Source of the DNA: Magnetospirillum sp. SS-4
GTDB taxonomy: Bacteria; Pseudomonadota; Alphaproteobacteria; Rhodospirillales; Magnetospirillaceae
NCBI RefSeq assembly: GCF_902729425.1
Contig: NZ_CACVCH010000054.1
Span: forward strand, 1-64,000
Direction: 5' to 3'
Length of the DNA stretch: 64,000 bases
Made by a program: the position numbers and the translations under genes. Each line of letters starts with the position of its first letter. The stretch's first letter is position 1. Shown piece after piece: positions 1 to 64,000 of the stretch. The notes below the pieces were generated by a model that saw only the letters and a list, made by a program, of their open reading frames with translations, made no database searches and was not told where the DNA came from.

Positions 1-1
1 T

Positions 2-1018
2 GGGGGGAACGGCGTTATGGGGTATTCCGCTCAATCAAATATTGATGGGATAAACATTGTAATCGGACGGGTGGGCGCGAATTGCGGGTGTGTACATTTG
101 GCGTCCGGAAAATGTTGGATAACTGACAATGCGCTCTACTCAGCCGAAAAGCTCGCTGATTACGATGAATCATTTTTGCATGAGTTGCTCAAACACCTGC
201 GTCTTGACAGGCTACGGGGTCAAAGTGGACAGCCTCTGGTAACACAGGAGCCGATCCATTCACTGAAAGCACTCCTCCCCCCCCTCCCCGAACAGCGCAA
301 GATCGCCGAAATCCTGCGGACCTGGGACGAGGCCATCGAGAAGCTGGAGGCGCTGCGGGCGGCGAAGGAATCTCGGCTGGATGGGCTGCGTGCCGGGCTT
401 CTGTTCGGGGGGCGTCGCCTGAACGGTCATCGCCGCAAATGGACGACACGTCATCTGTCCGAGGTGACACACGAACTGACCGCAAGAAACGGCAAAATGA
501 AGCTGGGCCGTGACGCGGTGATGGGGGTCACCAATGCCCAGGGCATCGTGCCCATGCGCGAGCAGACGATTGCCGAGGACATCGGGCGCTACAAGCGCCT
601 CCCGCCCCGCGCGTTCGCTTACAACCCCATGCGCATCAACGTCGGCTCAATCGCCATGAACGACGGGTCGGAAGAGGTGCTGGTGAGCCCCGACTACGTC
701 GTCTTTGCTTGCAAGGCGGAGGGGCTTGATCCCGATTATCTCGATCACCTCAGAAAGACTCGCTGGTGGGGGCACTACATCAACAGCGGCGGCTCCGGCA
801 GCGTCCGCATGCGGACGTACTACGACGATCTCGCCGCGATGAAACTCCCACTCCCACAGTTGGACGAGCAGCGGGAAATCCTGCGCGTGCTGAACGCCGC
901 TCGTGACGAGGTCACGAAGACCGCGCAGCAGATCGAAGCCCTCACCCGTCAGAAACGCGGCCTGATGCAGAAGCTGCTGACGGGCGAATGGCGGGTGAAC
1001 GCGGGGGCCACGTCATGA
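2..1018 (+). CDS. hsdS: Type I restriction enzyme specificity subunit, 5'-truncated by window edge
   Basis: The S subunit recognises the bipartite DNA target for the type I methylase and nuclease subunits. The frame is open from base 2, so the first target-recognition domain starts outside the window and only its end is present. A central conserved helix follows (LPPLPEQRKIAEIL, about 280-325), then the second recognition domain (about 440-840), then a repeated conserved helix (LPLPQLDEQREIL, about 847-885) ending in the usual QKRGLMQKLLTGEWRV-like tail. Two near-identical spacer helices are diagnostic of HsdS. The stop overlaps the next start (ATGA), so the genes are coupled. The hsdM gene is expected just upstream. 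Confidence 0.93.
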   Translation, partial: GGNGVMGYSAQSNIDGINIVIGRVGANCGCVHLASGKCWITDNALYSAEKLADYDESFLHELLKHLRLDRLRGQSGQPLVTQEPIHSLKALLPPLPEQRKIAEILRTWDEAIEKLEALRAAKESRLDGLRAGLLFGGRRLNGHRRKWTTRHLSEVTHELTARNGKMKLGRDAVMGVTNAQGIVPMREQTIAEDIGRYKRLPPRAFAYNPMRINVGSIAMNDGSEEVLVSPDYVVFACKAEGLDPDYLDHLRKTRWWGHYINSGGSGSVRMRTYYDDLAAMKLPLPQLDEQREILRVLNAARDEVTKTAQQIEALTRQKRGLMQKLLTGEWRVNAGATS

Positions 1019-1716
1019 AATTCGAGGTCTATTGCGACGAGACGCTGCCCGATCTCTTCACCTCGCAGCACCCTGGGGGGCGATACCTGATGATCGGCAG
1101 CCTGTGGCTGCCCGCCGAGATGCGCGATCAGGCGAAGGCGCGCATCGCCGAGTTGCGCCAGAAGCACGGGGTTCATGGCGAGATCAAGTGGCGCAAGATT
1201 TCGCCGGCCAAACAGGCCTTCTTCATCGAGCTTATCGACCTGTTCATGGGCTTCGGCCTGGACATGCGCTTTCGCTGCATCGCGGTAGACCGGGCCGATG
1301 TGAACATGGGGCTGCACAATGGCGACGCGGAGCTTGGGTTCTACAAGTTCTATTACCAGGTGCTGCATCACTGGATTCTCGACAACAATGAATACAGCAT
1401 CTTCTGCGACCTCAAGCGCAACCGCGACCGGACCCGCCTTCCGACCCTGCATCGCATTCTTGGCCACACCAACCGAACATCGGCGATCGCGAGCGTTCAG
1501 TCACTGCCCTCGCCGGAAGTGGTGTTGCTCCAGTTGTGCGATGTCCTTCTCGGGGCGGCCAGCAGCCGCATGAACGACAGGAAGGGGATGGGAGCCGCCA
1601 AGGAAGCGGTGGTGGCCCATCTGGAGCACCGGTTGAACCGTGCCAGCCTGGGGGCGACCAGCCGGGCCGAGAACAAGTTCAACATCTTCCGGATTCAGCT
1701 TGGGGGCGGCTGGTGA
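1015..1716 (+). CDS. DUF3800 domain protein in the hsd operon
   Basis: A 233-residue protein with DUF3800 hallmarks: an N-terminal strand ending in YCDET, a GEIKW segment near residue 55, and a later FCDLK acidic strand. DUF3800 proteins are thought to have an RNase H-like fold, with these acidic residues as possible metal ligands. The ATG at 1015 overlaps the hsdS stop and fits the family N-terminus better than the alternative upstream start at 988. It ends in TGATG, overlapping the next gene by one base. Its place between hsdS and hsdR suggests an accessory role in the restriction system; the biochemical function is not known to me. Confidence 0.8.
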   Translation: MKFEVYCDETLPDLFTSQHPGGRYLMIGSLWLPAEMRDQAKARIAELRQKHGVHGEIKWRKISPAKQAFFIELIDLFMGFGLDMRFRCIAVDRADVNMGLHNGDAELGFYKFYYQVLHHWILDNNEYSIFCDLKRNRDRTRLPTLHRILGHTNRTSAIASVQSLPSPEVVLLQLCDVLLGAASSRMNDRKGMGAAKEAVVAHLEHRLNRASLGATSRAENKFNIFRIQLGGGW

Positions 1717-2168
1717 TGCCGCCCCTTCTGACCCTCGCCGACGAGGCCGCGTATCGCCTGCATTTCGAACGGACCTATTGCCGGGGAGTCATCACCACCC
1801 ATGACGGCATCCGCGTCTATTTCCGCAAGGAAGACTTCGACCATGCCTTCTTCGAAAGTTCGGGCCGCCGGGGCGAAAACGACATCTTTTCGCCGGTGCG
1901 CGCGGAACGTATGGACTGGATCGCGGCGGCTCTCGCCGACCCCACAGCCCTTTGCTTTCAAGGGTGGGTATACAAGACGAAGCGTTACGACGCCACCCGC
2001 CGCGTTGCCGTGGTGATGGGGGATTTCGTGGTCGTGATCGCCATCGGCCGCAAGAAGGATAAGACCTTGAAGGCGACCTTCGTGACCTGCTATCGCGCCG
2101 ACAACAGCATCGGCAAAATCCTCGCGTCCCCCCTTTGGACCTTGGAGGACTGCAAAAATGCTTTGTGA
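1716..2168 (+). CDS. Small hypothetical protein, possibly a barnase/RelE-like nuclease fold
   Basis: A 150-residue protein whose ATG overlaps the DUF3800 stop (TGATG). It carries a DGIRVYFRKEDFDHAFF segment, RAERMDWI, a GWVYK strand and a late FVTCYRAD strand. This order (basic strand, invariant His, RxxWI helix, then hydrophobic strands with T/Y) resembles the phage-associated barnase/EndoU/RelE-like (PBECR) nuclease group, but the match is by eye only. Tight coupling to DUF3800 and hsdR suggests joint expression with the restriction operon. It could be a toxin-like effector or only a structural partner. Confidence 0.55.
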   Translation: MPPLLTLADEAAYRLHFERTYCRGVITTHDGIRVYFRKEDFDHAFFESSGRRGENDIFSPVRAERMDWIAAALADPTALCFQGWVYKTKRYDATRRVAVVMGDFVVVIAIGRKKDKTLKATFVTCYRADNSIGKILASPLWTLEDCKNAL

Positions 2169-2179
2169 GAAAATAATTA

Positions 2180-2211
2180 GGACGCTGATTTGCTACGCTG
2201 GCTCAGCGTCC
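2180..2211 (+). other. Hairpin in the hsdR leader
   Basis: GGACGCTGA (2180-2188) and TCAGCGTCC (2203-2211) form a perfect 9-bp stem with a 14-nt loop, 10 bases after the preceding stop codon. No T-run follows, so it is not a standard intrinsic terminator. It sits in the only sizeable gap (180 nt) of an otherwise overlapping operon, so it may set the HsdR to HsdS ratio by mRNA processing or stability. That role is inference. Confidence 0.4.
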
Positions 2212-2348
2212 GAAGCCTCGATAGGTTCAAAGCCGATAGGCAGCGAACTCAAGCTCAATTTGGGCATGATGGGCGGCGGAAGTCAAGGCTGTCTTCCCGC
2301 CCAGGCCCGGAAAACGGCCCCCATTCCCACTCAAAGGGGCCGGAACGC

Positions 2349-5300
2349 ATGACCTTCAACGCTGCCGAAAAGCACCAGTCTCAGATCCCGGCCCTGCAAA
2401 TGCTGGTGGCCCTGGGCTTCACGCCGTTGTCCCAGGCCGATGCGGTGCACCAGCGCGGTGGCCGTCTGCGCAACGTGGTGCTCGACGACGTGTTGGCCGA
2501 CCAGTTGTTGCGCATTAACCGCTTCACCCATCGGGGGCGGGAGTATTCTTTCGACCTGGCCGACGCGCACGAGGCCATCCGGCGCCTGAAACCCACGCCC
2601 GACCGGCAGAAGGGGCTGCGCGGCACCAACCAGGACATCTACGACACCCTTGTTCTCGGCACCACCATCACCAAGACCATCCAGGGGGATTCGAAGTCCT
2701 ACTCCTTCCGCTTCATCGACTGGGAGACGCCGTCCAACAACGTCTTCCACGTCACCGCCGAGCTGTCGGTGGAGCGGACTGGCAGCACCCAAACCAAGCG
2801 CTGCGACATCGTGGCCACTGTGAACGGCATCCCCTTTCTGGTCATCGAGAACAAGCGGCCGACCGAAAGCCTGAAGAAGGCGGGCAGCCAACTGATCGGC
2901 TACCAGAACGAGGACAACATCCCGCAGCTGTTCCACTTCGCCCAGCTTCTGCTGGTGATGAACCGTGTCGAGGCACGCTACGCCACCGTCGGCACGCCTC
3001 GGCAGTTCTGGCAGACGTGGCGGGATGACGAGGACCGCGACGAGGTTATCGAGCTGACGGCCAACCGCCCCTTGACCGCCGCCGAGGCCGATGCGGTGTT
3101 CTCCGGCGATTTTGCCGGCGCGCGTCCCTTCTTCGAGGCGATGGCGGCCGAAGGCCCGCGCGTCGTGACCGCCCAGGATCGGGCGATCCATGCGCTGTGC
3201 CGGCCCGAGCGGCTGCTCGATCTGGTGCGCCGCTTCACCGTCTTTGACGGCGGCACCCGCAAGGTGGCGCGGCACCAGCAATTCTTCGGCATCCGCAAGG
3301 CGGCGGAGCGGGTCCGGCAGATCACGGTGGACGGACGGCGCAAGGGCGGCGTCATCTGGCACACCCAGGGGTCGGGCAAGTCACTGACCATGGTCATGCT
3401 GGGCCGCGCCCTGGCGCTGGACAAGTCCATTCCCAACCCGCGCATCATCATCGTCACCGACCGCGACGACCTCGATAAGCAGATCAAGGACACCTTCAAG
3501 TCCTGCGAGATGGAGCCGATCCGCGCCGCGAGCGGCGCCAACCTGATCGAGCTGATCCGCAACAAGGCCCCGCTGGTCACTACCATCATCAACAAGTTCG
3601 ACACGGCGGCCAGGGGCGCGGTCGACATCGACGAGGATTCCAACATCTTCGTCCTGGTCGATGAAAGCCATCGCTCCCAGACCGGGCGCTATGGCGGCGA
3701 CAGCCAGTTCGCCACCAAGATGCGTCGCCTGCTGCCCAAGGCCTGTTACCTCGGCTTCACCGGCACGCCGCTTCTGAAGAAAGAGAAGAACACCCTGTCC
3801 ACCTTCGGCGGGCTGATCCACAAATATGCGATCGACGAGGCGGTGGCCGATGGGGCGGTGGTTCCTCTGCTGTACGAAGGCCGCCTGGTCGAGCAGCAGG
3901 TCAACGGCGACGTCATCGACCGCTGGTTCGAGAAGATCAGCGAAGGGTTGACCGACGCCCAAAAGGCCGACCTCAAGCAGAAATTCTCGCGCATGGATGC
4001 GCTGTCGAAGACCAGCCAGGCCATTCGGGCCAAGGCCTTCGACATCTCCGAGCATTTCCGCAAGCACTGGCAAGGGACCGGCTTCAAGGCCCAGTTGGTG
4101 GCACCCTCCAAGGCCGCCGCCGTCCGGTTCAAGGAGGTGCTGGACGAGATCGGGCACGTCACCAGCGAAATCGTCATCTCTCCCCCCGACGACAACGAGG
4201 GCAACGAGGAGATCGACAAGGAGTCGAAGGACCTAGTGCGGGTGTTCTGGGAACGGATGATGGCCCGCTACAAGACCGAGGATGAGTATAACCGGCAGAT
4301 CATCGATGCCTTCAAGGGCTTCGGTGACCCCGAAATCCTTATCGTCGTTTCAAAGCTGCTCACCGGCTTCGATGCCCCCCGGAACACGGTCCTCTATGTC
4401 TGCAAGTCGCTGCGCGAGCACAACTTGCTACAGGCCATTGCCCGCGTAAACCGGCTCTACGAGGACGGCGAAACCGAGAAGCAGTTCGGCTTCATCATCG
4501 ATTATGAGGGGTTGCTGGGCGAACTGGACGCGGCGTTGACCACCTACAGCGCCTTCGATGGCTTCGACGCCGACGATCTGGCGGGCACCGTCCATGACGT
4601 GCGGGAGGAAATCCGGCGTCTGCCCCAACTGCACGACCAGCTTTGGGACTTGTTCAAGCCGGTCAAGAACAAGAAGGACATGGAGCAGTTCGAGCAGTTC
4701 CTGGCCGACGAGGCCATCCGCCAGGAATTCTACGAGCGGCTTAAGGCATTTAGCCGCTGCCTCCACATCTCCTTGTCGTCGGACAAAATTCTCGACGTAT
4801 TCGACGAGGCCAAGATCGCGGCCATGAAGCGGGATTGGAAGCAGTTCTCAGAACTGCGCCGCTCCGTCCAGCTGCGGTACCAAGAGACAGTCGACGTCAA
4901 GGAGTTCGAGCCGAAGATCCAGAAGCTGCTCGATGACCATGTGGTCGCCCTGCCGGCCGAAACCATCATCGAGATGGTGAACATCAACGATCCGGACGCG
5001 TTGAAAGCGGTCGTCGAGGAAACCGGCGTTTCCGAGGCCTCGCGCGCCGACCGGATCGCCAGCGCCACCCGACGCGCTATCACCGAGAGGATGGAGGCGG
5101 ATCCGACCTTCTACCGCAGCTTCTCGGAAATGCTGGAGGAGACCATCCGGGATTATCGCGCCATGCGGATTTCGGAGCGGGAGTACCTGCAACAGGTCAT
5201 CGATCTGGCCAGCAAGGTGGCGAACAAGGATCGCGGACGGCAGATGCCGGACGCCATCAAGGGGAACGACGACGGTCAGGCGTTCTTCGGCATCCTGGAA

Positions 5301-5564
5301 GATGTCTTGGTGACGGAGGATAGCCAGCCGATCGACAAGGATGAGACGGCCGTCATTGCGCTTGCCATCATCGACATCATTAAGGCCCACCACATCGTGG
5401 ACGTCTGGTCCAATGACATTGCTCAGAACAACATGCGCAACGCCATCGACGACTATTTCTTCGATGTGCTGAGGGATGAAAAGGGCATCGATTTGCCCGT
5501 CGAGGTGATGGACGACCTCGAACACAAGATCATGGACCTGGCTCGGGCAAGGTTCCCCGGATGA
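2349..5564 (+). CDS. hsdR: Type I restriction enzyme R subunit (nuclease-translocase)
   Basis: The motor and nuclease subunit, 1071 residues, typical for the family. The N-terminal PD-(D/E)xK nuclease shows CDIVATVNG followed by VIENKRP near residue 168. Superfamily 2 helicase motifs follow: Walker A HTQGSGKS near residue 338, motif II VDESH near 438, motif III GFTGTPL, and motifs V/VI LLTGFDAP and LLQAIARVNR. The C-terminal third is the helical HsdM/S-binding region. The ATG at 2349 has AAAGGGG about 10 bases upstream. The frame is open back to 2190, but the upstream residues look unlike family members. The stop overlaps the next ATG. Confidence 0.96.
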   Translation: MTFNAAEKHQSQIPALQMLVALGFTPLSQADAVHQRGGRLRNVVLDDVLADQLLRINRFTHRGREYSFDLADAHEAIRRLKPTPDRQKGLRGTNQDIYDTLVLGTTITKTIQGDSKSYSFRFIDWETPSNNVFHVTAELSVERTGSTQTKRCDIVATVNGIPFLVIENKRPTESLKKAGSQLIGYQNEDNIPQLFHFAQLLLVMNRVEARYATVGTPRQFWQTWRDDEDRDEVIELTANRPLTAAEADAVFSGDFAGARPFFEAMAAEGPRVVTAQDRAIHALCRPERLLDLVRRFTVFDGGTRKVARHQQFFGIRKAAERVRQITVDGRRKGGVIWHTQGSGKSLTMVMLGRALALDKSIPNPRIIIVTDRDDLDKQIKDTFKSCEMEPIRAASGANLIELIRNKAPLVTTIINKFDTAARGAVDIDEDSNIFVLVDESHRSQTGRYGGDSQFATKMRRLLPKACYLGFTGTPLLKKEKNTLSTFGGLIHKYAIDEAVADGAVVPLLYEGRLVEQQVNGDVIDRWFEKISEGLTDAQKADLKQKFSRMDALSKTSQAIRAKAFDISEHFRKHWQGTGFKAQLVAPSKAAAVRFKEVLDEIGHVTSEIVISPPDDNEGNEEIDKESKDLVRVFWERMMARYKTEDEYNRQIIDAFKGFGDPEILIVVSKLLTGFDAPRNTVLYVCKSLREHNLLQAIARVNRLYEDGETEKQFGFIIDYEGLLGELDAALTTYSAFDGFDADDLAGTVHDVREEIRRLPQLHDQLWDLFKPVKNKKDMEQFEQFLADEAIRQEFYERLKAFSRCLHISLSSDKILDVFDEAKIAAMKRDWKQFSELRRSVQLRYQETVDVKEFEPKIQKLLDDHVVALPAETIIEMVNINDPDALKAVVEETGVSEASRADRIASATRRAITERMEADPTFYRSFSEMLEETIRDYRAMRISEREYLQQVIDLASKVANKDRGRQMPDAIKGNDDGQAFFGILEDVLVTEDSQPIDKDETAVIALAIIDIIKAHHIVDVWSNDIAQNNMRNAIDDYFFDVLRDEKGIDLPVEVMDDLEHKIMDLARARFPG

Positions 5565-6277
5565 CCACGGAGCGGCATTCCATTCAGTACGGGGAGCACG
5601 CCATCGAGTTCATTGTTGTCCGCCGCGGCCGGAAGACCCTTGAGATCGCGGTGGAACCCGATGCCACGGTGGTGATAGCGGCTCCCCTGGATGCCGCCAT
5701 GGCCGATATCGAGGCCAAAGTGCGCAAGCGCGCGGCCTGGATCAGGCGTCAGCAGCGGTATTTCATCCAGTATCTGCCCCGGACGCCGGAGCGCCGATAC
5801 GTGGCCGGTGAGACCCACCTTTATCTTGGCCGCCAATACCGGCTCAAGGTAGTGCCGCACATCCAGGCGAAGGTAGCGCTGGTTCGAGGCTTCATCGTGG
5901 TGCAGACCCACCACCCGGCCAAGACCGAGGTGACCCGTGAACTGGTCGAAAACTGGTACCGCGAGCGCGCCCACACGAAATTCGCAGAGCGTCTGGAGGT
6001 GAACCTTCTTCGTTTTCCAGAACCGGATCACTTTCGCCCGAAGGGGCTTATCGTCCGTCAGCTCCAGCAGCGGTGGGGGTCGATGTCACCCGCTGGTCGG
6101 CTGCTGCTCAACCGCCGGCTCATTGAGGCGCCGATCGATTCGATCGACTACGTCATCACCCATGAACTCTGCCACATGTCCGAGCCTCACCATGGCCCGG
6201 CTTTCTTCGAACTTCTCGATCGCGTGTTGCCGGACTGGCAGAAAAGAAAGGAGCGGCTTGAGCAGAAAATGGCCTGA
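5561..6277 (+). CDS. YgjP-type metal-dependent hydrolase (DUF45)
   Basis: A 238-residue zinc metallopeptidase of the YgjP/DUF45 family, related to SprT and M48 folds. The HELCH zinc motif lies near residue 201, with the third ligand in EPHHGPAFF ten residues later, and QQRWGSMS precedes them as usual. ATGA overlap with hsdR makes it the last gene of the restriction operon. Such genes often follow type I restriction loci, but the substrate is not known. The downstream gene converges 2 bases away and no clear terminator is visible. Confidence 0.88.
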   Translation: MTTERHSIQYGEHAIEFIVVRRGRKTLEIAVEPDATVVIAAPLDAAMADIEAKVRKRAAWIRRQQRYFIQYLPRTPERRYVAGETHLYLGRQYRLKVVPHIQAKVALVRGFIVVQTHHPAKTEVTRELVENWYRERAHTKFAERLEVNLLRFPEPDHFRPKGLIVRQLQQRWGSMSPAGRLLLNRRLIEAPIDSIDYVITHELCHMSEPHHGPAFFELLDRVLPDWQKRKERLEQKMA

Positions 6278-6279
6278 AC

Positions 6280-6642
6280 TCAGTCCGTAGGGGGTTCAAG
6301 AGCCTCATTCAGTTCCGGCTCGTCCCACTTCCTGGAGACGACATCCCAGCGGTCAACCCAAGCCTGGAACTCAGGGTCGTCGAGCCGCATCTGGAAGGTG
6401 TAGAGCCGGTTGACGATGTCCTTCATCAGCTCGCGCATCTGGACGTCGTCGATGTGGGAGACCTCGGGCCAGGGAATCTTCCGTCCCTCGGCGTCGAGGA
6501 CGACCACGTCGGAATAGTCCCCGGTCTTGGTGACGGAAATCACGCCGGCATGGATGTCCTCCAGCTTGGTGTTGCGCACGCACATCATGGCCACGACTTT
6601 GGCCAGCCTGGCGGCGATGCGTTCTTCGTCCTCTTTCTTCAT
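6280..6642 (-). CDS. Hypothetical acidic protein
   Basis: A 120-residue acidic protein starting MKKEDEERIAARL at the ATG at 6642. The frame is open further upstream to 6999, but that part is Pro/Gly/Arg-rich and unlike coding sequence, so the shorter form is preferred. It contains VVVLDAEGRKIPW and a C-terminal half rich in Trp and Asp. No signal peptide, membrane segment or known domain is recognised. It stands alone, convergent with the restriction operon. Confidence 0.65.
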   Translation of the reverse strand: MKKEDEERIAARLAKVVAMMCVRNTKLEDIHAGVISVTKTGDYSDVVVLDAEGRKIPWPEVSHIDDVQMRELMKDIVNRLYTFQMRLDDPEFQAWVDRWDVVSRKWDEPELNEALEPPTD

Positions 6643-7107
6643 GGCCGGATGGTAGCAGCGGAGCCCATGACCGGCCACCGGGATTCCGGTCACCCAACCC
6701 CCAAGTACATCACCGCCTCCGCCTCCCGCCGCCGGATCAGCCCACGGTCGCGGCCAGACAGCAGCAAGCAAACAGAGCGGTTCCGAGCCAGCGACGGTCA
6801 ACTCGTTGATTTTCCAGGGGTGCCCAATTTGCGCACCTCGAACCGAGGTGCACAGCCTTTGGAGAATATGGGGGAGGAGAGAGAGGAAACCGGCCCGGAA
6901 CGGTCGGTTTCGGTGGCCGGGCAGTTCACGGCTTTCGGCGCGAACGCGGCAAAGGCCCTGCGGTTCAGGGTCTGCCCCGAAGTGGGGGGAGAATGTCATT
7001 CAGAAAGTTAATGGCGGAGGGGATACGGCTGGCAGCGAACCTTCTCTGCAATGAAATCAAGCAATTGCAGCCCCCGGCAGCCCCCGCTGGAGTGTTGGAA
7101 GGCCCAT
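6643..7107. other. Non-coding stretch with one short hairpin
   Basis: No credible gene is seen in these 465 bases: the ORFs here are short, low-complexity and out of phase with neighbours. GCACCTCG (6833-6840) and CGAGGTGC (6844-6851) form an 8-bp stem with a 3-nt loop, without a following T-run. It probably holds the promoter of the minus-strand gene starting at 6642, but I cannot pick convincing boxes. Confidence 0.45.
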
Positions 7108-8052
7108 TCAGTTCGTGGCGCTGAACAGCGTCTCGATGCTCGGCGCTTCCATCAGGCGATCAAGCCACGCCTCAATCGAGGCGGCATCGGCGGCCAAAAT
7201 GCGAGCCCGCAGATCGGCCGGCAGCGGCCCGAACCGCTTTTCAGTGAGCCGGATAAGGGCGCTCGCCTCCCCCTTGGCTTCGCCTTCCGCCACCCACCGC
7301 TTTTTCCAGGTCTCTCCAAGATTCGCCAACATCGACCGCATCTCCATCATGTCGCCGGGCACCGCCACCGACGGCTCGTAGCCTTCGATCGCCTGGCGCA
7401 CCAGTTCGGTGAACAGCCTCTTCAGATCGTCGTATCCCGAGTATCGCCGGAACCACCCTACCACTTCATCGACCAAATGCGCCAATTCTTCCGGCTCGTG
7501 GGGGTGTTCAAGCCGGAACAGCAATGCAGCCAAGCTGTCGCGGATCGCCAGTTCCTCTTCCGGCACCGCGCCCATGTCGAGAAGATGGTAGCGGACTTGG
7601 GGCTGCCAAGGCCAGAGCGGCGATTCGGTTGGGAGTGCGACCAAGGCGGCGGTCTCGACCGGTGCCGACCACCGTTGCTCACCGTTATACAGGACCAGCA
7701 TCAGAACGGGTGGCAGGTAGTCTCCGGGTTTCATCTTCTTCTCGGCAATGACGTGCTGCCACAGCAGCCCTTCGTAGACCTGGGTGCGCACCGCCATCCA
7801 CCAGTCCACCGAGGACTGGAACTCGCACATGATGTAGAGGAACACATCATCGCCACCACTGGTCGGCATCCGCCAGATCACGTCACCCTCGCGGCGCTTG
7901 CCGTCGCGATCATGGAACTTGGCGTTGACCCGCTCCATGCCGGCAAAATTCAGCCCGACCGCCATGGCCTCGGGGACGAACTCGCGCACCAGCTGCTCCA
8001 CCATCAGGGGATGTGAAAACAGAAGATGGTAGAGGGCATCTGGGCTGGACAT
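7108..8052 (-). CDS. Rpn/YhgA-family PD-(D/E)xK nuclease (putative transposase) with DUF4351 tail
   Basis: A 314-residue protein of the Rpn recombination-promoting nuclease family (once called transposase_31/YhgA). The N-terminal LLFSHPLMVEQLVREFVP and the strand YIMCEFQSSVDWWMAVR contain the E-x-Q nuclease core. The C-terminus (LTEKRFGPLPADLRARI, then IEAWLDRL) is the DUF4351 tail common to the family. The ATG at 8052 is chosen because upstream sequence to 8256 is not family-like. Two small minus-strand ORFs lie directly upstream. Rpn proteins are DNA endonucleases that raise recombination and may act in phage defence; the role here is inferred. Confidence 0.85.
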   Translation of the reverse strand: MSSPDALYHLLFSHPLMVEQLVREFVPEAMAVGLNFAGMERVNAKFHDRDGKRREGDVIWRMPTSGGDDVFLYIMCEFQSSVDWWMAVRTQVYEGLLWQHVIAEKKMKPGDYLPPVLMLVLYNGEQRWSAPVETAALVALPTESPLWPWQPQVRYHLLDMGAVPEEELAIRDSLAALLFRLEHPHEPEELAHLVDEVVGWFRRYSGYDDLKRLFTELVRQAIEGYEPSVAVPGDMMEMRSMLANLGETWKKRWVAEGEAKGEASALIRLTEKRFGPLPADLRARILAADAASIEAWLDRLMEAPSIETLFSATN

Positions 8053-8084
8053 GCCCACCCGTCTATCACACAGGTGCCGGACTG

Positions 8085-8240
8085 TCACCCAGCCCTGGGC
8101 GGTAGATGGGCCAACCCGGTGCCGTCCAAATGGATCCCGTATTCGGCAATGCACCGTGCCAGCCGGCGGGCTAGAAAGGGGCTGGCGTCGCCGAGGGCGC
8201 CCAAGAAGGCGTCCTGGGACCAGGGGCTGTCCGCCATCAT
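8085..8240 (-). CDS. Small hypothetical protein upstream of Rpn nuclease
   Basis: A 51-residue ORF starting MMADSPWSQDAFLG. Its ATG at 8240 overlaps the stop of the 95-residue ORF before it (ATGA arrangement at 8237-8240), which argues that both are translated and coupled. It ends 32 bases before the Rpn start. No domain is recognised. Its size and place suggest a regulator or small partner of the nuclease, but this is only positional inference. Confidence 0.45.
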   Translation of the reverse strand: MMADSPWSQDAFLGALGDASPFLARRLARCIAEYGIHLDGTGLAHLPPRAG

Positions 8241-8524
8241 GGCTTTTCCTCTCCACTCATCCGTTTCCACAGGGCCAGCAGGTCTTCCTCTTCCGTGGTC
8301 CCGATGGGAGGTTCCCCGGAATTGGCCTTGGACTCGATCAGGTCCAGCACGTCGCCCTGAGCGGCAAGGATGCTGGCGGTAGGGACGGACGTGCTGTTCG
8401 CGCCAAGGGCCTCGTCCAGGTCGAAGAAGCTCGGCCTCAAGGTCGGCGGCAGGACGGAGCGGGCATTCTCGGCGCAGACCCGAGGCACGTAGCCGTTCAG
8501 ATAGGACAGGCAGCCCTCGATCAT
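8237..8524 (-). CDS. Hypothetical protein, possibly N-terminally truncated at an ISL3 junction
   Basis: A 95-residue ORF beginning MIEGCLSYLNGYVPRVC with a predicted C-terminal helix (EEEDLLALWKRMSGEEK). The frame stays open upstream through sensible residues (FGVLDA before the Met) until it runs into the ISL3 transposase remnant at about 8566. The true N-terminus may therefore have been lost or replaced at that junction. No known family is recognised. Translationally coupled to the 51-residue ORF. Confidence 0.45.
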   Translation of the reverse strand: MIEGCLSYLNGYVPRVCAENARSVLPPTLRPSFFDLDEALGANSTSVPTASILAAQGDVLDLIESKANSGEPPIGTTEEEDLLALWKRMSGEEKP

Positions 8525-8565
8525 GGCGTCGAGAACGCCGAACGGCGCGCGATTGTCGCGGCGGC

Positions 8566-8982
8566 GTTCGCACCTGCGACATGAGCCCCGCCTTCATCGC
8601 CGCCATCGGGGAAACCTTCCCCAACGCCGCCGTCACCGTGGACTGGTTCCATGTGGTCCAGTTGTTCACCATGGCCCTCGACGAAGTCCGCCGCGCCGAA
8701 GCCAGGAACAACAAGCTGCCCAAAGCACTGCGCTGGGCCATCCTGAAAAAGTCCGACGGCAAGATGACCGAGGCACAGGCAGAGGCTCTGGCCGAACTGG
8801 AAGCCTCCGACCTGTTGACCGCCATCGCATGGCGGCTCAAGGAGAAACTCCGCTGGGTGCGCAAGGCCGACACCGTCCAGGCCGCCCGCGCCAGGGTGCG
8901 CGGATACCGCAACGTCCAGACCTTCATCACTATGATCTACCTGATCATCGCCCCTCTCGGCGATCTCTTCAAATCCACTTGA
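8566..8982 (+). pseudogene. ISL3-family transposase, 3' fragment
   Basis: The reading starts abruptly with CDMSPAFIAAIGETFPNA, the middle of the ISL3 DDE domain, then TVDWFHVVQ. It runs to a normal C-terminus (RGYRNVQTFITMIYLI). The DNA-binding N-terminal half is missing, so this is a remnant, probably inactive. An ATG at 8581 opens a 133-residue ORF that is just this fragment. It marks a past insertion at the boundary between the nuclease genes and the glycan cluster. Confidence 0.8.
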
Positions 8983-9215
8983 ATCATCGAGGAGCCATAA
9001 TTATTGTCTCCAATGCGGGGCCTCTCTCCAGGCGTGCTACGCCCTCCCTACGTGAGGTCCCGCATCGGCATGTCGCAACAGAAACTGGCAGGCGGTCCAC
9101 TTAGCCTACAAGAAAAACTGTCCGATCAAACCGAGTCGGCTCTCTGGAAGCGCGCCAAGAATGTATCTACCTTTGGCAGCCGGATGGCACTGTCGATGCC
9201 GTAGGAGCGAAAAGT

Positions 9216-10994
9216 ATGCCGTTGATTGGCCCAGACGCCTTGTCCAAGGTCTTCGAAGACATCTTGGCGGGGAAACGTCGCCTTGTTGTCTGGGGTGTTC
9301 TGGATTCTACCGCAGTCAATTTTTGGCAATGTCCCTTGCCGGTGGACTACATTATCGACCTGAATTGGCAGCTTTGGGAGACAGACTATAACGGCCTGCG
9401 TGTCCTGTCGCCATCGGTACTGGAGGCCGAGCCCCAAGGGCAGATCGTGGTTCTTGTCCACTATGAATTCGGCAAGGTATTTGATTTAGTTACGGCCTTT
9501 CTCGACAGGTTCGGGGGGCAGGACTACTTTACCCCCATCTGCCTGGGCGAGGTCGCCCTCCCCCGAGAGCCGATTTCCTTGCCACGGCGCAGCCTTCGGG
9601 AGTTGATTGCGGCCCCCGCAGGCCCCGACAGTCGGGTTGAACGCACGCATGCGCTGTGGGAGAAAGCGTCAAGCGAAGATCATTTGGGCCGCTCCAAACG
9701 GCTTGTCGCCGATTTTCGTAATCGCACCCGGAAAAAGCCTCCGGCGGCCCGAGCCGGCAAAGCCGTTCTGATGATCGAGCAGTTGCATCTGGGCGGTGCG
9801 GAACGTCAGATCTGTAACCTTGCCATTGGACTGCGTCGCGAGGGGTGGGAGGTGGTTCTGGCGGCTCATCGGCAAGCCGTCGCGGAGGTCGCTCATTATC
9901 TCCAATCGATCCGTGAGGCTGGCGTCCGATATGTCGTCATCCCGCCGTCTCTCCCCGAGGGAAAGGATCTTGGGGTGATCCTGGCCACGGCTTTGGGCGC
10001 CGAGATTGCCGAGATTCTCTGGCATCTTCCCGGATTTCTGTTGTCATCAATCATTGCCCTATACTCCTTTCTGGAGGAGGAAAGGCCCGACATCCTGGCG
10101 TGCTATCTGGATCGATCCAATGTCATCGGCTCCATGGCAGGGATTCTCGCGGGAGTCCCGTCCATCATCATGTCTGGCAGGAACGTCAATCCAACCCAGT
10201 TGCCTCACTTCTACAAAGGGCAGACCAAGCATTTCCTCCGCCTCTACCAGCTTGTCATTGGCTTGCCCGGCGTAACCATGAGTGCCAATTCATACTATGG
10301 GGCATCGTCCTACGCCGACTGGCTGGGAGTGGCACTGACGGACATTCCTGTTGTCCCCAACGGATTGCTGGATTCTTCCGCGCATTATGGCCGAGGATCG
10401 GCGTCGGCGTGCCGAGCACTGATGGGCGTTCCCGCCAAAGGCAAGATTGTGTTGGGTATTTTCCGCCTCGCGCCCGAGAAGCGCCCGACCATGTTTGTCG
10501 AGGTCTTTGCCAGACTTAGGCAGAGTATTCCGGACCTGCAGGGTGTCATCTGTGGCGGCGGCATGTTGGAATCATCCGTTGCCGAGCGGATCGAGGCACT
10601 GGGGCTGGCAGGAATCCTGCGAATCGTGCCGTCCGTGCGCGACGTCGGCATCGTGATCGCCATGGCCGATCTGCTTCTGCATGTGGCGGAGTTCGAGGGA
10701 ACCCCCAATGTCATCCTGGAGGCCCAGGCCGGAGGGCTTCCCGTGGTAAGCACGCTCAGCGGCGGCACAGGCGAAGTTCTCGCTCCCGAGCTCCGCGCCT
10801 TCGCCACGGATCTGGACGATATGGACGGGTTGGAACGGAATGCGCTCCGCATTTTGATCGATGACAAGCTCAGGAGCCGTCTGAGGCAGCAGGGTCGCAA
10901 ACATATGCGGTGCCGCCATTCTCTGGCCGCGCTGGTCGCCAATACCCTGGCCGCCATGAATTACAAAACCCCACCCAGGTCAGGCGCTGCCTAA
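9216..10994 (+). CDS. Two-domain glycosyltransferase (GT4-like, GT-B fold)
   Basis: A 592-residue cytoplasmic glycosyltransferase. Residues about 1-100 form a Rossmann-like domain (RRLVVWGVLDSTAVNF, then IIDLNWQLWETDYNGLRVL). From about residue 185 a GT-B enzyme begins with MIEQLHLGGAERQICNLA, typical of GT4 acceptor domains. The donor half contains VLGIFRLAPEKRP near 408 and the nucleotide-sugar motif EFEGTPNVILEAQAGGLP near 495. RBS AGGAG lies 7-11 bases before the ATG. It is followed without a gap by a methyltransferase whose C-terminal domain resembles its N-terminal domain. It likely adds a sugar to the cluster's glycan. Confidence 0.85.
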   Translation: MPLIGPDALSKVFEDILAGKRRLVVWGVLDSTAVNFWQCPLPVDYIIDLNWQLWETDYNGLRVLSPSVLEAEPQGQIVVLVHYEFGKVFDLVTAFLDRFGGQDYFTPICLGEVALPREPISLPRRSLRELIAAPAGPDSRVERTHALWEKASSEDHLGRSKRLVADFRNRTRKKPPAARAGKAVLMIEQLHLGGAERQICNLAIGLRREGWEVVLAAHRQAVAEVAHYLQSIREAGVRYVVIPPSLPEGKDLGVILATALGAEIAEILWHLPGFLLSSIIALYSFLEEERPDILACYLDRSNVIGSMAGILAGVPSIIMSGRNVNPTQLPHFYKGQTKHFLRLYQLVIGLPGVTMSANSYYGASSYADWLGVALTDIPVVPNGLLDSSAHYGRGSASACRALMGVPAKGKIVLGIFRLAPEKRPTMFVEVFARLRQSIPDLQGVICGGGMLESSVAERIEALGLAGILRIVPSVRDVGIVIAMADLLLHVAEFEGTPNVILEAQAGGLPVVSTLSGGTGEVLAPELRAFATDLDDMDGLERNALRILIDDKLRSRLRQQGRKHMRCRHSLAALVANTLAAMNYKTPPRSGAA

Positions 10995-12215
10995 TTGACG
11001 AGACCGACCGTGACGAAGCCACCGGAACAGGTGCCCCCCCGCTTTGCCTTCGGCGCGAATTGGCAACGCTATCTGGCCTCGGCCTATACCCCTGAAAGGG
11101 CGGATATCGCCGGCAAGCATTTGCTGGGCTTCTTGGGGTTGTCGCGACTGGATGGGATGTCATTTCTGGATATTGGCAGCGGAAGCGGCGTTCATTCCTT
11201 GGCCGCCTGGCAGGCGGGTGCAACCACGGTGGCGAGCTTCGACTATGACCCCCAATCGGTGGAGGCCACCGGGTCGCTGCGGCTGCTGCAGGGAGAACCC
11301 GCCAATTGGCGGGTTATTCAGGGCTCGGTTCTGGATGAAGACTTCTGCGCCACCCTCGGTCAGTTCGACATCGTGTATTCATGGGGCGTACTGCACCATA
11401 CCGGCGATCAGTGGCGCGGTCTGGCCAATGCGTCCGCTCGGCTGAAACCCGATGGCCGCCTGTATATCGCGCTCTACGCTAGCGAACGTCATGTTAACCC
11501 GTCATCCGAGCAATGCCTGGAGATCAAGCAGCGCTATAATTCGGCGGGCTGGATCGGCCGCCGCATGATGGAAGCCGGTTATCTGTGGCGCAATGTCTGC
11601 GGCTGCCGGTGGTCCAATCTGATTCGCCTGCCGATCATCGCCCGCCAGTACCGCCAATCCCGCGGCATGGACCTTGGGACAGATATGCGCGATTGGTTGG
11701 GGGGATGGCCCATGGAATTCTCGTCCATGACCGAGGTGGTAAGTCACGCGGTTGGATTGGGTCTTGATCTGGTCAATCTTGCCTATGGCGAAGGCAATAC
11801 CGAGTTTCTGTTCGTGCGCCGCAGTCGGGCCGAGGCCCTTGGCTTCCGGCGGCTGCCAGAAGAGTGGGGGATGCCGCCGGTCTTGACCTCCTTGGCGGAA
11901 CTACCCGACCGGCCATTCTTCATCTTCGGGACCGCAGCGGGGGCGGAGATGTTGGCGCGTCATCAGGAGGCCGAGAAGCGACCGACCCTGGCTGGCTTCA
12001 TTGATCTGGACCGCACCGGGCAATGGCGGGGCCTTCCGGTTCTCGACGCCGAGACCTTCGCCACCCAGTGGCCACCAGAAACCCCGGTGGTGCTGTCCAC
12101 CCGCTTCGTTCTGGAAAACGCCACCCGCTTGCGCCAGCGAGGCCACACCACCATCGTGAACGGCCAGCCCCTGGCTATCACCCTTTATGGGCAGCTCCCC
12201 CCAGAGACCAAATAA
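10995..12215 (+). CDS. SAM-dependent methyltransferase with C-terminal Rossmann-like domain
   Basis: A 406-residue class I methyltransferase. The SAM motif LDIGSGSGVHSL lies near residue 57 and the post-II motif SWGVLHH near 133. The C-terminal 100 residues (FFIFGTAAGAEML, FIDLDRTGQWRGLPVL, VVLSTRF) form a second Rossmann-like unit resembling the N-terminus of the preceding glycosyltransferase. The TTG directly after the upstream stop is used as start; GTG at 11010 is an alternative. It probably methylates a sugar or lipid-linked glycan; the exact substrate cannot be read from the sequence. Confidence 0.82.
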   Translation: MTRPTVTKPPEQVPPRFAFGANWQRYLASAYTPERADIAGKHLLGFLGLSRLDGMSFLDIGSGSGVHSLAAWQAGATTVASFDYDPQSVEATGSLRLLQGEPANWRVIQGSVLDEDFCATLGQFDIVYSWGVLHHTGDQWRGLANASARLKPDGRLYIALYASERHVNPSSEQCLEIKQRYNSAGWIGRRMMEAGYLWRNVCGCRWSNLIRLPIIARQYRQSRGMDLGTDMRDWLGGWPMEFSSMTEVVSHAVGLGLDLVNLAYGEGNTEFLFVRRSRAEALGFRRLPEEWGMPPVLTSLAELPDRPFFIFGTAAGAEMLARHQEAEKRPTLAGFIDLDRTGQWRGLPVLDAETFATQWPPETPVVLSTRFVLENATRLRQRGHTTIVNGQPLAITLYGQLPPETK

Positions 12216-12426
12216 TCAGACTCTCCGGGATCGATGGGTGCGCAACCAGTTCTCCATGATCAGGACCTACCAAAGATGGTGGAGCATGGGGGCGCCCGCC
12301 TGGGCCGCCAGGAAGCGGTCGATATTGGACTGCCCCACCCATTCCGACAGGCGATTATTCCCCGGAGCCAGGAGGTCTTTCACCACCTCCAATATGGTTG
12401 CTTCCCCCCAGGAGCGCATGGGCAGC
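12216..12426 (-). pseudogene. Asparagine synthase, 3' remnant with in-frame stop
   Basis: The minus strand reads LPMRSWGEATILEVVKDLL, then NRLSEWVGQSNIDRFL, HHLW, an amber stop, and VLIMENWLRTHRSRRV with a final TGA at 12216-12218. This matches the C-terminal end of a glutamine-dependent asparagine synthase, whose family normally continues through the HHLW-x-VLIMENWLR stretch. Its N-terminus lies at 14080-14223 in the same orientation. Everything between was lost and replaced by IS66, IS5 and IS481 material. An intact paralogue is present at 25420-27324. Confidence 0.75.
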
Positions 12427-12693
12427 CCGCCGCGACAATCGTCAGGAACGATCCCGCCCGCTGATCGAGGCCTTAAAGGTCTGGCTGGAACGCCAACTCG
12501 CCCTCGTCTCCGGTAAAAGCCCGCTGGCCGCCGCCATCCGCTATTCTCTGACCCGTTGGAGCAGCCTGTCCGTCTTCCTCGCCGATGGCCGGGTCGAGAT
12601 GGATACCAACACCGTCGAGCGCTCCATCCGCCCCATCACGCTCAGACGAAAGAACCACCTCTTCGCCGGGTCCGACGGCGGTGCCGAAAACTG
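12427..12693 (+). pseudogene. IS66-family transposase (TnpC), C-terminal fragment
   Basis: Reads RPLIEALKVWLERQLALV, then RVEMDTNTVERSIRP and RRKNHLFAGSDGGAENWA, the conserved C-terminal DDE end (D-x-N-x-x-ER and KN-x-LFAGS) of the IS66 transposase. The start of the gene and its normal tail are both missing. The fragment runs directly into IS5 sequence at about 12694, so this is a chimeric IS-IS junction and not functional. Confidence 0.85.
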
Positions 12694-13017
12694 GGCCAGA
12701 TGAGCGATTACAAGGGCGCGGCCTTGATGATCGACGCCTTCCCCAAAGCGAAATCCCTGCTTGGAGACAAAGGCTACGACGCCGATTGGTTCCGAGACGC
12801 CTTGGCCGCTCGCGGTATCGCCGCCTGCATCCCGTCAAAGAGTAATCGGAAGGTGCCTATCCCCCATGACCCGGCGCTCTACAGACTGCGCCACAAGATC
12901 GAGAACATGTTCGGTAAGCTCAAGGATTGGCGCCGCATCCACACCCGCTATGACCGATGCGCCCATACCTTCATGTCGGCCATCTGCATCGCCGCAGCCG
13001 TCATCTTCTGGCTCTGA
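12694..13017 (+). pseudogene. IS5-family (IS427-like) transposase, C-terminal fragment
   Basis: From GQMSDYKGA through LLGDKGYDADWFRDAL, IPSKSNRK, YRLRHKIENMFGKLKDWRRI and RYDRCAHTFMSAI it matches the C-terminal half of IS427-group IS5 transposases, including the Y-(2)-R-(3)-E-(6)-K signature. The N-terminal half is absent. A 105-residue ORF could be translated from the ATG at 12700 but would lack the first catalytic Asp. Remnant only. Confidence 0.85.
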
Positions 13018-13033
13018 TCAATGAGTCCTGAGC

Positions 13034-13990
13034 CTAGGTGTGGAGTCGCATGACGTTGTCATCTGTCAGTCCGAGTCGGCTGATAGGTGTCTGCGCCTTC
13101 AGGCTACCATGAGGTCGATGCCAGTTGTAGCGATGGAGCCACAGCGGTAACTCGTCGGCGCGATGGCCTGACGTTTCGTAGACCTGGGCATAGGCCCATT
13201 CGCGGAGTGCCGTTTGGATGAAGCGCTCGGCCTTGCCGTTGGTTTTCGGCGTATAGGGCCTGGTTCGGACATGCCTCAGCCCCTGATCGGCGCAGGCTTT
13301 GCGGAAGGCCTTGGATTTGTAGCAAGAGCCATTGTCGGTCATGACCCGCTGGACAGTGATGCCAAGGCTGGCGTAGTAGGCCAGCGCCGCCTCCAGGAAG
13401 GCGATGGCGCTTTCCTTCTTCTCGTCGGGCATGATCTTGGAGAATGCCACGCGGGAGGCATCGTCGATGCAGACATGGACGAATTCCCAACCGACGCCCC
13501 GGCTGTTGCTTTGGCCGGTGCGGTCGCCGGTAATGCGATGGCCGACCTTGTTGAACCGGCCCAGTTTCTTGATGTCGATGTGGATCATCTCGCCCGGCTC
13601 GGCGCGCTCATAGCGCCGCACCGGCTCGACAGGCTCCAGCGACTTCAGCCGGTTCATGCCAAGGCGGCCCAGGACACGGAACACCGTGGCCTTGGAGACG
13701 CCGATGGTGGTGGCGATCTCACCTCCCGGCCGACGCTGGCGCCGCAGAGCCGCTATTTGCTCGGCAAGGGCAGCAGGTGTCTGCGCCGGAGACCGATGCG
13801 GACGCGATGAGCGGTCGTGCAGGCCCGCAACACCTGCGGATCGGTAACGGGACACCCATTTGCGGACGGTGCTCAGGCTGACGCCCATGTCGGTGGCCGC
13901 CGACATGGGCCGCTGTCCGTCATCGATAACGCGCCGCACCAGAATCTCTCGACCAGTCGGCGTCAGAACGGCATTCTTGTGGATGCCCAT
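13034..13990 (-). CDS. IS481-family transposase
   Basis: A 318-residue intact transposase. It has an N-terminal helix-turn-helix (residues about 10-60, SLSTVRKWVSRY), a second HTH-like region, then an rve-type DDE core: HIDIKKLGRF, VCIDDASR, MTDNGSCYKS and a Glu in NGKAERFIQT. The ATG at 13990 has GGAGG 5 bases upstream; the longer frame to 14056 reaches close to the IS end and is not needed. The TAG stop (13036-13034) lies inside the duplicated CCTAGG, so the target site supplies the stop codon. Confidence 0.92.
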   Translation of the reverse strand: MGIHKNAVLTPTGREILVRRVIDDGQRPMSAATDMGVSLSTVRKWVSRYRSAGVAGLHDRSSRPHRSPAQTPAALAEQIAALRRQRRPGGEIATTIGVSKATVFRVLGRLGMNRLKSLEPVEPVRRYERAEPGEMIHIDIKKLGRFNKVGHRITGDRTGQSNSRGVGWEFVHVCIDDASRVAFSKIMPDEKKESAIAFLEAALAYYASLGITVQRVMTDNGSCYKSKAFRKACADQGLRHVRTRPYTPKTNGKAERFIQTALREWAYAQVYETSGHRADELPLWLHRYNWHRPHGSLKAQTPISRLGLTDDNVMRLHT

Positions 13991-14073
13991 TCGGTCCTCC
14001 TTGGATAGCCAAAGCTTCAACAACTTCAGCTTCCTCGGTTCAGATCGAGTGGGCAACCTCCTGAGACTTCACA
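13039..14073 (-). mobile_element. Complete IS481-family element with 6-bp target duplication
   Basis: 1035 bp, bounded by inverted ends TGTGGAGTC (13039) and, on the other strand from 14073, TGTGAAGTC. CCTAGG is repeated directly at 13033-13038 and 14074-14079; IS481 is known to duplicate NCTAGN targets. The single transposase gene is intact. The element lies between the IS5 fragment and the surviving 5' end of an asparagine synthase gene. Confidence 0.9.
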
Positions 14074-14079
14074 CCTAGG

Positions 14080-14223
14080 TGCAACGCCCATCGGGCGAAA
14101 GCCACAGCCCTGGTCGTCGGGACCGCGATGGGTCATGGCGTCGCGCATGGCGACGCATAATTCGAAGACGGTCTCAGGCGCGAGACAGCCATCCAGGCAG
14201 ATTAGTCCACTGATTCCGCACAT
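14080..14223 (-). pseudogene. Asparagine synthase, 5' remnant
   Basis: Starts MCGISGLICLDG with the class II amidotransferase nucleophile Cys2 and continues to MTHRGPDDQG, a hallmark of glutamine-hydrolysing asparagine synthases. After about 48 residues the frame is cut by the IS481 target duplication. The start overlaps the end of the upstream TPR-glycosyltransferase gene by 22 bases, so it was once the second gene of that minus-strand operon. Its 3' end survives at 12216-12426. Confidence 0.85.
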
Positions 14224-16520
14224 TCCGCACCGTTTCTTTCATAGGGTATCAGGCGGCCCCAGTCGTAGAAGGCGGCCTCGAGAGACCGGACGTAACCCAT
14301 CTCCTGGGAAATCACCGAGCGAGCGATCCGCGGCCGTAAAGCGGCTCGCAGCTGGGAAAGGGCCTTCAGATCGGTGGTCAGACCCACCGCCATCTCCACA
14401 TAGCGCTCCACCGTCTCCGTCGCCAAATCAAGCCGTTCCGCCGCGCCCAACATTCCCGTGGAAACGCCCGAGGCCGGACCAGACCCCCGCAACGCCACCA
14501 CGGGCACGCCCATCCACAACGTCAGAACCGTGGTGGTGCCGCCGCCATAGGGGAAGGGGTCGAGGGCGATATCAACCCTCCTCACCAGATCGAGAAATTG
14601 ATCCAGCTGACAGGTGCCCACCGTCTCGATCCGCCGTTTCTCCACCCCATGGCCGAGAAACCAGCTGCCAGCCATGTCTTGGACCGAGGGTGTGTCGCCG
14701 CCTGGAAGCACCAAGAGCAGACTGGAGTCCGGCACCGCGTTTAGAACGCGAGCCCAGGCGGCTACCACCTCTTCGGTGATTTTTTGCGGCTTGTTGAATG
14801 ACCCAAACCGAATTCCGCCGCCACTCAGGGCTGGCAATGGGCCGGGATCGGGGGCATGGCGCGGTAGCCGGAAGGTGGGGGCATAGTCCAGGCGAACCAG
14901 GGTCTCGGTATAGTCGTCATCGGTCAGACCGGGGGGATCGGTATGAATATCCGTGACCCGGTAATCAATGCGGGTCAGGCCGGTGGTGAAGGGATAGCCG
15001 ATCATGGTGGCCTGGATGGGGGCCGGTTTCCGCACGAAGACCGGTAAGGCGTTCCAGGCGGAGTGACCCGCCAGATCGACCAGAATATGGATACCGTCAC
15101 GCCGGATCACATCCGCCGCCACATCCCAGGACAGGTGACCGATCTGGCGCCAATGGGGCACATAGCCCTTAAGCCGGTCGGTTACGGCATCGGCGCGCGG
15201 GCCGCAGGCATAGCAGAACAGCTCGAAGGCCGTGGCGTCGTGGTGCTCGAGAATGGCCTCGAACCAGAAGGTGACGGCATGATCACAGAAATCAGGCGAC
15301 ACATAGCCGATCCGAAGGCGCCCATCGGCGGGACGGACAGGAAGCAGGGCGGCGTCCACCGGGACCGCAGCTTCCTGAATCTCGCCAAAGCGCCGATGCT
15401 CCGCCACCACCTCGGCTTTGTCCACAATCCCCATATTGGTCAGGAAAAACAGCAGATTGCTCTGAATGCGGCTATCGGTCGGCGCCATGGCATGGGCGCG
15501 ACGGTAATGCTCCAACGCCTCCCTTTCCCGCCGCAGCGAGCTATCCAGATTTCCGAGATTATTGCAGGCATGGGCAAAATCGGGCTTCAGCCGCAAGGCG
15601 GTCTCGAATGCCGAACGGGCCACTTCCACCCGCTCCAGCGACAGTAAGGCTCTGCCAAGCGCATTCCAGAGATCGGCGCACGACGGGTGGGCACGGGTGG
15701 CCGCAGTCAAGATATCCACCGCTTCCGAGGCGCGGCCGTCGCTTCCCAACGCCACCCCCAGATTCAAGGCCAGGGAAACATCATCCGGGCAAAGCGCCAA
15801 ACCCGCCTGAAAGGTGCCGATCGCCTCGGCCATCCGCCCGCTGGCCGTCAGCAGATTGCCCAGGGTCGAAACCGCAGCGGTCATGTCCGGCTTCAGGGCC
15901 AGGGCAGCGCGAAGATGGCCTTCTGCCTCGCCGTCGCGGCCCAATTCCCAGCAGGCCAGACCAAGATTGCACAGCGCTTCGGGCGAATTGGGCATCCCGG
16001 CCAGGACGTGACCATAGGCATCGGCGGCGGCGGCGGGACGCTTCAAAGCACCAAGCAGCAAATTCCCCAGATTGTACCAAGCCTGAATCCAGTCCGGCCG
16101 CAACCGCACCGCCTCGGCCAGGGCGGCGGCGGCGGCCTCGGAGCGCCCGGCGCGCCCAAGCGCCCAACCGAGATTAAAGAAGGCATCGGCATGGGTAGGC
16201 TGACGATCGATCTCGCGCTGAAGATGGTGGGCCGCCTGATCCCATTGACCAAGAGCCAGGTGAACCACCCCGATCTCGTAATCGAGGGATGGGACATCGG
16301 GCCGCAGTTCCGCCGCCGCCCATAGCCGCGCCAGAGCCTGATGGGGAGCGCCAAGATGAAGCTGTATGCGGGCAAGTTGCCGCAGGGCTTCCACATCGCC
16401 GGGGCTGGCGGACAAATGGCTTTCCATGAAGCGGGCGGCCTCCACCACGCGCCCGGCCCCAATCAAGCCTTCAACGACCGACTGCCAATTCTGCCCTTGC
16501 GTGCTGGAGCCCGAATTCAT
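14202..16520 (-). CDS. TPR-repeat GT41 (OGT/SPINDLY-type) glycosyltransferase
   Basis: 772 residues. The first about 360 residues are tandem TPR repeats (for example WYNLGNLLLGALKRPAAAADAY and ACNNLGNLDSSLRR). From about residue 395 a GT41 domain follows with RIGYVSPDF, DLAGHSAWNALPVF, KPAPIQATMIGYPFTTGL, DPPG, FGSFNKPQKI and DPFPYGGGTTT. Members transfer GlcNAc or related sugars to proteins, or act on glycans. The ATG at 16520 is preferred; the frame continues to a TTG at 16622 through a 15-bp tandem repeat. It is divergent from the methyltransferase at 16643 and was followed by asparagine synthase, now destroyed. Confidence 0.88.
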   Translation of the reverse strand: MNSGSSTQGQNWQSVVEGLIGAGRVVEAARFMESHLSASPGDVEALRQLARIQLHLGAPHQALARLWAAAELRPDVPSLDYEIGVVHLALGQWDQAAHHLQREIDRQPTHADAFFNLGWALGRAGRSEAAAAALAEAVRLRPDWIQAWYNLGNLLLGALKRPAAAADAYGHVLAGMPNSPEALCNLGLACWELGRDGEAEGHLRAALALKPDMTAAVSTLGNLLTASGRMAEAIGTFQAGLALCPDDVSLALNLGVALGSDGRASEAVDILTAATRAHPSCADLWNALGRALLSLERVEVARSAFETALRLKPDFAHACNNLGNLDSSLRREREALEHYRRAHAMAPTDSRIQSNLLFFLTNMGIVDKAEVVAEHRRFGEIQEAAVPVDAALLPVRPADGRLRIGYVSPDFCDHAVTFWFEAILEHHDATAFELFCYACGPRADAVTDRLKGYVPHWRQIGHLSWDVAADVIRRDGIHILVDLAGHSAWNALPVFVRKPAPIQATMIGYPFTTGLTRIDYRVTDIHTDPPGLTDDDYTETLVRLDYAPTFRLPRHAPDPGPLPALSGGGIRFGSFNKPQKITEEVVAAWARVLNAVPDSSLLLVLPGGDTPSVQDMAGSWFLGHGVEKRRIETVGTCQLDQFLDLVRRVDIALDPFPYGGGTTTVLTLWMGVPVVALRGSGPASGVSTGMLGAAERLDLATETVERYVEMAVGLTTDLKALSQLRAALRPRIARSVISQEMGYVRSLEAAFYDWGRLIPYERNGAECAESVD

Positions 16521-16583
16521 CCGATCCGACTGAAGCCAATTACCATCGGCCACGACACTATCATGGCCGACGCGGCCTTCATA

Positions 16584-16613
16584 GACGGGCCGCAGGAAGA
16601 CGGGCCGCAGGAA
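16584..16613. repeat. 15-bp direct tandem repeat between divergent genes
   Basis: GACGGGCCGCAGGAA occurs twice, back to back (16584-16598, 16599-16613), in the gap between the TPR-glycosyltransferase and the divergent methyltransferase. If the longer minus-strand start were used it would encode a repeated FLRPV. It could affect spacing of the divergent promoters. Confidence 0.6.
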
Positions 16614-16642
16614 GCTTGCCAAGCTCTGGGGGACAGCCCATC

Positions 16643-17764
16643 ATGCCTGCCTCAGAGCTTCCAATCTTGGCGATGGCGATGATTATCCGTGTTCTCCTTG
16701 CTCCGGAATCGTTCAGGCCGCTGTCGCCACGAGCCTGGGTCATCGATCTTCCTCCCAAAATCCCCCCGGGCGACGTGACCGGCATCTCATATCGCTCGCC
16801 CCTGCGCCTGTTCGAGGCCGGGCGCGAGATGGGAACGCCCCATGCCTTACACCAGGATATCCTGGCCCTGGGGGGCGGGCGTTACTCCCATTGGGGCCAA
16901 AGCCTCTATCTTTCGACCGAGGACAATTCCAATCCGCGCCACAATGGCCGCGCCTATTCCATCGAATACGATTCCACCGCGGTTACCGATACCACCGCCC
17001 TGAAAGAGGCGGTTGAATACTGCATGACGGTGGCGCGGGGTCATCTGGGTCTGCCCCGGTCGCGCGGCATGGATATGAATGGCCGCACCGTGCTGGAACT
17101 AGGGCCGGGCGATACATTGGGCGAGCCGCTGCTGCTGGCCTCCGCCGGAGCCCGCATGATCGTCGCCGACCGCTTCGTCGCCCGTTGGGACGAGGAGCGC
17201 CGCCCCTTCTATCAGATGCTGCGTGATCAGTGGGACGGCCCCACCGCCCCCCTCGATCGGGTGCTGGCCCAAGGCTCGTTCGAGGGAGTGATGACGGTTC
17301 TGGCGGAGCCGGCGGAATGTCTCGCCGGTATCGCCGATGGTCAGGTTGAACTGGCATTATCCAATGCCGTTCTGGAGCATCTCTACGACCTGGAGGCCGC
17401 CGCAGGAGAATTGTGGCGGGTTTCGGCACCCGGGGCTTGGCATTTCCACCAAATCGACCTTCGGGACCATAAGGATTTCGAGCGCCCGCTGGAATATCTC
17501 CTCTATGACGCGGAGACCTATCGCAAAATCCAGGACCATAACCAATATGAACGGGGGTGCCAGTGGCGGGCATCCGAGTTCCGGGCCGCCTTCGAGGCCA
17601 GGGGCTTCGAAGTGGTGGAGCTGGATATCAATGGCCGGGCGGAGGACGCCTATCTGGCCGATCTAAGGCCCCGTCTACACGCCGCCGCGTCACGCTATGC
17701 CCATTGGCCGAGCGAGGATCTGATGATCACCGGAGCCCGCTTCGTGCTGCGGCGATCGGCCTAG
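16643..17764 (+). CDS. SAM methyltransferase with N-terminal YSHW module
   Basis: 373 residues. Residues about 50-110 carry the cluster's shared module: SPLRLFEAG, HALHQDI, GRYSHW, LYLSTEDNSNP and NGRAY. The class I methyltransferase core follows with VLELGPGDTLGEPLLLA near 155 and LSNAVLEHLYDLEAA near 240, then IDLRDHKDFERPLEYLLYD, a signature shared with the methyltransferases at 36009 and 42972. The ATG at 16643 is chosen; upstream starts are TTG. It is the first gene of a plus-strand run with the radical SAM gene at 17907 and the glycosyltransferase at 19256, which carry the same module. The substrate is unknown. Confidence 0.82.
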   Translation: MPASELPILAMAMIIRVLLAPESFRPLSPRAWVIDLPPKIPPGDVTGISYRSPLRLFEAGREMGTPHALHQDILALGGGRYSHWGQSLYLSTEDNSNPRHNGRAYSIEYDSTAVTDTTALKEAVEYCMTVARGHLGLPRSRGMDMNGRTVLELGPGDTLGEPLLLASAGARMIVADRFVARWDEERRPFYQMLRDQWDGPTAPLDRVLAQGSFEGVMTVLAEPAECLAGIADGQVELALSNAVLEHLYDLEAAAGELWRVSAPGAWHFHQIDLRDHKDFERPLEYLLYDAETYRKIQDHNQYERGCQWRASEFRAAFEARGFEVVELDINGRAEDAYLADLRPRLHAAASRYAHWPSEDLMITGARFVLRRSA

Positions 17765-17838
17765 CCAAAGGCCGGAACGCCGCCGGGTAACAAAAAGTTT
17801 ACGCTTAGCCTCGTACACTTGGGTTCCTTTTTTGGTCT

Positions 17839-17847
17839 GGGGGGGGG
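17839..17847 (+). repeat. Nine-G homopolymer upstream of the radical SAM gene
   Basis: A run of nine G lies 60 bases before the ATG at 17907, in a 142-base gap (17765-17906) that also has a six-T run (17828-17833). Poly-G runs in promoter regions can slip and vary expression, but no promoter boxes are certain here. The gap presumably carries the promoter of the 17907-29155 gene run. Confidence 0.5.
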
Positions 17848-17906
17848 TAGGACAAGGCGAATTTGGACGCGGCCAGAATTGACCTGCGAAGCTCTTGGAG
17901 AAATCC

Positions 17907-19253
17907 ATGTCGATCACCATCCCCCTTTCCAAAGACTGGTTCCGACCAGAAATCGGCCACTGCTGGACCATTTCCAACGCCCTCACCGGCCTTGACGCCA
18001 TGATCCGCGATGGCCTGACCCCCCGCATTACCGTGACGGAGAACGGCATTCCCCTGGGGCCGTCCAACGCGATCCATGAAGAGATCCGCTATACCGGCTA
18101 TGGGCGTTACGCCCTGGCGGGAAATCTTTTGTATCTTTCCGCGTCGGACAGCAGCGATCCCACCACCAATGACCGCGAATATGCCGTAATAGTAGAGGAG
18201 TATGTGGGCGGCACCCCCTTGCCGCCCCCCCGAATCATGCATGTGGGAATCACCGGGTCGTGCAATATGACCTGCCGCATCTGCCGCCCCGAAGATGGCG
18301 CCCATGGCAATACCATCAAAGATCCTTGTATCGACAAGCTGATCCTGGATGCCATCCCCACCCTTCAGGAATTGCGCCTGGATTCGGCGGGGGAGCCGAC
18401 CCTGCACAAGCCTAAATTCCGTCGGCTGGTTTCAGAGGCCTCCCGGCATGGCGTGCCGGTCTTCATGTGCACCAATGCCGTTCTGATCGACGAGGAGATG
18501 GCCGATTTCATCTGCGCTGGAACATCGGTCAAGCGCATCCAGATTTCCATCGACAGCCCGGAGAAGGAGACTCTGGAATGGGTTCGCCGTGGTGCCAATT
18601 TCGAGGCCCTGCTGGCCGGGGCGCGCAATCTGGTGGCGGCCCGCAAGCGGCATAACCGTCCCGACATTCTGTTGAATTTCCACGCCGCCCTGCTGAAGCA
18701 GAACATCGCCCAACTCCCCGACCTGATCCGCTTGGCCCATGAGATCGGCGTGGATCAGGTCAGCTGCATGTTCGGCGCGGTCCACGCCTATATGGATATG
18801 GAGTGGTCGGTGTTCTGGTGTCAGGAAGAGCATAACCGCGCCATCGAAGAGGCCGAAGTGCTGGCCAAGGAGCTGGACGTCTGCTTCCGCCCCTGGGGGA
18901 AATTCGACATCGGGGCGGACCCGACGGAGAAGACGCCGACGGACCCGGCTTCCAATCTCTGCTACTACCTCTCCCACTGGACCTATGTGGACCCCAACGG
19001 CATCATCCGCCCGTGCTGCATCTCGTCCAATCACTTCCTGGGCGACCTGAACACCGAGGGCTTCCTCGATATCTGGCGCGGCGAGAAATACGAGGAACTG
19101 CGGCGCAGCTATAACACCGACAACCCATCCAATCCCACTTGCGCCAAATGCTATATCCGCACCGGCTGGAACCGACATTCCTACAAGTCCTATTTCGGAT
19201 CGCCTCTTTGGCCCGCCGTCCGTAAAAAGCTTGAATTGCCCGAGGATGAATAA
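17907..19253 (+). CDS. Radical SAM/SPASM protein with N-terminal YSHW-type module
   Basis: 448 residues. The N-terminal about 95 residues hold a diverged module (GHCW, PRITVTENG, AIHEEI, GRYALAG, LYLSASDSSDP, ND-REY), in which YSHW itself has decayed. The radical SAM domain begins with the 4Fe-4S motif CNMTCRIC near residue 117, and DSAGEPTLH follows. The C-terminal SPASM-type region has YVDPNGIIRPCC and PTCAKC. Start ATG 17907 has GGAG 7 bases upstream; a TTG at 17895 is less likely. It probably performs radical chemistry on a sugar or on the glycan's aglycone. It is followed 2 bases later by the glycosyltransferase. Confidence 0.85.
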   Translation: MSITIPLSKDWFRPEIGHCWTISNALTGLDAMIRDGLTPRITVTENGIPLGPSNAIHEEIRYTGYGRYALAGNLLYLSASDSSDPTTNDREYAVIVEEYVGGTPLPPPRIMHVGITGSCNMTCRICRPEDGAHGNTIKDPCIDKLILDAIPTLQELRLDSAGEPTLHKPKFRRLVSEASRHGVPVFMCTNAVLIDEEMADFICAGTSVKRIQISIDSPEKETLEWVRRGANFEALLAGARNLVAARKRHNRPDILLNFHAALLKQNIAQLPDLIRLAHEIGVDQVSCMFGAVHAYMDMEWSVFWCQEEHNRAIEEAEVLAKELDVCFRPWGKFDIGADPTEKTPTDPASNLCYYLSHWTYVDPNGIIRPCCISSNHFLGDLNTEGFLDIWRGEKYEELRRSYNTDNPSNPTCAKCYIRTGWNRHSYKSYFGSPLWPAVRKKLELPEDE

Positions 19254-19255
19254 AG

Positions 19256-21178
19256 GTGGGATCCGAACGCGCCGCTGACGTCGCTCCCACCGACATCCGC
19301 CACGAGAGTGGCGCCTGCTGGCAGATTCGCGGCCTGCCGTTTCCCCCCGGCGACGATCTGTGGCGGCCCAAACATTCCCGGCTGATCCTTCTCGAGGACG
19401 GTCAGCCCCTGGGGCCGGGGCATGCATTCCACGACCACATCCGCCAATGGGGCGGCGGTGGGTATTCCCATTGGCTGGGCTGGCTCTATTTCTCCACCGG
19501 AGACGGCAGCGATCCCCGCACCAATGGCAAGCGGTACCACCTGGAATGGCGGGACGAGCCGGAGACCTTGGTCCCGCAGCCCTGGCGATGGGGCCGGATG
19601 GCCCGTCTGGTGGATGCAGTCCATCGCCGGGACGAGATTGATCGGGGCGAACTGATCGCGGCCCTTTCGACGGGCTCGATGGCGGAACGCGCCTGGGGCT
19701 TTCATGCCCTGGGCGACGCCTTTCTGGATGCGGGCATGGGGCCGCGCGGCGCCATGCAGCTTTGGCGGGCTTGGCAATTGGGCCGCCGCCGCCATGCCAT
19801 GTGGCATCCGATCCAGCGCTGGCTGAGCGAGACCGGACAGACCGAATCCCTGCGCTCTCTGTACCGCAACGGCGCCGTCGCCGCCGATAAGGCCGATGAT
19901 CCCGACTGGATGTGCGACGTTCTGGCGGGATACGAGACCTTTATTTTCAGCAATTATGAACAAACCCGGTCCCTGCCGTTTCAAGACGACATCATCATCG
20001 ACGCGGCGGCCCGCCTGCTGGCCCGCCATGCTCTGACGCCGACACGGATGCGGCCGGACCATGCCCCCATCAGGATCGGCTATCTTCTCACCGGCGAGGC
20101 CGAGACCCGCTATTGCAGTCTGGCCGAGATCGCCCTGGAGCTGGTCCTGGCCCATGCCCCCCACATGGTGGATGCCTGCGCCATTTCGCTTCACCCGCGC
20201 GAGCAGATCCTCACCCAGAATCCGCCCTTCGCCGAATGGCTGGGCCATCTGGACGCCGCCGGGCGGGTGATTCACCATTTCGACGCATCGCGGGCATCGG
20301 CCAATTTCACAGATACCCTGGCCCTGGCCCTGGCCCTCGCCGGTCTTGACCTGGATGTCCTGGTTTTCGCCGGGCAAACAGGACTGAGGCTGCTGCTGAC
20401 CGGGCTGCGCCCGGCACCCATGATGCTGGGATTAGGGCTGGGCGAGATTCAGCTCTTTACCAGCAAGCTGTTGGATCTGACCGCGCATATCAATATCAAG
20501 CCCGCCATGGATGGGCTGAGCCCGTCGGTGGTTCTGCCCTCCTTCATGCCGCGTGGGCGCTTCCACCACCCGCAACGGCCGGTTGACCGCCAGACATTGG
20601 GCGTTCCCGCCGAGGCGGTGTTGTTGATGTCCTCGGCGCGGGCGGTCAAGTTCCGCGAGCCCGAGTACTGGCAGGTGATGGACAGGGTCTTGCAGGCCCG
20701 TCCCAATACCTGGCTGGCCTTGGTGGGGCTTGACGCGGCCGAGTTTGACGGCATCGCCCAGGCCTACCACGTCTCTGCGGCGGCCTGTGGGCGGATTCGC
20801 TGCCTGGGCTGGCGGTCCGACCACCAGGCGGTCCTCGGCGCCGCCGATATCTTCGTCGATACCTTTCCCAATGGCGGAGGCTATAGCGTCTTCGAGGCGC
20901 TCAATCTGGGGGTCGCCACCTTGGCGCTGGAAGATGACTACCTGCTGCCGTTCGAGGAGCGCAGTTGGGCCGTGGCGGCCGAGATTGTCGGAGGCGATAT
21001 CGCCGTCCCCTTCCATATGGAGGCCGTAACCGCCCGCCTCCTGGCTTTGATCGACGACCCCGCCCTGCGCAGTAAGCTTGCCACGGACGGCCCCAGACTG
21101 GCTGATGCGGTTCGCAGCGCCATTCCCTGCGCCCGTGCCCTGGAGCAGTGCCTGCTCCAGGATTGGTTCCGGCCATGA
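19256..21178 (+). CDS. GT-B glycosyltransferase with N-terminal YSHW module
   Basis: 640 residues, GTG start 2 bases after the previous stop. Module at about 18-100: GACW, SRLILLEDG, HAFHDHIR, GGYSHW, LYFSTGDGSDP, NGKRY. Then a helical region (AWGFHALGDAFLDAG, RGAMQLWRAWQLG) and a GT41-like GT-B domain (RIGYLL, IKPAMDGLSPSVVLPSF, RCLGWRSDHQAVLGAADIFVDTFPNGGGYSVFEALNLG). The glycine-rich FPNGGG matches the PYGGG of OGT-type enzymes. A full-length paralogue lies at 37100-39055. ATGA overlap with the WbqC gene shows translational coupling. Confidence 0.85.
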   Translation: MGSERAADVAPTDIRHESGACWQIRGLPFPPGDDLWRPKHSRLILLEDGQPLGPGHAFHDHIRQWGGGGYSHWLGWLYFSTGDGSDPRTNGKRYHLEWRDEPETLVPQPWRWGRMARLVDAVHRRDEIDRGELIAALSTGSMAERAWGFHALGDAFLDAGMGPRGAMQLWRAWQLGRRRHAMWHPIQRWLSETGQTESLRSLYRNGAVAADKADDPDWMCDVLAGYETFIFSNYEQTRSLPFQDDIIIDAAARLLARHALTPTRMRPDHAPIRIGYLLTGEAETRYCSLAEIALELVLAHAPHMVDACAISLHPREQILTQNPPFAEWLGHLDAAGRVIHHFDASRASANFTDTLALALALAGLDLDVLVFAGQTGLRLLLTGLRPAPMMLGLGLGEIQLFTSKLLDLTAHINIKPAMDGLSPSVVLPSFMPRGRFHHPQRPVDRQTLGVPAEAVLLMSSARAVKFREPEYWQVMDRVLQARPNTWLALVGLDAAEFDGIAQAYHVSAAACGRIRCLGWRSDHQAVLGAADIFVDTFPNGGGYSVFEALNLGVATLALEDDYLLPFEERSWAVAAEIVGGDIAVPFHMEAVTARLLALIDDPALRSKLATDGPRLADAVRSAIPCARALEQCLLQDWFRP

Positions 21179-21891
21179 GCGGCAAAACCGTCGTCATCTC
21201 CCAATCCAATTACCTGCCGTGGCGCGGCTTTTTCCACATGGTGCGCTCGGCGGATGAGTTGATTCTTCTCGATAGCGTGCAATACACCCGCCGCGACTGG
21301 CGCAACCGGAATAAGGTCAAGACCGCCAACGGGCCGGTGTGGCTGACCATTCCGGTGCAGGTCAAAGGCCGCTATGTCCAAAGCGTGGATGAAACGGCGA
21401 TTTTGAATGACGCTTGGGTCGAAAAGCATATCCGCACGATTACGCTGGCCTATGGGCGGGCGGGCGCATTCGATGCGATTGCGCCATGGCTGTTTGCCTG
21501 TCTGCGAGACGCCGCCGCCTCGAGCAATCTCACCACCGTCAATGCCGCCTTGTTGCGGAATGTCTGCGACATCTTGGGGATTCACACCCCTATCTTGCGC
21601 TGCACGGATATTCTCGAGCGGAGCGCTCTGGTGCAGATGGAGCCGAACCAAAGGCTGCTGGAACTTTGCCGGGCCCGAGGGGCGAGCACTTACCTGTCGG
21701 GACCGGCCGCACGCGACTATCTCGCCCCCGATCTGTTCGCCGCCATCGGCATTTCGGTGACGTGGATGGATTACACGGGATATCCTGATTACCCGCAGCT
21801 TTGGGGGGAGTTCCTGCCCCATATGTCCATCGTCGACCTGTTGCTGAATACCGGGGCCGATGCCCCCCGCTATCTGGAGAAGACCAGATGA
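21175..21891 (+). CDS. WbqC-family protein
   Basis: 238 residues with the WbqC signature: VVISQSNYLPWRGFFHMV at the N-terminus, then LLDSVQYTRRDWRNRNKVK and a TYLSGPAARDYL motif near residue 180. WbqC proteins occur in O-antigen and other glycan clusters; their reaction is not settled. ATGA overlaps at both ends (21175-21178 and 21888-21891) tie it to the glycosyltransferase and the radical SAM gene. A paralogue lies at 27321-28010. Confidence 0.88.
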   Translation: MSGKTVVISQSNYLPWRGFFHMVRSADELILLDSVQYTRRDWRNRNKVKTANGPVWLTIPVQVKGRYVQSVDETAILNDAWVEKHIRTITLAYGRAGAFDAIAPWLFACLRDAAASSNLTTVNAALLRNVCDILGIHTPILRCTDILERSALVQMEPNQRLLELCRARGASTYLSGPAARDYLAPDLFAAIGISVTWMDYTGYPDYPQLWGEFLPHMSIVDLLLNTGADAPRYLEKTR

Positions 21892-22922
21892 CCACATCCG
21901 CTCAGGGGCCGGACTCCTATGGCCTGCGGCCCCAGGCCGTGGAATTTCCCATGATGCTGGTGCTGTCGCTGGTTTATCCCTGCAATGCCAGATGTCCGCA
22001 CTGCCCCTATACCAATTCAAATATCCGCAAGGAGTACAAGGACGCCCCCTATATGTCGGAGGCGATCTTCAAGACCATCGCCGACGAAGCCGGGCGCTAT
22101 GGCGCCTATCTGCGCATATCGGGCGGGGGCGAGCCCATGCTGCACCGTCAGGCCACCGATCTCTTCGTCTACGCCAAGAATGCGGGGTGCCGGGTCGGCC
22201 TGATCACCAACGGATCTAAATTCACTCCCGAATCATGCCGCCGCCTGATCGAGGGGGGCGTCGACGCCATCGAATTCTCTGTGGATGCCTGCACCGCCGA
22301 AACCTACGAGGCCGTCCGGACCGGTCTGGACTGGGAGACCCTGGAGGCCAATATCCGCGCCATGCTGGCCCTACGCAACCAACTGGGCGGCAAGTCCCGG
22401 ATTATCTGCTCCGCCGTCCAGCAGAAGGGCATCGACATGGAAGCGGTCGAGGCCTTCTGGGTGGGAGAGATCGGGGTTGATGCCCTGATCCGCCGTAAAT
22501 TCCTGACTTGGGGCGTCAATACCGTCCTCGACGACACCCGATCCGCCGATCCCAGCGCATATCTCGACACGGAAACCGTGCCCTGCCCCTTCATCTTCGA
22601 GCGGCTGAACATCGACAGCCGCGGCAATGTCATGGTGTGCGGCTACGATATCTCGTGCAATACCAATCTGGGCAATGTCACCACGGAGACCTTGCGGGAC
22701 ATCTGGCATGGACCGGGGTTCCAGTATTATCGGGAGCGGCACCTTGCCGGCCGGGGGCGCGAGATCGGGCTTTGCTCGGGCTGTCCCGATTGGCAGTACC
22801 GGTCCTGGCAACATAACTACTGGAAGGTCCTTGATACCGCCGAACACGCCCGCACGGAGACGTTGCGGCAACTGGGTCCTCATGATGACCCCGGCGTCAT
22901 TACCCAAGGGACTCCCCCATGA
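21888..22922 (+). CDS. Radical SAM/SPASM protein
   Basis: 344 residues. The cluster motif CNARCPHC lies near residue 27. RISGGGEPMLH is the GGE-type SAM-binding motif, and ITNGSKF the third strand. The SPASM-like C-terminus binds a further cluster: VPCPFIFERLNIDSRGNVMVCGYD and LCSGCPDWQ. ATGA overlaps with both neighbours. It has no YSHW module. It is likely to act with the adjoining WbqC protein; the reaction is unknown. Confidence 0.87.
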   Translation: MTTSAQGPDSYGLRPQAVEFPMMLVLSLVYPCNARCPHCPYTNSNIRKEYKDAPYMSEAIFKTIADEAGRYGAYLRISGGGEPMLHRQATDLFVYAKNAGCRVGLITNGSKFTPESCRRLIEGGVDAIEFSVDACTAETYEAVRTGLDWETLEANIRAMLALRNQLGGKSRIICSAVQQKGIDMEAVEAFWVGEIGVDALIRRKFLTWGVNTVLDDTRSADPSAYLDTETVPCPFIFERLNIDSRGNVMVCGYDISCNTNLGNVTTETLRDIWHGPGFQYYRERHLAGRGREIGLCSGCPDWQYRSWQHNYWKVLDTAEHARTETLRQLGPHDDPGVITQGTPP

Positions 22923-23263
22923 GCCTCAAGATCGGACGCACCCTCTTCACCGGCCCCTTCGCCCTGGCCGACACGGTGCTGCGCGCCAATCACCCACGGG
23001 CGGTCTACGCCGTTCTGGTCAAGGAGGGACCGGACTGGGACCCCTGCTTCCGTCTGATCGAGATCGGGGTTTCGCCTCCCGAGGGCGTCGACTTTCCGAA
23101 CCATCCCCATCGTCCAGCCTGGGAGAAGGCCAGTGATGGCAAGGCGGTGGTCTATTTGCACAGTCTCGATGATGCATCCCAAGACCCGGAGCGCATCGCC
23201 GAGGATATCCAGCGCCAATACGGGTCTTCGGGCGGCATTGTGACGCTGTCCAATGGTGTCTGA
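22919..23263 (+). CDS. Small hypothetical protein of the glycan operon
   Basis: 114 residues, start overlapping the radical SAM stop (ATGA). It begins MSLKIGRTLFTGPFALADTV and has VYAVLVKEG and KAVVYLHSLDDAS, an alpha/beta pattern with no family I recognise. The ADTVLRANHPRAVYAVL stretch looks like a compact domain. Translational coupling implies a role in the same pathway, perhaps as a carrier or accessory subunit of the radical SAM enzyme. Function unassigned. Confidence 0.6.
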   Translation: MSLKIGRTLFTGPFALADTVLRANHPRAVYAVLVKEGPDWDPCFRLIEIGVSPPEGVDFPNHPHRPAWEKASDGKAVVYLHSLDDASQDPERIAEDIQRQYGSSGGIVTLSNGV

Positions 23264-23332
23264 GCTAGGGGAATGTTAAGGGCTTTTCCCATAGCCTGTA
23301 GTTCTGAAACGCTAGATGAGCCAGAAGGCCAG

Positions 23333-24370
23333 ATGACTAAGAACATCCTCGTCACGGGCGGCGCCGGTTTTATCGGCTCCAACTTCATTCACCATATCCT
23401 GGCAACCTATCCGCAATACCGGATCACGGTGCTGGATGCCTTCACCTATGCCGGGTCCATCGAGAATCTGCCGCCCGACGCCCAGGATGCCGGGTCCGAC
23501 CGCGTCCGGGTCTGGTGCGGCAGCGTCTGCAATTCCGATCTGGTCCAGACCCTGATGGCCGATGCGGATATGGTCGTGCATTTCGCGGCGGAGACCCATG
23601 TCACACGCTCCATCTTCGACAATCTGACCTTTTTCCAGACCGATGTCCTGGGGACACAGGCCATCGCCAATGCGGTGGTCAAATACGCCCACCGCATCGA
23701 GCGCTTCATCCATGTCTCCACCTCGGAGGTTTACGGCACCGCCGAGACACCGGCCATGGACGAGGATCATCCCCTGAACCCCGCCAGCCCCTATGCCAGC
23801 GCCAAATGCGGCGCCGACCGGCTGGTCTATTCCTATTGGCGAACCTACGGCATTCCGGCCGTGATCGTGCGGCCGTTCAATAATTTCGGCCCGCGTCAGC
23901 ACCTGGAAAAGGCCATTCCCCGCTTCATCACCAGCGTGCTGCTGGGAGAAGATCTGACCGTGCATGGCGACGGCTCGGCGGCGCGGGATTTTGTCCATGT
24001 GGAGGATACCTGTCGCGCCATCGCCGCCCTGATCACCGCCCCTGCCGACAAAGTGGTCGGCGAGGTCTTCAACATCGCCACCGGCACGGACCGCACCATT
24101 CTGGGGATCGCCCAGACCATTGCCCAGACCATGGGTTATGATGCGGACCGTATCTCCTTCGTGGGAGAGCGTCCCGCCCAGGTCGAGCGCCATACCGGAG
24201 ATTGGAGCAAGATCGAAGGCAGACTGGGCTGGAAGCCCCTGGTCGTCTGGGACAGCGGACTGGCAAGCACCATTGACTGGTTCCGCCAGAACCGGCCTTG
24301 GTGGGAAAAGCAGGTCTGGCTGCGCCGCGTCCCCATCACCACCCGGTCGGGGCGGATCGAATACCACTAA
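23333..24370 (+). CDS. NAD-dependent nucleotide-sugar 4,6-dehydratase/epimerase (LegB-like)
   Basis: 345-residue extended short-chain dehydrogenase: the NAD motif GGAGFIGSN (residues 8-16) and YASAK (Y154, K158). The active-site loop reads STSEVYG (129-135), not the STDEVYG of dTDP-glucose 4,6-dehydratase, and the region resembles LegB-type UDP-sugar dehydratases and decarboxylases. VRPFNNFGPRQ and GDGSAARDFVHVEDT are family typical. ATG 23333 is used because upstream sequence to 23273 is not conserved in type. It would supply the 4-keto-6-deoxy sugar for the DegT aminotransferases and the GNAT acetyltransferase in the cluster. Confidence 0.85.
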   Translation: MTKNILVTGGAGFIGSNFIHHILATYPQYRITVLDAFTYAGSIENLPPDAQDAGSDRVRVWCGSVCNSDLVQTLMADADMVVHFAAETHVTRSIFDNLTFFQTDVLGTQAIANAVVKYAHRIERFIHVSTSEVYGTAETPAMDEDHPLNPASPYASAKCGADRLVYSYWRTYGIPAVIVRPFNNFGPRQHLEKAIPRFITSVLLGEDLTVHGDGSAARDFVHVEDTCRAIAALITAPADKVVGEVFNIATGTDRTILGIAQTIAQTMGYDADRISFVGERPAQVERHTGDWSKIEGRLGWKPLVVWDSGLASTIDWFRQNRPWWEKQVWLRRVPITTRSGRIEYH

Positions 24371-24405
24371 ACTCCCATTGCCGATGAAAGACGCCGGAGC
24401 CCTCC

Positions 24406-25413
24406 ATGTCATTCACGACGCTTCCCAACCATCTGGCCGACAAGGCGCGCCGCGCGCGGTTGCTGGAGATTGAAGCGCGCCTGACCGAACATGCGTTTCC
24501 ACCGCAATTGGTCATCGAAAATACCTCGTGGTGCAATCTGACCTGCATCCACTGCTCGCACTCGGAACTGAAGCGCGCCAACCGCCATATGGACCGCGCC
24601 CTGTGGGATCGGGTGGTGACGGAGGTGGGGCAAGTCTCGCCCGATTGCGAGGTTTGGCCAACCTTCTATGGCGAAGCGTTGCTGCTGGGCAATGAGTTAT
24701 GGGACCGTCTGGACTATGCCGCCAGCGTAGGATGCCGCAATCTGGTGCTGAACTCCAACGGAACCGCCCTGGGCAGCAAGGACAATATCGAGCGGGTCCT
24801 GGCCTCGCCCCTGCGCCGCTTCATCCTCAGCCTGGATGGGTTCAAGCGCGAGACCTTCGAGCATATCCGGCGCAAGGCCAAGTGGGACCGGGTCTATCCC
24901 GCAGTCACGGAACTCTGCCGCCGCCGCAAGGAGCGGGGACAGCAATTCCCCGCCATTATCGCCCAATTCACCGTGCTGCCGGACAATGCCGACGAGGCCG
25001 AAGCGTTTCGGGACTACTGGCACCAGCAAGGCGCCGAGGTCAAGATCCGGCCCATGCTGGAATGGACAGCCACCGGCAGCATCCGCACCTCGACCATCAC
25101 CCATGGCGACGATTTCCGCATCGCCTGCCCTTGGGCCAACAACACCATGGCCATCCACCAGGATGGCAAGGTTGTCACCTGCGCCGTGGATTACGAGGGT
25201 CTGTGTACGGCGGGAAATGTCGCGGAGTTGAGCTTGGCCGAATGCTGGTCCCGCCTGGCCGCCAACCGTGCCGCCCATCGCGCCCATCGCTGGGCGGAGC
25301 TTCCCGAGATCTGCCGGGGATGCGGCGACTGGCAGACCGCCGGTGCGGAATATGATCCGCTCCGGGTGGAAGGAACCCGGCCCTTCTGGTTCGGCAATTC
25401 GACAAAGGACTGA
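24406..25413 (+). CDS. Radical SAM/SPASM protein
   Basis: 335 residues. ENTSWCNLTCIHC near residue 38 is the 4Fe-4S radical SAM motif. FYGEALLLG takes the place of the usual GGEP motif, and LNSNGTAL follows. The C-terminal SPASM-like part has AIHQDGKVVTCAVDY and CRGCGDW. It starts 35 bases after the dehydratase and ends 6 bases before asparagine synthase. Like its neighbours it may modify a sugar or peptide-linked intermediate; the substrate is unknown. Confidence 0.86.
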   Translation: MSFTTLPNHLADKARRARLLEIEARLTEHAFPPQLVIENTSWCNLTCIHCSHSELKRANRHMDRALWDRVVTEVGQVSPDCEVWPTFYGEALLLGNELWDRLDYAASVGCRNLVLNSNGTALGSKDNIERVLASPLRRFILSLDGFKRETFEHIRRKAKWDRVYPAVTELCRRRKERGQQFPAIIAQFTVLPDNADEAEAFRDYWHQQGAEVKIRPMLEWTATGSIRTSTITHGDDFRIACPWANNTMAIHQDGKVVTCAVDYEGLCTAGNVAELSLAECWSRLAANRAAHRAHRWAELPEICRGCGDWQTAGAEYDPLRVEGTRPFWFGNSTKD

Positions 25414-25419
25414 CCATCC

Positions 25420-27324
25420 GTGTGCGGTATCTGCGGCTTCATCGAGGGGGGCAAGGACAGCAAGGCCGCAGGCGACGTCTTGGGCCGCATGAACGATTGC
25501 CTGAGCCATCGCGGCCCCGATGGCCAGGGCCGATGGGAAGCCCCTCCGGTGCATCTGGCCATGCGCCGCCTCGCCATCGTTGATCCTCAGTCCGGCCAAC
25601 AGCCGGTCAGCAACGAGGATTCAACGGTCTGGGCGGTGTTCAACGGCGAAATCTACAATCATGCGGAGCTGCGCCAGGATCTGATCCGGCGCGGTCATCG
25701 CTTCCGCAGCGATCACAGCGACAGCGAGACCATCGTCCATCTCTATGAGGAATACGGCGACGACTGGCCACGGCTGGCGGCGGTGAATGGCATGTTCGCC
25801 ATCGCGCTGTGGGATGCCAACCGCCAACGCCTGATCCTCTACCGCGATCGCATGGGCAAGAAGCCCTTGTACTGGGCCGAGATGGGCAAAGGAATGGCCT
25901 TTGCCTCCGAGCCGAAATCCTTACTGCAGCACCCGGATAGTCCCCGCGCCGTGGACCCTGCCGCTGCCTGGCACTATTTCTCGCTCAAATCCGTTCCCGC
26001 CCCCCTGTCCATCTGGCAAGGCCTGCACCAGTTGCCGCCGGGCTCGCGCCTGATCTGGCAGGACGGCGCCGTCACGGTGGAATCATGGTGGCGCCCCGAC
26101 TTCACCCCGTTCGCCGAAGCCATGGACCCGCAGGATGCCGCCGCCGAGATCCTGCGCTTGCTGGATGATGCGGTGGGACTTCGCATGCAGGCCGATGTGC
26201 CGCTGGGCGTATTTCTGTCCGGCGGGCTGGATTCAAGCACACTGGCCGCCCTGATCCGTCGCAGGGGTTCGGGGCGCATGACGACGTTCTGCCTCAGCTA
26301 TGCCGATGGCGAGGGTGAACAATTCCTGGGCAAGTCCAACGACGCCCTGTGGTCGCGGCGAATGGCCGATCTGCTGGAAACCGAGCATCATGAGCTAGTG
26401 CTGAGCTCCTCGGAGTTCGTGGCTGGCCTGCCTTCGGTCATGCAGGCCTTCCATGAGCCATTCTCGGGTACTGTCTCCACCTTCTATCTGACGCAGCTGA
26501 TGCGTCAGCACGTGGTGGCCGCTGTATCCGGAGACGGCGCCGACGAATTGTTCGGCAGCTATCTCGCCCATCGGCTGGCCGCCCCCATGGCGAAGTATCT
26601 GAGACGGGACCCCGCCGCCTGGGACGATGGAAGCCGGGACCGGCTGGCCCCATTCCAGACGCCAGACCGGTTCCGCTATCTGGCGGAATTGGCGGACCCC
26701 GACCAATCGGTCTGGCGGATGCGGCTTGCCGTCTTCTCCGAGTTGGAAAAGCGCCTGCTGCTCTCGCCCTGGATGGTGGATGCCAAGGGTAAGGCCGATA
26801 CCGGCGCGCTCTACCGCTCTCTTCTGGCCGATTCCACCGCCACCGACCCATTGAACGCGGCCTTGGAACTGGATCAGCGGGCGCTGTTGCCGGATCAGGT
26901 TCTGGCCTTCTGCGACCGACTGTCCATGGCCCATGGCCTGGAGATCCGGTCCCCCTTCCTGGATTACCGCCTGGTGGAATTCGTCAACCGCCTGCCGGGC
27001 GCGCTAAAGATCCGGGGCGAGACGGTCAAGCATCTGCTGAAGAGCGTCGTCCGGGGGCTGCTGCCCGATCACCAGATCAACCGACCCAAGGAAGGCTTCG
27101 TGCAGCCGGTCTATGGTTGGATGCGGGGGCCTCTGCGACCCTGGCTGGAGGCGCTGATGGCCCCTGACCGGGTGCGGGTCCATGGCATGCTGCGGCCGGA
27201 GATGATCCAGCGCCTGTTGGGCGAGCATTTCGGCGGGGCGACCGATCATGGAGCCAAGCTGTGGAGCTTGGCCTGCTTCCAGGTCTGGTACGAGTCCGTG
27301 GCGGCCCCCATGGTGCGGCCATGA
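25420..27324 (+). CDS. asnB: Asparagine synthase (glutamine-hydrolysing) family amidotransferase
   Basis: 634 residues, GTG start giving MCGICGFIEGG, with the catalytic Cys2 of class II amidotransferases. SHRGPDGQG and VFNGEIYNHAELR are conserved. The synthetase PP-loop is SGGLDSS near residue 267; SGDGADELFGSY and RPKEGF complete the ATP-pyrophosphatase half. In glycan clusters such enzymes often amidate sugar carboxylates and do not make free asparagine; which applies here cannot be told. ATGA overlap with the WbqC gene. A second copy was destroyed by insertion sequences at 12216-14223. Confidence 0.9.
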   Translation: MCGICGFIEGGKDSKAAGDVLGRMNDCLSHRGPDGQGRWEAPPVHLAMRRLAIVDPQSGQQPVSNEDSTVWAVFNGEIYNHAELRQDLIRRGHRFRSDHSDSETIVHLYEEYGDDWPRLAAVNGMFAIALWDANRQRLILYRDRMGKKPLYWAEMGKGMAFASEPKSLLQHPDSPRAVDPAAAWHYFSLKSVPAPLSIWQGLHQLPPGSRLIWQDGAVTVESWWRPDFTPFAEAMDPQDAAAEILRLLDDAVGLRMQADVPLGVFLSGGLDSSTLAALIRRRGSGRMTTFCLSYADGEGEQFLGKSNDALWSRRMADLLETEHHELVLSSSEFVAGLPSVMQAFHEPFSGTVSTFYLTQLMRQHVVAAVSGDGADELFGSYLAHRLAAPMAKYLRRDPAAWDDGSRDRLAPFQTPDRFRYLAELADPDQSVWRMRLAVFSELEKRLLLSPWMVDAKGKADTGALYRSLLADSTATDPLNAALELDQRALLPDQVLAFCDRLSMAHGLEIRSPFLDYRLVEFVNRLPGALKIRGETVKHLLKSVVRGLLPDHQINRPKEGFVQPVYGWMRGPLRPWLEALMAPDRVRVHGMLRPEMIQRLLGEHFGGATDHGAKLWSLACFQVWYESVAAPMVRP

Positions 27325-28010
27325 CCACCTTGGCGGTGCTTCAGCCGGGCTTCCTGCCCTGGCTGGGCTTTTTCGATCAGATGCTGCGGTCAGATATCTT
27401 CATCTATTACGATGATGTGCAATTCGATAAGCATGGATGGCGGAACCGCAACCGCGTCAAGGGACCAGTCGGCCCCCAATTCCTGACGGTGCCCATTCTC
27501 CATTCCGGCCGCACCGGCCAGACCATAGCCCAGGTGGAGATCGATAATCGTTCCCCCTGGGCGCGCAAGCAGCTGCGCACCATCCGGCAGCTTTACGCCA
27601 AGGCGCCCTTTCTCGAACCCTATGCCTCCGAGTTGGAGGCGGTGCTGCAGTGCCCCTGGGAGAGGCTGCTCGATCTCAACCTCGCTGTGACGGCCCTGAT
27701 GTGTGATTGGCTGGGGGTGACAACGCCCATCCGGCGAGCCTCCCAACTGGACGCCAGCGGCGGCCAGAGCGAGCGGTTGCTGTCCATCTGCCGGATGCAT
27801 GGCGCCACCTGCTATCTCTCTGGCGACGCGGCGCGGGATTATCTGGATCTGGACCTGTTCGCCCAGGCCGGTATCCGCGTGCAATGGCAGGATTACAGAC
27901 ATCCGGTCTATGCCCAGCGGCACGGATCATTCATCTCCCATTTGTCCGCCCTGGATCTGGTCCTGAATCTGGGACCGGACAGCGGCGCTCTCCTGGCCTC
28001 CCAGACTTAA
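27321..28010 (+). CDS. WbqC-family protein (second copy)
   Basis: 229 residues, start overlapping the asparagine synthase stop. LAVLQPGFLPWLGFFDQM and FIYYDDVQFDKHGWRNRNRVK are the WbqC signature; TCYLSGDAARDYL near 173 matches the motif in the copy at 21175. The two paralogues are well diverged, so the duplication is old or they were acquired separately. The DegT aminotransferase begins 12 bases downstream. Confidence 0.88.
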   Translation: MTTLAVLQPGFLPWLGFFDQMLRSDIFIYYDDVQFDKHGWRNRNRVKGPVGPQFLTVPILHSGRTGQTIAQVEIDNRSPWARKQLRTIRQLYAKAPFLEPYASELEAVLQCPWERLLDLNLAVTALMCDWLGVTTPIRRASQLDASGGQSERLLSICRMHGATCYLSGDAARDYLDLDLFAQAGIRVQWQDYRHPVYAQRHGSFISHLSALDLVLNLGPDSGALLASQT

Positions 28011-28021
28011 GGGACAGTCTC

Positions 28022-29155
28022 ATGCCCATTCCGTTTTACCGTCACGATCTTGGCCAGGAGGAACTCGACGCCGTGGCGGAGGTTCTGCGCGGCGAGATTC
28101 TCACCACCGGAGACGCGGTCAGGGAGTTCGAGCGCCGCTTCGCCGCCTATCTCCAACGCCGCCGCGCCGTGGGGATGTCCAGCGCCACCGGCGGCCTTCA
28201 CCTCATGCTGACGGCGTTGGGGATCGGTCCCGGCGACGAAGTGATCACCACGCCGCTCAGCTTCATCGCCACCGCCACCGCCATCGTCCAGGCCGGAGCC
28301 ACACCGGTCTTCGTGGATGTGGAGGAGGATACCGGCAATCTGGACGCCAGCCGGATCGAGGCGGCGATCACGCCGCGGACCCGCGCCATCATTCCCGTTC
28401 ACCTCTATGGCCAGATGGTGGATATGGTAGCGATCAAGGCCATCGCCGACCATCACGGATTGGAGATTATCGAGGACGCCGCCCATTGCGTGGAGGGAGC
28501 CCGGGACGGATTGCGACCGGGCGAAGCCTCGGCGGGGGCATGTTTCAGCTTCTATGCCACCAAGAATCTGAGTTGCGGCGAAGGCGGCGCCATCGCCACC
28601 GACCGCGCCGATCTGGCCGACAGCATCGCCCTCATGTCGGTTCACGGCATGAACAAGACCGCCGCCGACCGTCAGCGCCACGGCTACAGCCATTGGGACA
28701 TGGAGGTCTTCGGCTGGAAATACAATATGAGCAATATCCAGGCGGCCCTTTTGCTGCCCCAATTCCAGCGCCTGGACCGCAAGACCGAAGAACGGCGGCA
28801 TCTGGCCGTCCGCTATACCGAGCTGCTGGCCGGAATTCCCGGCATCACCCTGCCGGTGATCCGTCCCGGTTGCGACCATGCTTGGCATCTTTTCGTCATC
28901 CGCAGCCAGGCCATGGCACGCGATGCCATGGTGGAGCGCCTGATCGAGGCGAAAATCGGCGTCGCGGTCAATTACCGCCCCATCCATCTGATGCGCTGGT
29001 TCCGCGATCGCTGGGACTATGCTCCGGGAGACTTCCCGGTGGCGGAACGCTGGGGCGACGAAGTCCTGTCTGTACCATTCTATCCGGGGATGGGCGACCA
29101 GACCGTCGCCAATGTCGCGGACTGTATCCGCGCCATGGTGAACGGGACCTGCTGA
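28022..29155 (+). CDS. DegT/DnrJ/EryC1-family PLP sugar aminotransferase
   Basis: 377 residues. The fold-type I aminotransferase lysine is K181 in FYATKNLSCGEGG; IIEDAAHC (PLP-contact Asp) and TTPLSFIATATAI are conserved. The ATG at 28022 follows the WbqC stop by 11 bases. Enzymes of this type transaminate keto-sugar nucleotides from dehydratases like that at 23333. It is the last gene of the plus-strand run; the next gene converges 10 bases away. A second DegT protein is at 40140. Confidence 0.9.
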   Translation: MPIPFYRHDLGQEELDAVAEVLRGEILTTGDAVREFERRFAAYLQRRRAVGMSSATGGLHLMLTALGIGPGDEVITTPLSFIATATAIVQAGATPVFVDVEEDTGNLDASRIEAAITPRTRAIIPVHLYGQMVDMVAIKAIADHHGLEIIEDAAHCVEGARDGLRPGEASAGACFSFYATKNLSCGEGGAIATDRADLADSIALMSVHGMNKTAADRQRHGYSHWDMEVFGWKYNMSNIQAALLLPQFQRLDRKTEERRHLAVRYTELLAGIPGITLPVIRPGCDHAWHLFVIRSQAMARDAMVERLIEAKIGVAVNYRPIHLMRWFRDRWDYAPGDFPVAERWGDEVLSVPFYPGMGDQTVANVADCIRAMVNGTC

Positions 29156-29165
29156 GCCTGCCCTC

Positions 29166-30611
29166 CTACGGATTGCGGGTCAGATAGTAGCGGCGGCCAT
29201 TGGTGAGGGGATTGGAATTGTCCGAACTGGAGAAATGGACGGTGTTGCCGGCATCGATATCGGCATAGCCCCACAGTCCGCGTCCCTGGGACGCAGTGTC
29301 CGCCTCGATCGCGCCGCCGGCCGACAAGATGGTCCCGTCCTCGACCAGAGCATATTCCGATCGGCGGATGCCGATGGGAAGAGTGCCCCGATACGCGTGT
29401 CCCTCCACATGCAAGATCATGCTCAGCGGAATGGGATCGCGGTCAAAGACCATGCCGTCATCGCCATCGGGGGTGCCGTGGGCGTAAGCCACCGCGGCGC
29501 GGGTCTGTCCGGTCGCCGTCTGGATGCAGATGGCGCAGGCCGGTTGGGCGAGCCGGGCCGTGCTCTCGTGCCGCAGGCTGGCGCGCAGGGCCTTGATATT
29601 GTTGCCGAACCAGAAGTCAGCAAAATTTTCCACGGTGCCCAGCATATCGAACGGGGTCATCTGGGACCAGCAGCATACCGTCATCTGCCCATCGACCCCG
29701 ATATCCAGCCCCATATGGGGCGCGCAGCACAAATTGTCGGGGTGGGCCGCCGCATGGTCCTTGGACACCGGATAGAGGAAATGGCTGAGGGTGGCTGCGC
29801 CCTTTGGGCCGGGAGGCGGGCGATGTTGGGGCAGTTGTCCCGGATAGACAACTTCATCGCTCAGATAAACCCGCATGCGGCTGTTGATGGCGCCAAGTTG
29901 CTTCAGGACTGGAGCCATCGCCGCAGCGAGTTGCTCCTTGCTCACCACCGCTTCCGTCCCGAAGGTAAAGGCCTGGTAAAGCCTGATATTGGCGAAATCG
30001 ATGCCGACCTCGTGGGCCCATAACAGCAGATCGCCGACGGAATCCAGATTGCTGGAAGAGATGGTGGGTGAAATCTGGACGGCAAGGCGGCTGGGGTCAC
30101 GCCGGGCCAGGAGATCCCGCACGCCCCTATCCACATCGCTCCATTGGCCGTTGCGGCGCAGTTCCTCGAACAGCGTCCCCGTGGCGTCAATGGACATGGA
30201 GACGGTGCCGTAAGTCTCGCAGAGCAAAGCGATCTTGCGGTCGTCCAATCGGGTGGCGTTCGTCTGAACGAACAGCTTGCATTTGTGTTGCCGGATCGCC
30301 AGCAGGATGTCTTCGAAATAGGGATAAATCAGCGGTTCGCCCCAGCTGTTCAGGGCGATTTCCGTGGTGAACGGCAGCACCACGTCGATGACGTTCTGAA
30401 GGGTCTCTTTCGACATATAGCGGCGTGGCGTTCGACCGAGCTGAAGCCAGTTCTGCGACGGGCAGATCTTGCAAAGAAGGTTGCAGGCATAGCTGAGGGA
30501 CAGATTGAGATAGGGCGGCGGCGGGATCTTTTCTCCGCCTCGGGCCAGCAGAAACTCGCCCTGCGGATGCAGTCGCCACAAATCCTGATGGCTGGAGAAT
30601 TCCTTAGGCAT
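29166..30611 (-). CDS. Radical SAM/SPASM protein with C-terminal YSHW-type module
   Basis: 481 residues. CNLLCKIC near residue 45 is the radical SAM cluster motif and LNSWGEPLIYP the GGEP equivalent; the SPASM-like region has HMGLDIGVDGQMTVCCW and CAIC. The last about 85 residues are a diverged copy of the shared module (SEYALVEDG, HFSSSDNSNP, TNGRRYYL), at the C-terminus instead of the N-terminus, with WGYAD in place of YSHW. ATG 30611 has GAGGGG about 5 bases upstream. It is preceded by a 70-bp repeat with a strong hairpin (30684-30752). Confidence 0.85.
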   Translation of the reverse strand: MPKEFSSHQDLWRLHPQGEFLLARGGEKIPPPPYLNLSLSYACNLLCKICPSQNWLQLGRTPRRYMSKETLQNVIDVVLPFTTEIALNSWGEPLIYPYFEDILLAIRQHKCKLFVQTNATRLDDRKIALLCETYGTVSMSIDATGTLFEELRRNGQWSDVDRGVRDLLARRDPSRLAVQISPTISSSNLDSVGDLLLWAHEVGIDFANIRLYQAFTFGTEAVVSKEQLAAAMAPVLKQLGAINSRMRVYLSDEVVYPGQLPQHRPPPGPKGAATLSHFLYPVSKDHAAAHPDNLCCAPHMGLDIGVDGQMTVCCWSQMTPFDMLGTVENFADFWFGNNIKALRASLRHESTARLAQPACAICIQTATGQTRAAVAYAHGTPDGDDGMVFDRDPIPLSMILHVEGHAYRGTLPIGIRRSEYALVEDGTILSAGGAIEADTASQGRGLWGYADIDAGNTVHFSSSDNSNPLTNGRRYYLTRNP

Positions 30612-30683
30612 TATGCCCCTCTTCGATTCGACCGTTCTGGCCAACTTGAAGGTCATCATAGCGCATGCGGCCTGACCCGAGTA

Positions 30684-30752
30684 GAAAAAACCTTACATTT
30701 GCGTCCCTCGCAAATGTAAGGTTTTTTCCACGAATTCAATTTATTAGCGGGC
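30684..30752 (-). repeat. 70-bp repeat, copy 1, with a 20-bp perfect hairpin
   Basis: Arms at 30684-30703 and 30709-30728 are perfect complements (20 bp, 5-nt loop), with A6 and T6 at the outer ends, so it looks like a terminator in both directions. Right-hand flank CCACGAATTC and the following 20 bases match copy 2 at 40061-40130. It lies 73 bases before the minus-strand radical SAM start, so it may be leader control, a boundary terminator or a small mobile repeat. Confidence 0.7.
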
Positions 30753-30966
30753 AATGCGCGACCGCGACCGGATCCGCTGCGGATTCCGACACGTTCCGGC
30801 CACCCATTCCGATTTGATTCCGGCCACTGATTCCGATCGCGTTCCGGCCACCCATTCCGATCCGGTTCCGGCCACCTATTCCGATCGCGATCCGGCCACC
30901 CTTTTGGTTGAGGTGCCGGTTTCCGATCATCCGTGGCGGCGATTACTATCACTGAGGAGCACGACG

Positions 30967-31161
30967 ATGCTGTCCCACCCCACACTGGAAACCCTCCACG
31001 CCCTCGGTCTGCATGGTTGCGCCAAGGGGTTCAAGGAAATGGAGGCCAGTCCGGCCGCCGCCTCCCTGACCCACGCAGAGTGGCTGGCACTGATCCTCGA
31101 CCACGAGGTGACGTATCGTGGCCAGAAGCGTTTTGAAGCCCGCGCCGGGCGCGCCAAGCTG
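30967..31161 (+). pseudogene. istB: Outer IS21 istB, 5' part
   Basis: Starts MLSHPTLETLHALGLHG with GAGGAG 7-12 bases upstream and continues to YRGQKRFEARAGRAKL, the N-terminal domain of one IstB subgroup. The reading then enters the inserted element. The ATPase part continues at 33069-33607. The gene is therefore interrupted by about 1.9 kb. Confidence 0.82.
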
Positions 31162-31463
31162 GCGTTGCGCTTGGCGTCGAGGAAGGCGCCGGTCGCCAGC
31201 TCACGGACCAAGCCCTGGTCGACCGGCGTCTCGGCAAAGACGAAGCTGTCGAGGTCCTTCAAGACCGGAAACTTGGCGCAGCGCATGCGATAGCTGATCG
31301 ACTTAGCCTGGCGATGGACCCGTTCGGCGCGGATCAGGCTGGCGAGGAGCGGATAGATTTCGTCCCGCCGGACCAGTCCCTTCCCGGCGATCTCATCGAA
31401 GCTGGCGCGCATGCCATAGAGCTTGAGTTCGCTCATGGCCTCCAGAATATCCTGGCGATCCAT
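31161..31463 (-). pseudogene. istB: Inner IS21 istB, 5' fragment
   Basis: Starts MDRQDILEAMSELKLYGM and runs to FLDAKRNA, where the Walker A region (GGTGTGKT in intact homologues) should follow. It enters host istB sequence instead, read on the wrong strand. The ORF continues to 30927 as nonsense. Its ATG overlaps the istA stop (TAATG). Confidence 0.82.
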
Positions 31464-32947
31464 TAGGCGACCCTCCGGATGCTGTCGTAGCGACCGCAGT
31501 CGGCCACGGGTTCGATCTTCAGTCGCAGAGCGTCGGGGGTGATGACGCTGGGCATCGCTGGCGGCTGGTTACGCCGGGCGAGAATGCTCAGGATCACATC
31601 GCCATTGGCTATTCCGGCGGCTAAGGCTTCGGCGCAGGCCATCTCGACGGCAGGAAGCCCATGGTCGGGGACGGCACCGAGCACCTTGACGAATTGTCGG
31701 TCGGCGTCCGGGTGATGCTCCAATTTTTCGCGCACCTGCGCCAAGCCGGGGGGAAGCTCCCAGTCCTTGAAGGGCGCGCCGTTGCGCAAGGCACCCGGCT
31801 TGCGCACCAGGACCGGGAGATAATGCCACGGGTCGTAAATGACCTGGTCGCGGCGGAAACTGCGGGCATGATCGGCCACCACCGTATCGTCGAAGAGCAC
31901 CACGATGCGGTCGGCATGGGAGCGAACCAGAACCATCCGCCCGGCGGCACCGGCATCGACGCTATAGCGGTTGTGATCGGCGGGAATCAGGCAGGTGGTG
32001 GTCGCCCGCACCGCTTTCTCGACGAAGCCATCGAAGGGCGCGCGTAGCTCCATCAAGCTGGACCGCTCGTCATTGAACACCTCCCACACCGTCCGATCCT
32101 TGAACTCGGGATGCCTGGTCCGCTTGGCATAGGCGACGCACTGGTCTTCCAGCCAAGCATTCAACTCGGCCATACTGGTCACTCGTGGCTTGGGCCGGAA
32201 CAGTTGATCGCGAAGATTGCCCACCTGATTCTCGACCTGCCCTTTCTCCCAGCCTGCGGCCGGACTACAGGCCACCGGCTCGATCAGATGATGGGAGCAC
32301 ATCTGCAGGAACCGGCGGTTATATTGCCGAGCCTTGCCAAGGAAGATGGTCTCGACCGCCGTTTTCATATTGTCGTAGATACCGCGCCGACAGACCCCGC
32401 CGTAGAAGACGAACGCCTTGTCATGGGCGTCGAACACCAACTCCTGAGTCTCGCGGAAATAGACCCGGACGAACGGCATGCGGCTATGCGCCAGCCGCAT
32501 ATGGGCTGCCTTGACCGTCAGCGGCACGCCCTGGAACGAGATAGTCTCGTGGCTCCAATCAAACTGATAGGCCTCCCCAGGCGCGAAGCTCATCGGCACG
32601 AAAGCCTTGGTGGGAACCCGGGCCTGCTCGTCCCGCCAGCCTTTGACGAAACGATGCACGCTGTCGTGGGCACCGTCATAACCCTGACCACGCAACTCCT
32701 CGAAGAGCCGCTGGGTGGAGCGCCGCTCCCTTCTTGGCAGCTTGGCCTCGGCCTCCAAAATCTTGGTCAAAGACACCACCCATTCACCGAGCTTAGGAGA
32801 CGGCTGCACATCCCTGGCGTATTTGAACTCGGTCTCGCCGCTACGCACCACCTTGCGCACCGTCCCCCGAGAGACTCGGAGGTCTCGGCAAATCTCCTTG
32901 ATTGCCCGATGCTCGTCGAAAAATGCGCGCCGAATTTGTCCGATCAT
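31463..32947 (-). CDS. istA: IS21-family transposase IstA
   Basis: 494 residues from the ATG at 32947 (GTG at 32962 also possible). The N-terminal HTH is AIKEICRDLRVSRGTVRKVV. The rve/DDE core is GEAYQFDWSHE, YDNMKTAV and GWEKGQVENQVGNLR (final Glu). The C-terminal beta-barrel region with HNRYSVDAGAAGR is present. It appears intact, but the element lacks a full istB and one end, so transposition on its own is unlikely. Confidence 0.9.
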   Translation of the reverse strand: MIGQIRRAFFDEHRAIKEICRDLRVSRGTVRKVVRSGETEFKYARDVQPSPKLGEWVVSLTKILEAEAKLPRRERRSTQRLFEELRGQGYDGAHDSVHRFVKGWRDEQARVPTKAFVPMSFAPGEAYQFDWSHETISFQGVPLTVKAAHMRLAHSRMPFVRVYFRETQELVFDAHDKAFVFYGGVCRRGIYDNMKTAVETIFLGKARQYNRRFLQMCSHHLIEPVACSPAAGWEKGQVENQVGNLRDQLFRPKPRVTSMAELNAWLEDQCVAYAKRTRHPEFKDRTVWEVFNDERSSLMELRAPFDGFVEKAVRATTTCLIPADHNRYSVDAGAAGRMVLVRSHADRIVVLFDDTVVADHARSFRRDQVIYDPWHYLPVLVRKPGALRNGAPFKDWELPPGLAQVREKLEHHPDADRQFVKVLGAVPDHGLPAVEMACAEALAAGIANGDVILSILARRNQPPAMPSVITPDALRLKIEPVADCGRYDSIRRVA

Positions 32948-33068
32948 ATCCACGTCAATCACTCCCCACCGGTCCTTCCTCGAGAGCCTCAACGGCCAAA
33001 AGGAAGGACACTGACACAACATCAGAGGGGGTCAGAATTGGACGCGAAAATCTCCCCTCAGGGGGTCA

Positions 33069-33607
33069 CTATTGCTCGCGATTTCACATACCGGGCCTTG
33101 CGTGGCCTCGACCGAGCCCTCTTCCTCAAGCTGGGCACCTGCCAATGGATACGTGATCACCGCCATGTGATCCTGTGCGGCCCCACCGGCATCGGCAAAA
33201 GCTGGCTGGCCTGCGCACTCGGGCACAAGGCATGCCGCGAGGACATCTCCGTCCTCTACCAGCGGGTGCCGCGTCTCTTCGCGGCCCTCGACCTGGCTCG
33301 CGGCGACGGCCGCTACGCCAAACTTCTGGCCAGCCTTGCCAGACCAGATTTGCTGATCCTCGACGACTGGGGACCACAGGTGATGTCCGCCGACCACCGC
33401 CGCGATCTGATGGAAATCGTCGAGGACCGCTACGGTCGCGGCTCCCTGCTCATCACCAGCCAAGTCCCGGTCAACCGGTGGCATGAGATCGTCGGCGATC
33501 CTACCTTGGCCGACGCAATCCTCGACCGGATCGTCCATGCCGCTTATCGCATCGACCTCGATGGCGAATCCATGCGCAAGCCTCAGGCCGGGGAGGAGTT
33601 GACGTAA
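33069..33607 (+). pseudogene. istB: Outer IS21 istB, 3' part (AAA+ ATPase)
   Basis: From ARDFTYRALRGLDRALF through the Walker A motif CGPTGIGKSWLACALGHKA, the Walker B motif LLILDDWG, sensor LLITSQVPVNRW and DAILDRIVHAAYRI to a normal end. It pairs with the N-terminal part at 30967-31161; a few residues at the joint are missing. The long ORF reading through from 32111 is antisense to istA and not a real N-terminus. Confidence 0.85.
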
Positions 33608-33622
33608 CCGTCCGAGGGGCAA

Positions 33623-33732
33623 GCGGTCGTCCCCGCTTACCACAGGCCCCACCCACACGCACCCTCCGCCAGCTTCGTGACGAGCGCTGCGGGTGCGCGT
33701 GGGTCCCTCCCGTGGAAAGCGGGGACGACCGC
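33623..33732. other. Large inverted repeat in the 3' non-coding part of the IS21 element
   Basis: GCGGTCGTCCCCGCTT (33623-33638) is perfectly complementary to 33717-33732. Inside lie further complementary C- and G-rich segments (about 33648-33666 and 33689-33708), so the whole 110 bases could fold as one long hairpin. It begins 15 bases after the istB stop, so it could be a terminator or guard against read-through. The rest of 33608-34006 holds only the IS end repeats. Confidence 0.55.
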
Positions 33733-34006
33733 ACCCAAACATCACAACCTTGACCTGAAACCCCTCGCCATGAGATGACCGTCATAGACCTGCTGGGCAG
33801 GCACCCTCCGACCGGCCGAAATCATATCGGTACAGATGGCCGGAAACGGATCGGAATGGGTGGCCGGATTGGAATCGGAATCCCCGGCCGGATAAATCGG
33901 AATCCGCAATCCGCCGCTGGAATATCCTTGCGGACTGCGGATGCCCAGGGTTTCTATAGTGAGCTGGCGTTCCTTGGCGCCAGGGCAATAGCAGCAAGGC
34001 AATTCC

Positions 34007-34576
34007 ATGGTCGAGTTGGTGAGTTTTCTTGGCAGCAAGGTCCGCCTGCGCCCCTTGCGGCGAGAGGATGGGGCGTTGACCGCCGCATGGCGCAACGATC
34101 CGGCCATCCGCGACTGTCAGCTGGGCCATCGCTTTCCCGTGACGGCCGAGATGGAGGCCGCCTGGTTCGATTCCCGGCTTAACGACCGCTCCGGCGGTGC
34201 CTTTATCCTGGCGATAGAAGATCTTGCCGATGACGCCTTCGTCGGATATGCCCATCTCCGGGATATCGACTGGATCGGACGGACGGCAGAATTCGGGATC
34301 TCTATCGGGGCCAAGGATCGTCAGGGCCGGGGCCTTGGCCGGGAGAGCCTGGACATCATGGTGTGTCACGGCTTTACCGTCCTCAATCTGAACCGCATCT
34401 GGCTGCGCGCGGCGGCGTTCAATGACCGGGCGATCGCACTGTTCAGATCCGCCGGGTTCTCCCGCGAAGGCGTCATGCGCCAGCACGCCTATGTGGGGGG
34501 CCAGTATTACGATGTGGTCCTCATGGGGCTGATGCGGGACGAACACCGAGAGGGCGCGATCACAAACTCCGGGTGA
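34007..34576 (+). CDS. GNAT-family acetyltransferase (RimJ/PseH-like)
   Basis: 189 residues. FGISIGAKDRQGRGLGRESLDIM contains the acetyl-CoA motif R-x-x-G-x-G near residue 108, and LNRIWLRAAAFNDRAIALFRSAGF is the conserved motif B. Sugar N-acetyltransferases such as PseH and ribosomal RimJ types share this layout. In this cluster N-acylation of an aminotransferase product is the most likely job (inference). The IS21 element was inserted about 100 bases upstream, perhaps separating it from its promoter. The 3' end overlaps the convergent methyltransferase by 17 bases. Confidence 0.82.
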   Translation: MVELVSFLGSKVRLRPLRREDGALTAAWRNDPAIRDCQLGHRFPVTAEMEAAWFDSRLNDRSGGAFILAIEDLADDAFVGYAHLRDIDWIGRTAEFGISIGAKDRQGRGLGRESLDIMVCHGFTVLNLNRIWLRAAAFNDRAIALFRSAGFSREGVMRQHAYVGGQYYDVVLMGLMRDEHREGAITNSG

Positions 34577-35975
34577 CGACCTGTCCCACCCAGCCATGGT
34601 CGGCATCGTGCCATCCGATGACCTGGATGATCCCCTTGACGCCCTGGGCCGCCAGTGCGGCAAGGAAGTCCTCGGCCTCATCGGCGGGCACCAGGGCGAT
34701 GAGGCCGTCTTCGGCTAACCGGCTCTGGTCGTGCGGGCCGATCACCATCACCCCCCGCATGCGAAACACCTGCCCCCGACGCCCCGCCGGGTCGTAGATT
34801 CCAGCCGGCTGGACGCCGTGAAAGCGAAGAGCGGCCCCCAGAATGCTGGCTTCGCTAGTGCCTGGGATCGGTGTCCGATGGCCGTTGTGAATGTAGGGCC
34901 GCCGTCCCGCCAATGCCAGGGCGGCGATCAGGTCATGGACCTGGGACTCGAACCGTCGGTGGGCCTGGGGCAGCGCCTCGAACAGCGCACTGGGAGAGTA
35001 AGCCGTTTCGGGATCGCGCAGCATCATCTCGACCCCGCAGCGAACCGCGTAGGAGGCGCCACAGGTTAGGCAGACCATCTCGGTCGGTCTCCGCCGGAAC
35101 TCAGAGCGACCACAAGACAGGCAGGTCGGCACAGGAACCGGCAGATCCGGGCTTAGGCTCCCCCGTTTGCGGAACACAATGAAATCGTGGAAGCCGTCAG
35201 CGGGTCCCTGGGGTTGGGCAAGTTCTTTTTCGACCATCCGGGCCAGCGTATTCAGCCGGAGACGATAATGTTCGGCGAAGGCGGGATCGCCCAATTGTCC
35301 CCGAACATGATCGGCATTGAACCCATGCGGGCTGAAGACGGAATGAAGCAGGACCGATGCCTCGAATGCCGAGCTGAAGAATTTCCGTTGTCGAAGAATT
35401 TCCCCTCTCTGATCGGCGATCAGTTTGGCGAAATACCCGTCCGCATGCATTTCCGCGGTGGGGACGCTGACCTTCAACCAGGCATACAGATCCGGGTATT
35501 CATTCCATTCTGCGGTGGGGACGAATATGATTCCGACCCCGCCGGGGGTCAGGACGCGGAATATCTCGGCGAAGGTCTTTTCGAGATCCTGCCCATAGAA
35601 CATTGTTTCGGAAGATAGAATTGTCGCGAAACTGGAATTTGGGAAAGGAAGATCGGTCATGTCCAGGCCGATCAGGTTATTATAGTGGTCGAATCGCGGC
35701 TCCACCTCCAAGCCACAGGACTCTGCGGTAGCCCCCATGGGCATGTCGCCCCCGAAGTCGATATTGGGCTTATCCCGCAGCATGAACCAGGATGCGGCGC
35801 CACAGCCGATTCCCAATTCAAGGGACGGAGAGGCCAAATTCAGATCCTTCACCAATGCGTGATGAAACAGTTCAAGGCAGAAGCGGAACGGAACGCAGTG
35901 AATGAAGTGGTCTCTCAAATTGTAGGATATGTAATCCGCCGATTTCCGCACGTCATGAGCATAACCCCGATCCAT
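34560..35975 (-). CDS. SAM methyltransferase with zinc ribbon and C-terminal Rossmann-like domain
   Basis: 471 residues. The class I core has SLELGIGCGAASWFML near 50 and a FPNSSFATILSSETMFY motif near 113. A zinc ribbon (CLSCGRSEF and CLTCGASYAV, residues about 285-310) follows, then an alpha/beta region with IHNGHRTPIPGTSEASILGAAL and GVMVIGPHDQSRL. It has no YSHW module. It is last in a minus-strand run of seven genes (44159 to 34560). It probably modifies a sugar; substrate unknown. Confidence 0.8.
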   Translation of the reverse strand: MDRGYAHDVRKSADYISYNLRDHFIHCVPFRFCLELFHHALVKDLNLASPSLELGIGCGAASWFMLRDKPNIDFGGDMPMGATAESCGLEVEPRFDHYNNLIGLDMTDLPFPNSSFATILSSETMFYGQDLEKTFAEIFRVLTPGGVGIIFVPTAEWNEYPDLYAWLKVSVPTAEMHADGYFAKLIADQRGEILRQRKFFSSAFEASVLLHSVFSPHGFNADHVRGQLGDPAFAEHYRLRLNTLARMVEKELAQPQGPADGFHDFIVFRKRGSLSPDLPVPVPTCLSCGRSEFRRRPTEMVCLTCGASYAVRCGVEMMLRDPETAYSPSALFEALPQAHRRFESQVHDLIAALALAGRRPYIHNGHRTPIPGTSEASILGAALRFHGVQPAGIYDPAGRRGQVFRMRGVMVIGPHDQSRLAEDGLIALVPADEAEDFLAALAAQGVKGIIQVIGWHDADHGWVGQVVTRSL

Positions 35976-36008
35976 GACCTTGTCCCTTGTCCCTCATTGT
36001 TCTGGCGA

Positions 36009-37103
36009 TTATCCGCGTTTCTGAACCACGAAGATCCCTTGGGCGCAGGACAGGTCGTCCTGCTCCGCCGCCCTGAACCGGGAACTCGAGCACCGCAGCC
36101 GGGGCAGGAAGTCGTCGAGATACTCAGGCTCCACCGTCTTGATCACGTCGAAGCTTAGAATATCGAACCCTGCCGCCAGCCAGCATTGCGCCATGACCGA
36201 CGGAAGAACTCGATTGCCCCAGATGTAGTGGTATTCCTGGTTCTCGCGGTCATATGCCCCGTCGTCGAGGAGCAGGAATTCCAAGGGTCGGGTGCTGTCG
36301 CGATGGTCGCAGAAATCGACGAGATGAACTCCCATCGTCCCGGACCGCGAGACTCTCGCCAATTGCAGGAAGGCTAGATCGGGGGCATTCAAATGTTCCA
36401 ATGTCGCGTGTGAGCAGTGCATATGGATCCGGTCGGTCAGGTCCTCGGGCAGGGATTCCGCCAGCGTCCCCGTCCAGATGATGCCTGCGGCCTCGTAGCT
36501 TGTCGCGGCAGCGATTCTGGCCAGGACGGCATCGTCGGTGGCAAGCTCTGACTGGCGCAGGGAAACGCCCAGTCCGCGAAGATAGGGCTGGTGCCAGTCA
36601 GGATTCCAGGGGCCAGGCTGACGATCCACCGCCACCACCTCGGCCCCCAACCCCGCCAAGGTAAGGACCGTATCCAGATAGGCGCCCGGTCCTATCTCCA
36701 TCACCGTCCGCCCGCTCAGGCCGGCGGCCCCTCCCGGCAGGCGGCCGAGCAAGTCCAGGATGGCGGGCAGCTTTCGCCGGGAGCGTTGTTGCAAATAGGT
36801 GTCCAGGTCCCAGCGGGCCGTATATGTGCGGCCGTTCGTGTTGGGGTCGCTATTGTCCGAAGTGGAGAACCAGACGGAATCAAGCCAGTGAGAATACAGG
36901 CCGCCGCCTTGCATCCGGATCTGGGCATGAAGGGCGTGGGGACTTCCCACGGGCTGCCCATCCTCCAGCAAGACCAGGCGAGAACGATCAACGGCATCGC
37001 CGCTGTCACCGGATCGCAGGCCAGGCACCGGACAGCGCCAGCACCATCCTCCCTCATGAACGAAGCGGGGGGCGAGGATCCGATCATGGGACAGGGGGCT
37101 CAT
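36009..37103 (-). CDS. SAM methyltransferase with N-terminal YSHW module
   Basis: 364 residues. Module at about 20-95: GWCW, SRLVLLEDG, HALHAQIR, GLYSHW, WFSTSDNSDP, TNGRTY, among the best conserved copies. The methyltransferase core follows: VMEIGPGAYLDTVLTLAGL near 133, HATLEHLNAPDLAFL, and VDFCDHRDSTRPLEFLLLDD, which is nearly the same as the 42972 protein. The start overlaps the stop of the glycosyltransferase at 37100 (ATGA), so the pair is co-translated. It is likely to methylate the product of that glycosyltransferase, but this is inference from position. Confidence 0.84.
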   Translation of the reverse strand: MSPLSHDRILAPRFVHEGGWCWRCPVPGLRSGDSGDAVDRSRLVLLEDGQPVGSPHALHAQIRMQGGGLYSHWLDSVWFSTSDNSDPNTNGRTYTARWDLDTYLQQRSRRKLPAILDLLGRLPGGAAGLSGRTVMEIGPGAYLDTVLTLAGLGAEVVAVDRQPGPWNPDWHQPYLRGLGVSLRQSELATDDAVLARIAAATSYEAAGIIWTGTLAESLPEDLTDRIHMHCSHATLEHLNAPDLAFLQLARVSRSGTMGVHLVDFCDHRDSTRPLEFLLLDDGAYDRENQEYHYIWGNRVLPSVMAQCWLAAGFDILSFDVIKTVEPEYLDDFLPRLRCSSSRFRAAEQDDLSCAQGIFVVQKRG

Positions 37104-39055
37104 CCACCCCCTCCATTGGTCCGACGACGGCCATGATCGAGCATGATCCGTTCTAATGCCCGTGCACACAACGAGGGACTCTTTAGGTCCGCCACCGCCT
37201 TGGGGCCGGCTTTGCGCCAGACCAGCCGCGCACCGGCGTTGCGGATCAATTCCGTTAAGGCCTCGGCCAGCTTTTCCGGAACCCGGTCATGCCCCAGACC
37301 GGGGGGAAGAAGCTCCGCGGCGGGCGACCAGGTTCGCACATCCCAGGGGAAAAGATAGTCATCGCCGACCATCACCACCGGCAGCCCAAGGTTGAGGGCC
37401 TCGAACACCGTGTGGCCGCCGCCATAGGGCAGGGTGTCCAGATAGATGTCGCAGATGGCTAGGATATTGATGACGTCGTCGCGCCAGCCAAGGGGATGAA
37501 CGCGGGGCCAAAGATCGGGGGGTAGGTCATGGGATTCGGCCAGGGCGGCGAAGCGGACAGAATCGATACCGACCACGACCAAGCGGGCCTGGGGACACTG
37601 ACCCAATGCCGAGGCCACTAGATCCCAGTATTCACGGCTGTCGAATTTCATGGCCCTGCCAACGCTCGCCAGCACCACCTGGTCGGGATCAAGACCCAGT
37701 TCCGTGCGCGGAATGGTCCGGCTGGGCAGCGCGAACCGGTCGGACGAGATAAACGATGGCATGATCTCGGACGGACATAATCCGTCCATGGCCGGCCGCC
37801 GGGTGAAGTGGGCGGCCACATCGAGGAGGCGGCTGGTATAAAGCGGCGGCTCCCCCAATCCCAATCCCATCAGCAGGCGGGCCGGCCTCAGTGCGGTTAG
37901 CACGAAGGACAGGCCGCATTGGGACATGAGGACCAGGGCATCCAGGTCCAGTGCGGCGATGGATCTGGCCATCGTCACCGCATCGACGAAAAGCAGTCCC
38001 GCCGTCGCGTGATCCAGGAAATAAACCCCTAATCCAGCGGTTTCCAACTTTTCCAGCCATTGGGGAAAGAAAGGGTTGGTGGCAATAATGGTGTCCCGTT
38101 GGTGGATGGAGATAATCACCGGTGCAACCACCGCCGGATCGTGACGAATGGCCAGTTCCATGGCCAGATCGGTATGGTGGTGATAGGTACCCAACGCCTC
38201 GCCGCAGAGCAGATATCCGACCCGGGCCGGGCGCTGCGTCGCCGGATCGTGCTTTGGAAGATTCACCTTGAACCGGGACAGCAGGCGTCCAGCCGGCCCG
38301 GCCACAAACTCATCCTGGAATGGCAGGCTGTGGGTCCGGGGATACAGCTCGTAAATGAAGGTTTCGTAGTGCACCACCACATCCGTCATCCAGTCGGGAT
38401 CTCCGGCGGCTTCAGCGGCGGCAGCGGCGGTTCTGAACAGGCTGCGGGTCTCATCATCCCGCTTCGTCTCGCGGAGCCAGCACAGGATGGGAAGCCATAT
38501 TTCCACCCGGCGCAATCCCAATTCCCAGGCCCGCCATAGCTGCATGGCGCCACGGGGGGCGTCACCGGAATCCAGAAAGGCGTCCCCTAGGATGCGCAGG
38601 CCCCAGGCCCGCTCGTCGGGGCTGCCGCAGGCCAGAAGCCTCGATACCGCTTCGGCCGATACACCGGTTCCACGGCGGATATCCGCCGCCATGCCCTCCA
38701 GATTCCTGGCGAGACCGGCCTGCAGAACCGGCACCGGCCGGTCATCGGCCTCCCAACTCAGAGTATAGCGGCGACCGTTGCTTCGGGGGTCACTGTCATC
38801 GCTGGCGGAAAAATACAGGGTCGTTCCCCAATGTGAATAACGCCCCCGACCTTTTTGCCGGATGAGGTCGTGCAGCGAATGGCCAGGCCCCAGCCGCCTG
38901 CCGTTCTCGCAGACGACCAAGCGAGAGTGCTTCTGCCGCCACAGGTCGTCCCCCGCCTTGAAGGGTAGCCGACCTAGGACCCAGCAATGCCCCTGATCTT
39001 CCCTGATCGCGGCGGGGTCCACTGCAAGAACGGGCGGGGCTGGCGAGGACGGCAT
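37100..39055 (-). CDS. GT-B glycosyltransferase with N-terminal YSHW module (paralogue of 19256)
   Basis: 651 residues. Module: GHCW, SRLVVCENG, HSLHDLIR, GRYSHW, LYFSASDDSDP, SNGRRY. As in the 19256 protein, a helical region follows (AWGLRILGDAFLDSG, RGAMQLWRAWELG). The GT-B domain then has LPFQDEF, MDGLCPSEIMPSF, HPLGWRDDVINILAICDIYLDTLPYGGGHTVFEALNLG. The PYGGG loop supports an OGT-like sugar-nucleotide site. The two paralogues align along their whole length, so a block was duplicated within the cluster. The upstream radical SAM gene ends 12 bases away. Confidence 0.85.
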   Translation of the reverse strand: MPSSPAPPVLAVDPAAIREDQGHCWVLGRLPFKAGDDLWRQKHSRLVVCENGRRLGPGHSLHDLIRQKGRGRYSHWGTTLYFSASDDSDPRSNGRRYTLSWEADDRPVPVLQAGLARNLEGMAADIRRGTGVSAEAVSRLLACGSPDERAWGLRILGDAFLDSGDAPRGAMQLWRAWELGLRRVEIWLPILCWLRETKRDDETRSLFRTAAAAAEAAGDPDWMTDVVVHYETFIYELYPRTHSLPFQDEFVAGPAGRLLSRFKVNLPKHDPATQRPARVGYLLCGEALGTYHHHTDLAMELAIRHDPAVVAPVIISIHQRDTIIATNPFFPQWLEKLETAGLGVYFLDHATAGLLFVDAVTMARSIAALDLDALVLMSQCGLSFVLTALRPARLLMGLGLGEPPLYTSRLLDVAAHFTRRPAMDGLCPSEIMPSFISSDRFALPSRTIPRTELGLDPDQVVLASVGRAMKFDSREYWDLVASALGQCPQARLVVVGIDSVRFAALAESHDLPPDLWPRVHPLGWRDDVINILAICDIYLDTLPYGGGHTVFEALNLGLPVVMVGDDYLFPWDVRTWSPAAELLPPGLGHDRVPEKLAEALTELIRNAGARLVWRKAGPKAVADLKSPSLCARALERIMLDHGRRRTNGGGG

Positions 39056-39067
39056 GACGGGCCCTTT

Positions 39068-40042
39068 TCAACGGGGAGAGGACGAATCCGTCAGGTCGCG
39101 CATGGCCGTGGCATAGGTTGTTCCCTGATCGGGCCAGAGGGTCAGGGCCCAGTCGGGACAGGCGCCACAGAAGGGATGACCAGAGAAATCGTTGGTACAA
39201 TGGGCCCGGCGCAAGGCCGTCATAGCTTCGCCCTGCCACAATTTGGCAATGGTGGTATCTGCCAGAGATCCGAGGTTGCCGAGATTGCGCCAGTCCACCG
39301 GGCAGTAGCTCACCTGGCCGTCGGGCTTCACCAACACGCGCTCCCATGGATAGAGGCAGGGGCCACGCTGGGCCGGAGCCGATGCCCAAAGCGATTGGCT
39401 GACCTCGGGAAGTGTCCCTCCGGCCGAATGGCAGGGGCGGATGACCACGAAATCCGCCCCCTCTAATGTCCAGAACGCTTTGAACGCCTCGACCTCGTGG
39501 CGGTTGGCGGATTGAAGAACGAAGCTGACCATCACCTTGACCGGACGCCCGCAGGAGCGGACCATCCGGATAAGCCGCAATGTGTTGTCGCGAACCTGGG
39601 AATACGGGCCCCCGGCGCGAATCGAGCCATATGTGGCATCGGAATGCGCGTCGAGGCTGATGTCGAACACATCGACCCCCGCATCCACCAATGCCTTCGC
39701 CTTGTCCTCATCGATCAGCAGTCCGTTGCTGGTCAGGTTGACCGGTACGCCGCCATGGGTCGCGGCATAGGTCATCATCTCGATCAGATGGGGATGCAAA
39801 AGGGGCTCGCCCTCGCCGGTATAACGGATAAAGCGGCAGAGACCCTTGCCGTCGGTAGCGATCTGATCGATCAGAAGACGGTTCAACTGGGAGCCGAAAT
39901 GGCGTCTTTCCCGTCCCCTCGGCTTGGTCACCGTCTCATAGGGACAATGGGTGCATGCGAGGTTGCAGAACTCGGTCAAATCCACGTTGATCTGGGATGG
40001 GAATGCCCTGGACAGATGGGCGAAGAACTCTCCGTGCATCAT
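39068..40042 (-). CDS. Radical SAM/SPASM protein
   Basis: 324 residues. EFCNLACTHCPYE near residue 27 is the radical SAM motif, YTGEGEPLLHPH the GGE motif, and LTSNGLLI the third. SPASM-like end: VLVKPDGQVSYCPVDW and FCGACPDW. A strong GGAGG precedes two adjacent ATGs; the second (40039) has the better spacing, so the first residue is uncertain. The 97-base gap before it holds copy 2 of the 70-bp repeat. No YSHW module. Confidence 0.87.
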   Translation of the reverse strand: MMHGEFFAHLSRAFPSQINVDLTEFCNLACTHCPYETVTKPRGRERRHFGSQLNRLLIDQIATDGKGLCRFIRYTGEGEPLLHPHLIEMMTYAATHGGVPVNLTSNGLLIDEDKAKALVDAGVDVFDISLDAHSDATYGSIRAGGPYSQVRDNTLRLIRMVRSCGRPVKVMVSFVLQSANRHEVEAFKAFWTLEGADFVVIRPCHSAGGTLPEVSQSLWASAPAQRGPCLYPWERVLVKPDGQVSYCPVDWRNLGNLGSLADTTIAKLWQGEAMTALRRAHCTNDFSGHPFCGACPDWALTLWPDQGTTYATAMRDLTDSSSPR

Positions 40043-40060
40043 TCCTCCGTCACGCTAGTG

Positions 40061-40130
40061 GAAAAGGTCCGACATTTGCGCACTCGCAAAATTTTGATTT
40101 GTTTCCACGAATTCGATTCGTTGGTCGGCA
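40061..40130 (-). repeat. 70-bp repeat, copy 2
   Basis: Aligns without gaps over about 70 bases with 30684-30752: shared ACATTTGCG, then CTCGCAAA, then TTTCCACGAATTC and a GGCA end. The stem is weaker than in copy 1 (TTTGCG with CGCAAA), so conservation is not only of the hairpin. It fills the single large gap of an otherwise tightly packed minus-strand operon, 19 bases before a radical SAM start, as copy 1 also precedes a radical SAM gene. Confidence 0.65.
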
Positions 40131-40139
40131 GGTCTGCTC

Positions 40140-41315
40140 TCACGCGATTTCATCGAAAAGGGCATCCAGGCTCTGGCGGGCGTCATCCATGGTCATGGCG
40201 GCACCGATGGGCAGGGTGACGATCCGATCCGCCAATTCCTCAGTGACCGGCAGGCAGACCCCGGTATGATATAGCGGCATGCGGTGCAGCGGAACATAAT
40301 GGACCGAGAGTCCGATGCCCCGATTCCGAACCCGCCTCATGATGTCGTCGCGGCTTTTGCGCCGCAGGGCGGAGTCGGGCAGCACGGTGACGAACAGGTG
40401 GTGCGCATGATCCAAGCCGCCAAGCCCCGTCTGACACTTGAAGCCCCCCTTCTTTGCCAGTTCATCAAGGTAGAATCTGGCGATGGCGAGACGATGGGCG
40501 GCAAACTCGGCCTGGCGCCGCAATTGGACCCTGCCGATGGCAGCCTGAAGGTCGGTATAATTGAGCTTGAAGCCCAATTCATGCAGTTTCATCTGGCCGA
40601 CACTGCTTTCCGGGTGGCTGTAACGGCGCCAGGCATTGGTGGTCAGCGCGTGTTGCCTCAGCGAGGCCAGATGGTTGGCCGCGTCCGGGTCCGCCAGGGC
40701 GATGGCTCCTCCCTCACCGGTCGAGATGTTCTTGTTGGCATAAAAGCTGAAGCAGACCAGATTGCCGGAAGCGCCAACCCGCGCGCCATCGGGAGTGCGT
40801 GCCCCCAGGGCATGAGCAGCATCCTCGATCAGCACAATATGGGGCGGCAGCGCCCGGCGCAGCGTTGCCACATCCACTGCTAGGCCGCCGTAATGCACCA
40901 CGATCACGGCTTTGGTCCGATGGGTCACCCTGGCCAAAATCGTCTCGGGCGTAACACAGAAGCTGGCCCGATCCACATCGCAGAAAACCGGGGTTGCGCC
41001 CAGATACAAGGCCGCGTTGGCCGTGCTGCACCATGTCAGGGACGGGCAGATCACCTCGTCTCCCGGCCCGATTCCGTGGCTGAGCAGCGCCAGAAACAGC
41101 GCGCCGGTGCAAGACGAGACCGTGACCACTCGCGGCACGTCCAGCCAAGCCTCCAGTTCCGTCTCGAACTGGAGAGTTTGCGGCCCCATGCCGACCCATC
41201 CCGACCGAAGCACTGCGGTGACGGCTTCGATCTCCTCGTCTCCGAAGTGCGGCTGGCCGAAGGGCACCACCATTTTCGATGCTGTATCGGGCGGATGGCT
41301 TGGGTCTCGCGTCAT
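40140..41315 (-). CDS. DegT/DnrJ/EryC1-family PLP sugar aminotransferase
   Basis: 391 residues. PLP lysine K195 in FYANKNISTGEGG, IEDAAHALGA and CPSLTWCSTANAAL. The C-terminal IGLSVHYVPLH is typical of this family's sugar-nucleotide binding segment. The start overlaps the stop of the methyltransferase at 41312 (ATGA). With the 23333 dehydratase it may yield an amino-deoxy sugar; alternatively it acts on a different keto-sugar from the 28022 enzyme, since the two are only distantly alike. Confidence 0.9.
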   Translation of the reverse strand: MTRDPSHPPDTASKMVVPFGQPHFGDEEIEAVTAVLRSGWVGMGPQTLQFETELEAWLDVPRVVTVSSCTGALFLALLSHGIGPGDEVICPSLTWCSTANAALYLGATPVFCDVDRASFCVTPETILARVTHRTKAVIVVHYGGLAVDVATLRRALPPHIVLIEDAAHALGARTPDGARVGASGNLVCFSFYANKNISTGEGGAIALADPDAANHLASLRQHALTTNAWRRYSHPESSVGQMKLHELGFKLNYTDLQAAIGRVQLRRQAEFAAHRLAIARFYLDELAKKGGFKCQTGLGGLDHAHHLFVTVLPDSALRRKSRDDIMRRVRNRGIGLSVHYVPLHRMPLYHTGVCLPVTEELADRIVTLPIGAAMTMDDARQSLDALFDEIA

Positions 41316-42979
41316 CGCTCGCCCTCTTCCGTCTTGAGCGTGGCGATGAGGTGGGGCAGGAATGCCTTGATCTGCAAGGGACCGGAGTCCCCCGTTGTCC
41401 CTGCGAACAGGGATACGCCTCGTCGGAAGCAGGGGAGCGCCTTGCCCCCCAAACCGGCCCGCCGCAGCTGAGCGAGGTATCGGTTCTGGTCCTCGACGGA
41501 AGCGATCAGGTAGCCATCCACCTCCAGGGTGTCATCCAGCCACCCCATATCGCGCCCCCCCTGTCCCACCGGAGCGACCTCGACCCGTGAAACCTCGAAC
41601 AGCCCGCATTCCTGGATCAGCGCCAACAGCGCCGTCACCTCCGGTTCTGAACCGGAGACCGCAACCTTGCGGATACCGTCCCCGGCAAGGGCACGCAGAT
41701 CGGCAAGGGAACTCTCTTTCACTTTTGCCCGCAACGCCAGGATATGATCGCCATACCAATTCCGAGGAGCAGATCCTCCGACTCTTTCCGAGCGGCGCTT
41801 GCGACCAAAAACGCCGCGCATCTGGTTCGGCCTGGCAATGATGTCGGGGGCGACGTCCGAGACATAGTCGATAACATCGAAAACATCGACGAACTGATTG
41901 ACGTAATCGACAAATTGATCACGGCCAAGCCACAGATTCATCATGTTATTGGGGCCGAACATGTCCTCAAGATCGCGGATGGGAAATTGGCAATAAGCCT
42001 TCTGCTCGATAAACACGTTGCGTTCGATGTAGAAAACGCCCTCCTCGTTGAGGAGCTCGCAGATATGGGCCATGTCCCGGCGGTGGTTCTGGAACAGGTA
42101 ATCGACCCCACAGCAGGAAATCAACGAGAACGCGTTCTGGGGCAGCGTGGCATCATGGATATAGCTGGGGATCACCACATCGTCTCTACCGCTGCGTTTT
42201 ATCGCCGTGGCGACCGCAAGACTGGGCTCCAGAAGCACGGTCCGCATCTGGGGATAGAAGATGCGCAGAGTCTCGGCCAGCCAGCCCGGTCCGGCTCCCA
42301 CATCCAGGTAGAGCGCCCCCGGAGCAAGCGCCACGCGCGGCGCGATCTGGTCGGCAAGGCGCTGGAAGCGGTCCTGGAACAAAACGGGATCCCAGTTGCC
42401 CGGTAACTGGTAATGCGTCTGATTCAAGGTGGGAATGACGGGATTGCGAAAGACGGCCCCGCATCCCCTGCAAATGACGATGGTTTGGAACCGGCACACC
42501 GCGCAGCCGTCATATTCGCCATTGACGAACTCGCCGTGGAACGAGGGGAACAGCACCTCATGATCAAGGCCGAGGCAAACCGGACAACGGCAAAAGATGC
42601 TATCGACCTGCCCTTCGGACGGCTCGATGCGTCGACGGAATTGCCCCGCTTCGAAGACGCGATTCGGCTCCTTGCGCGCCAGATAGTCGCGGCCATTGGC
42701 GTTCGGATCGGAATTGTCGGACGATGAGAAGTGAATCTCCCGCCCCCAGTGGGAATAGCGACCGCCGCCCTGTGTCCGAATATGGGCGTGTGGAGCATGA
42801 GACTCGGCCAAGGGGCTGCCGTCTTCATACAGAATGACTGAGGACCGGTTCGGTTGTTCGGGGGTGTCGCCGCTTTCCAGCCCCGGCGACGTGGCAATCC
42901 AGTTGAAACCGCCGTCATGGTGGAACGGCCGCCGCAAGACGATCCCCCTTGCCGCTTGTTCGCCGCCGTGATCAGTCAT
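41312..42979 (-). CDS. Multidomain SAM methyltransferase with N-terminal YSHW module and zinc site
   Basis: 555 residues. The module has GFNW, SSVILYEDG, HAPHAHIR, GRYSHW, HFSSSDNSDP, NGRDY. A Cys-rich zinc segment follows (CRCPVC, CAVCRFQ, CRGCG, residues about 105-160), then a methyltransferase core (ALYLDVGAGPGWLAETL) and a C-terminal Rossmann-like part (IRKVAVSGSEPEV, VDGYLIASVEDQNRYL). Zinc domain, core and Rossmann tail in this order recall NDP-sugar C-methyltransferases (Methyltransf_13/14). The start overlaps the 42972 stop by 8 bases. Confidence 0.82.
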   Translation of the reverse strand: MTDHGGEQAARGIVLRRPFHHDGGFNWIATSPGLESGDTPEQPNRSSVILYEDGSPLAESHAPHAHIRTQGGGRYSHWGREIHFSSSDNSDPNANGRDYLARKEPNRVFEAGQFRRRIEPSEGQVDSIFCRCPVCLGLDHEVLFPSFHGEFVNGEYDGCAVCRFQTIVICRGCGAVFRNPVIPTLNQTHYQLPGNWDPVLFQDRFQRLADQIAPRVALAPGALYLDVGAGPGWLAETLRIFYPQMRTVLLEPSLAVATAIKRSGRDDVVIPSYIHDATLPQNAFSLISCCGVDYLFQNHRRDMAHICELLNEEGVFYIERNVFIEQKAYCQFPIRDLEDMFGPNNMMNLWLGRDQFVDYVNQFVDVFDVIDYVSDVAPDIIARPNQMRGVFGRKRRSERVGGSAPRNWYGDHILALRAKVKESSLADLRALAGDGIRKVAVSGSEPEVTALLALIQECGLFEVSRVEVAPVGQGGRDMGWLDDTLEVDGYLIASVEDQNRYLAQLRRAGLGGKALPCFRRGVSLFAGTTGDSGPLQIKAFLPHLIATLKTEEGER

Positions 42980-44159
42980 TGGCCGCGACCGTTCTGTCAC
43001 CGGGGGCCCTGGTCAGCACAAAAGTACCGATGCCGACTTCAAGTTCAGGTCGGGCGATGTCACGGAACCGGGTGCGCGATGTCCGAATCCTGGCGAGAAT
43101 ATCGTTCACATAAGCGCCATCATTGGCAAGAAAGGTCTCCGCAGCCACCACATGGAATCCGCCGCGTTCCAGCAATGCCTTGAGACGCGGCAAGGTTTGC
43201 CGGTTGCCGATGACATAGCGATAGTAGCCCTTGTTCTCCGCCTCGAAAGCCTCGTCATCCAGCAGCATGTATTCCAACGGACGCGAGGCGTCGCGGTGAT
43301 CCCGGAAGTCCACGATATGGATGCCGAGCGCTCCGGGCTTGCTGGCCTTGGCGAGCGCAGCCACTGTTGCCGCCATATCTTCCACATGCTCGAGAACAGC
43401 GGTCGAAAGAATGATATCGGCCTGACCATGAAGGAATTCAGGAATTTTTTCTACTGAGGCGTGGGTCAGACTCACGCACTCGCGAGTGTCATCGGAGCAC
43501 AAAGCCTCCTCGTTGATGAGGACGCCCTCCCGAGCAAGCTCACGCGCCAGGACTTGCATATAGGGGATATGCCAATCCTGGCTCCACTTCTGGGGGTAGG
43601 GGTCGAGCCCGATCACCCGCGCTCCCAGGGCCGCGAAGGCGTAAAGCGTTCCGGTGCCGCTGCCAGGTCCGAGCTCCAGGATTGTCCGTCCAGTCACGCC
43701 TTCGCCGCCATTTGGAATATGCGCCAGATATTGACGGACATGGATGGCGGCGAGGCGGGCATGCTGGGTGAAAAATCCATCCCAGTTCACCCGTGCGCCA
43801 TAGCGTCGGCCATTGGTGTTGGGGTTGGAATTGTCGCTGGCTGCAAACCAAAACCAGCTCTGCCAGTGAGAGTAGCGCCCGTTTCCCTTTGCACGGATAT
43901 CGTCGTGTCCGGCATGGGAGGTCTGCAGCGGGCGTCCGTCCTCGGACAGTTGGACCGGTGAATGCCGATTGCTGCCAGGAAAATCGCCAATGCCGAACAA
44001 CCCGGCCGCAGTCATCCAACAATATCCCCGATCAGCGATGAATGGGCGAGGCAGTTCGAATTCCTCGTCCGGGCAGGTCAGGGGAAGGCAGGAGAGATTG
44101 GCCCCGAAACAATCGCGGTCAAGAACGAGAGCAGGCGCGACCCGGCTTGAATTCAGCAT
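42972..44159 (-). CDS. SAM methyltransferase with N-terminal YSHW module
   Basis: 395 residues. The module at about 45-125 has GYCW, SPVQLSEDG, HAGHDDIR, GRYSHW, FWFAASDNSNP, NGRRY. Core: TILELGPGSGTGTLYAFAAL, LSTAVLEHVEDMAAT, VDFRDHRDASRPLEYMLLDD. It is a close paralogue of the 36009 enzyme. ATG 44159 is preferred to TTG 44168. It is the first gene of the minus-strand run. IS630 lies about 80 bases upstream and may have displaced the promoter. Confidence 0.84.
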   Translation of the reverse strand: MLNSSRVAPALVLDRDCFGANLSCLPLTCPDEEFELPRPFIADRGYCWMTAAGLFGIGDFPGSNRHSPVQLSEDGRPLQTSHAGHDDIRAKGNGRYSHWQSWFWFAASDNSNPNTNGRRYGARVNWDGFFTQHARLAAIHVRQYLAHIPNGGEGVTGRTILELGPGSGTGTLYAFAALGARVIGLDPYPQKWSQDWHIPYMQVLARELAREGVLINEEALCSDDTRECVSLTHASVEKIPEFLHGQADIILSTAVLEHVEDMAATVAALAKASKPGALGIHIVDFRDHRDASRPLEYMLLDDEAFEAENKGYYRYVIGNRQTLPRLKALLERGGFHVVAAETFLANDGAYVNDILARIRTSRTRFRDIARPELEVGIGTFVLTRAPGDRTVAAND

Positions 44160-44236
44160 GGGTGTCAACTCTTTCTAAGTTTTCCGGCAGCTTGCAGGCA
44201 AGCATCTTCGGCAACCATGATGATGGAAAACAGTTA

Positions 44237-45378
44237 TACCCCGTCTACGCCACGACCCGAAATTCGGCAGGGTTTATGACGCGAAAGTTGTCGGTTACGC
44301 TATCGCGAAGGGTGTTCCATTGGGCCGGGACTTCATCACGCAGGAAGCCAAGGACAGCTTGGCAGAAGCCCCGGTATGTCGCGTAGCATTGGTTGTGGGT
44401 GATGGCCTTGTGCATCGCGCCCCATAATCGCTCGATCGGTTTAAGATGCGGGCAATAGGTGGGGACGAAGTGCAGAACAATGCGGCGCCCCGGCTGTTTG
44501 AGCCATTCCCGCACCATCTTGGCGTGATGATAGGGGGCGTTGTCGAGGAAGACATGGATCCGCCGCATCGCTGGGTACATGGCCTCGATGCTGATCAGCA
44601 GTGCGATAGTGCTGACAGCATGGACGGTTAGCATGTCGATCATGCGGGTCTGGCCGGTCTCAAGATCGACAGCGCCGTGGATGTTGAGAAGGTCGCGTCC
44701 ACTGGTCTGCTCGACGGCGAGCTTGACCTCCTTGGGCGCCCAGCAGCCGATCAAGCGGACACCATGGGCCGGGTGGACTACATCGACAAAGAGGACCGCC
44801 TCGTTGGCGTCGAGCGAGTTCAGCAGCGCCTCATAGGCGGCGATATAGACCGCTTGCTTGGCTGGCGAAAGCTTGCGCGAGATCGTCTGCGGCTTGCGGT
44901 GCTCCAACCCCAGGCGGTTCAGTAGCTTGATCAGGCCGCCACGGGTCTCGTAAACGATGCCGAAGGTTTTCTCGATCCAGGCGCCGATCACCCGAGCCGA
45001 ATGCGGCAAGGTCTCGGTGACCCACGCCTTCAACTCATCCATTCGTGCCACGGTCAACTGGCCGACGCTGCCACCGCCTTTGAAGTCCGAGATCCCCTTC
45101 ACCCCGGTCTGATCGAACTCCCTGGGCCAGGTCCGCACCGTGTCGTCTTCGAGCAGCAGAAACTCGGCCACTTCTTCGCAACTCTTCCCGCGGCCCAGCA
45201 TCACCAGCGCGTTTGCCTGCCGCGCAACCCGGTGCTCTACCTTGGGCAGCCGCGCCAGGATCGTCAGGTCTCGCCGTTGCTCAGGGGGCAGGAAGTTGCC
45301 TTGGATCATTACGCCGATTTGAATCCTTCACGGATCAACACGCAAGCGCCTTTTCGGAACCTGACAGAGTCGGAGTAT
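44237..45378 (-). mobile_element. IS630-family element
   Basis: About 1.14 kb around an intact transposase. Ends are related inverted sequences: left TATACCCCGTCT at 44235, right (minus strand) TATACTCCGACT from 45379. The flanking TA agrees with IS630 insertion at TA. Exact ends are uncertain by a few bases. It sits exactly between the glycan cluster and the truncated prophage. Confidence 0.75.
44245..45309 (-). CDS. IS630-family transposase
   Basis: 354 residues. N-terminal HTH regions (KSCEEVAEFLLLEDDTV, and TRGGLIKLLNRLGL). DDE_3 core: VLFVDVVHPAHGVR (first Asp), HVFLDNAPYHHAK (second Asp) and YCPHLKPIERLW (final Glu). The ATG at 45309 begins MIQGNFLPPEQRR. The gene appears complete. IS630 moves as a single-gene element. 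Confidence 0.9.
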   Translation of the reverse strand: MIQGNFLPPEQRRDLTILARLPKVEHRVARQANALVMLGRGKSCEEVAEFLLLEDDTVRTWPREFDQTGVKGISDFKGGGSVGQLTVARMDELKAWVTETLPHSARVIGAWIEKTFGIVYETRGGLIKLLNRLGLEHRKPQTISRKLSPAKQAVYIAAYEALLNSLDANEAVLFVDVVHPAHGVRLIGCWAPKEVKLAVEQTSGRDLLNIHGAVDLETGQTRMIDMLTVHAVSTIALLISIEAMYPAMRRIHVFLDNAPYHHAKMVREWLKQPGRRIVLHFVPTYCPHLKPIERLWGAMHKAITHNQCYATYRGFCQAVLGFLRDEVPAQWNTLRDSVTDNFRVINPAEFRVVA

Positions 45379-45544
45379 ACTGCAAAGTTTCCCGCACGTC
45401 ATCATGCCGCGTGTGACACATGCCGCGTGTGCACACCAGCAGTTCTCAGTATGGCCGGTCGGGTGAGGGTTTAGGGTTGAGTGGGTCGCGGAGTGCGGGG
45501 TTGAGCGGTCAGGCGGTCTGTGGGGGGGGACTCCTGAGGTGATG

Positions 45545-45672
45545 GTTCGCATGCGCCAGCCACGCGACCGGGCGGCCTCGTACACCGCCGTGGTCAGGGG
45601 ACGGACGAACACCCGCACGCCATGGGTCAGGTCGAGCCAGTAGGGTTCCTTCGGCAGGGAAAGTCTGATCAT
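45545..45672 (-). pseudogene. Phage tail-region gene, 5' fragment
   Basis: Starts MIRLSLPKEPYWLDL and continues VRVFVRPLTTAVYEAARSRG, then turns into sequence without coding character. It lies 2 bases after the tail tube gene, where a tail assembly chaperone-like gene is usual. The ORF extends to 45328 only by reading across the IS630 boundary. It marks the deletion point of the prophage. Confidence 0.6.
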
Positions 45673-45674
45673 GG

Positions 45675-46634
45675 TCAGTATCCCGCCACGTCGTTGACCA
45701 GGGTGACGCGGAGCAGATACCCCGCCACCGGATCACGGGCCGCCCGCCAGTCGTAGCTGGCCTGGATGCCGCCGGGGCCTTTGATCTCCTGCTTTTTCTT
45801 TGGCAGAAAGACGCGGGGCAGATGGAAGGTCAGCGCGAAGGGCGAGCCGGGAATGGTGAAGCCGTATTCCATCGCCACCGGGCTTTCGGCGGCAATGGCC
45901 GAGGTCAGCGTGGTGTCGGTGCCGAAGCGGATATCCACCGAGCCTTCGGCGGTGGCCTCGGTTTCGTCCACGCCGTCGATCAACCCGTCGGCCCGAATGG
46001 TCTCCACCCGCTCCAGATTGTTGGAGAAGGACAGCTTACCGCCGGTGACGTTGGCGAGTTGGCCACCGCCGACCCGGATGGTGCCGCTGCCCTGGCTGAA
46101 CCGCTTCAGGGCGAAGCTGGTCGGGCTGGCATCGATAGTGGTGGTTGCTTCGGTCTCGCCCTGGGCAATCACCGACAAGGTGGCGTTGGCTGCGCCGCTG
46201 CGGGCCATGTCGAAGGACAGCTTGTCCAGCTTGGCCCCGCCATGGCGGAAGAATTTCGGCACCGCCAGTTGGGCATGACCGATCTCGATGGCGAGGCTGG
46301 GCAGCGTGCCGCCCGAGGTGAAGACATGGTCGAAGCTACCGTCACCATTATCAGCGGTAGCGGGTGCCCCAAACAAGCCCTTCAGCCAGAAGCCGAGCGC
46401 CCGCACATCCAGCGGCACGCCGATATCGCCCTCGTCCTTGATCGCTTCATAGAACGGATCCTGGGCGTCGCGGCCCTGGCCCAGCAGCGGGTCGTAGCCC
46501 AGCTGCCGCTCGGCCCCCAGGCTGGAGTCCTTGAACGACAGCCGCCCATAGCCGTCGGCAGGCGGGGTGCCGTAAGCCGTCTCGAAGGCGGCCAGCAGGA
46601 CACAGTCGGCACCGTAGGCCCGAGTTTTCGCCAT
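45675..46634 (-). CDS. Phage tail tube protein
   Basis: 319 residues beginning MAKTRAYGADCVLLAAFE, with LSFKDSSLGAERQLGYDP, DNGDGSFDHVFTSGGTLPS and many beta strands, typical of Phage_tube-type major tail proteins of siphoviruses. Position after the tail terminator-like gene agrees. It forms the inner tube of a long tail; with later tail genes missing it cannot assemble a phage alone. Confidence 0.8.
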   Translation of the reverse strand: MAKTRAYGADCVLLAAFETAYGTPPADGYGRLSFKDSSLGAERQLGYDPLLGQGRDAQDPFYEAIKDEGDIGVPLDVRALGFWLKGLFGAPATADNGDGSFDHVFTSGGTLPSLAIEIGHAQLAVPKFFRHGGAKLDKLSFDMARSGAANATLSVIAQGETEATTTIDASPTSFALKRFSQGSGTIRVGGGQLANVTGGKLSFSNNLERVETIRADGLIDGVDETEATAEGSVDIRFGTDTTLTSAIAAESPVAMEYGFTIPGSPFALTFHLPRVFLPKKKQEIKGPGGIQASYDWRAARDPVAGYLLRVTLVNDVAGY

Positions 46635-46661
46635 GGAACGAGTCCTTATATGTGGAAGTGG

Positions 46662-47090
46662 TTAACCGAGAGGGTCGGCGCTGCTGTATTGGATGGTGAC
46701 CGGCACGGTGGCACCACATAAGGCGGCGGCACCGTCAATGGCGAGGCCAGAGGTCTTGGGCGCGCCCCAATCTAACCATTCCGCCAGACCACCGAAGGAA
46801 CGGTCGGCGGCCAAGGCCGTGCCGACAGCCATCAGCAAGGTATCCAATGCGGCACTGTCGTCGTCCCGACCGCGCTGGATGATCACCTCGATCTCGGTCT
46901 GGTGTTCCCAGAGATAGGTGACGGGCGACAGCACCACCTCGGGGTCGCCGGGATCGCCGTCGCGCAGGATGATCAGGCCACCCATGGGGACCGTTTCCGG
47001 CAACGGCGCTTCCCGCTTGGCCGTGGCGCCGGGCACCGTTTCCAACCGCGTCAGCAGAGCCGACAGAATTTGCTCACGGATGCTGGGCAT
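46662..47090 (-). CDS. Phage tail terminator-like protein
   Basis: 142 residues, start MPSIREQILSALLTRLETV. Features are a REPLPET-like turn, VEVIIQRGRDDDSAALDTLL and a C-terminal strand PVTIQYSSAD. The size, the helix-then-strands layout and the place just before the tail tube gene fit lambda gpU-type terminators (often labelled acyl-CoA transferase in phage annotations). Assignment rests mostly on order and shape. Confidence 0.6.
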   Translation of the reverse strand: MPSIREQILSALLTRLETVPGATAKREAPLPETVPMGGLIILRDGDPGDPEVVLSPVTYLWEHQTEIEVIIQRGRDDDSAALDTLLMAVGTALAADRSFGGLAEWLDWGAPKTSGLAIDGAAALCGATVPVTIQYSSADPLG

Positions 47091-47135
47091 GCTTTCCCGA
47101 CCTCGAATAACTGCTCATGCGGCGAATAGCTCAAA

Positions 47136-47215
47136 ATTCTCCGCAACATGTGCGGTGAATTGCGTTGCTGCCTGCAGCGAATGACGGCATATTCTCCGTA
47201 ACTTCTGCGGAGAAT
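47136..47215 (+). promoter_or_regulatory. Two copies of a 25-bp palindromic operator before fic
   Basis: Site 1 (47136-47160) and site 2 (47191-47215) both read ATTCTCCG, AAC, T, GCGG, GAAT at the same places and agree at 21 of 25 positions; each is a near-perfect inverted repeat. Centre-to-centre distance is 55 bp. Site 2, extended to 13-bp perfect arms (47186-47198 and 47208-47220), touches the GTG start. This is the layout of an autoregulated toxin-type gene with two dimer-binding sites. Confidence 0.75.
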
Positions 47216-47220
47216 ATGCC

Positions 47221-48354
47221 GTGTACATCTGGAGAGAAGACGACTGGCCCCAATTCCGCTGGGATGCCCAAGCGTTGCTGATGCCCCTGGCGGAAGCCCG
47301 CCACAAGCAGGGGCATCTGCTCGGCCAAATGCAGCGTCTTGGCTTCGATCTTAAGTGCGAGGCGGAACTCCGGGCTACCACCGAAGACGTGATCAAGACC
47401 TCGGAGATCGAGGGAGAACGGCTGGATATGGCCAGCGTCCGCTCTTCGGTAGCCCGGCGTTTAGGGCTGCCGGACGGCAGCGTGCTGCCCCCGGATCGCA
47501 AAATCGACGGCATCGTCGAGATGATGCTCGATGCCCTGCGCAATCACGCAATCCCCCTGGCTCAGCAACGCCTCTTCGGGTGGCATGCCGCGCTCTTCCC
47601 GACCGGGTGGTCCGGGCTGCACAAGATCACCATTGGCGACTGGCGCACCGATAGTGCCGGCCCCATGCAGGTGGTGTCCGGCCCGATTGAACGCCCCAAG
47701 GTCCATTATGAAGCCCCACCAGCCGAGCAGGTCGGGAGCGAAATCGAGCAATTTCTGGCATGGTTCAACCAGCCCCCGGCCATGGACGGCCTGCTGCGCA
47801 GCGCCGTCGCCCATCTGTGGTTCGTGACGATCCACCCGTTCGACGACGGCAATGGCCGCATTGCCCGCACCATCGCCGATCTCGCCCTGGCCCAGATGGA
47901 GGGCACTGGCCAGCGCTTCTACAGCATGTCGGCGCAGATCCAGCGGGAACGCAGCCATTACTACGAAATCCTGGAGCGGACCCAGCGCGGCAGCCTCGAT
48001 ATCACCGCGTGGCTGTCCTGGTTCATCCAATGCTATGGCCGGGCGATCGATGCCGCCGAAGTGGCGGCCCAGGGCGTGCTGGGCAAAGCCGAGTTCTGGC
48101 GGCGCTTCACCTCCGAACCGATGTCGGCCCGGCAGAAGGCCGTCCTCAATCGCTTCATGGACGGATTCGAGGGCAACCTTTCCGCCAAGAAATGGGCTGC
48201 CATCGGCAAATGCTCGGTCGACACCGCCCAACGTGACATCAATGACCTGCTGGAACGGGGCATTCTGGTCCGCAATCCGGGCGGCAGCAAACGCACCAGC
48301 TATAGCGTGGCCGGGATGCCGCCGGTTACGGACCCTAATTCCGCCAATTTCTGA
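47221..48354 (+). CDS. fic: Fic-domain AMPylase-type protein with N-terminal inhibitory helix
   Basis: 377 residues, GTG start. N-terminal DUF4172-like region; inhibitory helix motif TSEIEG (residues about 60-65, the S/T-x-x-x-E-G form); Fic active site HPFDDGNGRIAR (about 204-215) with catalytic His. The C-terminal wing (KWAAIGKCSVDTAQRDINDLLERGILV) looks like a winged helix. Fic proteins transfer AMP from ATP to target proteins and can be self-inhibited. On the plus strand, against the phage genes, with its own operator, it is a moron. Its 3' end overlaps the convergent gene by 20 bases. Confidence 0.9.
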   Translation: MYIWREDDWPQFRWDAQALLMPLAEARHKQGHLLGQMQRLGFDLKCEAELRATTEDVIKTSEIEGERLDMASVRSSVARRLGLPDGSVLPPDRKIDGIVEMMLDALRNHAIPLAQQRLFGWHAALFPTGWSGLHKITIGDWRTDSAGPMQVVSGPIERPKVHYEAPPAEQVGSEIEQFLAWFNQPPAMDGLLRSAVAHLWFVTIHPFDDGNGRIARTIADLALAQMEGTGQRFYSMSAQIQRERSHYYEILERTQRGSLDITAWLSWFIQCYGRAIDAAEVAAQGVLGKAEFWRRFTSEPMSARQKAVLNRFMDGFEGNLSAKKWAAIGKCSVDTAQRDINDLLERGILVRNPGGSKRTSYSVAGMPPVTDPNSANF

Positions 48355-48973
48355 CGATCAGCTCCGGCAGCGCCGAAGCCCACCGCTCGGCGACGCCGTC
48401 CACGTCGAGGCGCTTCTTCAAGGAGACCTGCGGCACCAGGATGAACATCACCACACTGATCATCCCACGCCCGGAGCGGAGCGCTGAGGCGCTGCCCTTG
48501 GCGAAGCCTCCCCGCTTGCCGGTGCGGGCCCGCATGTTCTCGGCCACCAGCAGCGAGGGGGCCCCACGGCGATAGATGAAGCGCAGGCGGCTGCCGTGCA
48601 TCTGTTCCCATAGGCCCGGCGTCATGCGCTTGCCTCGGGCACCGGTGCCGGCGGCAGGCGTGGGAATCGCCAACCAGAAGCCGTGCTTGGATTTGATCAC
48701 CGCGCCCTGGTCAAAGGCGCGGATGATGGTGGGAGCCCTGGTGAAGACGAAGCCCGCTGCCTTGATGCTTTTGCGCCCCTTGGGATAAAGCTCGGCCCGC
48801 CAAGTGTTGGCGAGGCGCTGGCCCATGCCGGCCTCGGTAACCTGGCGGCGAAGATCGGCCTTCAGCCCGTCGGCGGCCTGGCGCATGGCGGCGGTGACCG
48901 CATCCTCGGCTTCCTTGACCTCCTCGGCCATGATCTTGCGCAGATCGCCCGTGATGGCCGCCGCCAATTTCAT
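48335..48973 (-). CDS. Phage DUF6441 family protein
   Basis: 212 residues. Starts MKLAAAITGDLRKIM; has RLANTWRAELYPKGRKSI, AAGFVFTRAPTIIRAFDQGAVIKSK in pieces, and a C-terminal VPQVSLKKRLDVDGVAERW. These are features of DUF6441 proteins found between head-completion and tail genes; lambda gpZ-like tail-joining function is likely. The start overlaps the stop of the next upstream gene by 4 bases. Confidence 0.7.
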   Translation of the reverse strand: MKLAAAITGDLRKIMAEEVKEAEDAVTAAMRQAADGLKADLRRQVTEAGMGQRLANTWRAELYPKGRKSIKAAGFVFTRAPTIIRAFDQGAVIKSKHGFWLAIPTPAAGTGARGKRMTPGLWEQMHGSRLRFIYRRGAPSLLVAENMRARTGKRGGFAKGSASALRSGRGMISVVMFILVPQVSLKKRLDVDGVAERWASALPELIVRNWRN

Positions 48974-49266
48974 GCCGGTCTCGTGTCCAAGGTCCAGATC
49001 AGCCGCTCGGCATCCAGGCGGGGTTCACCCTGGACGACAAAACTGTCGCCGTCATGGACGATCACATCCCCCGCCTGGGGTGCCGGAACCGCTCGTCGCC
49101 GAATCTCAAACACCGCCGTCCCCGTGTGGACGGTGATGTCGGAGAACTCGATGTCGCGGTCGGGCCGCCGCACCAGGGCACGAATGGACCGGCCCTGGTA
49201 GCTGACGGTGACGGCCATGTTTGGATCGGCGAACAGGTCGTCGAAGGCGTCGGCGAAGGCGGTCAC
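48970..49266 (-). CDS. Phage head-tail joining protein, start near an IS110 insertion
   Basis: 98 residues from the GTG at 49266: M/VTAFADAFDDLFADPN, VTVSYQGRSIRALV, FEIRRRAVPAPQAGDVIV and a final LIWTLDTRPA. Size and strands fit small head-tail attachment proteins (lambda gpFII-like). The frame runs on to 49362 into IS110 sequence, so the GTG may be the native start or a few residues may have been lost. The insertion also separates the gene from its promoter and from the capsid gene. Confidence 0.62.
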   Translation of the reverse strand: MTAFADAFDDLFADPNMAVTVSYQGRSIRALVRRPDRDIEFSDITVHTGTAVFEIRRRAVPAPQAGDVIVHDGDSFVVQGEPRLDAERLIWTLDTRPA

Positions 49267-49269
49267 GAT

Positions 49270-50950
49270 CAGTTGCCCGAGAACAGATGGTATGGGGCGA
49301 TCAGCGACGGGCCTGCAGTATCGTCGCAGGACAAGGCCGAATGACGGAGCGCCCCGATGCACAATGCAAATGACTTAAGCATGTCCCTTACCGCCTTTGA
49401 GCAAGATTGCACGTTGATTGCGGTTATCGAAATGAGCTTGTCGACGTGGCTGGTTGGGGCCATCGTGCCCGGCGTCGGTCGACATCCGCTGAAGAAACTG
49501 GGCGCCGACCAAGAAGCACTGCTGGCTTTGCTCTACCGGTGGCGAGATGAGGCGATGAAGAGCGGCCGCACCATTACCCGGATTGCCGTCGCATTTGAGT
49601 CCGGCCGTGATGGCTTTTGGTTGGCGCGTTGGTTACGGAACCGTGGCATTGAGGCATATGTCATCCACGCATCCAGTGTCGCCGTGTCCCGCGAACATCG
49701 CCGTGCAAAAACAGATCGCCTCGACACGGATATGCTGAAACGTGCGTTTTTGGGCTGGCTACGCGGGGAACGGAACCACTGCAAGATGGTGGCGATCCCC
49801 ACGGTATCGGAAGAAGACGCCAGGCGACCGATCCGAGAACGTGATGCATTGATCGGTGAGCGCATACGAATCGTCAATCGGATGAAGGCAACGTTGATTC
49901 GCCTCGGTATCCGCAACTTCAACCCCAAGCTGAAAGGGGCACCGGCCCGATTGGCATCTGTACGAACTCCTGAAGGAATGCCAATCCCCGTGAACACCGA
50001 GGCCGAACTGCGCCGCGATATGACTCGTCTGCGTCTTGTTTGTGATCACATCAAGGAAATCGAGTTGGCCCGCCTGAAGCGCCTCGAGCAGGCTCCGCAC
50101 GATACCTCCAACACCATGGTGCTCCTGCTGGCACGGGTGATTGGGGTCGGTGTTGAGACTGCCGACATGTTGGTGCAGGAAATTCTATCTCGAAAATTGC
50201 GGGACCGGCGAGCTGTAGCCCGATACGCTGGTCTCACCGGCTCCCCGGATGAAAGTGGAGCCAAACGTCGTGAAAAAGGGCTTGCCCGTTCCGGCAATGC
50301 CCGTGTCCGACGCGGAATGATCCAACTGGCGTGGCGATTTCTGCTGTTTCAGCCGAGTAGTGCGCTGGCCTTGTGGTACCGGAAACGCACCACCGAAGCG
50401 AGTAACACCCGCAAGCCTATGATCGTGGCGCTGGCTCGCAAACTGCTCATCGCCCTATGGCAATTCGTGACTGTCGGCATCGAACCTGAAGGAATCCTTC
50501 TGCGCGCCCCCACGTAGCATTTACGATTTTTGGTCTTGGCACTTCGTCCCCAACACCTGACGGAGTGCTGATAGCGATCCGAGGCGGCGGTGTTCCGCGT
50601 GCGCTTATGGCCTTTGTGCCGGAGAACAGAATGGAGCCGCCTCCTCGGAACCACGTCGCCGATGCGTATGGTTGCATCATGGTCCGGGCTTATCGCAAGC
50701 CCGCCGAATACAAGGCTGTAGCGCGATTTATCGCGCCCGATGACGGGTTCCCCTCGGATCGTATGTTGGTGCATTTGGCCCTGCCGCAACTGGCGGGTGG
50801 ACTGGGAATGCTCCGCGTCAAGGCTCGCGCTCACGCGCGCCCGCTTCGCGGCGAATGGCCTTGACCCGTGCGCGTTCCCAGTCCGTTTCGCTCACCAGAG
50901 CGTCGGCGCGAGGCGCCGACGCTCGGCAGATCAGAAGGGAACTTGTCTGG
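49270..50950 (+). mobile_element. IS110-family element (ends approximate)
   Basis: An intact IS110 transposase with about 90 bases before it and about 430 bases of non-coding sequence after it, inserted between the phage capsid gene and the head-tail joining gene, which are normally close neighbours. IS110 elements lack clear inverted ends and long non-coding ends are usual, so the borders are inferred from where phage genes stop and resume. Confidence 0.7.
49357..50517 (+). CDS. IS110-family transposase
   Basis: 386 residues. DEDD_Tnp_IS110 N-terminal domain (AVIEMSLSTWLVGAIVPG, then AFESGRDGFWLARWL, and AKTDRLDTDMLKRAFLGWL with the D-x-x-D pair). The C-terminal transposase_20 domain has IGVGVETADMLVQEI, RRAVARYAGLTGSPDESG and ARVRRGMIQLAWR. 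ATG 49357 or ATG 49381 may be the true start. Complete; probably active. Confidence 0.9.
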   Translation: MHNANDLSMSLTAFEQDCTLIAVIEMSLSTWLVGAIVPGVGRHPLKKLGADQEALLALLYRWRDEAMKSGRTITRIAVAFESGRDGFWLARWLRNRGIEAYVIHASSVAVSREHRRAKTDRLDTDMLKRAFLGWLRGERNHCKMVAIPTVSEEDARRPIRERDALIGERIRIVNRMKATLIRLGIRNFNPKLKGAPARLASVRTPEGMPIPVNTEAELRRDMTRLRLVCDHIKEIELARLKRLEQAPHDTSNTMVLLLARVIGVGVETADMLVQEILSRKLRDRRAVARYAGLTGSPDESGAKRREKGLARSGNARVRRGMIQLAWRFLLFQPSSALALWYRKRTTEASNTRKPMIVALARKLLIALWQFVTVGIEPEGILLRAPT

Positions 50951-50976
50951 ACACATTACGCTTGACTGAAAAAGCC
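50518..50976. other. Non-coding IS110 3' region with a 12-bp perfect hairpin
   Basis: No convincing gene: a 99-residue ORF (50565-50864) has no family features. GAGCGTCGGCGC (50898-50909) and GCGCCGACGCTC (50913-50924) form a 12-bp stem with GAG loop, about 50 bases from the capsid stop codon. It resembles a REP-type palindrome or a rho-independent stem without U-run. IS110 members often insert at REP-like sites, so it may belong to the target or be the phage capsid terminator. Confidence 0.5.
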
Positions 50977-51990
50977 TCATACAAGGCGCACCGCCAGACG
51001 CGGGCGCTTGTTGACCGGCAGGATGGAGGCTTCGGTCTTGACATCGATGGCGCTGCCGTCCTGACGGGCAAGCTGCCGGGCGTACATGGGCACGCCCAGG
51101 GTGTTGACCGTCTCGATCAAATTGGCCGGGGCGCCATAGGTGACGAAGGTGTCCATGGTACCCAGCGGGAAGGCGATGCCTTCGCCCGCCGGGATCAGGG
51201 TTTCGGTCTGGCCGGTGGAAAGGGTGACGGTGGCGCTGTATTCCTCGAACACCATGCCGGCGAAGGGGAAGCGGCGGCGCACGTCTTCCCGCAGCGGCTG
51301 GGCGCCGGCCGACGAGAAGAACTGGTAGGCCGTCTCGACCTTGGCATGGCTGATCAGCTTGTCGAAGAACTCCGGGCTGACCAGGGCCAGCACGCTGGTC
51401 ATGGTCTCGCCCTTGAGCTCGGTCTCCACCTTGCGCAGCACATCGCGGATCTTGCCCTGGACGTTGGTGGTGGCGGTGCCGAGGGTGAAATCCACCTGCT
51501 GACGGGTGAGGGCGAACTCGCTGAAGTAGTCGTACAGGGTGGATCCGGAGCCGTCGCGGATGATGCCGCGGAGCGCATGGACCTCCATGAATTCACGGGT
51601 TTGGGCGTGCTTGGAGCGCATGCGGGTCAGTTTGCGCTCCATCACGGTGGCCAGCGGATCGGCGGCGTCGGCGACGCCGAAGCCACGCACGCCCTGGACG
51701 TCCTGCGGCGTGATGGAATCGTCGTGAGGGATCCACGGCACCGTGAAGGACCGCATGGACCGGGCATCGCGGTTGGCGACGGTGGCCGGACCACCCAGCG
51801 GCACGGTGGGCAACAGGTTGAGGACGCCCTCGGCCTGCTCGATGATGACGCTGCGCTGGGTCACGCCCTCGAAGCGGAACAGCCCCATCTGACCGAGCCG
51901 GGTGTAGAGGTTGGGCAGGATGTTGATGGCCTGGGTCATCTCGGCGAGCGAGTAGCCGCCCACGTCGAAGGGATTGATGATCTGGGTCAT
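50977..51990 (-). CDS. Phage major capsid protein (lambda gpE family)
   Basis: 337 residues, typical for gpE-type HK97-fold capsids. N-terminus FDVGGYSLAEMTQAINILPN; then LLPTVPLGGPATV, SFTVPWIPHDDSITPQDVQG, and C-terminal MFVEE-like MVFEEYSATV and GEGIAFPLGTMDTFVTYGAP. These are standard in this family. It lies directly after the decoration protein gene, as in lambda. Confidence 0.92.
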   Translation of the reverse strand: MTQIINPFDVGGYSLAEMTQAINILPNLYTRLGQMGLFRFEGVTQRSVIIEQAEGVLNLLPTVPLGGPATVANRDARSMRSFTVPWIPHDDSITPQDVQGVRGFGVADAADPLATVMERKLTRMRSKHAQTREFMEVHALRGIIRDGSGSTLYDYFSEFALTRQQVDFTLGTATTNVQGKIRDVLRKVETELKGETMTSVLALVSPEFFDKLISHAKVETAYQFFSSAGAQPLREDVRRRFPFAGMVFEEYSATVTLSTGQTETLIPAGEGIAFPLGTMDTFVTYGAPANLIETVNTLGVPMYARQLARQDGSAIDVKTEASILPVNKRPRLAVRLV

Positions 51991-52004
51991 GGGAAAGGCT
52001 CCGA

Positions 52005-52394
52005 TCAGACGGTGGTGCGGGCGACCAGACCCACGGTGGCAAGCTGGGCGATCTTGGCGGTGCGCTCGGCGGCCTGATCAACCGAGGCATCGAACGCCAG
52101 GGCGCCATCGGCCAGGATGACCGGGCCACGGGCGGCGATCAGGCCGGTGATGGCGCCATCGGTGGCATCCGCCGTTTCCAACAGCACGGCGATGGCGGTT
52201 TCCGCGCCTTCATCGCCCACCACCTCGGCGGCGGGGGACAGGCGGTATTCGCCGCTGGCGGTGATGCGGCCCAGCACGGAGCCGAGGGGATAGGACGTGC
52301 CCGCTTTCAGCGTCACGGTCTCGCGGCAATAGCTGGGATTGCACTCGAATTTCAGCAGGTCGCCCAGGGTGGGCGATGCGGTCAGCGTCGGCAT
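52005..52394 (-). CDS. Phage head decoration protein (lambda gpD family)
   Basis: 129 residues. CRETVTLKAGTSYPLGSVLGRI, ETAIAVLLETADATDG and RGPVILADGALAF are conserved in HDPD/gpD proteins, which trimerise on the capsid to stabilise it. The gene lies between protease/scaffold and capsid, with gaps of 12 and 14 bases. Confidence 0.9.
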   Translation of the reverse strand: MPTLTASPTLGDLLKFECNPSYCRETVTLKAGTSYPLGSVLGRITASGEYRLSPAAEVVGDEGAETAIAVLLETADATDGAITGLIAARGPVILADGALAFDASVDQAAERTAKIAQLATVGLVARTTV

Positions 52395-52406
52395 GGTGGC
52401 GGTTCC

Positions 52407-52739
52407 TTACTTGCGGGCGGCGGCTTCACGAGCGCGCCGGACGATGGGGCTTTCGGTGTCGGTTTTGGGAGCCGCTCCCGTCGGGGCGGCGGCCACCACG
52501 TCGGTGGCGTCGGAACGCTCGGCCAACTGATCCAGCACGGTGCGGCGTAGGGCCTCCGGGCGGATGCCCTTGGCCATGGCCTCGGCGGGATCGATGGCCA
52601 CACCGAGGCGGGCGGCCTGGGCGGCGATGGCGCTGATCTCGGAATATTCGGCGCGCAGGCGCTGCTCCAGATCGGCAGTGGGAACTTGCGGCTGCGGCAC
52701 GGCAGCCAGAACGGGGACATCCCCCTGGGGTTCGGACAT
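52407..52739 (-). CDS. Nested scaffold protein (lambda Nu3-like), internal start of the protease gene
   Basis: An ATG at 52739 (MSEPQGDVPVLAAVP) within the protease frame is preceded by AAAGGAAAG at a spacing of 5 bases, a strong ribosome site. It would yield the 110-residue scaffold part: residues predicted helical (LEQRLRAEYSEISAIAAQ) with a charged tail. In lambda the Nu3 scaffold is made the same way from within gene C. The arrangement is seen; the use of the start is inferred. Confidence 0.6.
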   Translation of the reverse strand: MSEPQGDVPVLAAVPQPQVPTADLEQRLRAEYSEISAIAAQAARLGVAIDPAEAMAKGIRPEALRRTVLDQLAERSDATDVVAAAPTGAAPKTDTESPIVRRAREAAARK

Positions 52740-53612
52740 CGGGCTTTCCTTTCGGGCGGCAATGGGACGGGACACGGTGAGACGGGCCAGACTGGCGCCG
52801 AGATCGGCCAGGGCAACGCGCAGGGTGCCGACCTTGTCGGCCAGACCGGCGGCCACCGCCTGGTCGCCGCGATAGACCGCAGCCTCGGTGGCCCGCACGG
52901 CGCAGGGAGACATGCGGCGGCGCTCGGCCACCAGGGTGGTGAACTTTCCGTACAAGGCGTCAACATCGGCCTGGAGCGTGGCGCGGGCAGAGTCGGACAG
53001 CGGCTGATGCGGGTTGCCTTCGACCTTCGCCGCCCCGGCATGGACGAAGGTCCAGGCCAGCCCGGCCTGGGCATCGGCCCCGGATTCGTCGCGGTGGACC
53101 GCCACCACGCCGATGGACCCGATCTCGCCGGTCTGGGTGACGTAGAGGCGATCGGCGACACAGGCGATAGCATAGGCCGCCGACAGGGCCGCCTCGTCGG
53201 CCACCGCCCAGACGGGCTTGCCGCATTGGGCACGGATGGCCTGGATGTGGTCGACCAGATCGAACAGGCCACCCACCTCGCCGCCGGAGGAATCCACATC
53301 CAACAGGATGGCGCGGATACCGGGATCGGTGGCCGCCGCCTCGATGGACTCGGCGATGTCGGAATAGGCGGTCAGCCCGCTGGCGGCACCGAGATAGCCC
53401 GAGCGCGCCACCAGGGTGCCGATCACCGGGATGATGGCGATGCCGTCGGACGTCACCGCCACATCGGCGGACGGAGCCGCATCGCCGTCGAAAGAGACGG
53501 CCTGCCCGGCCAGCCGGGGTCCGAGGGCGCCCAGGATCACATCCAGCTTACTGCGGGCGACCAGCAGCGGCGCGCCGTAGAGCCTGGCTGCCAAATGGGG
53601 AAGGTCGTGCAT
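52407..53612 (-). CDS. Phage prohead protease (S49/ClpP-like) with C-terminal scaffold
   Basis: 401 residues, lambda gpC-type. The protease part has GIAIIPVIGTLVAR, ILLDVDSSGGEVGG and VADEAALSAAYAIACVAD (catalytic Ser in AALSAAY), TGEIGSIGVVAVHRD and a conserved Lys region. After about residue 290 the chain turns into a Pro/Ala/Gln-rich helical scaffold. It matures the prohead. An in-frame start at 52739 gives the scaffold alone. The start is 53 bases from the divergent brnT gene. Confidence 0.9.
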   Translation of the reverse strand: MHDLPHLAARLYGAPLLVARSKLDVILGALGPRLAGQAVSFDGDAAPSADVAVTSDGIAIIPVIGTLVARSGYLGAASGLTAYSDIAESIEAAATDPGIRAILLDVDSSGGEVGGLFDLVDHIQAIRAQCGKPVWAVADEAALSAAYAIACVADRLYVTQTGEIGSIGVVAVHRDESGADAQAGLAWTFVHAGAAKVEGNPHQPLSDSARATLQADVDALYGKFTTLVAERRRMSPCAVRATEAAVYRGDQAVAAGLADKVGTLRVALADLGASLARLTVSRPIAARKESPMSEPQGDVPVLAAVPQPQVPTADLEQRLRAEYSEISAIAAQAARLGVAIDPAEAMAKGIRPEALRRTVLDQLAERSDATDVVAAAPTGAAPKTDTESPIVRRAREAAARK

Positions 53613-53621
53613 TCGGAATCC

Positions 53622-53660
53622 TATAAGCCGTTGACTTATATCCGCCAGTGACTTAGCCTT
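53622..53660 (+). promoter_or_regulatory. brnT promoter with overlapping palindromic operator
   Basis: TATAAG (53622-53627) and CTTATA (53635-53640) are inverted around a 7-base spacer. TTGACT (53631-53636) inside it is a good -35 box, and TAGCCT (53654-53659), 17 bases on, is a passable -10. The start of brnT is 6 bases later, so the message would be nearly leaderless. Binding of the antitoxin here would block the promoter, as known for BrnTA. Confidence 0.55.
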
Positions 53661-53665
53661 GGGTC

Positions 53666-53935
53666 ATGTTCGAGTGGGACGAAGCCAAGAGCGAGGCCAA
53701 CCTGCGCAATCGCGGGTTCGATTTCGCCTATGCCTCGCTGGTCTTCGATGGCCCCATCCTCGAAATGGACGACGACCGTGAGGACTATGGCGAGAAACGC
53801 GTCCAGGTGATCGGACAGGTCGATGACGACATCCTGTTCGTGGTCTTCACCTGGAGAGGCGACACTCGCCGCATCATTTCCGCTCGCCTTGCCAACCGGA
53901 GGGAACGCGATGTCTACCGTCAAGCTTTCGGCTGA
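53666..53935 (+). CDS. brnT: BrnT-family toxin
   Basis: 89 residues. MFEWDEAKSEANLRNRGFDFAYASLVF is the classic BrnT N-terminus (FEWD-x-x-K-x-x-x-N). R-rich end ARLANRRERDVYRQAF with the catalytic Arg residues. BrnT is a RelE-like ribonuclease that stops translation. It overlaps the antitoxin gene by 26 bases. On the plus strand inside the phage head genes, between portal and protease, which are adjacent in lambda: a moron. Confidence 0.9.
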   Translation: MFEWDEAKSEANLRNRGFDFAYASLVFDGPILEMDDDREDYGEKRVQVIGQVDDDILFVVFTWRGDTRRIISARLANRRERDVYRQAFG

Positions 53936-54278
53936 TGAAATTCGCAGCCGCGCCCGCGTCAATCGGGCCATGGTCGCGGCGACCACCGAGGACGACATCG
54001 CCCGTCATGCCGCCGAGGACGAATCGCGCACCGAGGATGTCGATCTCAATGCGGCCTTGGCCGATGGGCGGCTTCGCGCCGCCGATCCCCTCGACGTGGC
54101 CGACATCCGGGCCAGGACCGGCCTGTCGCAGGATCGCTTCGCCAGGGCCTTCCACATCAGCCCCCATACCTTGCGCAACTGGGAGCAAGGCCGGCGTGTC
54201 CCCGAGGGACCGGCGCGGGCGTTGCTGATGGCGATAAAGCGCGATCCGGAATCGGTCATGCGGGCGCTACAGGCTTAG
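53910..54278 (+). CDS. BrnA-like antitoxin with XRE-type helix-turn-helix
   Basis: 122 residues, ATG 53910 with GGAGGG 8 bases upstream. N-terminal linker MSTVKLSADEIRSR; acidic middle (AEDESRTEDVDL); C-terminal HTH (DVADIRARTGLSQDRFARAFHISPHTLRNWEQGRR). Typical BrnA has a ribbon-helix-helix, so this is the variant pairing of BrnT with an HTH antitoxin. The HTH would bind the operator at 53622. The 3' end overlaps the portal gene by 4 bases. Confidence 0.82.
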   Translation: MSTVKLSADEIRSRARVNRAMVAATTEDDIARHAAEDESRTEDVDLNAALADGRLRAADPLDVADIRARTGLSQDRFARAFHISPHTLRNWEQGRRVPEGPARALLMAIKRDPESVMRALQA

Positions 54279-55723
54279 GCCGGGGCACCGGCTGCACCGG
54301 GATCATTGGCCGGTGACGGAGGCGAACTGCCGAACATCAGTCCCAACCGCTGCTCCCGTTCCCGGTCGGCGGCGATCTCGGCATCCACCTGTTCGGCGTC
54401 ATAGCCGCGCTCGGCCAGGGCCTGCGTCCGGCTTTTCAGCCCCGCCCCGATCTGCTCGATCTCGGCCTTGGTGTCCTTGAGCGGATCGACCCAGTCCCAT
54501 TTCGGCGGCAGCCAGGAACAGGCGATGAAGGTGGGGCGGTTGCGCTCATAGCCGGGGATGTCGAGCGCCCCCGACAGCACCGCCACGTCCATCCAGCGCT
54601 GCCACACCACCCGGCACATCTGGTGGACCATCACCGAGTGCTGCCAGGCTTCAACCCGGCGGCGGAACTCCAGCAACGCCATGCGCGAGTTGGAGTAATT
54701 GGCCTTCAGCATGTCGTTGGACAGGTAGGCGTAGGGCACCCCGGTGGCGGCGGAGATCTGCAGCAGGGTGCGGTACTCGAACGGCTCATACGATCCGCCC
54801 ACATCCGCGGGGGCCGAGGTCTGGATCTGCTCGCCCGGTTCCAGCGGCACCACCTGGCCGGGCTGGACCTCGACGATACGGTCGCCGGAGCCGTCATCGG
54901 CGGGCACCACGTCGATCACGTCGGCCGGAGCCGGAGACGTGACGAACATGGCGTACATCGCGGCGATCTTCTTGCGCTCCAGTTCTGCATCGTCGTACTG
55001 GTCGAGCAGGAACAGCTTCACCACCGCCGGGGCCAGCCGGGACACGCCGCGAAGCTGGCCGGATTCCACCGGGTCGATGACATGGACGATCTCTGAGGCC
55101 GGAACCCGCACCGTTTCGCCCGCCAGACCGGGATCGGTGAGATCGCCGGGATGACGGCGCAGAAAGTGGTAAGCGACGCGGCTGCCGATGCGGTCGAATT
55201 CGATGCCCTGGCGGATGACGTTGCCGCTGGGCAGGATTTCCATCCTGGTCAGCGGCAGCATTTCCGAGGGCAGCATCTGAAGCTGCAACGGCACCGTCAG
55301 GCCATCCTCGGGACGGCGCGGCCGCAGGCGGAAAAACACCTCCCCGGCGATGAACACTTCCCGCGCCGCCCGGCGCTGCTGGCCGTAGAAGTCGGTCAGG
55401 CCCTCGGCATCGGATTCATCGGTCCAGGCCAGCCAGAGCTGCTGCACCTGGGTCTTCAGATCCCTGTCGGCGATCAGCGATGACGGCTTGATACCGGTGC
55501 CCACCGCGTTGCCGGTCCAGCTTTCGGCGGCGTTGAGGGCATAGCCGTTGTTGCGCACCAGATAGCGGGCACGGGCGGTGATGTCGGAGCCGGCGGCGGC
55601 GATCAGGGTGTTGACGTGGGCGCGGCTGGGCTGAAAGCCCTTGAGCCGCCGACTGCCCTGCGCGGCCTCGAAGCCGCCGATCAAGGCACCTACCTTTCGC
55701 CGGAAGGCCGACAACATGGTCAC
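54275..55723 (-). CDS. Phage portal protein (lambda gpB family)
   Basis: 482 residues. LVRNNGYALNAAESWTGNAVGTGIKP, QQRRAAREVFIAGEVFFRLRPR, PASEIVHVIDPVESGQLRGVS and DMLKANYSNSRMALLEFRRRVE (all in parts) are standard lambda-type portal motifs. The portal is the dodecameric gate for DNA. A GTG at 55723 overlaps the gpW stop; ATG 55717 is the alternative. The end meets the antitoxin gene head-on. Confidence 0.92.
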   Translation of the reverse strand: MTMLSAFRRKVGALIGGFEAAQGSRRLKGFQPSRAHVNTLIAAAGSDITARARYLVRNNGYALNAAESWTGNAVGTGIKPSSLIADRDLKTQVQQLWLAWTDESDAEGLTDFYGQQRRAAREVFIAGEVFFRLRPRRPEDGLTVPLQLQMLPSEMLPLTRMEILPSGNVIRQGIEFDRIGSRVAYHFLRRHPGDLTDPGLAGETVRVPASEIVHVIDPVESGQLRGVSRLAPAVVKLFLLDQYDDAELERKKIAAMYAMFVTSPAPADVIDVVPADDGSGDRIVEVQPGQVVPLEPGEQIQTSAPADVGGSYEPFEYRTLLQISAATGVPYAYLSNDMLKANYSNSRMALLEFRRRVEAWQHSVMVHQMCRVVWQRWMDVAVLSGALDIPGYERNRPTFIACSWLPPKWDWVDPLKDTKAEIEQIGAGLKSRTQALAERGYDAEQVDAEIAADREREQRLGLMFGSSPPSPANDPGAAGAPA

Positions 55724-55929
55724 AGCCCCTTGGTGGCGACGGCCAGGATGCGCCGACGGGGTTTCCTGCCCTCGGCCTGGGCGATGCGACGGTCGAGATC
55801 GGCCAGGACGTGATTGGCCTGGGTCAGGTCGTATTGGACGGTACGGTCGCCGACGGTGACGCGAGCCACCAGGGAATTGCGCCGCGCCAGCACCCGCTCG
55901 CGCTCGGCCTTGAGGTCGTCGAGGGTCAT
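55720..55929 (-). CDS. Phage head completion protein gpW-like
   Basis: 69 residues, about the size of lambda gpW (68). MTLDDLKAERERVLARRNSL, then VTVGDRTVQYDLTQANHVL and a basic tail. Start ATG 55929 lies 1 base after the terminase stop; the longer frame is not family-like. gpW closes the filled head before tail joining. Confidence 0.8.
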   Translation of the reverse strand: MTLDDLKAERERVLARRNSLVARVTVGDRTVQYDLTQANHVLADLDRRIAQAEGRKPRRRILAVATKGL

Positions 55930-55930
55930 A

Positions 55931-57883
55931 TCACTGCATCCCGCTGAACTTGATGATGCGCCGAGGACGGCGGGCGATCCGGCGCACCTGTCCGGCTTCG
56001 GGGTCACTGGTGCTGGCGACAACGGCCAGTTGCCCTTCCAGATCCCGCCACTTGGCCTCGGGCCAGCGGTCGGCTCCGGCGATCCAGGCGGCGGCGCGGG
56101 CATAGACCCGGCAATCCAGCGCCTCGTTGCGTTCGCGCAGCTTCTGCCATTCCAGCTTGGAGAAGCCGCGGCGGTTCTTGACCGTCACCAGCTGCTCGGC
56201 GACGAACTGCTTGCACCACTCCGAATCCGCCCACGATGGCAGATGCACCGTTCCGGCCGGGAAACGGACACCCTCGGCCAATTCCTCGTCGGTGGGGCGC
56301 TCCAGGCGCAGGAAACGGTAGGTTTCCGTCTTGAAGGTGGACACCGCCACCGTCCAGAGGCGGGCACCACGGCGCACTTTCTTGCCGCCCTCGGTGGCAT
56401 CGACCAGGGTGGGGCCGGAGACCGGGCTGGAGCGGTTGAAACCCTCCACGCCCTTGATGGGCGAGACCTGGCCGACGCCCATCCTGCGGCCCCAGGTGTA
56501 GACCGCCGAGGATTCGTAGCCGGAGTCGATGGCGAGGCGGGCGATCTTGAGGGCTGCGCCGCTGGCATGGGTCCAAGTCTTCGCCAACACCTGTTCCAGG
56601 CTCGTCCATGTCTCGGCCTTCTCGGGACCGCCGTCGATGACGATGTGGTCTACCAGCCAGCTTTCCAGATTGCGGCCCCAGGCCCAGACGTCGATCTCGA
56701 CGCGGTCCTTCTGGACGTCGGCCCCGGCGGTGAGAAACAGCCCGCCAGCGGGCACGGTGCCGTTGGTCCAGGTTTCGCGGCGGTCGTAGAGCCGCTGCCA
56801 ATCGGGCGCCTCGCCGGATTCGACCCAGGTCTCGCCCAGCACGGTGTTGCGAAATACCCTGAGCGCGTCGTCATTGCCCTGGGCTGCTTCCCACATGCGG
56901 GCGATGCTCTCCCAGGATTGCCAGCCCGGCGGCGAGTAGAGCGCCGAGATGTGGAAGCCGACGGTGCCGGGATCCTCGGCCACCGCTGTGGACCGCCAGA
57001 CACCTGCCGCCAGCATTCCCGCCTTGGCCGATTCGGTGATCGGCTGGTCGCAGGCCTCGCACTGGTAACGGACGCTGCCCGGCTGGCCCTTGTCCCATTT
57101 CAGCCGCTCGAACTTCAGCCACTGCATTTCGCCGCAATGGGGGCACGGCACGAAGAAGCGGCGCTGGTCGGACGCTTCGAATTCCCGCTCGATGCGCGAC
57201 AGCCCGCGAATGGTGGGCGTCGAGACCAGGAACGCCTTGGCCCGGTGCGCGAAGGTGGCCATGCGGGCGCAGGCCAGCGCCACCGGGTCGCCCTCCTCGT
57301 CGGCCGAAGCCGGATAGGCGTCCACTTCGTCGAGGAACAGGTAGCGGGCGGGCATCGAGCGCAGGCCGACGGCGCTGTTAGCCCCGGTCATCACCAGGGT
57401 GCCGCCGGGAAAGTCCTTCGACAGCATGGTGTTGCCGGCGTCGCGCGAGCGGGCCGGCTTGACCCGTTCCCGCAGAATGGGGCTTTCGTCGATCAGGGTG
57501 TCGATGCGCTGGCGCGAATTGCGCTTGGCCATCTCGACGGTGGGCTGCACCGCCAGCACCGGGCCGGGGGCATGGTGGATGATGAAGCCGAGAAAGTTGT
57601 TGCCCGCCTCGGTCGCGCCGACCTGGGCCCCCTTCATGAACACCACCCGTCGGCAGGAATGCGACGGCGACAGGCAGTCCATGATCTCGCGCAAATACGG
57701 CGTGCGATTGGTGCGGTAGCGGCCCGGTTCGGCGGAGGCGCGGCTGGACAGAACCCGGTGCTGGTCGGCCCATTCCGACACGGTCAGCAGCGGGTCGGGC
57801 CGCATTCCGTCGGCCCAAGCCGACAGGATCAGATCCGCGCCGTCGAAGTCAGTGGAAGTCCGGCTTGATGTCTGCAAGCTCAT
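55931..57883 (-). CDS. Phage terminase large subunit (GpA family)
   Basis: 650 residues. The ATPase has VVFMKGAQVGATEAGNN (Walker A-like), RYLFLDEVDAYP (Walker B) and FLVSTPTIRGLSRIE. A zinc ribbon CPHCGEMQW / CEACDQP follows near residues 260-300. Nuclease half with LTAGADVQKDRVEIDVWAWGR and IDSGYESSAVYTW. It cuts and packages the genome. The start overlaps the small subunit by 35 bases. Confidence 0.94.
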   Translation of the reverse strand: MSLQTSSRTSTDFDGADLILSAWADGMRPDPLLTVSEWADQHRVLSSRASAEPGRYRTNRTPYLREIMDCLSPSHSCRRVVFMKGAQVGATEAGNNFLGFIIHHAPGPVLAVQPTVEMAKRNSRQRIDTLIDESPILRERVKPARSRDAGNTMLSKDFPGGTLVMTGANSAVGLRSMPARYLFLDEVDAYPASADEEGDPVALACARMATFAHRAKAFLVSTPTIRGLSRIEREFEASDQRRFFVPCPHCGEMQWLKFERLKWDKGQPGSVRYQCEACDQPITESAKAGMLAAGVWRSTAVAEDPGTVGFHISALYSPPGWQSWESIARMWEAAQGNDDALRVFRNTVLGETWVESGEAPDWQRLYDRRETWTNGTVPAGGLFLTAGADVQKDRVEIDVWAWGRNLESWLVDHIVIDGGPEKAETWTSLEQVLAKTWTHASGAALKIARLAIDSGYESSAVYTWGRRMGVGQVSPIKGVEGFNRSSPVSGPTLVDATEGGKKVRRGARLWTVAVSTFKTETYRFLRLERPTDEELAEGVRFPAGTVHLPSWADSEWCKQFVAEQLVTVKNRRGFSKLEWQKLRERNEALDCRVYARAAAWIAGADRWPEAKWRDLEGQLAVVASTSDPEAGQVRRIARRPRRIIKFSGMQ

Positions 57884-58409
57884 TCAGATGCGCCCTGACG
57901 TGGGTTTCCAGCAAAACCTGCATCACATGCGGGTCCAGCCCGGCCTCCGCCGCCATCAACCCGGCGACACGGGCGGGCCAGCCGACCCAGGCATCGCGTT
58001 CCTGGCGGGCCAGCTTGAACACCAGGGCCAGGGCATTGGCGCGGTCGATGACCTCGTCCTTGAGGCGCTGCACCTGGATGCGGGCCTTCTGCGCCTTGGC
58101 CACCTCGTGGGCGGTGCGGGCCTGGGTGAAGTTGGTGCCTGTCGAGGGCAGAGAATCGCGCTGGGGCGACGGAAGTGGTGCGGCTGACGGTGCCGAAGGC
58201 GGCGATATCGGAATCAGTGTGGCCTTCTCCGGCGAAGGGGGCGGAGCCTTGCGGGCCGGATCGGTCTGGGCATCCCAGGCTGCGTCGGCCTTGACCGGGT
58301 CGATGGTGCCGTCCGGCTCCAGGAAAATGCGTCCAGCCTTGGCGGCCCGTAGCACCGAGACGTAACTGACCCCGCGATGCCGCGCATAGGCGCGTATCGA
58401 CAGCCCCAT
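57849..58409 (-). CDS. Phage terminase small subunit (Nu1-like)
   Basis: 186 residues. The N-terminal winged HTH is LSIRAYARHRGVSYVSVLRAAKAGRI. A Pro/Ser-rich linker follows, then a helical C-terminal domain that binds the large subunit (KAQKARIQVQRLKDEVIDRANAL, RDAWVGWPARVAGLMAAEAG). Proteins of this shape are often labelled elements of external origin. ATG 58409 lies 28 bases from the shared operator-like region. Confidence 0.85.
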   Translation of the reverse strand: MGLSIRAYARHRGVSYVSVLRAAKAGRIFLEPDGTIDPVKADAAWDAQTDPARKAPPPSPEKATLIPISPPSAPSAAPLPSPQRDSLPSTGTNFTQARTAHEVAKAQKARIQVQRLKDEVIDRANALALVFKLARQERDAWVGWPARVAGLMAAEAGLDPHVMQVLLETHVRAHLNELADIKPDFH

Positions 58410-58435
58410 GAGCGAGCCCTCGCAGAAAGCAATCT

Positions 58436-58483
58436 AATGATCGACTTATCGAGTTGATGTCATCGCCCGGTAGAGCGATGGAT
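58436..58483. promoter_or_regulatory. Shared phage regulatory region, copy A
   Basis: AATGATCGACTTATCGAG (58436-58453) with the palindrome TCGACTTATCGA, then TTGATG, then CGGTAGAGCGATGG. It lines up over about 50 bases with 60382-60430. It lies between the divergent terminase and 58509 genes. TTGATG may be a -35 box for the plus-strand gene. It probably binds a phage repressor or late activator. Confidence 0.6.
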
Positions 58484-58508
58484 GGTCCCACGAACACCGG
58501 AGGGAACC

Positions 58509-58730
58509 ATGACGAAGCGCAGCGAGAACACCCAGGCCATCGACACCTTTATTGCCAGGAAGTCCGACTTCGACGCCATGCTGGCCCGGCTGCAGACTTT
58601 GAGCGCCGACCACTTCAACTGGACGCCCGAAGAAATCAACTGGGGCCACGCCGGGACCATGGCCCACTATGCCGAGATGCTGAAGCGCATCACCGACAGC
58701 GCCTTCCAGGAGGGCGAATTCGCCGTCTGA
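58509..58730 (+). CDS. Small phage hypothetical protein
   Basis: 73 residues, ATG 58509 with GGAGGG 3 bases upstream. MTKRSENTQAIDTFIARKSDFDAMLARLQTL, HFNWTPEEINWGHAG and LKRITDSAFQEGEF in parts: a soluble helical protein. Genes of this kind sit in the plus-strand early block of related prophages. Function not known. Confidence 0.75.
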   Translation: MTKRSENTQAIDTFIARKSDFDAMLARLQTLSADHFNWTPEEINWGHAGTMAHYAEMLKRITDSAFQEGEFAV

Positions 58731-58831
58731 TCGACGGCTTTTCCTTCCCGCTCCGACCGGCTTCAGGCTGGCGGGGCTTGGGGTGGTACAGGCGGCGGGA
58801 CTGGCCCGCGCCATCCTTGGAGGTCCACCCC

Positions 58832-59440
58832 ATGACCCAACTTTCCGACACCCAGGCCGTCATCCTCTCCGCCGCCTGCTCCCGCGAGGGCGGTTTCCTG
58901 CTGCCGATCACCGCGTCCCTGAAGGGCGGTGCCGTCAACATGGTGCTGAACAGCCTGATCAAGAAGGAACTGGCCGAGGAAATCCCCGCCGAACCCGGCA
59001 TGCCGGTCTGGCGCGAGGACGAGGACGGCACCCCATTTACCTTGCGGGCCACGCCCGCCGCCTACACCGCGTTGGGCATGGTCGCCGACACGGGCGCGGA
59101 CTCTGGCCCGGAAGAAGAACCGGCGACGGACATGGCAGACCAGCCGGAAACCGCGCCCCTGGGTGCGCAGGCGCCCAATTGTTCAATGGCGGCGGAGCCG
59201 CCGGAGGCCGACGGCGCGAATACGCCGCGCAAGACCCGCCAGGGGACGAAGCAGGAAGCCCTGATCGCCATGCTGAAGCGGCCTGAAGGGGCCAGCATTG
59301 ACGAGATTGCTGCAGAATTTGGCTGGGCGAATCATACGATTCGCGGGGCCATTGCCGGGGCCTTGAAGAAGAAGCTGGGCCTGACGATCACCAGCGAGAA
59401 GCTCTCTGGTCGGGGCCGCACCTACCGAATCGCCGAATAG
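58832..59440 (+). CDS. DUF3489 family protein
   Basis: 202 residues. The N-terminal part (QLSDTQAVILSAACSREGG, KGGAVNMVLNSLIKKELAEE) is winged-helix-like. A variable acidic linker follows. The C-terminal DUF3489 domain is KQEALIAMLKRPEGASIDEIAAEFGW in parts, then RGAIAGALKKKLGL and GRGRTYRI. GGAGG lies 9-13 bases upstream of the ATG. Likely a DNA-binding protein, common in alphaproteobacterial prophages; function undefined. Confidence 0.85.
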   Translation: MTQLSDTQAVILSAACSREGGFLLPITASLKGGAVNMVLNSLIKKELAEEIPAEPGMPVWREDEDGTPFTLRATPAAYTALGMVADTGADSGPEEEPATDMADQPETAPLGAQAPNCSMAAEPPEADGANTPRKTRQGTKQEALIAMLKRPEGASIDEIAAEFGWANHTIRGAIAGALKKKLGLTITSEKLSGRGRTYRIAE

Positions 59441-59449
59441 GAGCCGCCC

Positions 59450-59647
59450 ATGCCCCGCTACAGCGTCATCATCACCCGCGACGTCACCGAAAGTACCATC
59501 GTCCAGGTCGAGACCGAAACGCCGGAGCAGGCCGAAACGGCGGCCATCGAGAAACTGTTTGAGAGTACCGATGCCGAGTGGGGACTCGACGAGGGCTCCT
59601 GGAACAAGGCCAATGCCTACGTCACCGGTGTTGACGAAATCCCCTGA
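59450..59647 (+). CDS. Small phage hypothetical protein
   Basis: 65 residues, MPRYSVIITRDVTESTIVQV, with an alpha/beta pattern (strand, strand, helix with PEQAETAAIEKLF). It begins 9 bases after the DUF3489 gene with GGAG upstream, so it is co-transcribed. The 3' end overlaps the convergent gene by 31 bases. No known function. Confidence 0.7.
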   Translation: MPRYSVIITRDVTESTIVQVETETPEQAETAAIEKLFESTDAEWGLDEGSWNKANAYVTGVDEIP

Positions 59648-59814
59648 TGGCGCTCGATTTCGGTCAGCACCATCAGGGCTTGGTCAAGGGCAAGATGGTC
59701 ACTTGCCCTTGACGCGCGTTCAACCTGGGTTTTGGCCACATCGAGAGCGGCCTGACCATAGTGATCCATCAGGTCATTCGCGGCACGGGCCACATGTTCG
59801 GGATTGACGGCCAT
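59617..59814 (-). CDS. Small phage hypothetical protein
   Basis: 65 residues, all helical: MAVNPEHVARAANDLMDHYG, then AALDVAKTQVERASR and ALDQALMVLTEIERHQG. It starts 3 bases after the HU gene stop on the same strand, so it is likely in one transcript with it. The overlap with the plus-strand gene is only at the 3' ends. Function not known. Confidence 0.65.
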   Translation of the reverse strand: MAVNPEHVARAANDLMDHYGQAALDVAKTQVERASRASDHLALDQALMVLTEIERHQGISSTPVT

Positions 59815-59817
59815 GAC

Positions 59818-60087
59818 TTACAGCGACTTCTTCAAAGCCGCTGCCGTGCTGAACTTGATCGAGGTCGAAGCGGCAATGTCTATGGCCTCGCCGGTCTTCG
59901 GATTGCGGCCCCGGCGCGCGGGACGCTCGGCCTTGGCGAAGGTGCCGAAGCCGATCAGGCGGAAGCTACCGTCGGTCTTCACGCCATCGACGATGGTGGC
60001 CAGGACAGCTTCAACAGCGGCATCCGCCTGGGCAACAGAGCAACCGGTCACCGCACGGATGGACTTGGAAAGGGCCGATTTGGACAT
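59818..60087 (-). CDS. HU family DNA-binding protein
   Basis: 89 residues: MSKSALSKSIRAVTGCS, VEAVLATIVDGVK, FRLIGFGTFAKAERPARRGRNPKTGE. GRNPKTGE is the signature of the DNA-gripping arm. The start at 60087 fits HU length; ATG 60111 would add eight residues. Phage-encoded HU may aid packaging or regulate expression. Confidence 0.92.
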   Translation of the reverse strand: MSKSALSKSIRAVTGCSVAQADAAVEAVLATIVDGVKTDGSFRLIGFGTFAKAERPARRGRNPKTGEAIDIAASTSIKFSTAAALKKSL

Positions 60088-60154
60088 GGCATTCTTCTCT
60101 TTTGCTGGCATCGTGATCGGGAACAGTAGATTCGGATCGCCCCAAATCCAAGTC

Positions 60155-60364
60155 TCACCGCAGCCGCTCGAAGATTCGCCGCAGCACGAAACCGCGCAGC
60201 AGGGAGACCACGGCGAAAACCAGACCAATCCGCAGATCATCGGCCAGGGTGATGTGAATGCCGAAGACCGGGAACACCACCACCTGGGTGGTGACCGCGA
60301 TTCCGTAGCCGATCACCACGTTGGCGGCAGCCTCGGCCAGGGACATATGGCGGGATTGGCGCAT
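60155..60364 (-). CDS. DUF7220 small membrane protein
   Basis: 69 residues from ATG 60364 (MRQSRHMSLAEAAANVVIGYG). Two hydrophobic segments (VIGYGIAVTTQVVVFPVFGI and LRIGLVFAVVSLLRGFVL) joined by a short loop, then an Arg-rich tail: an inner-membrane hairpin. Matches DUF7220 phage proteins by its SR, EA-x-N, GYG and TQ pattern. ATG 60343 is a shorter option. Confidence 0.75.
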   Translation of the reverse strand: MRQSRHMSLAEAAANVVIGYGIAVTTQVVVFPVFGIHITLADDLRIGLVFAVVSLLRGFVLRRIFERLR

Positions 60365-60381
60365 CAGACTAATCCATTGAA

Positions 60382-60430
60382 AATGATCGATTAATCGACT
60401 TGATAAGCCTGCGCGGGAGAGCGTTAGTGG
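60382..60430. promoter_or_regulatory. Shared phage regulatory region, copy B
   Basis: AATGATCGATTAATCGAC (60382-60399) with palindrome TCGATTAATCGA, then TTGATA and a GGGAGAGCGTTAGTGG block. It corresponds base for base in layout to copy A (58436-58483). It is also placed between divergent genes (60364 minus, 60457 plus). Confidence 0.6.
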
Positions 60431-60456
60431 GTCCAACAAAACGGAGGAACACCACG

Positions 60457-60648
60457 ATGCAAACCCGCGACGAAGCCCTGGCGAACATCGCCGCCACCAT
60501 CCTGGACCTGGAAACCCTGGAGACCCGCAACAGCGGACGCCTGGACTTCCACGAACTGGCGGTTTGGCAGATCAAGAAAGCCCTGGAAGCGGCCTACGCC
60601 GCCGGGTGCGCAGGCACCCAACAGAACGAACAGCGGGAGGGCAAGTAG
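60457..60648 (+). CDS. DUF6900 family small protein
   Basis: 63 residues, ATG 60457 with GGAGG 9 bases upstream. MQTRDEALANIAATILDLET and RLDFHELAVWQIKKALEAAY match the DUF6900 pattern (I-x-x-x-x-L-x-LETLETR-x-S and DF-x-x-x-AVW). Found in phages and plasmids; function unknown. Followed 1 base later by the next gene. Confidence 0.82.
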   Translation: MQTRDEALANIAATILDLETLETRNSGRLDFHELAVWQIKKALEAAYAAGCAGTQQNEQREGK

Positions 60649-60649
60649 C

Positions 60650-60859
60650 ATGGCCCTGACCGTCCGCCCCACCGCCGCCCTGAAGGCCCATCCGCAGTGG
60701 TCGCAAAGCGACTTCGAATACTTCCGGGGCAAGGGCTATTCCAACCAGCAGATCCTCGAATTCTGGGAGCGCGACCTGCGCCTCGGCTGCCAGCCGCTGA
60801 ACTGGAAGCCCACCGACGCCAAGTACCAGCATTCCCTGCGCCGGATCACCCGGCGCTGA
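60650..60859 (+). CDS. Small phage hypothetical protein
   Basis: 69 residues, start directly after the DUF6900 stop; GGGAGGG lies about 9 bases upstream. MALTVRPTAALKAHPQWSQS, then YFRGKGYSNQQILEFW and HSLRRITRR. A small, basic, helical protein with an HTH-like middle. Its end overlaps the convergent methyltransferase gene by 14 bases. Confidence 0.7.
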   Translation: MALTVRPTAALKAHPQWSQSDFEYFRGKGYSNQQILEFWERDLRLGCQPLNWKPTDAKYQHSLRRITRR

Positions 60860-62114
60860 CCGCCTTTCCTGCGGCGATTTCCTCGAAACTCCGGCCATCG
60901 CCATCCAGCACGGCCTTGCCGCCGGTCAGCTTCTGCCAGCGGCCGACGATCACGTCGGCATAGGCCGGGTTCAATTCCATGGCAAAGCAGATGCGGCCGG
61001 TGGTTTCCGCTGCGATCACTGTGGTGCCACTGCCCGCGAACGGCTCGTAGACCGCCTCGCCCTCGGCGCTGTTGTTGAGAATTGGGCGACGCATGCATTC
61101 CACCGGCTTCTGGGTGCCGTGGACCGTGGCTTCGTCCTCAACACCGTTATTGCCGATCGCCCAGATGGTGGCCTGATCCCGCGCTCCCTGCCAATGGCCG
61201 GTGCCGGTCTTGCGCACGGCGTACCAGCACGGTTCGTGCTGCCAGTGATAATCACCCCGGCCCAGGACGAAGCGGTTCTTCGACCAGATGATCTGGGCGC
61301 GGATCTTGAAGTCGTTGGCCTCCAGGCTGTCGGCCACCACCTTGGCGAAGATCGCCGCGTGCCAGACATAGGCCACCTCGCCGGGGAACAGCGCCCAGGC
61401 TTCCCGCCAGTCGGCGCGGTCGTCGTTGGCCACCTTGCCGGTGCGGGCCGAGGACGACACCCCGGCTTCGTTCCGCCAAGTGGGATCGTATTCCACCCCG
61501 TAAGGCGGGTCGGTCACCATCAGGTGCGGCGTGGCTCCGGCCAGCAGACGCTCCACATCGGTGGCGACGGTGCTGTCGCCGCACAGCAGGCGATGCTTGC
61601 CCAAGATCCACAGATCGCCCGGCCGCGTCACCGGATCGGCGGGCGGCTCGGGGATTTCGTCTTCGTCACCTTCTCCCTGGCCGTCGCCCTCGTCATCAAG
61701 AGGAGCCATCAGGGCGTCGAGTTCCTCTTCCGAGAAGCCGATCAGATCGAGGTCATAGCCCTCGGCGTTCAGCGCGTGCAGTTCGGCCGCCAGGGTCTCG
61801 TCGTCCCAGCCGGCATTGAGTGCCAGCTTGTTGTCGGCCAGGATGTAGGCGCGGCGCTGGGCCTCGGTCAGATGATCAAGGATCACCACCGGCACCGTGT
61901 CCAGGCCGAGGGATTTGGCGGCAGCCAGTCGGCCATGCCCGGCGATGACGTTGCCCTTGCTGTCGGCCAGCACCGGATTGGTCCAGCCGAACTCGACCAT
62001 GCTGGCGGCGATCTGGGCCACTTGGCTGTCCGAATGAGTCCGCGCATTGCGGCCATAGGGGATCAGCCGGTCGATGGGCCAAGCCTCGACCGTGTCGGGA
62101 AGCGGATGGGTCAT
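60846..62114 (-). CDS. ParB-like nuclease domain fused to N4/N6 DNA methyltransferase
   Basis: 422 residues. N-terminal ParB/Srx domain: IDRLIPYGRNARTHSDSQV, NPVLADSKGNVIAGHGRLAA. Then the beta-class methyltransferase: TDPPYG near residue 203, and the SAM motif FAGSGTTVIAAE near 357 with MELNPAYADVIVGRW. This fusion is typical of phages; the ParB part may guide DNA binding. Start ATG 62114 is used; the open frame beyond is not coding-like. It follows the PP-loop gene with 2 bases between. Confidence 0.92.
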   Translation of the reverse strand: MTHPLPDTVEAWPIDRLIPYGRNARTHSDSQVAQIAASMVEFGWTNPVLADSKGNVIAGHGRLAAAKSLGLDTVPVVILDHLTEAQRRAYILADNKLALNAGWDDETLAAELHALNAEGYDLDLIGFSEEELDALMAPLDDEGDGQGEGDEDEIPEPPADPVTRPGDLWILGKHRLLCGDSTVATDVERLLAGATPHLMVTDPPYGVEYDPTWRNEAGVSSSARTGKVANDDRADWREAWALFPGEVAYVWHAAIFAKVVADSLEANDFKIRAQIIWSKNRFVLGRGDYHWQHEPCWYAVRKTGTGHWQGARDQATIWAIGNNGVEDEATVHGTQKPVECMRRPILNNSAEGEAVYEPFAGSGTTVIAAETTGRICFAMELNPAYADVIVGRWQKLTGGKAVLDGDGRSFEEIAAGKAVSAG

Positions 62115-62116
62115 GA

Positions 62117-62983
62117 TCAGTCCGTACAGTCGCAGGGCAGGCAGTCGTCGGATGGGCCGCCCTCGAAATCCCGCTGGCGGCGGACGAAATTGAGCAGTTC
62201 GCGGTAGCTGGGCCGGTCGGCGCGGAACAGCGCCATCTCCGGCTTGGTCAGGGTGCCAAGCGCCGGGGCGTTGCGTTCCATGTCGATCCACCATCTGGCC
62301 CGGTCGGGGAACAGGCGCATGATCCCCTTGATGGTGGCCGCGCCCTTCATGAAGCAGAGGTCGCAATTGCCCAGCGGGGTCTTGCCGTTGTTGTCGGGCA
62401 GACCGAGATCGAAGGGCTGGCGCTTCCAGAAGGCCGAGACGTCCTGGCGGCTGATCTTGGCCTGATCCAGCGGCAGGAGGGTCTCGAACCGCTCCTTGCC
62501 CGCCTCGTTCATGGCCTTCTGACGGGCGACCCGGCGAGGTTCGTCATGGCGCAGCCCGACGACGTTGACCCATTCCCCGTAGCCCAGCATGTCGCGCATG
62601 AAGGCGATACCGCGCTTGACCTTGAGGTAATGGGTGCAGAGCCGCATGGTCGGATTGGGCAGGAAGCCTCGGACCTTGACGATCTTCTCGAAGGGCTCGC
62701 CGTCGCGGGCCGCGCTATTGTAGCCCACCACACTGGTGTCGAACGGCTCGGCGGGATCGTATTCCAGCCAGGTGATGGCGACCGACCAGCGCACCGAGCA
62801 TTCGTGGACGAAGCGCAGCGTCTGCTCGAACTCCCGCCCGGTATTGAAAAACACCACATGGACGTCGGAGGGTAGCTGGCCGTTATGGGCGTCCAGGATC
62901 TGGTGCAGCATGTAGCCGGACGTGCGCCCGCCCGAGAACGACACCAGGGCGGGGCCGTCCATGCGATAGGGATTGCGGGTCAT
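62117..62983 (-). CDS. PAPS reductase-like PP-loop protein
   Basis: 288 residues. SFSGGRTSGYML (PP-loop, residues 15-26) binds ATP as in PAPS reductase/DndC-type enzymes; VVFFNTGREFEQTL and RLCTHYLKVK follow. CDLCFMKG and a C-terminal CLPCDC are candidate metal or disulfide sites. Its start overlaps the cytosine methyltransferase stop (ATGA). Between two DNA methyltransferase genes it may take part in DNA modification, though sulfur chemistry is only inferred from the fold. Confidence 0.85.
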   Translation of the reverse strand: MTRNPYRMDGPALVSFSGGRTSGYMLHQILDAHNGQLPSDVHVVFFNTGREFEQTLRFVHECSVRWSVAITWLEYDPAEPFDTSVVGYNSAARDGEPFEKIVKVRGFLPNPTMRLCTHYLKVKRGIAFMRDMLGYGEWVNVVGLRHDEPRRVARQKAMNEAGKERFETLLPLDQAKISRQDVSAFWKRQPFDLGLPDNNGKTPLGNCDLCFMKGAATIKGIMRLFPDRARWWIDMERNAPALGTLTKPEMALFRADRPSYRELLNFVRRQRDFEGGPSDDCLPCDCTD

Positions 62984-64000
62984 GGCCGTTGTCCTGCCGC
63001 CTGGATGCGGCGACCGATCCAGCGCATCACCGGCACGGCCATGGAATTGCCCAGAGCCCGGTAACGAGGGCCGTCGGGACAATCCTCGGCAGCCTTCCGT
63101 CGCCAGGGGATGCGGGTGTATTGGTCCGAGAAACCTTGAAGCCGCTCACACTCCGTCGGCGTCAGTCTGCGCACCGCCATGCCATGCTGAACGGCCAGCT
63201 GACCGCCAGCGTTGTCGCGGCCCAGCGCGTTGTCCGCTCCGCGTTCCCTTCGGTCCATGGCCCGCAATGTCGGGGCGATGGCTTCGGTGGCAGCCGGGGT
63301 GCTGGCCTTGCAGTCGAAGGCAACATAGGTTTGCTGCTTGGTCCCCGGCTCGGCGGCCAGGGCTCCGGCCACGGTCAGGGGGCGGACCTCATCCCGCTGG
63401 TTCTGGGCAAAGGCGACATAGCTGCGGCTCGATCCGCCGCTGGCCGCCCGGAGGCTGGCGAGGTTGTCGGCATCGATCTCGGCCTGCGCCCCGCCATCCC
63501 GGCCACGCAGATTGAACGCCACGGCGTGCTGCTTGCCCGCCTGCAACGTGAACATCGGATCACCATCACTGCCGACACCGATTCCGGCACGCACATCCGT
63601 GGTGCTGATGCCGGTGCGGGCACCGGCCTCCTGAATGGGGATGGCGATGGATACCGGCACCAGCGGTGTGCCGCGTCCGGTGCCATCCTCTGAGGCGTCG
63701 AAGCTCTCGCCGCGCAGGGAATGGGTGACCAGGGTGTCGATGTCGGGCCGATGGGCAAGGTTCGCCTTGGCCCGCAAGGTGTGGGCGATCAGCGTGTCGG
63801 TGCAGTCGCTATCAATGCCACGGGACAGGTCGCGGGCCTGCAAGGTGGTGGCGATGAAGGTTTCGGACTCGAAATCCATCCGGCCACTGGCAGACGCACA
63901 GGCATTCAGAGCGGTGGCGACGTCGATGGGGCCGGAGGTATTGTTGCCGCCATAAGCGCGGCATGCAGCCGAACCGGCAGCGCCTTGCCCCGCTTCTCTG
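62980..64000 (-). CDS. Phage DNA (cytosine-5) methyltransferase, C-terminal part
   Basis: The open frame reaches the window end, so the catalytic N-terminal half lies beyond. Visible: RAYGGNNTSGPIDVATALN, DFESETFIATTLQARD, repeated THSLR/HTLRAKA blocks, then the C-terminal signature VRRLTPTECERLQGF, and PRYRALGNSMAVPVMRWIG. This matches target-recognition and C-terminal motifs IX-X of phage Dcm-type enzymes. The long repeat-rich middle is usual for phage versions. It marks the host or phage DNA against restriction. Confidence 0.88.
   Translation of the reverse strand, partial: REAGQGAAGSAACRAYGGNNTSGPIDVATALNACASASGRMDFESETFIATTLQARDLSRGIDSDCTDTLIAHTLRAKANLAHRPDIDTLVTHSLRGESFDASEDGTGRGTPLVPVSIAIPIQEAGARTGISTTDVRAGIGVGSDGDPMFTLQAGKQHAVAFNLRGRDGGAQAEIDADNLASLRAASGGSSRSYVAFAQNQRDEVRPLTVAGALAAEPGTKQQTYVAFDCKASTPAATEAIAPTLRAMDRRERGADNALGRDNAGGQLAVQHGMAVRRLTPTECERLQGFSDQYTRIPWRRKAAEDCPDGPRYRALGNSMAVPVMRWIGRRIQAAGQRP

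Follow-up and report, generated by a model that had tools for sequence, protein, structure and literature searches.

IS630, to go by the title of a 1991 paper by Tenzen and Ohtsubo, reportedly prefers the TA within CTAG as its target. In vitro, the insertions of ISY100, a Tc1/mariner-like bacterial insertion sequence, were almost all at TA, with duplication of the TA (PMC2170065). Among short elements, the repeat unit of pneumococcus (RUP) is 107 bp long, and its terminal inverted repeats (TIRs) resemble those of the IS630 element, IS630-Spn1, that was proposed to move it in trans (PMC2229807, PMC3049150). MITEPsy1 of Pseudomonas syringae is a miniature inverted-repeat transposable element (MITE) of 100 nt that targets CTAG or YTAA, has been seen to transpose in vivo and is thought to derive from the IS5 family (ISPsy2) (PMC3189936). 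REP, REPIN and BIME sequences, which are associated with RAYT transposases, are short tagged palindromes lying mostly between genes (PMC3733652).

The window, the whole stretch of 64,000 nucleotides from Magnetospirillum sp. SS-4 that was analyzed, contains two repeats (table 1), and we are highly confident that both are degenerate copies of a MITE with IS630-family (Tc1/mariner-type) TIRs. Like RUP, this element has no gene, ends at TA and forms stem-loop structure; however, the TIRs of RUP pair with each other (PMC3049150), whereas in the present case both TIRs fold back on inverted copies of themselves inside the element to give two hairpins, the target is CTAG, and the phylum is different. 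An IS630-family transposase and insertion at TA are common to this system, IS630 of Shigella and ISY100, but the present element itself carries no transposase gene. It resembles MITEPsy1 in its small size and CTAG insertion, although its affinity is to IS630 rather than to IS5. It also shares short tagged palindromes with the REP-type sequences; in contrast to these, its association with RAYT is confined to one contig, its insertion at CTAG is precise, and its TIRs are of the IS630 type.

Table 1. Positions of the two repeat copies and of the neighboring features in the window.
Feature	Position	Strand	Basis
Copy 1, degenerate remnant of the MITE's left side (hairpin 1 and linker)	30677..30752	+	BLAST 30677-30740; HMM positions 3-75
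First hairpin of copy 1 (5-nt loop between arms of 23 nt; 20 bp pair perfectly)	30681..30731	. (unassigned)	Fold z
Copy 2, degenerate remnant of the MITE's left side, hairpin 1 decayed	40055..40129	+	HMM positions 1-75; BLAST; fold
Radical SAM gene, downstream of copy 1	29166..30611	-	PF04055; start chosen by us, longest ORF begins at 30659
Radical SAM/SPASM gene, downstream of copy 2	39068..40042	-	PF04055 and PF13186
DegT/DnrJ/EryC1 aminotransferase gene, upstream of copy 2 in the same gene run	40140..41315	-	PF01041
IS21-family insertion adjoining copy 1	30778..33908	. (unassigned)	NF033546; TG..CA ends; 6-bp target duplication ATCCGC
GNAT acetyltransferase gene, divergent neighbor of copy 1 once the IS21 insertion is set aside	34007..34576	+	PF13302

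The preliminary description had placed the repeat at 30684-30752 and 40061-40130; it is real, and each copy extends a few bases further to the left. A 48-column local alignment of the two copies scored 47, above the maximum of 32 among 2000 block-shuffled pairs, and a BLAST search of the genome with copy 1 matched copy 2 (47 nt, 81%, E = 3.3e-4) and no third copy. Such a short direct match would suit a chance likeness of two AT-rich hairpins, but an HMM built from 24 copies, all from other genomes and with both window copies excluded, found each of them independently (E 2.5e-8 for copy 1 and 2.9e-7 for copy 2), which, together with the alignment score, refutes a coincidence whose probability we regard as negligible. 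Both copies contain CCACGAATTC, which carries a private extra G, and thus they probably descend from one sub-lineage of the element; two occurrences of TTTCCACGAATTCNAT were counted in the window's genome and none in the 16 other genomes of the genus. The left border is an intact CTAGTGG in copy 2 (40055) and has decayed from CTAGTGG to CGAGTAG in copy 1. A right TIR or right hairpin with a CTAG border was undetectable in both copies, the HMM match stopping at position 75 of about 121; judged by sequence, the window copies are shortened remnants, incomplete members of the family. With a later majority consensus, they fell short of E 1e-6 in an order-level search that scored two candidates per genome, so that absences from this search are weak.

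The intact unit is 119 bp long, has a CTAG at each end and contains two self-folding hairpins and a short linker: CTAG is followed by TIR-L folded on an inverted copy of itself (about 52 nt), AATTCAATNNG, an inverted TIR-R copy folded on TIR-R (about 54 nt), and CTAG. A 124-nt consensus matched 28 of the 55 genomes of the window's family, its own included (E <= 0.01), some of the matches covering the right part only. Plasmid and phage collections gave 0 matches to the consensus. When plasmids were searched with 1.9 kb around copy 1, the best 10 of 62 records matched this stretch at its IS21 end. The accessible literature on repeats in Magnetospirillum and Telmatospirillum held nothing relevant. 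The stems co-vary, with a double change at 29 of the 48 pairs in 29 sequences, compared with a mean of 13.9 and a maximum of 21 in 500 shuffles, which ignore the relatedness of the sequences. There were 62 unique full-length copies, of which 43 fell into one length class; the 29 de-duplicated sequences came from this class, and the pairing structure was drawn by hand from a single copy. The first pair count was restricted to 25 of the 29 (L110, L158, L107, and L139, with deviant right ends or stems, were left out), and its outcome was the same as that over all 29; the first alignment (A1), in which columns had shifted within the hairpin arms, was kept out of these counts.

Evidence for mobility came from one MAG, in which 46 identical copies had flanks that all differed and CTAG bounds throughout, the number being that returned by a pattern scan rather than a whole-genome count and including some copies at contig ends, where a single genomic copy may count twice. 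The same MAG also holds a filled and an empty paralogue, CTAG-element-CTAG in one and a single CTAG in the other, with exactly 119 bp inserted; the target duplication seen in this single pair fits duplication of TA or of CTAG alike. A small non-autonomous mobile element, one of the options named in the preliminary description, was therefore correct, as relatives show multi-copy spread, CTAG borders, the filled and empty paralogues, and an IS630 transposon whose ends match. That description had called for a genome-wide copy search and reasoned that many copies at random positions would speak for a mobile repeat; relatives do show such spread, whereas the window's own genome has just two copies. 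An apparent regulatory repeat was resolved as mobile DNA, with a likely mover named and both a candidate parent transposon and an empty site identified, and the family provides a compact example of a Tc1/mariner-type MITE burst in bacteria.

The enzyme that moved the element probably belongs to a larger mobile element carried by related bacteria. At locus L186 of the same MAG, a 1158-bp unit with CTAGTGGTAAAAATCTAACGGATG...CTCGGACCACTAG ends surrounds a 378-aa ORF that scored 260.9 bits against the IS630 model NF033545 (cut-off 100). With the shared CTAG counted, the ends of the MITE were identical to those of this unit at 21 of 27 positions on the left and 19 of 27 on the right, and the shuffle p values without the CTAG were < 1e-5 and 7e-5, respectively; TIR identity between the element and its candidate parent is about 70-78%. 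Homologues of the transposase had a CTAG near at least one end at 16 of 17 loci, which represent 17 of 24 matches inspected, several being pieces of one element. In 15 of these 16 the motif was CTAGTG, and such loci include G004 and G007 of the window's genus; the exceptions were L207, with no nearby CTAG, and one G004 end with CTAGTT. A close parent transposase had 0 matches in the window's genome (G000) at E <= 1e-20 and was absent from G016 despite many element matches there, and the IS630 gene of the window at 44245-45309, read by eye, has no GTGG ends. We propose that the candidate IS630 transposase would bind both outer TIRs in trans, excise the element and reinsert it at the TA within a CTAG, with duplication of the TA. 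In the lineage of the window, copy 2 would have landed between the genes for the aminotransferase and the radical SAM protein and copy 1 upstream of another radical SAM gene, both presumably losing the right hairpin afterwards.

Other movers were also considered. The GTGG tags at both element ends, followed by hairpins, resemble inverted REPs, as in a REPIN- or BIME-type element moved by a RAYT (Y1) transposase, and the element does lie within 1.5 kb of two of the three RAYT loci on contig C58 of G023; a single match, partial and weak (E 0.05), lies close to an IS200-type gene at L055. However, clear elements were found at only 2 of 30 PF01797 loci, both on that contig, and at one of them the element has inserted within the RAYT gene; for this reason RAYT was rejected as the mover. 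Furthermore, G016 yields 26 matches, a number raised by palindromic copies that match in reverse as well, but no PF01797 at E <= 0.001, and an IS630 unit with matching ends exists; a RAYT-moved element is thus largely refuted and extremely improbable. PF01609 (IS4/IS5-type) transposases were likewise rejected: their 12 loci showed no CTAGTGG/CCACTAG pair 400-4000 bp apart outside elements.

A different function had been suggested by the gene context, namely that the repeats form a cis-acting RNA leader, riboswitch-like or an attenuator, that co-regulates two radical SAM genes. Both copies do precede such genes, each with a PF04055 match, and in the same orientation; copy 1 has a very stable fold; and copy 2 fills the only large gap (40043-40139, 97 bp) of the minus-strand run 44168-34560, the other junctions of which are overlaps, 12 bp and 33 bp by ORF coordinates. 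Nevertheless, radical SAM was represented by 0 of the 20 proteins beside 13 other copies, proteins that we picked from the ORFs nearest to 13 of 20 copies. By rough ORF calls from a simple length and GC3 rule, the 20 copies lay in 6 convergent, 7 tandem, 4 divergent, and 3 ambiguous settings, and a control role over these genes is therefore unsupported. In addition, Rfam at the gathering threshold gave 0 matches within the window, copy 2 has no stable hairpin, and the repeat family is mobile. The orthologous gene pair in G048 is kept without the element, the genes that flank copy 2 here overlapping there, although at 55% protein identity this is not a nucleotide-exact empty site. A shared leader is accordingly very improbable: the repeats are not a common control signal of the two genes but mobile DNA of about 120 bases that landed nearby.

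The perfect 20-bp hairpin claimed for copy 1 was borne out by folding (a 23-bp stem at 96%, 20 bp of it perfect, -33.9 kcal/mol, z -9.6 on the minus strand), as was the loss of the stem in copy 2 (z -0.9 and -1.8). With z values of -9.6 and -10.5 over the two strands and an A-tract and a U-tract beside its stem, copy 1 could be a MITE fossil exapted as a bidirectional transcription terminator or insulator. Its stem differs from a G016 consensus drawn up by eye in two paired substitutions and the loss of a bulged G, and pairs more perfectly in spite of the missing right half of the element; however, another substitution in the left arm breaks one pair. The consensus terminator scan left copy 1 unflagged and marked copy 2 on the plus strand only, its total being at chance level (13 found, 12.4 expected). 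Moreover, the IS21 insertion now separates copy 1 from the GNAT gene, and once it is set aside, copy 1 sits between divergent genes. Template-switching correction of quasi-palindromes can perfect a hairpin without selection, and could likewise have done so in copy 1. We consider a terminator or insulator role of this copy unlikely.

The target itself may bear on where the element settles. The element starts with G and ends with C, so that insertion would restore TAG on both sides, and adjacent genes would thereby stay intact and gain a hairpin right after the stop. A bias toward amber stops, if confirmed, would explain spread with little damage and a build-up of hairpins at gene ends; the accessible literature on MITEs or IS630 with stop codons describes no such insertion bias. 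We put forward, as a tentative and rather doubtful combination, that the two-hairpin form is maintained with co-changing arms, that the CTAG target leads to settling at amber stops, and that the hairpin of copy 1 is a domesticated terminator. At a threshold of 100 codons, the TAG of the insertion site closed an open frame at 33 of 45 element sites in the MAG, compared with 386/621 for ATAG, 349/518 for GTAG, 27/102 for TTAG, and 502/1160 for random positions, sets in which some frames lack a real stop at their end and which are thus not like for like with the element sites. Two of these comparison sets come close to the value for the element sites. The case for the bias rests on thresholds longer than 100 codons: the TAG closed an open frame 250 codons long or longer at 23 of 45 element sites versus 17 of 123 other CTAGs, the control being the other CTAG sites in the same loci.

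The two repeat segments of the preliminary description are real and lie at the positions first reported. Local alignment of copy 1 with copy 2 spanned 48 columns with a score of 47, compared with a best score of 32 among 2000 block-shuffled pairs. A BLAST search with copy 1 of its own genome (4.53 Mb, 130 contigs), undertaken for further copies as initially suggested, returned only the query, the query's palindrome, and copy 2 (E 3.3e-4), with none beyond these at E <= 10. The stem of copy 1 (23 bp at 96%, -33.9 kcal/mol, z -9.6) has no equally strong counterpart in copy 2 (z -0.9 and -1.8), and copy 2 occupies the sole large gap (97 bp) in its minus-strand gene run according to ORF coordinates, both as first noted. 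An HMM of 24 copies from other genomes, with the window copies left out, matched copies 1 and 2 with E values of 2.5e-8 and 2.9e-7, respectively, and both matches stopped at model position 75 of about 121; therefore, both window copies represent only the left part of a longer unit. We conclude that they are truncated fossils of an IS630-derived MITE. The sequence TTTCCACGAATTCNAT, which carries an extra G, is present twice in the window's genome but absent from the other 16 genus genomes.

Among the 17 genus genomes searched, one other genome (G016) contained matches, five in number, whose flanks showed that the unit extends further and has CTAG close to either end. The consensus of this unit matched 28 of 55 family genomes at E <= 0.01, counting the window's own and including some that matched with the right part only. 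With a later consensus, 27 of 317 order genomes matched at E <= 1e-6, all labelled as the window's family, in a search that scored just two candidates per genome and whose threshold the window's own copies did not reach. A pattern scan of named species genomes yielded 97 stretches, the majority from MAGs labelled just Proteobacteria; informative labels were Telmatospirillum siberiense, Magnetospirillum aberrantis, Magnetospirillum sp. UT-4, and Paramagnetospirillum marisnigri for species, and Phaeospirillum, Telmatospirillum, Rhodospirillaceae, and Rhodospirillales for MAGs. At two loci (L109 and L131, VBWB), the element was found in a MAG labelled Stygiobacter; the other informative labels are Magnetospirillum-like Alphaproteobacteria, and the Stygiobacter label may be wrong. 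No description of this repeat family was found in the open-access literature searched. The closest known system is RUP with IS630-Spn1 (PMC2229807, PMC3049150).

The pattern scan identified 46 identical copies in the MAG DX1.bin89 (JAJYTF), with differing flanks and CTAG on both sides, a few of them at contig ends. In addition, a RAYT gene region is present twice, at 98.6% identity, in contig G023:C58, which probably belongs to this MAG; one region reads CTAG-element-CTAG, and the other has just one CTAG at the equivalent position. These regions are a natural filled/empty pair, in which exactly 119 bp was inserted and TA or CTAG duplicated. The aminotransferase and radical SAM genes orthologous to those of copy 2 overlap by ATGA in G048, with no element; the radical SAM protein there is 55% identical to the window's. 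The radical SAM gene of G002, whose product is also 55% identical, likewise lacks an upstream element, although it has a different neighbour.

RAYT was the first candidate tested as the mover and was rejected. Five element-rich genomes yielded 6 PF13358 (IS630-type) and 12 PF01609 matches; one of these loci, L186 of G023, had CTAGTGG...CCACTAG ends, 1158 bp apart, enclosing a 378-aa ORF that scored 260.9 bits against the IS630 family model (cut-off 100). Its left and right ends were identical to the MAG's element at 21 and 19 of 27 positions, respectively (shuffle p < 1e-5 and 7e-5 beyond the shared CTAG). Homologues of the L186 transposase were present in 15 of 55 family genomes (E <= 1e-20), though in neither the window's genome nor G016 at this threshold. 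CTAG was observed near at least one end at 16 of the 17 homologue loci inspected, 15 reading CTAGTG (GTGG-, GTGC- or GTGT-type) and one CTAGTT; GTGG-type ends occurred in G004 and G007, both of the window's genus. ISY100, an IS630-family element, is described as inserting almost only into TA, which is duplicated (PMC2170065). MITEPsy1 shares the CTAG target with our family but is linked to IS5 (PMC3189936). The window itself carries an IS630-family transposase gene (44245-45309; NF033545, 166.6 bits), whose ends, judged by eye, are unlike those of the MITE.

In the intact unit, the left TIR pairs with its own inverted copy in stem 1 and the right TIR likewise in stem 2 (24 pairs each), with the linker AATTCAATNNG between them. 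Pairing was seen in 88.4% of cells across the 29 de-duplicated units (shuffled mean 80.5%, maximum 81.8%), and 29 of 48 pairs show a double change (shuffled mean 13.9, maximum 21), in each case from 500 shuffles that ignore kinship among units. In a control on 25 of these units, 0 of 500 shuffles were as high, and slid structures paired in 33-45% of cells. Conservation was highest at positions 53-76, which comprise CAC, the linker, and the first arm of stem 2; the mean majority share was 0.915 there, 0.78-0.80 for stem 1, and 0.82-0.90 for the remainder of stem 2. Quasi-palindromes can be corrected by template switching; the paired changes may reflect such correction, selection on RNA, or selection on transposase binding.

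The first base of the element is G and the last is C; it follows directly from the sequence that TAG is restored at both junctions upon insertion. In DX1.bin89, frames of at least 250 codons (open frames, not proven genes) were closed by the TAG of the flanking CTAG at 23 of 45 element sites, whereas among the 123 other CTAGs of these loci 17 did so (one-sided Fisher p 1.8e-6). The counts were 33/45 versus 55/123 at 100 codons (p 8e-4) and 34/45 versus 77/123 at 60 codons (p 0.08); pooling all loci, DX1.bin89 included, gave 42/60 versus 104/270 at 100 codons. Both targeting and survival are compatible with this bias. In the window, the CTAG of copy 2 follows the aminotransferase's own TGA and does not itself serve as a stop, and that of copy 1 is lost.

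The observation that both copies precede radical SAM genes held in the window but not as a wider pattern: for 13 of 20 copies in other genomes, 20 proteins encoded alongside were examined and none had a Radical_SAM match. The pattern thus comes down to two insertions within a single gene cluster. The ORFs around those 20 copies were convergent in 6 cases, tandem in 7, divergent in 4, and unclear in 3, including one copy within a called ORF. Compared with a G016 consensus, the arms of copy 1 carry two paired substitutions and one unpaired (GTGG to GTAG) and have lost a bulged G, and its hairpin is more perfect, although the right half of the element is gone. That perfection leaves room for a putative domesticated terminator, but a terminator scan did not flag copy 1, and its position between divergent genes once the IS21 insertion is set aside (GNAT start 34007, radical SAM start near 30611) likewise speaks against one.

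Features of the region around the two copies
Feature	Position	Strand	Remark
IS21-family insertion beside copy 1	30778-33908		looks chimeric; outer ends and 6-bp duplication ATCCGC intact
istA of IS21 insertion	31463-33022	-	
istB start of IS21 insertion	30927-31463	-	PF01695
istB-like pieces of IS21 insertion	about 30968-31190, 33032-33607	+	recognised by eye only
Proteins with RYSHWG-type segment	29166-30659, 36009-37169, 37100-39055, 41312-43000, 42972-44168	-	
Phage tail tube protein gene	45675-46634		PF18906
DUF4172/Fic protein gene	47221-48354		adjoins tail tube gene

A segment resembling RYSHWG..FSSSDNSDPNTNGR.Y recurs, by eye, in five cluster proteins, namely two methyltransferases, a radical SAM protein, one with sub-cut-off glycosyltransferase matches, and one without a Pfam match; four of the five genes appear at the DNA level as repeat family D2. 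The tail tube and DUF4172/Fic genes are perhaps a prophage remnant. At two places in G016 (L015 and L018), a second CTAG-bounded repeat (CTAGAG...GGGAAACTCTAG, palindrome GCTTCAGCTTCAAGCTGAAGC) abuts the element. Several element copies (L097, L116, L161, L167, and L169 of the MAGs DX1.bin89 and BP5.bin88) are adjoined by another repeat, which has palindromes like GTGCAGTGA/TCACTGCAC and ends similar to GTGC-type IS630 ends; a strict pattern found no short palindromic form of it.
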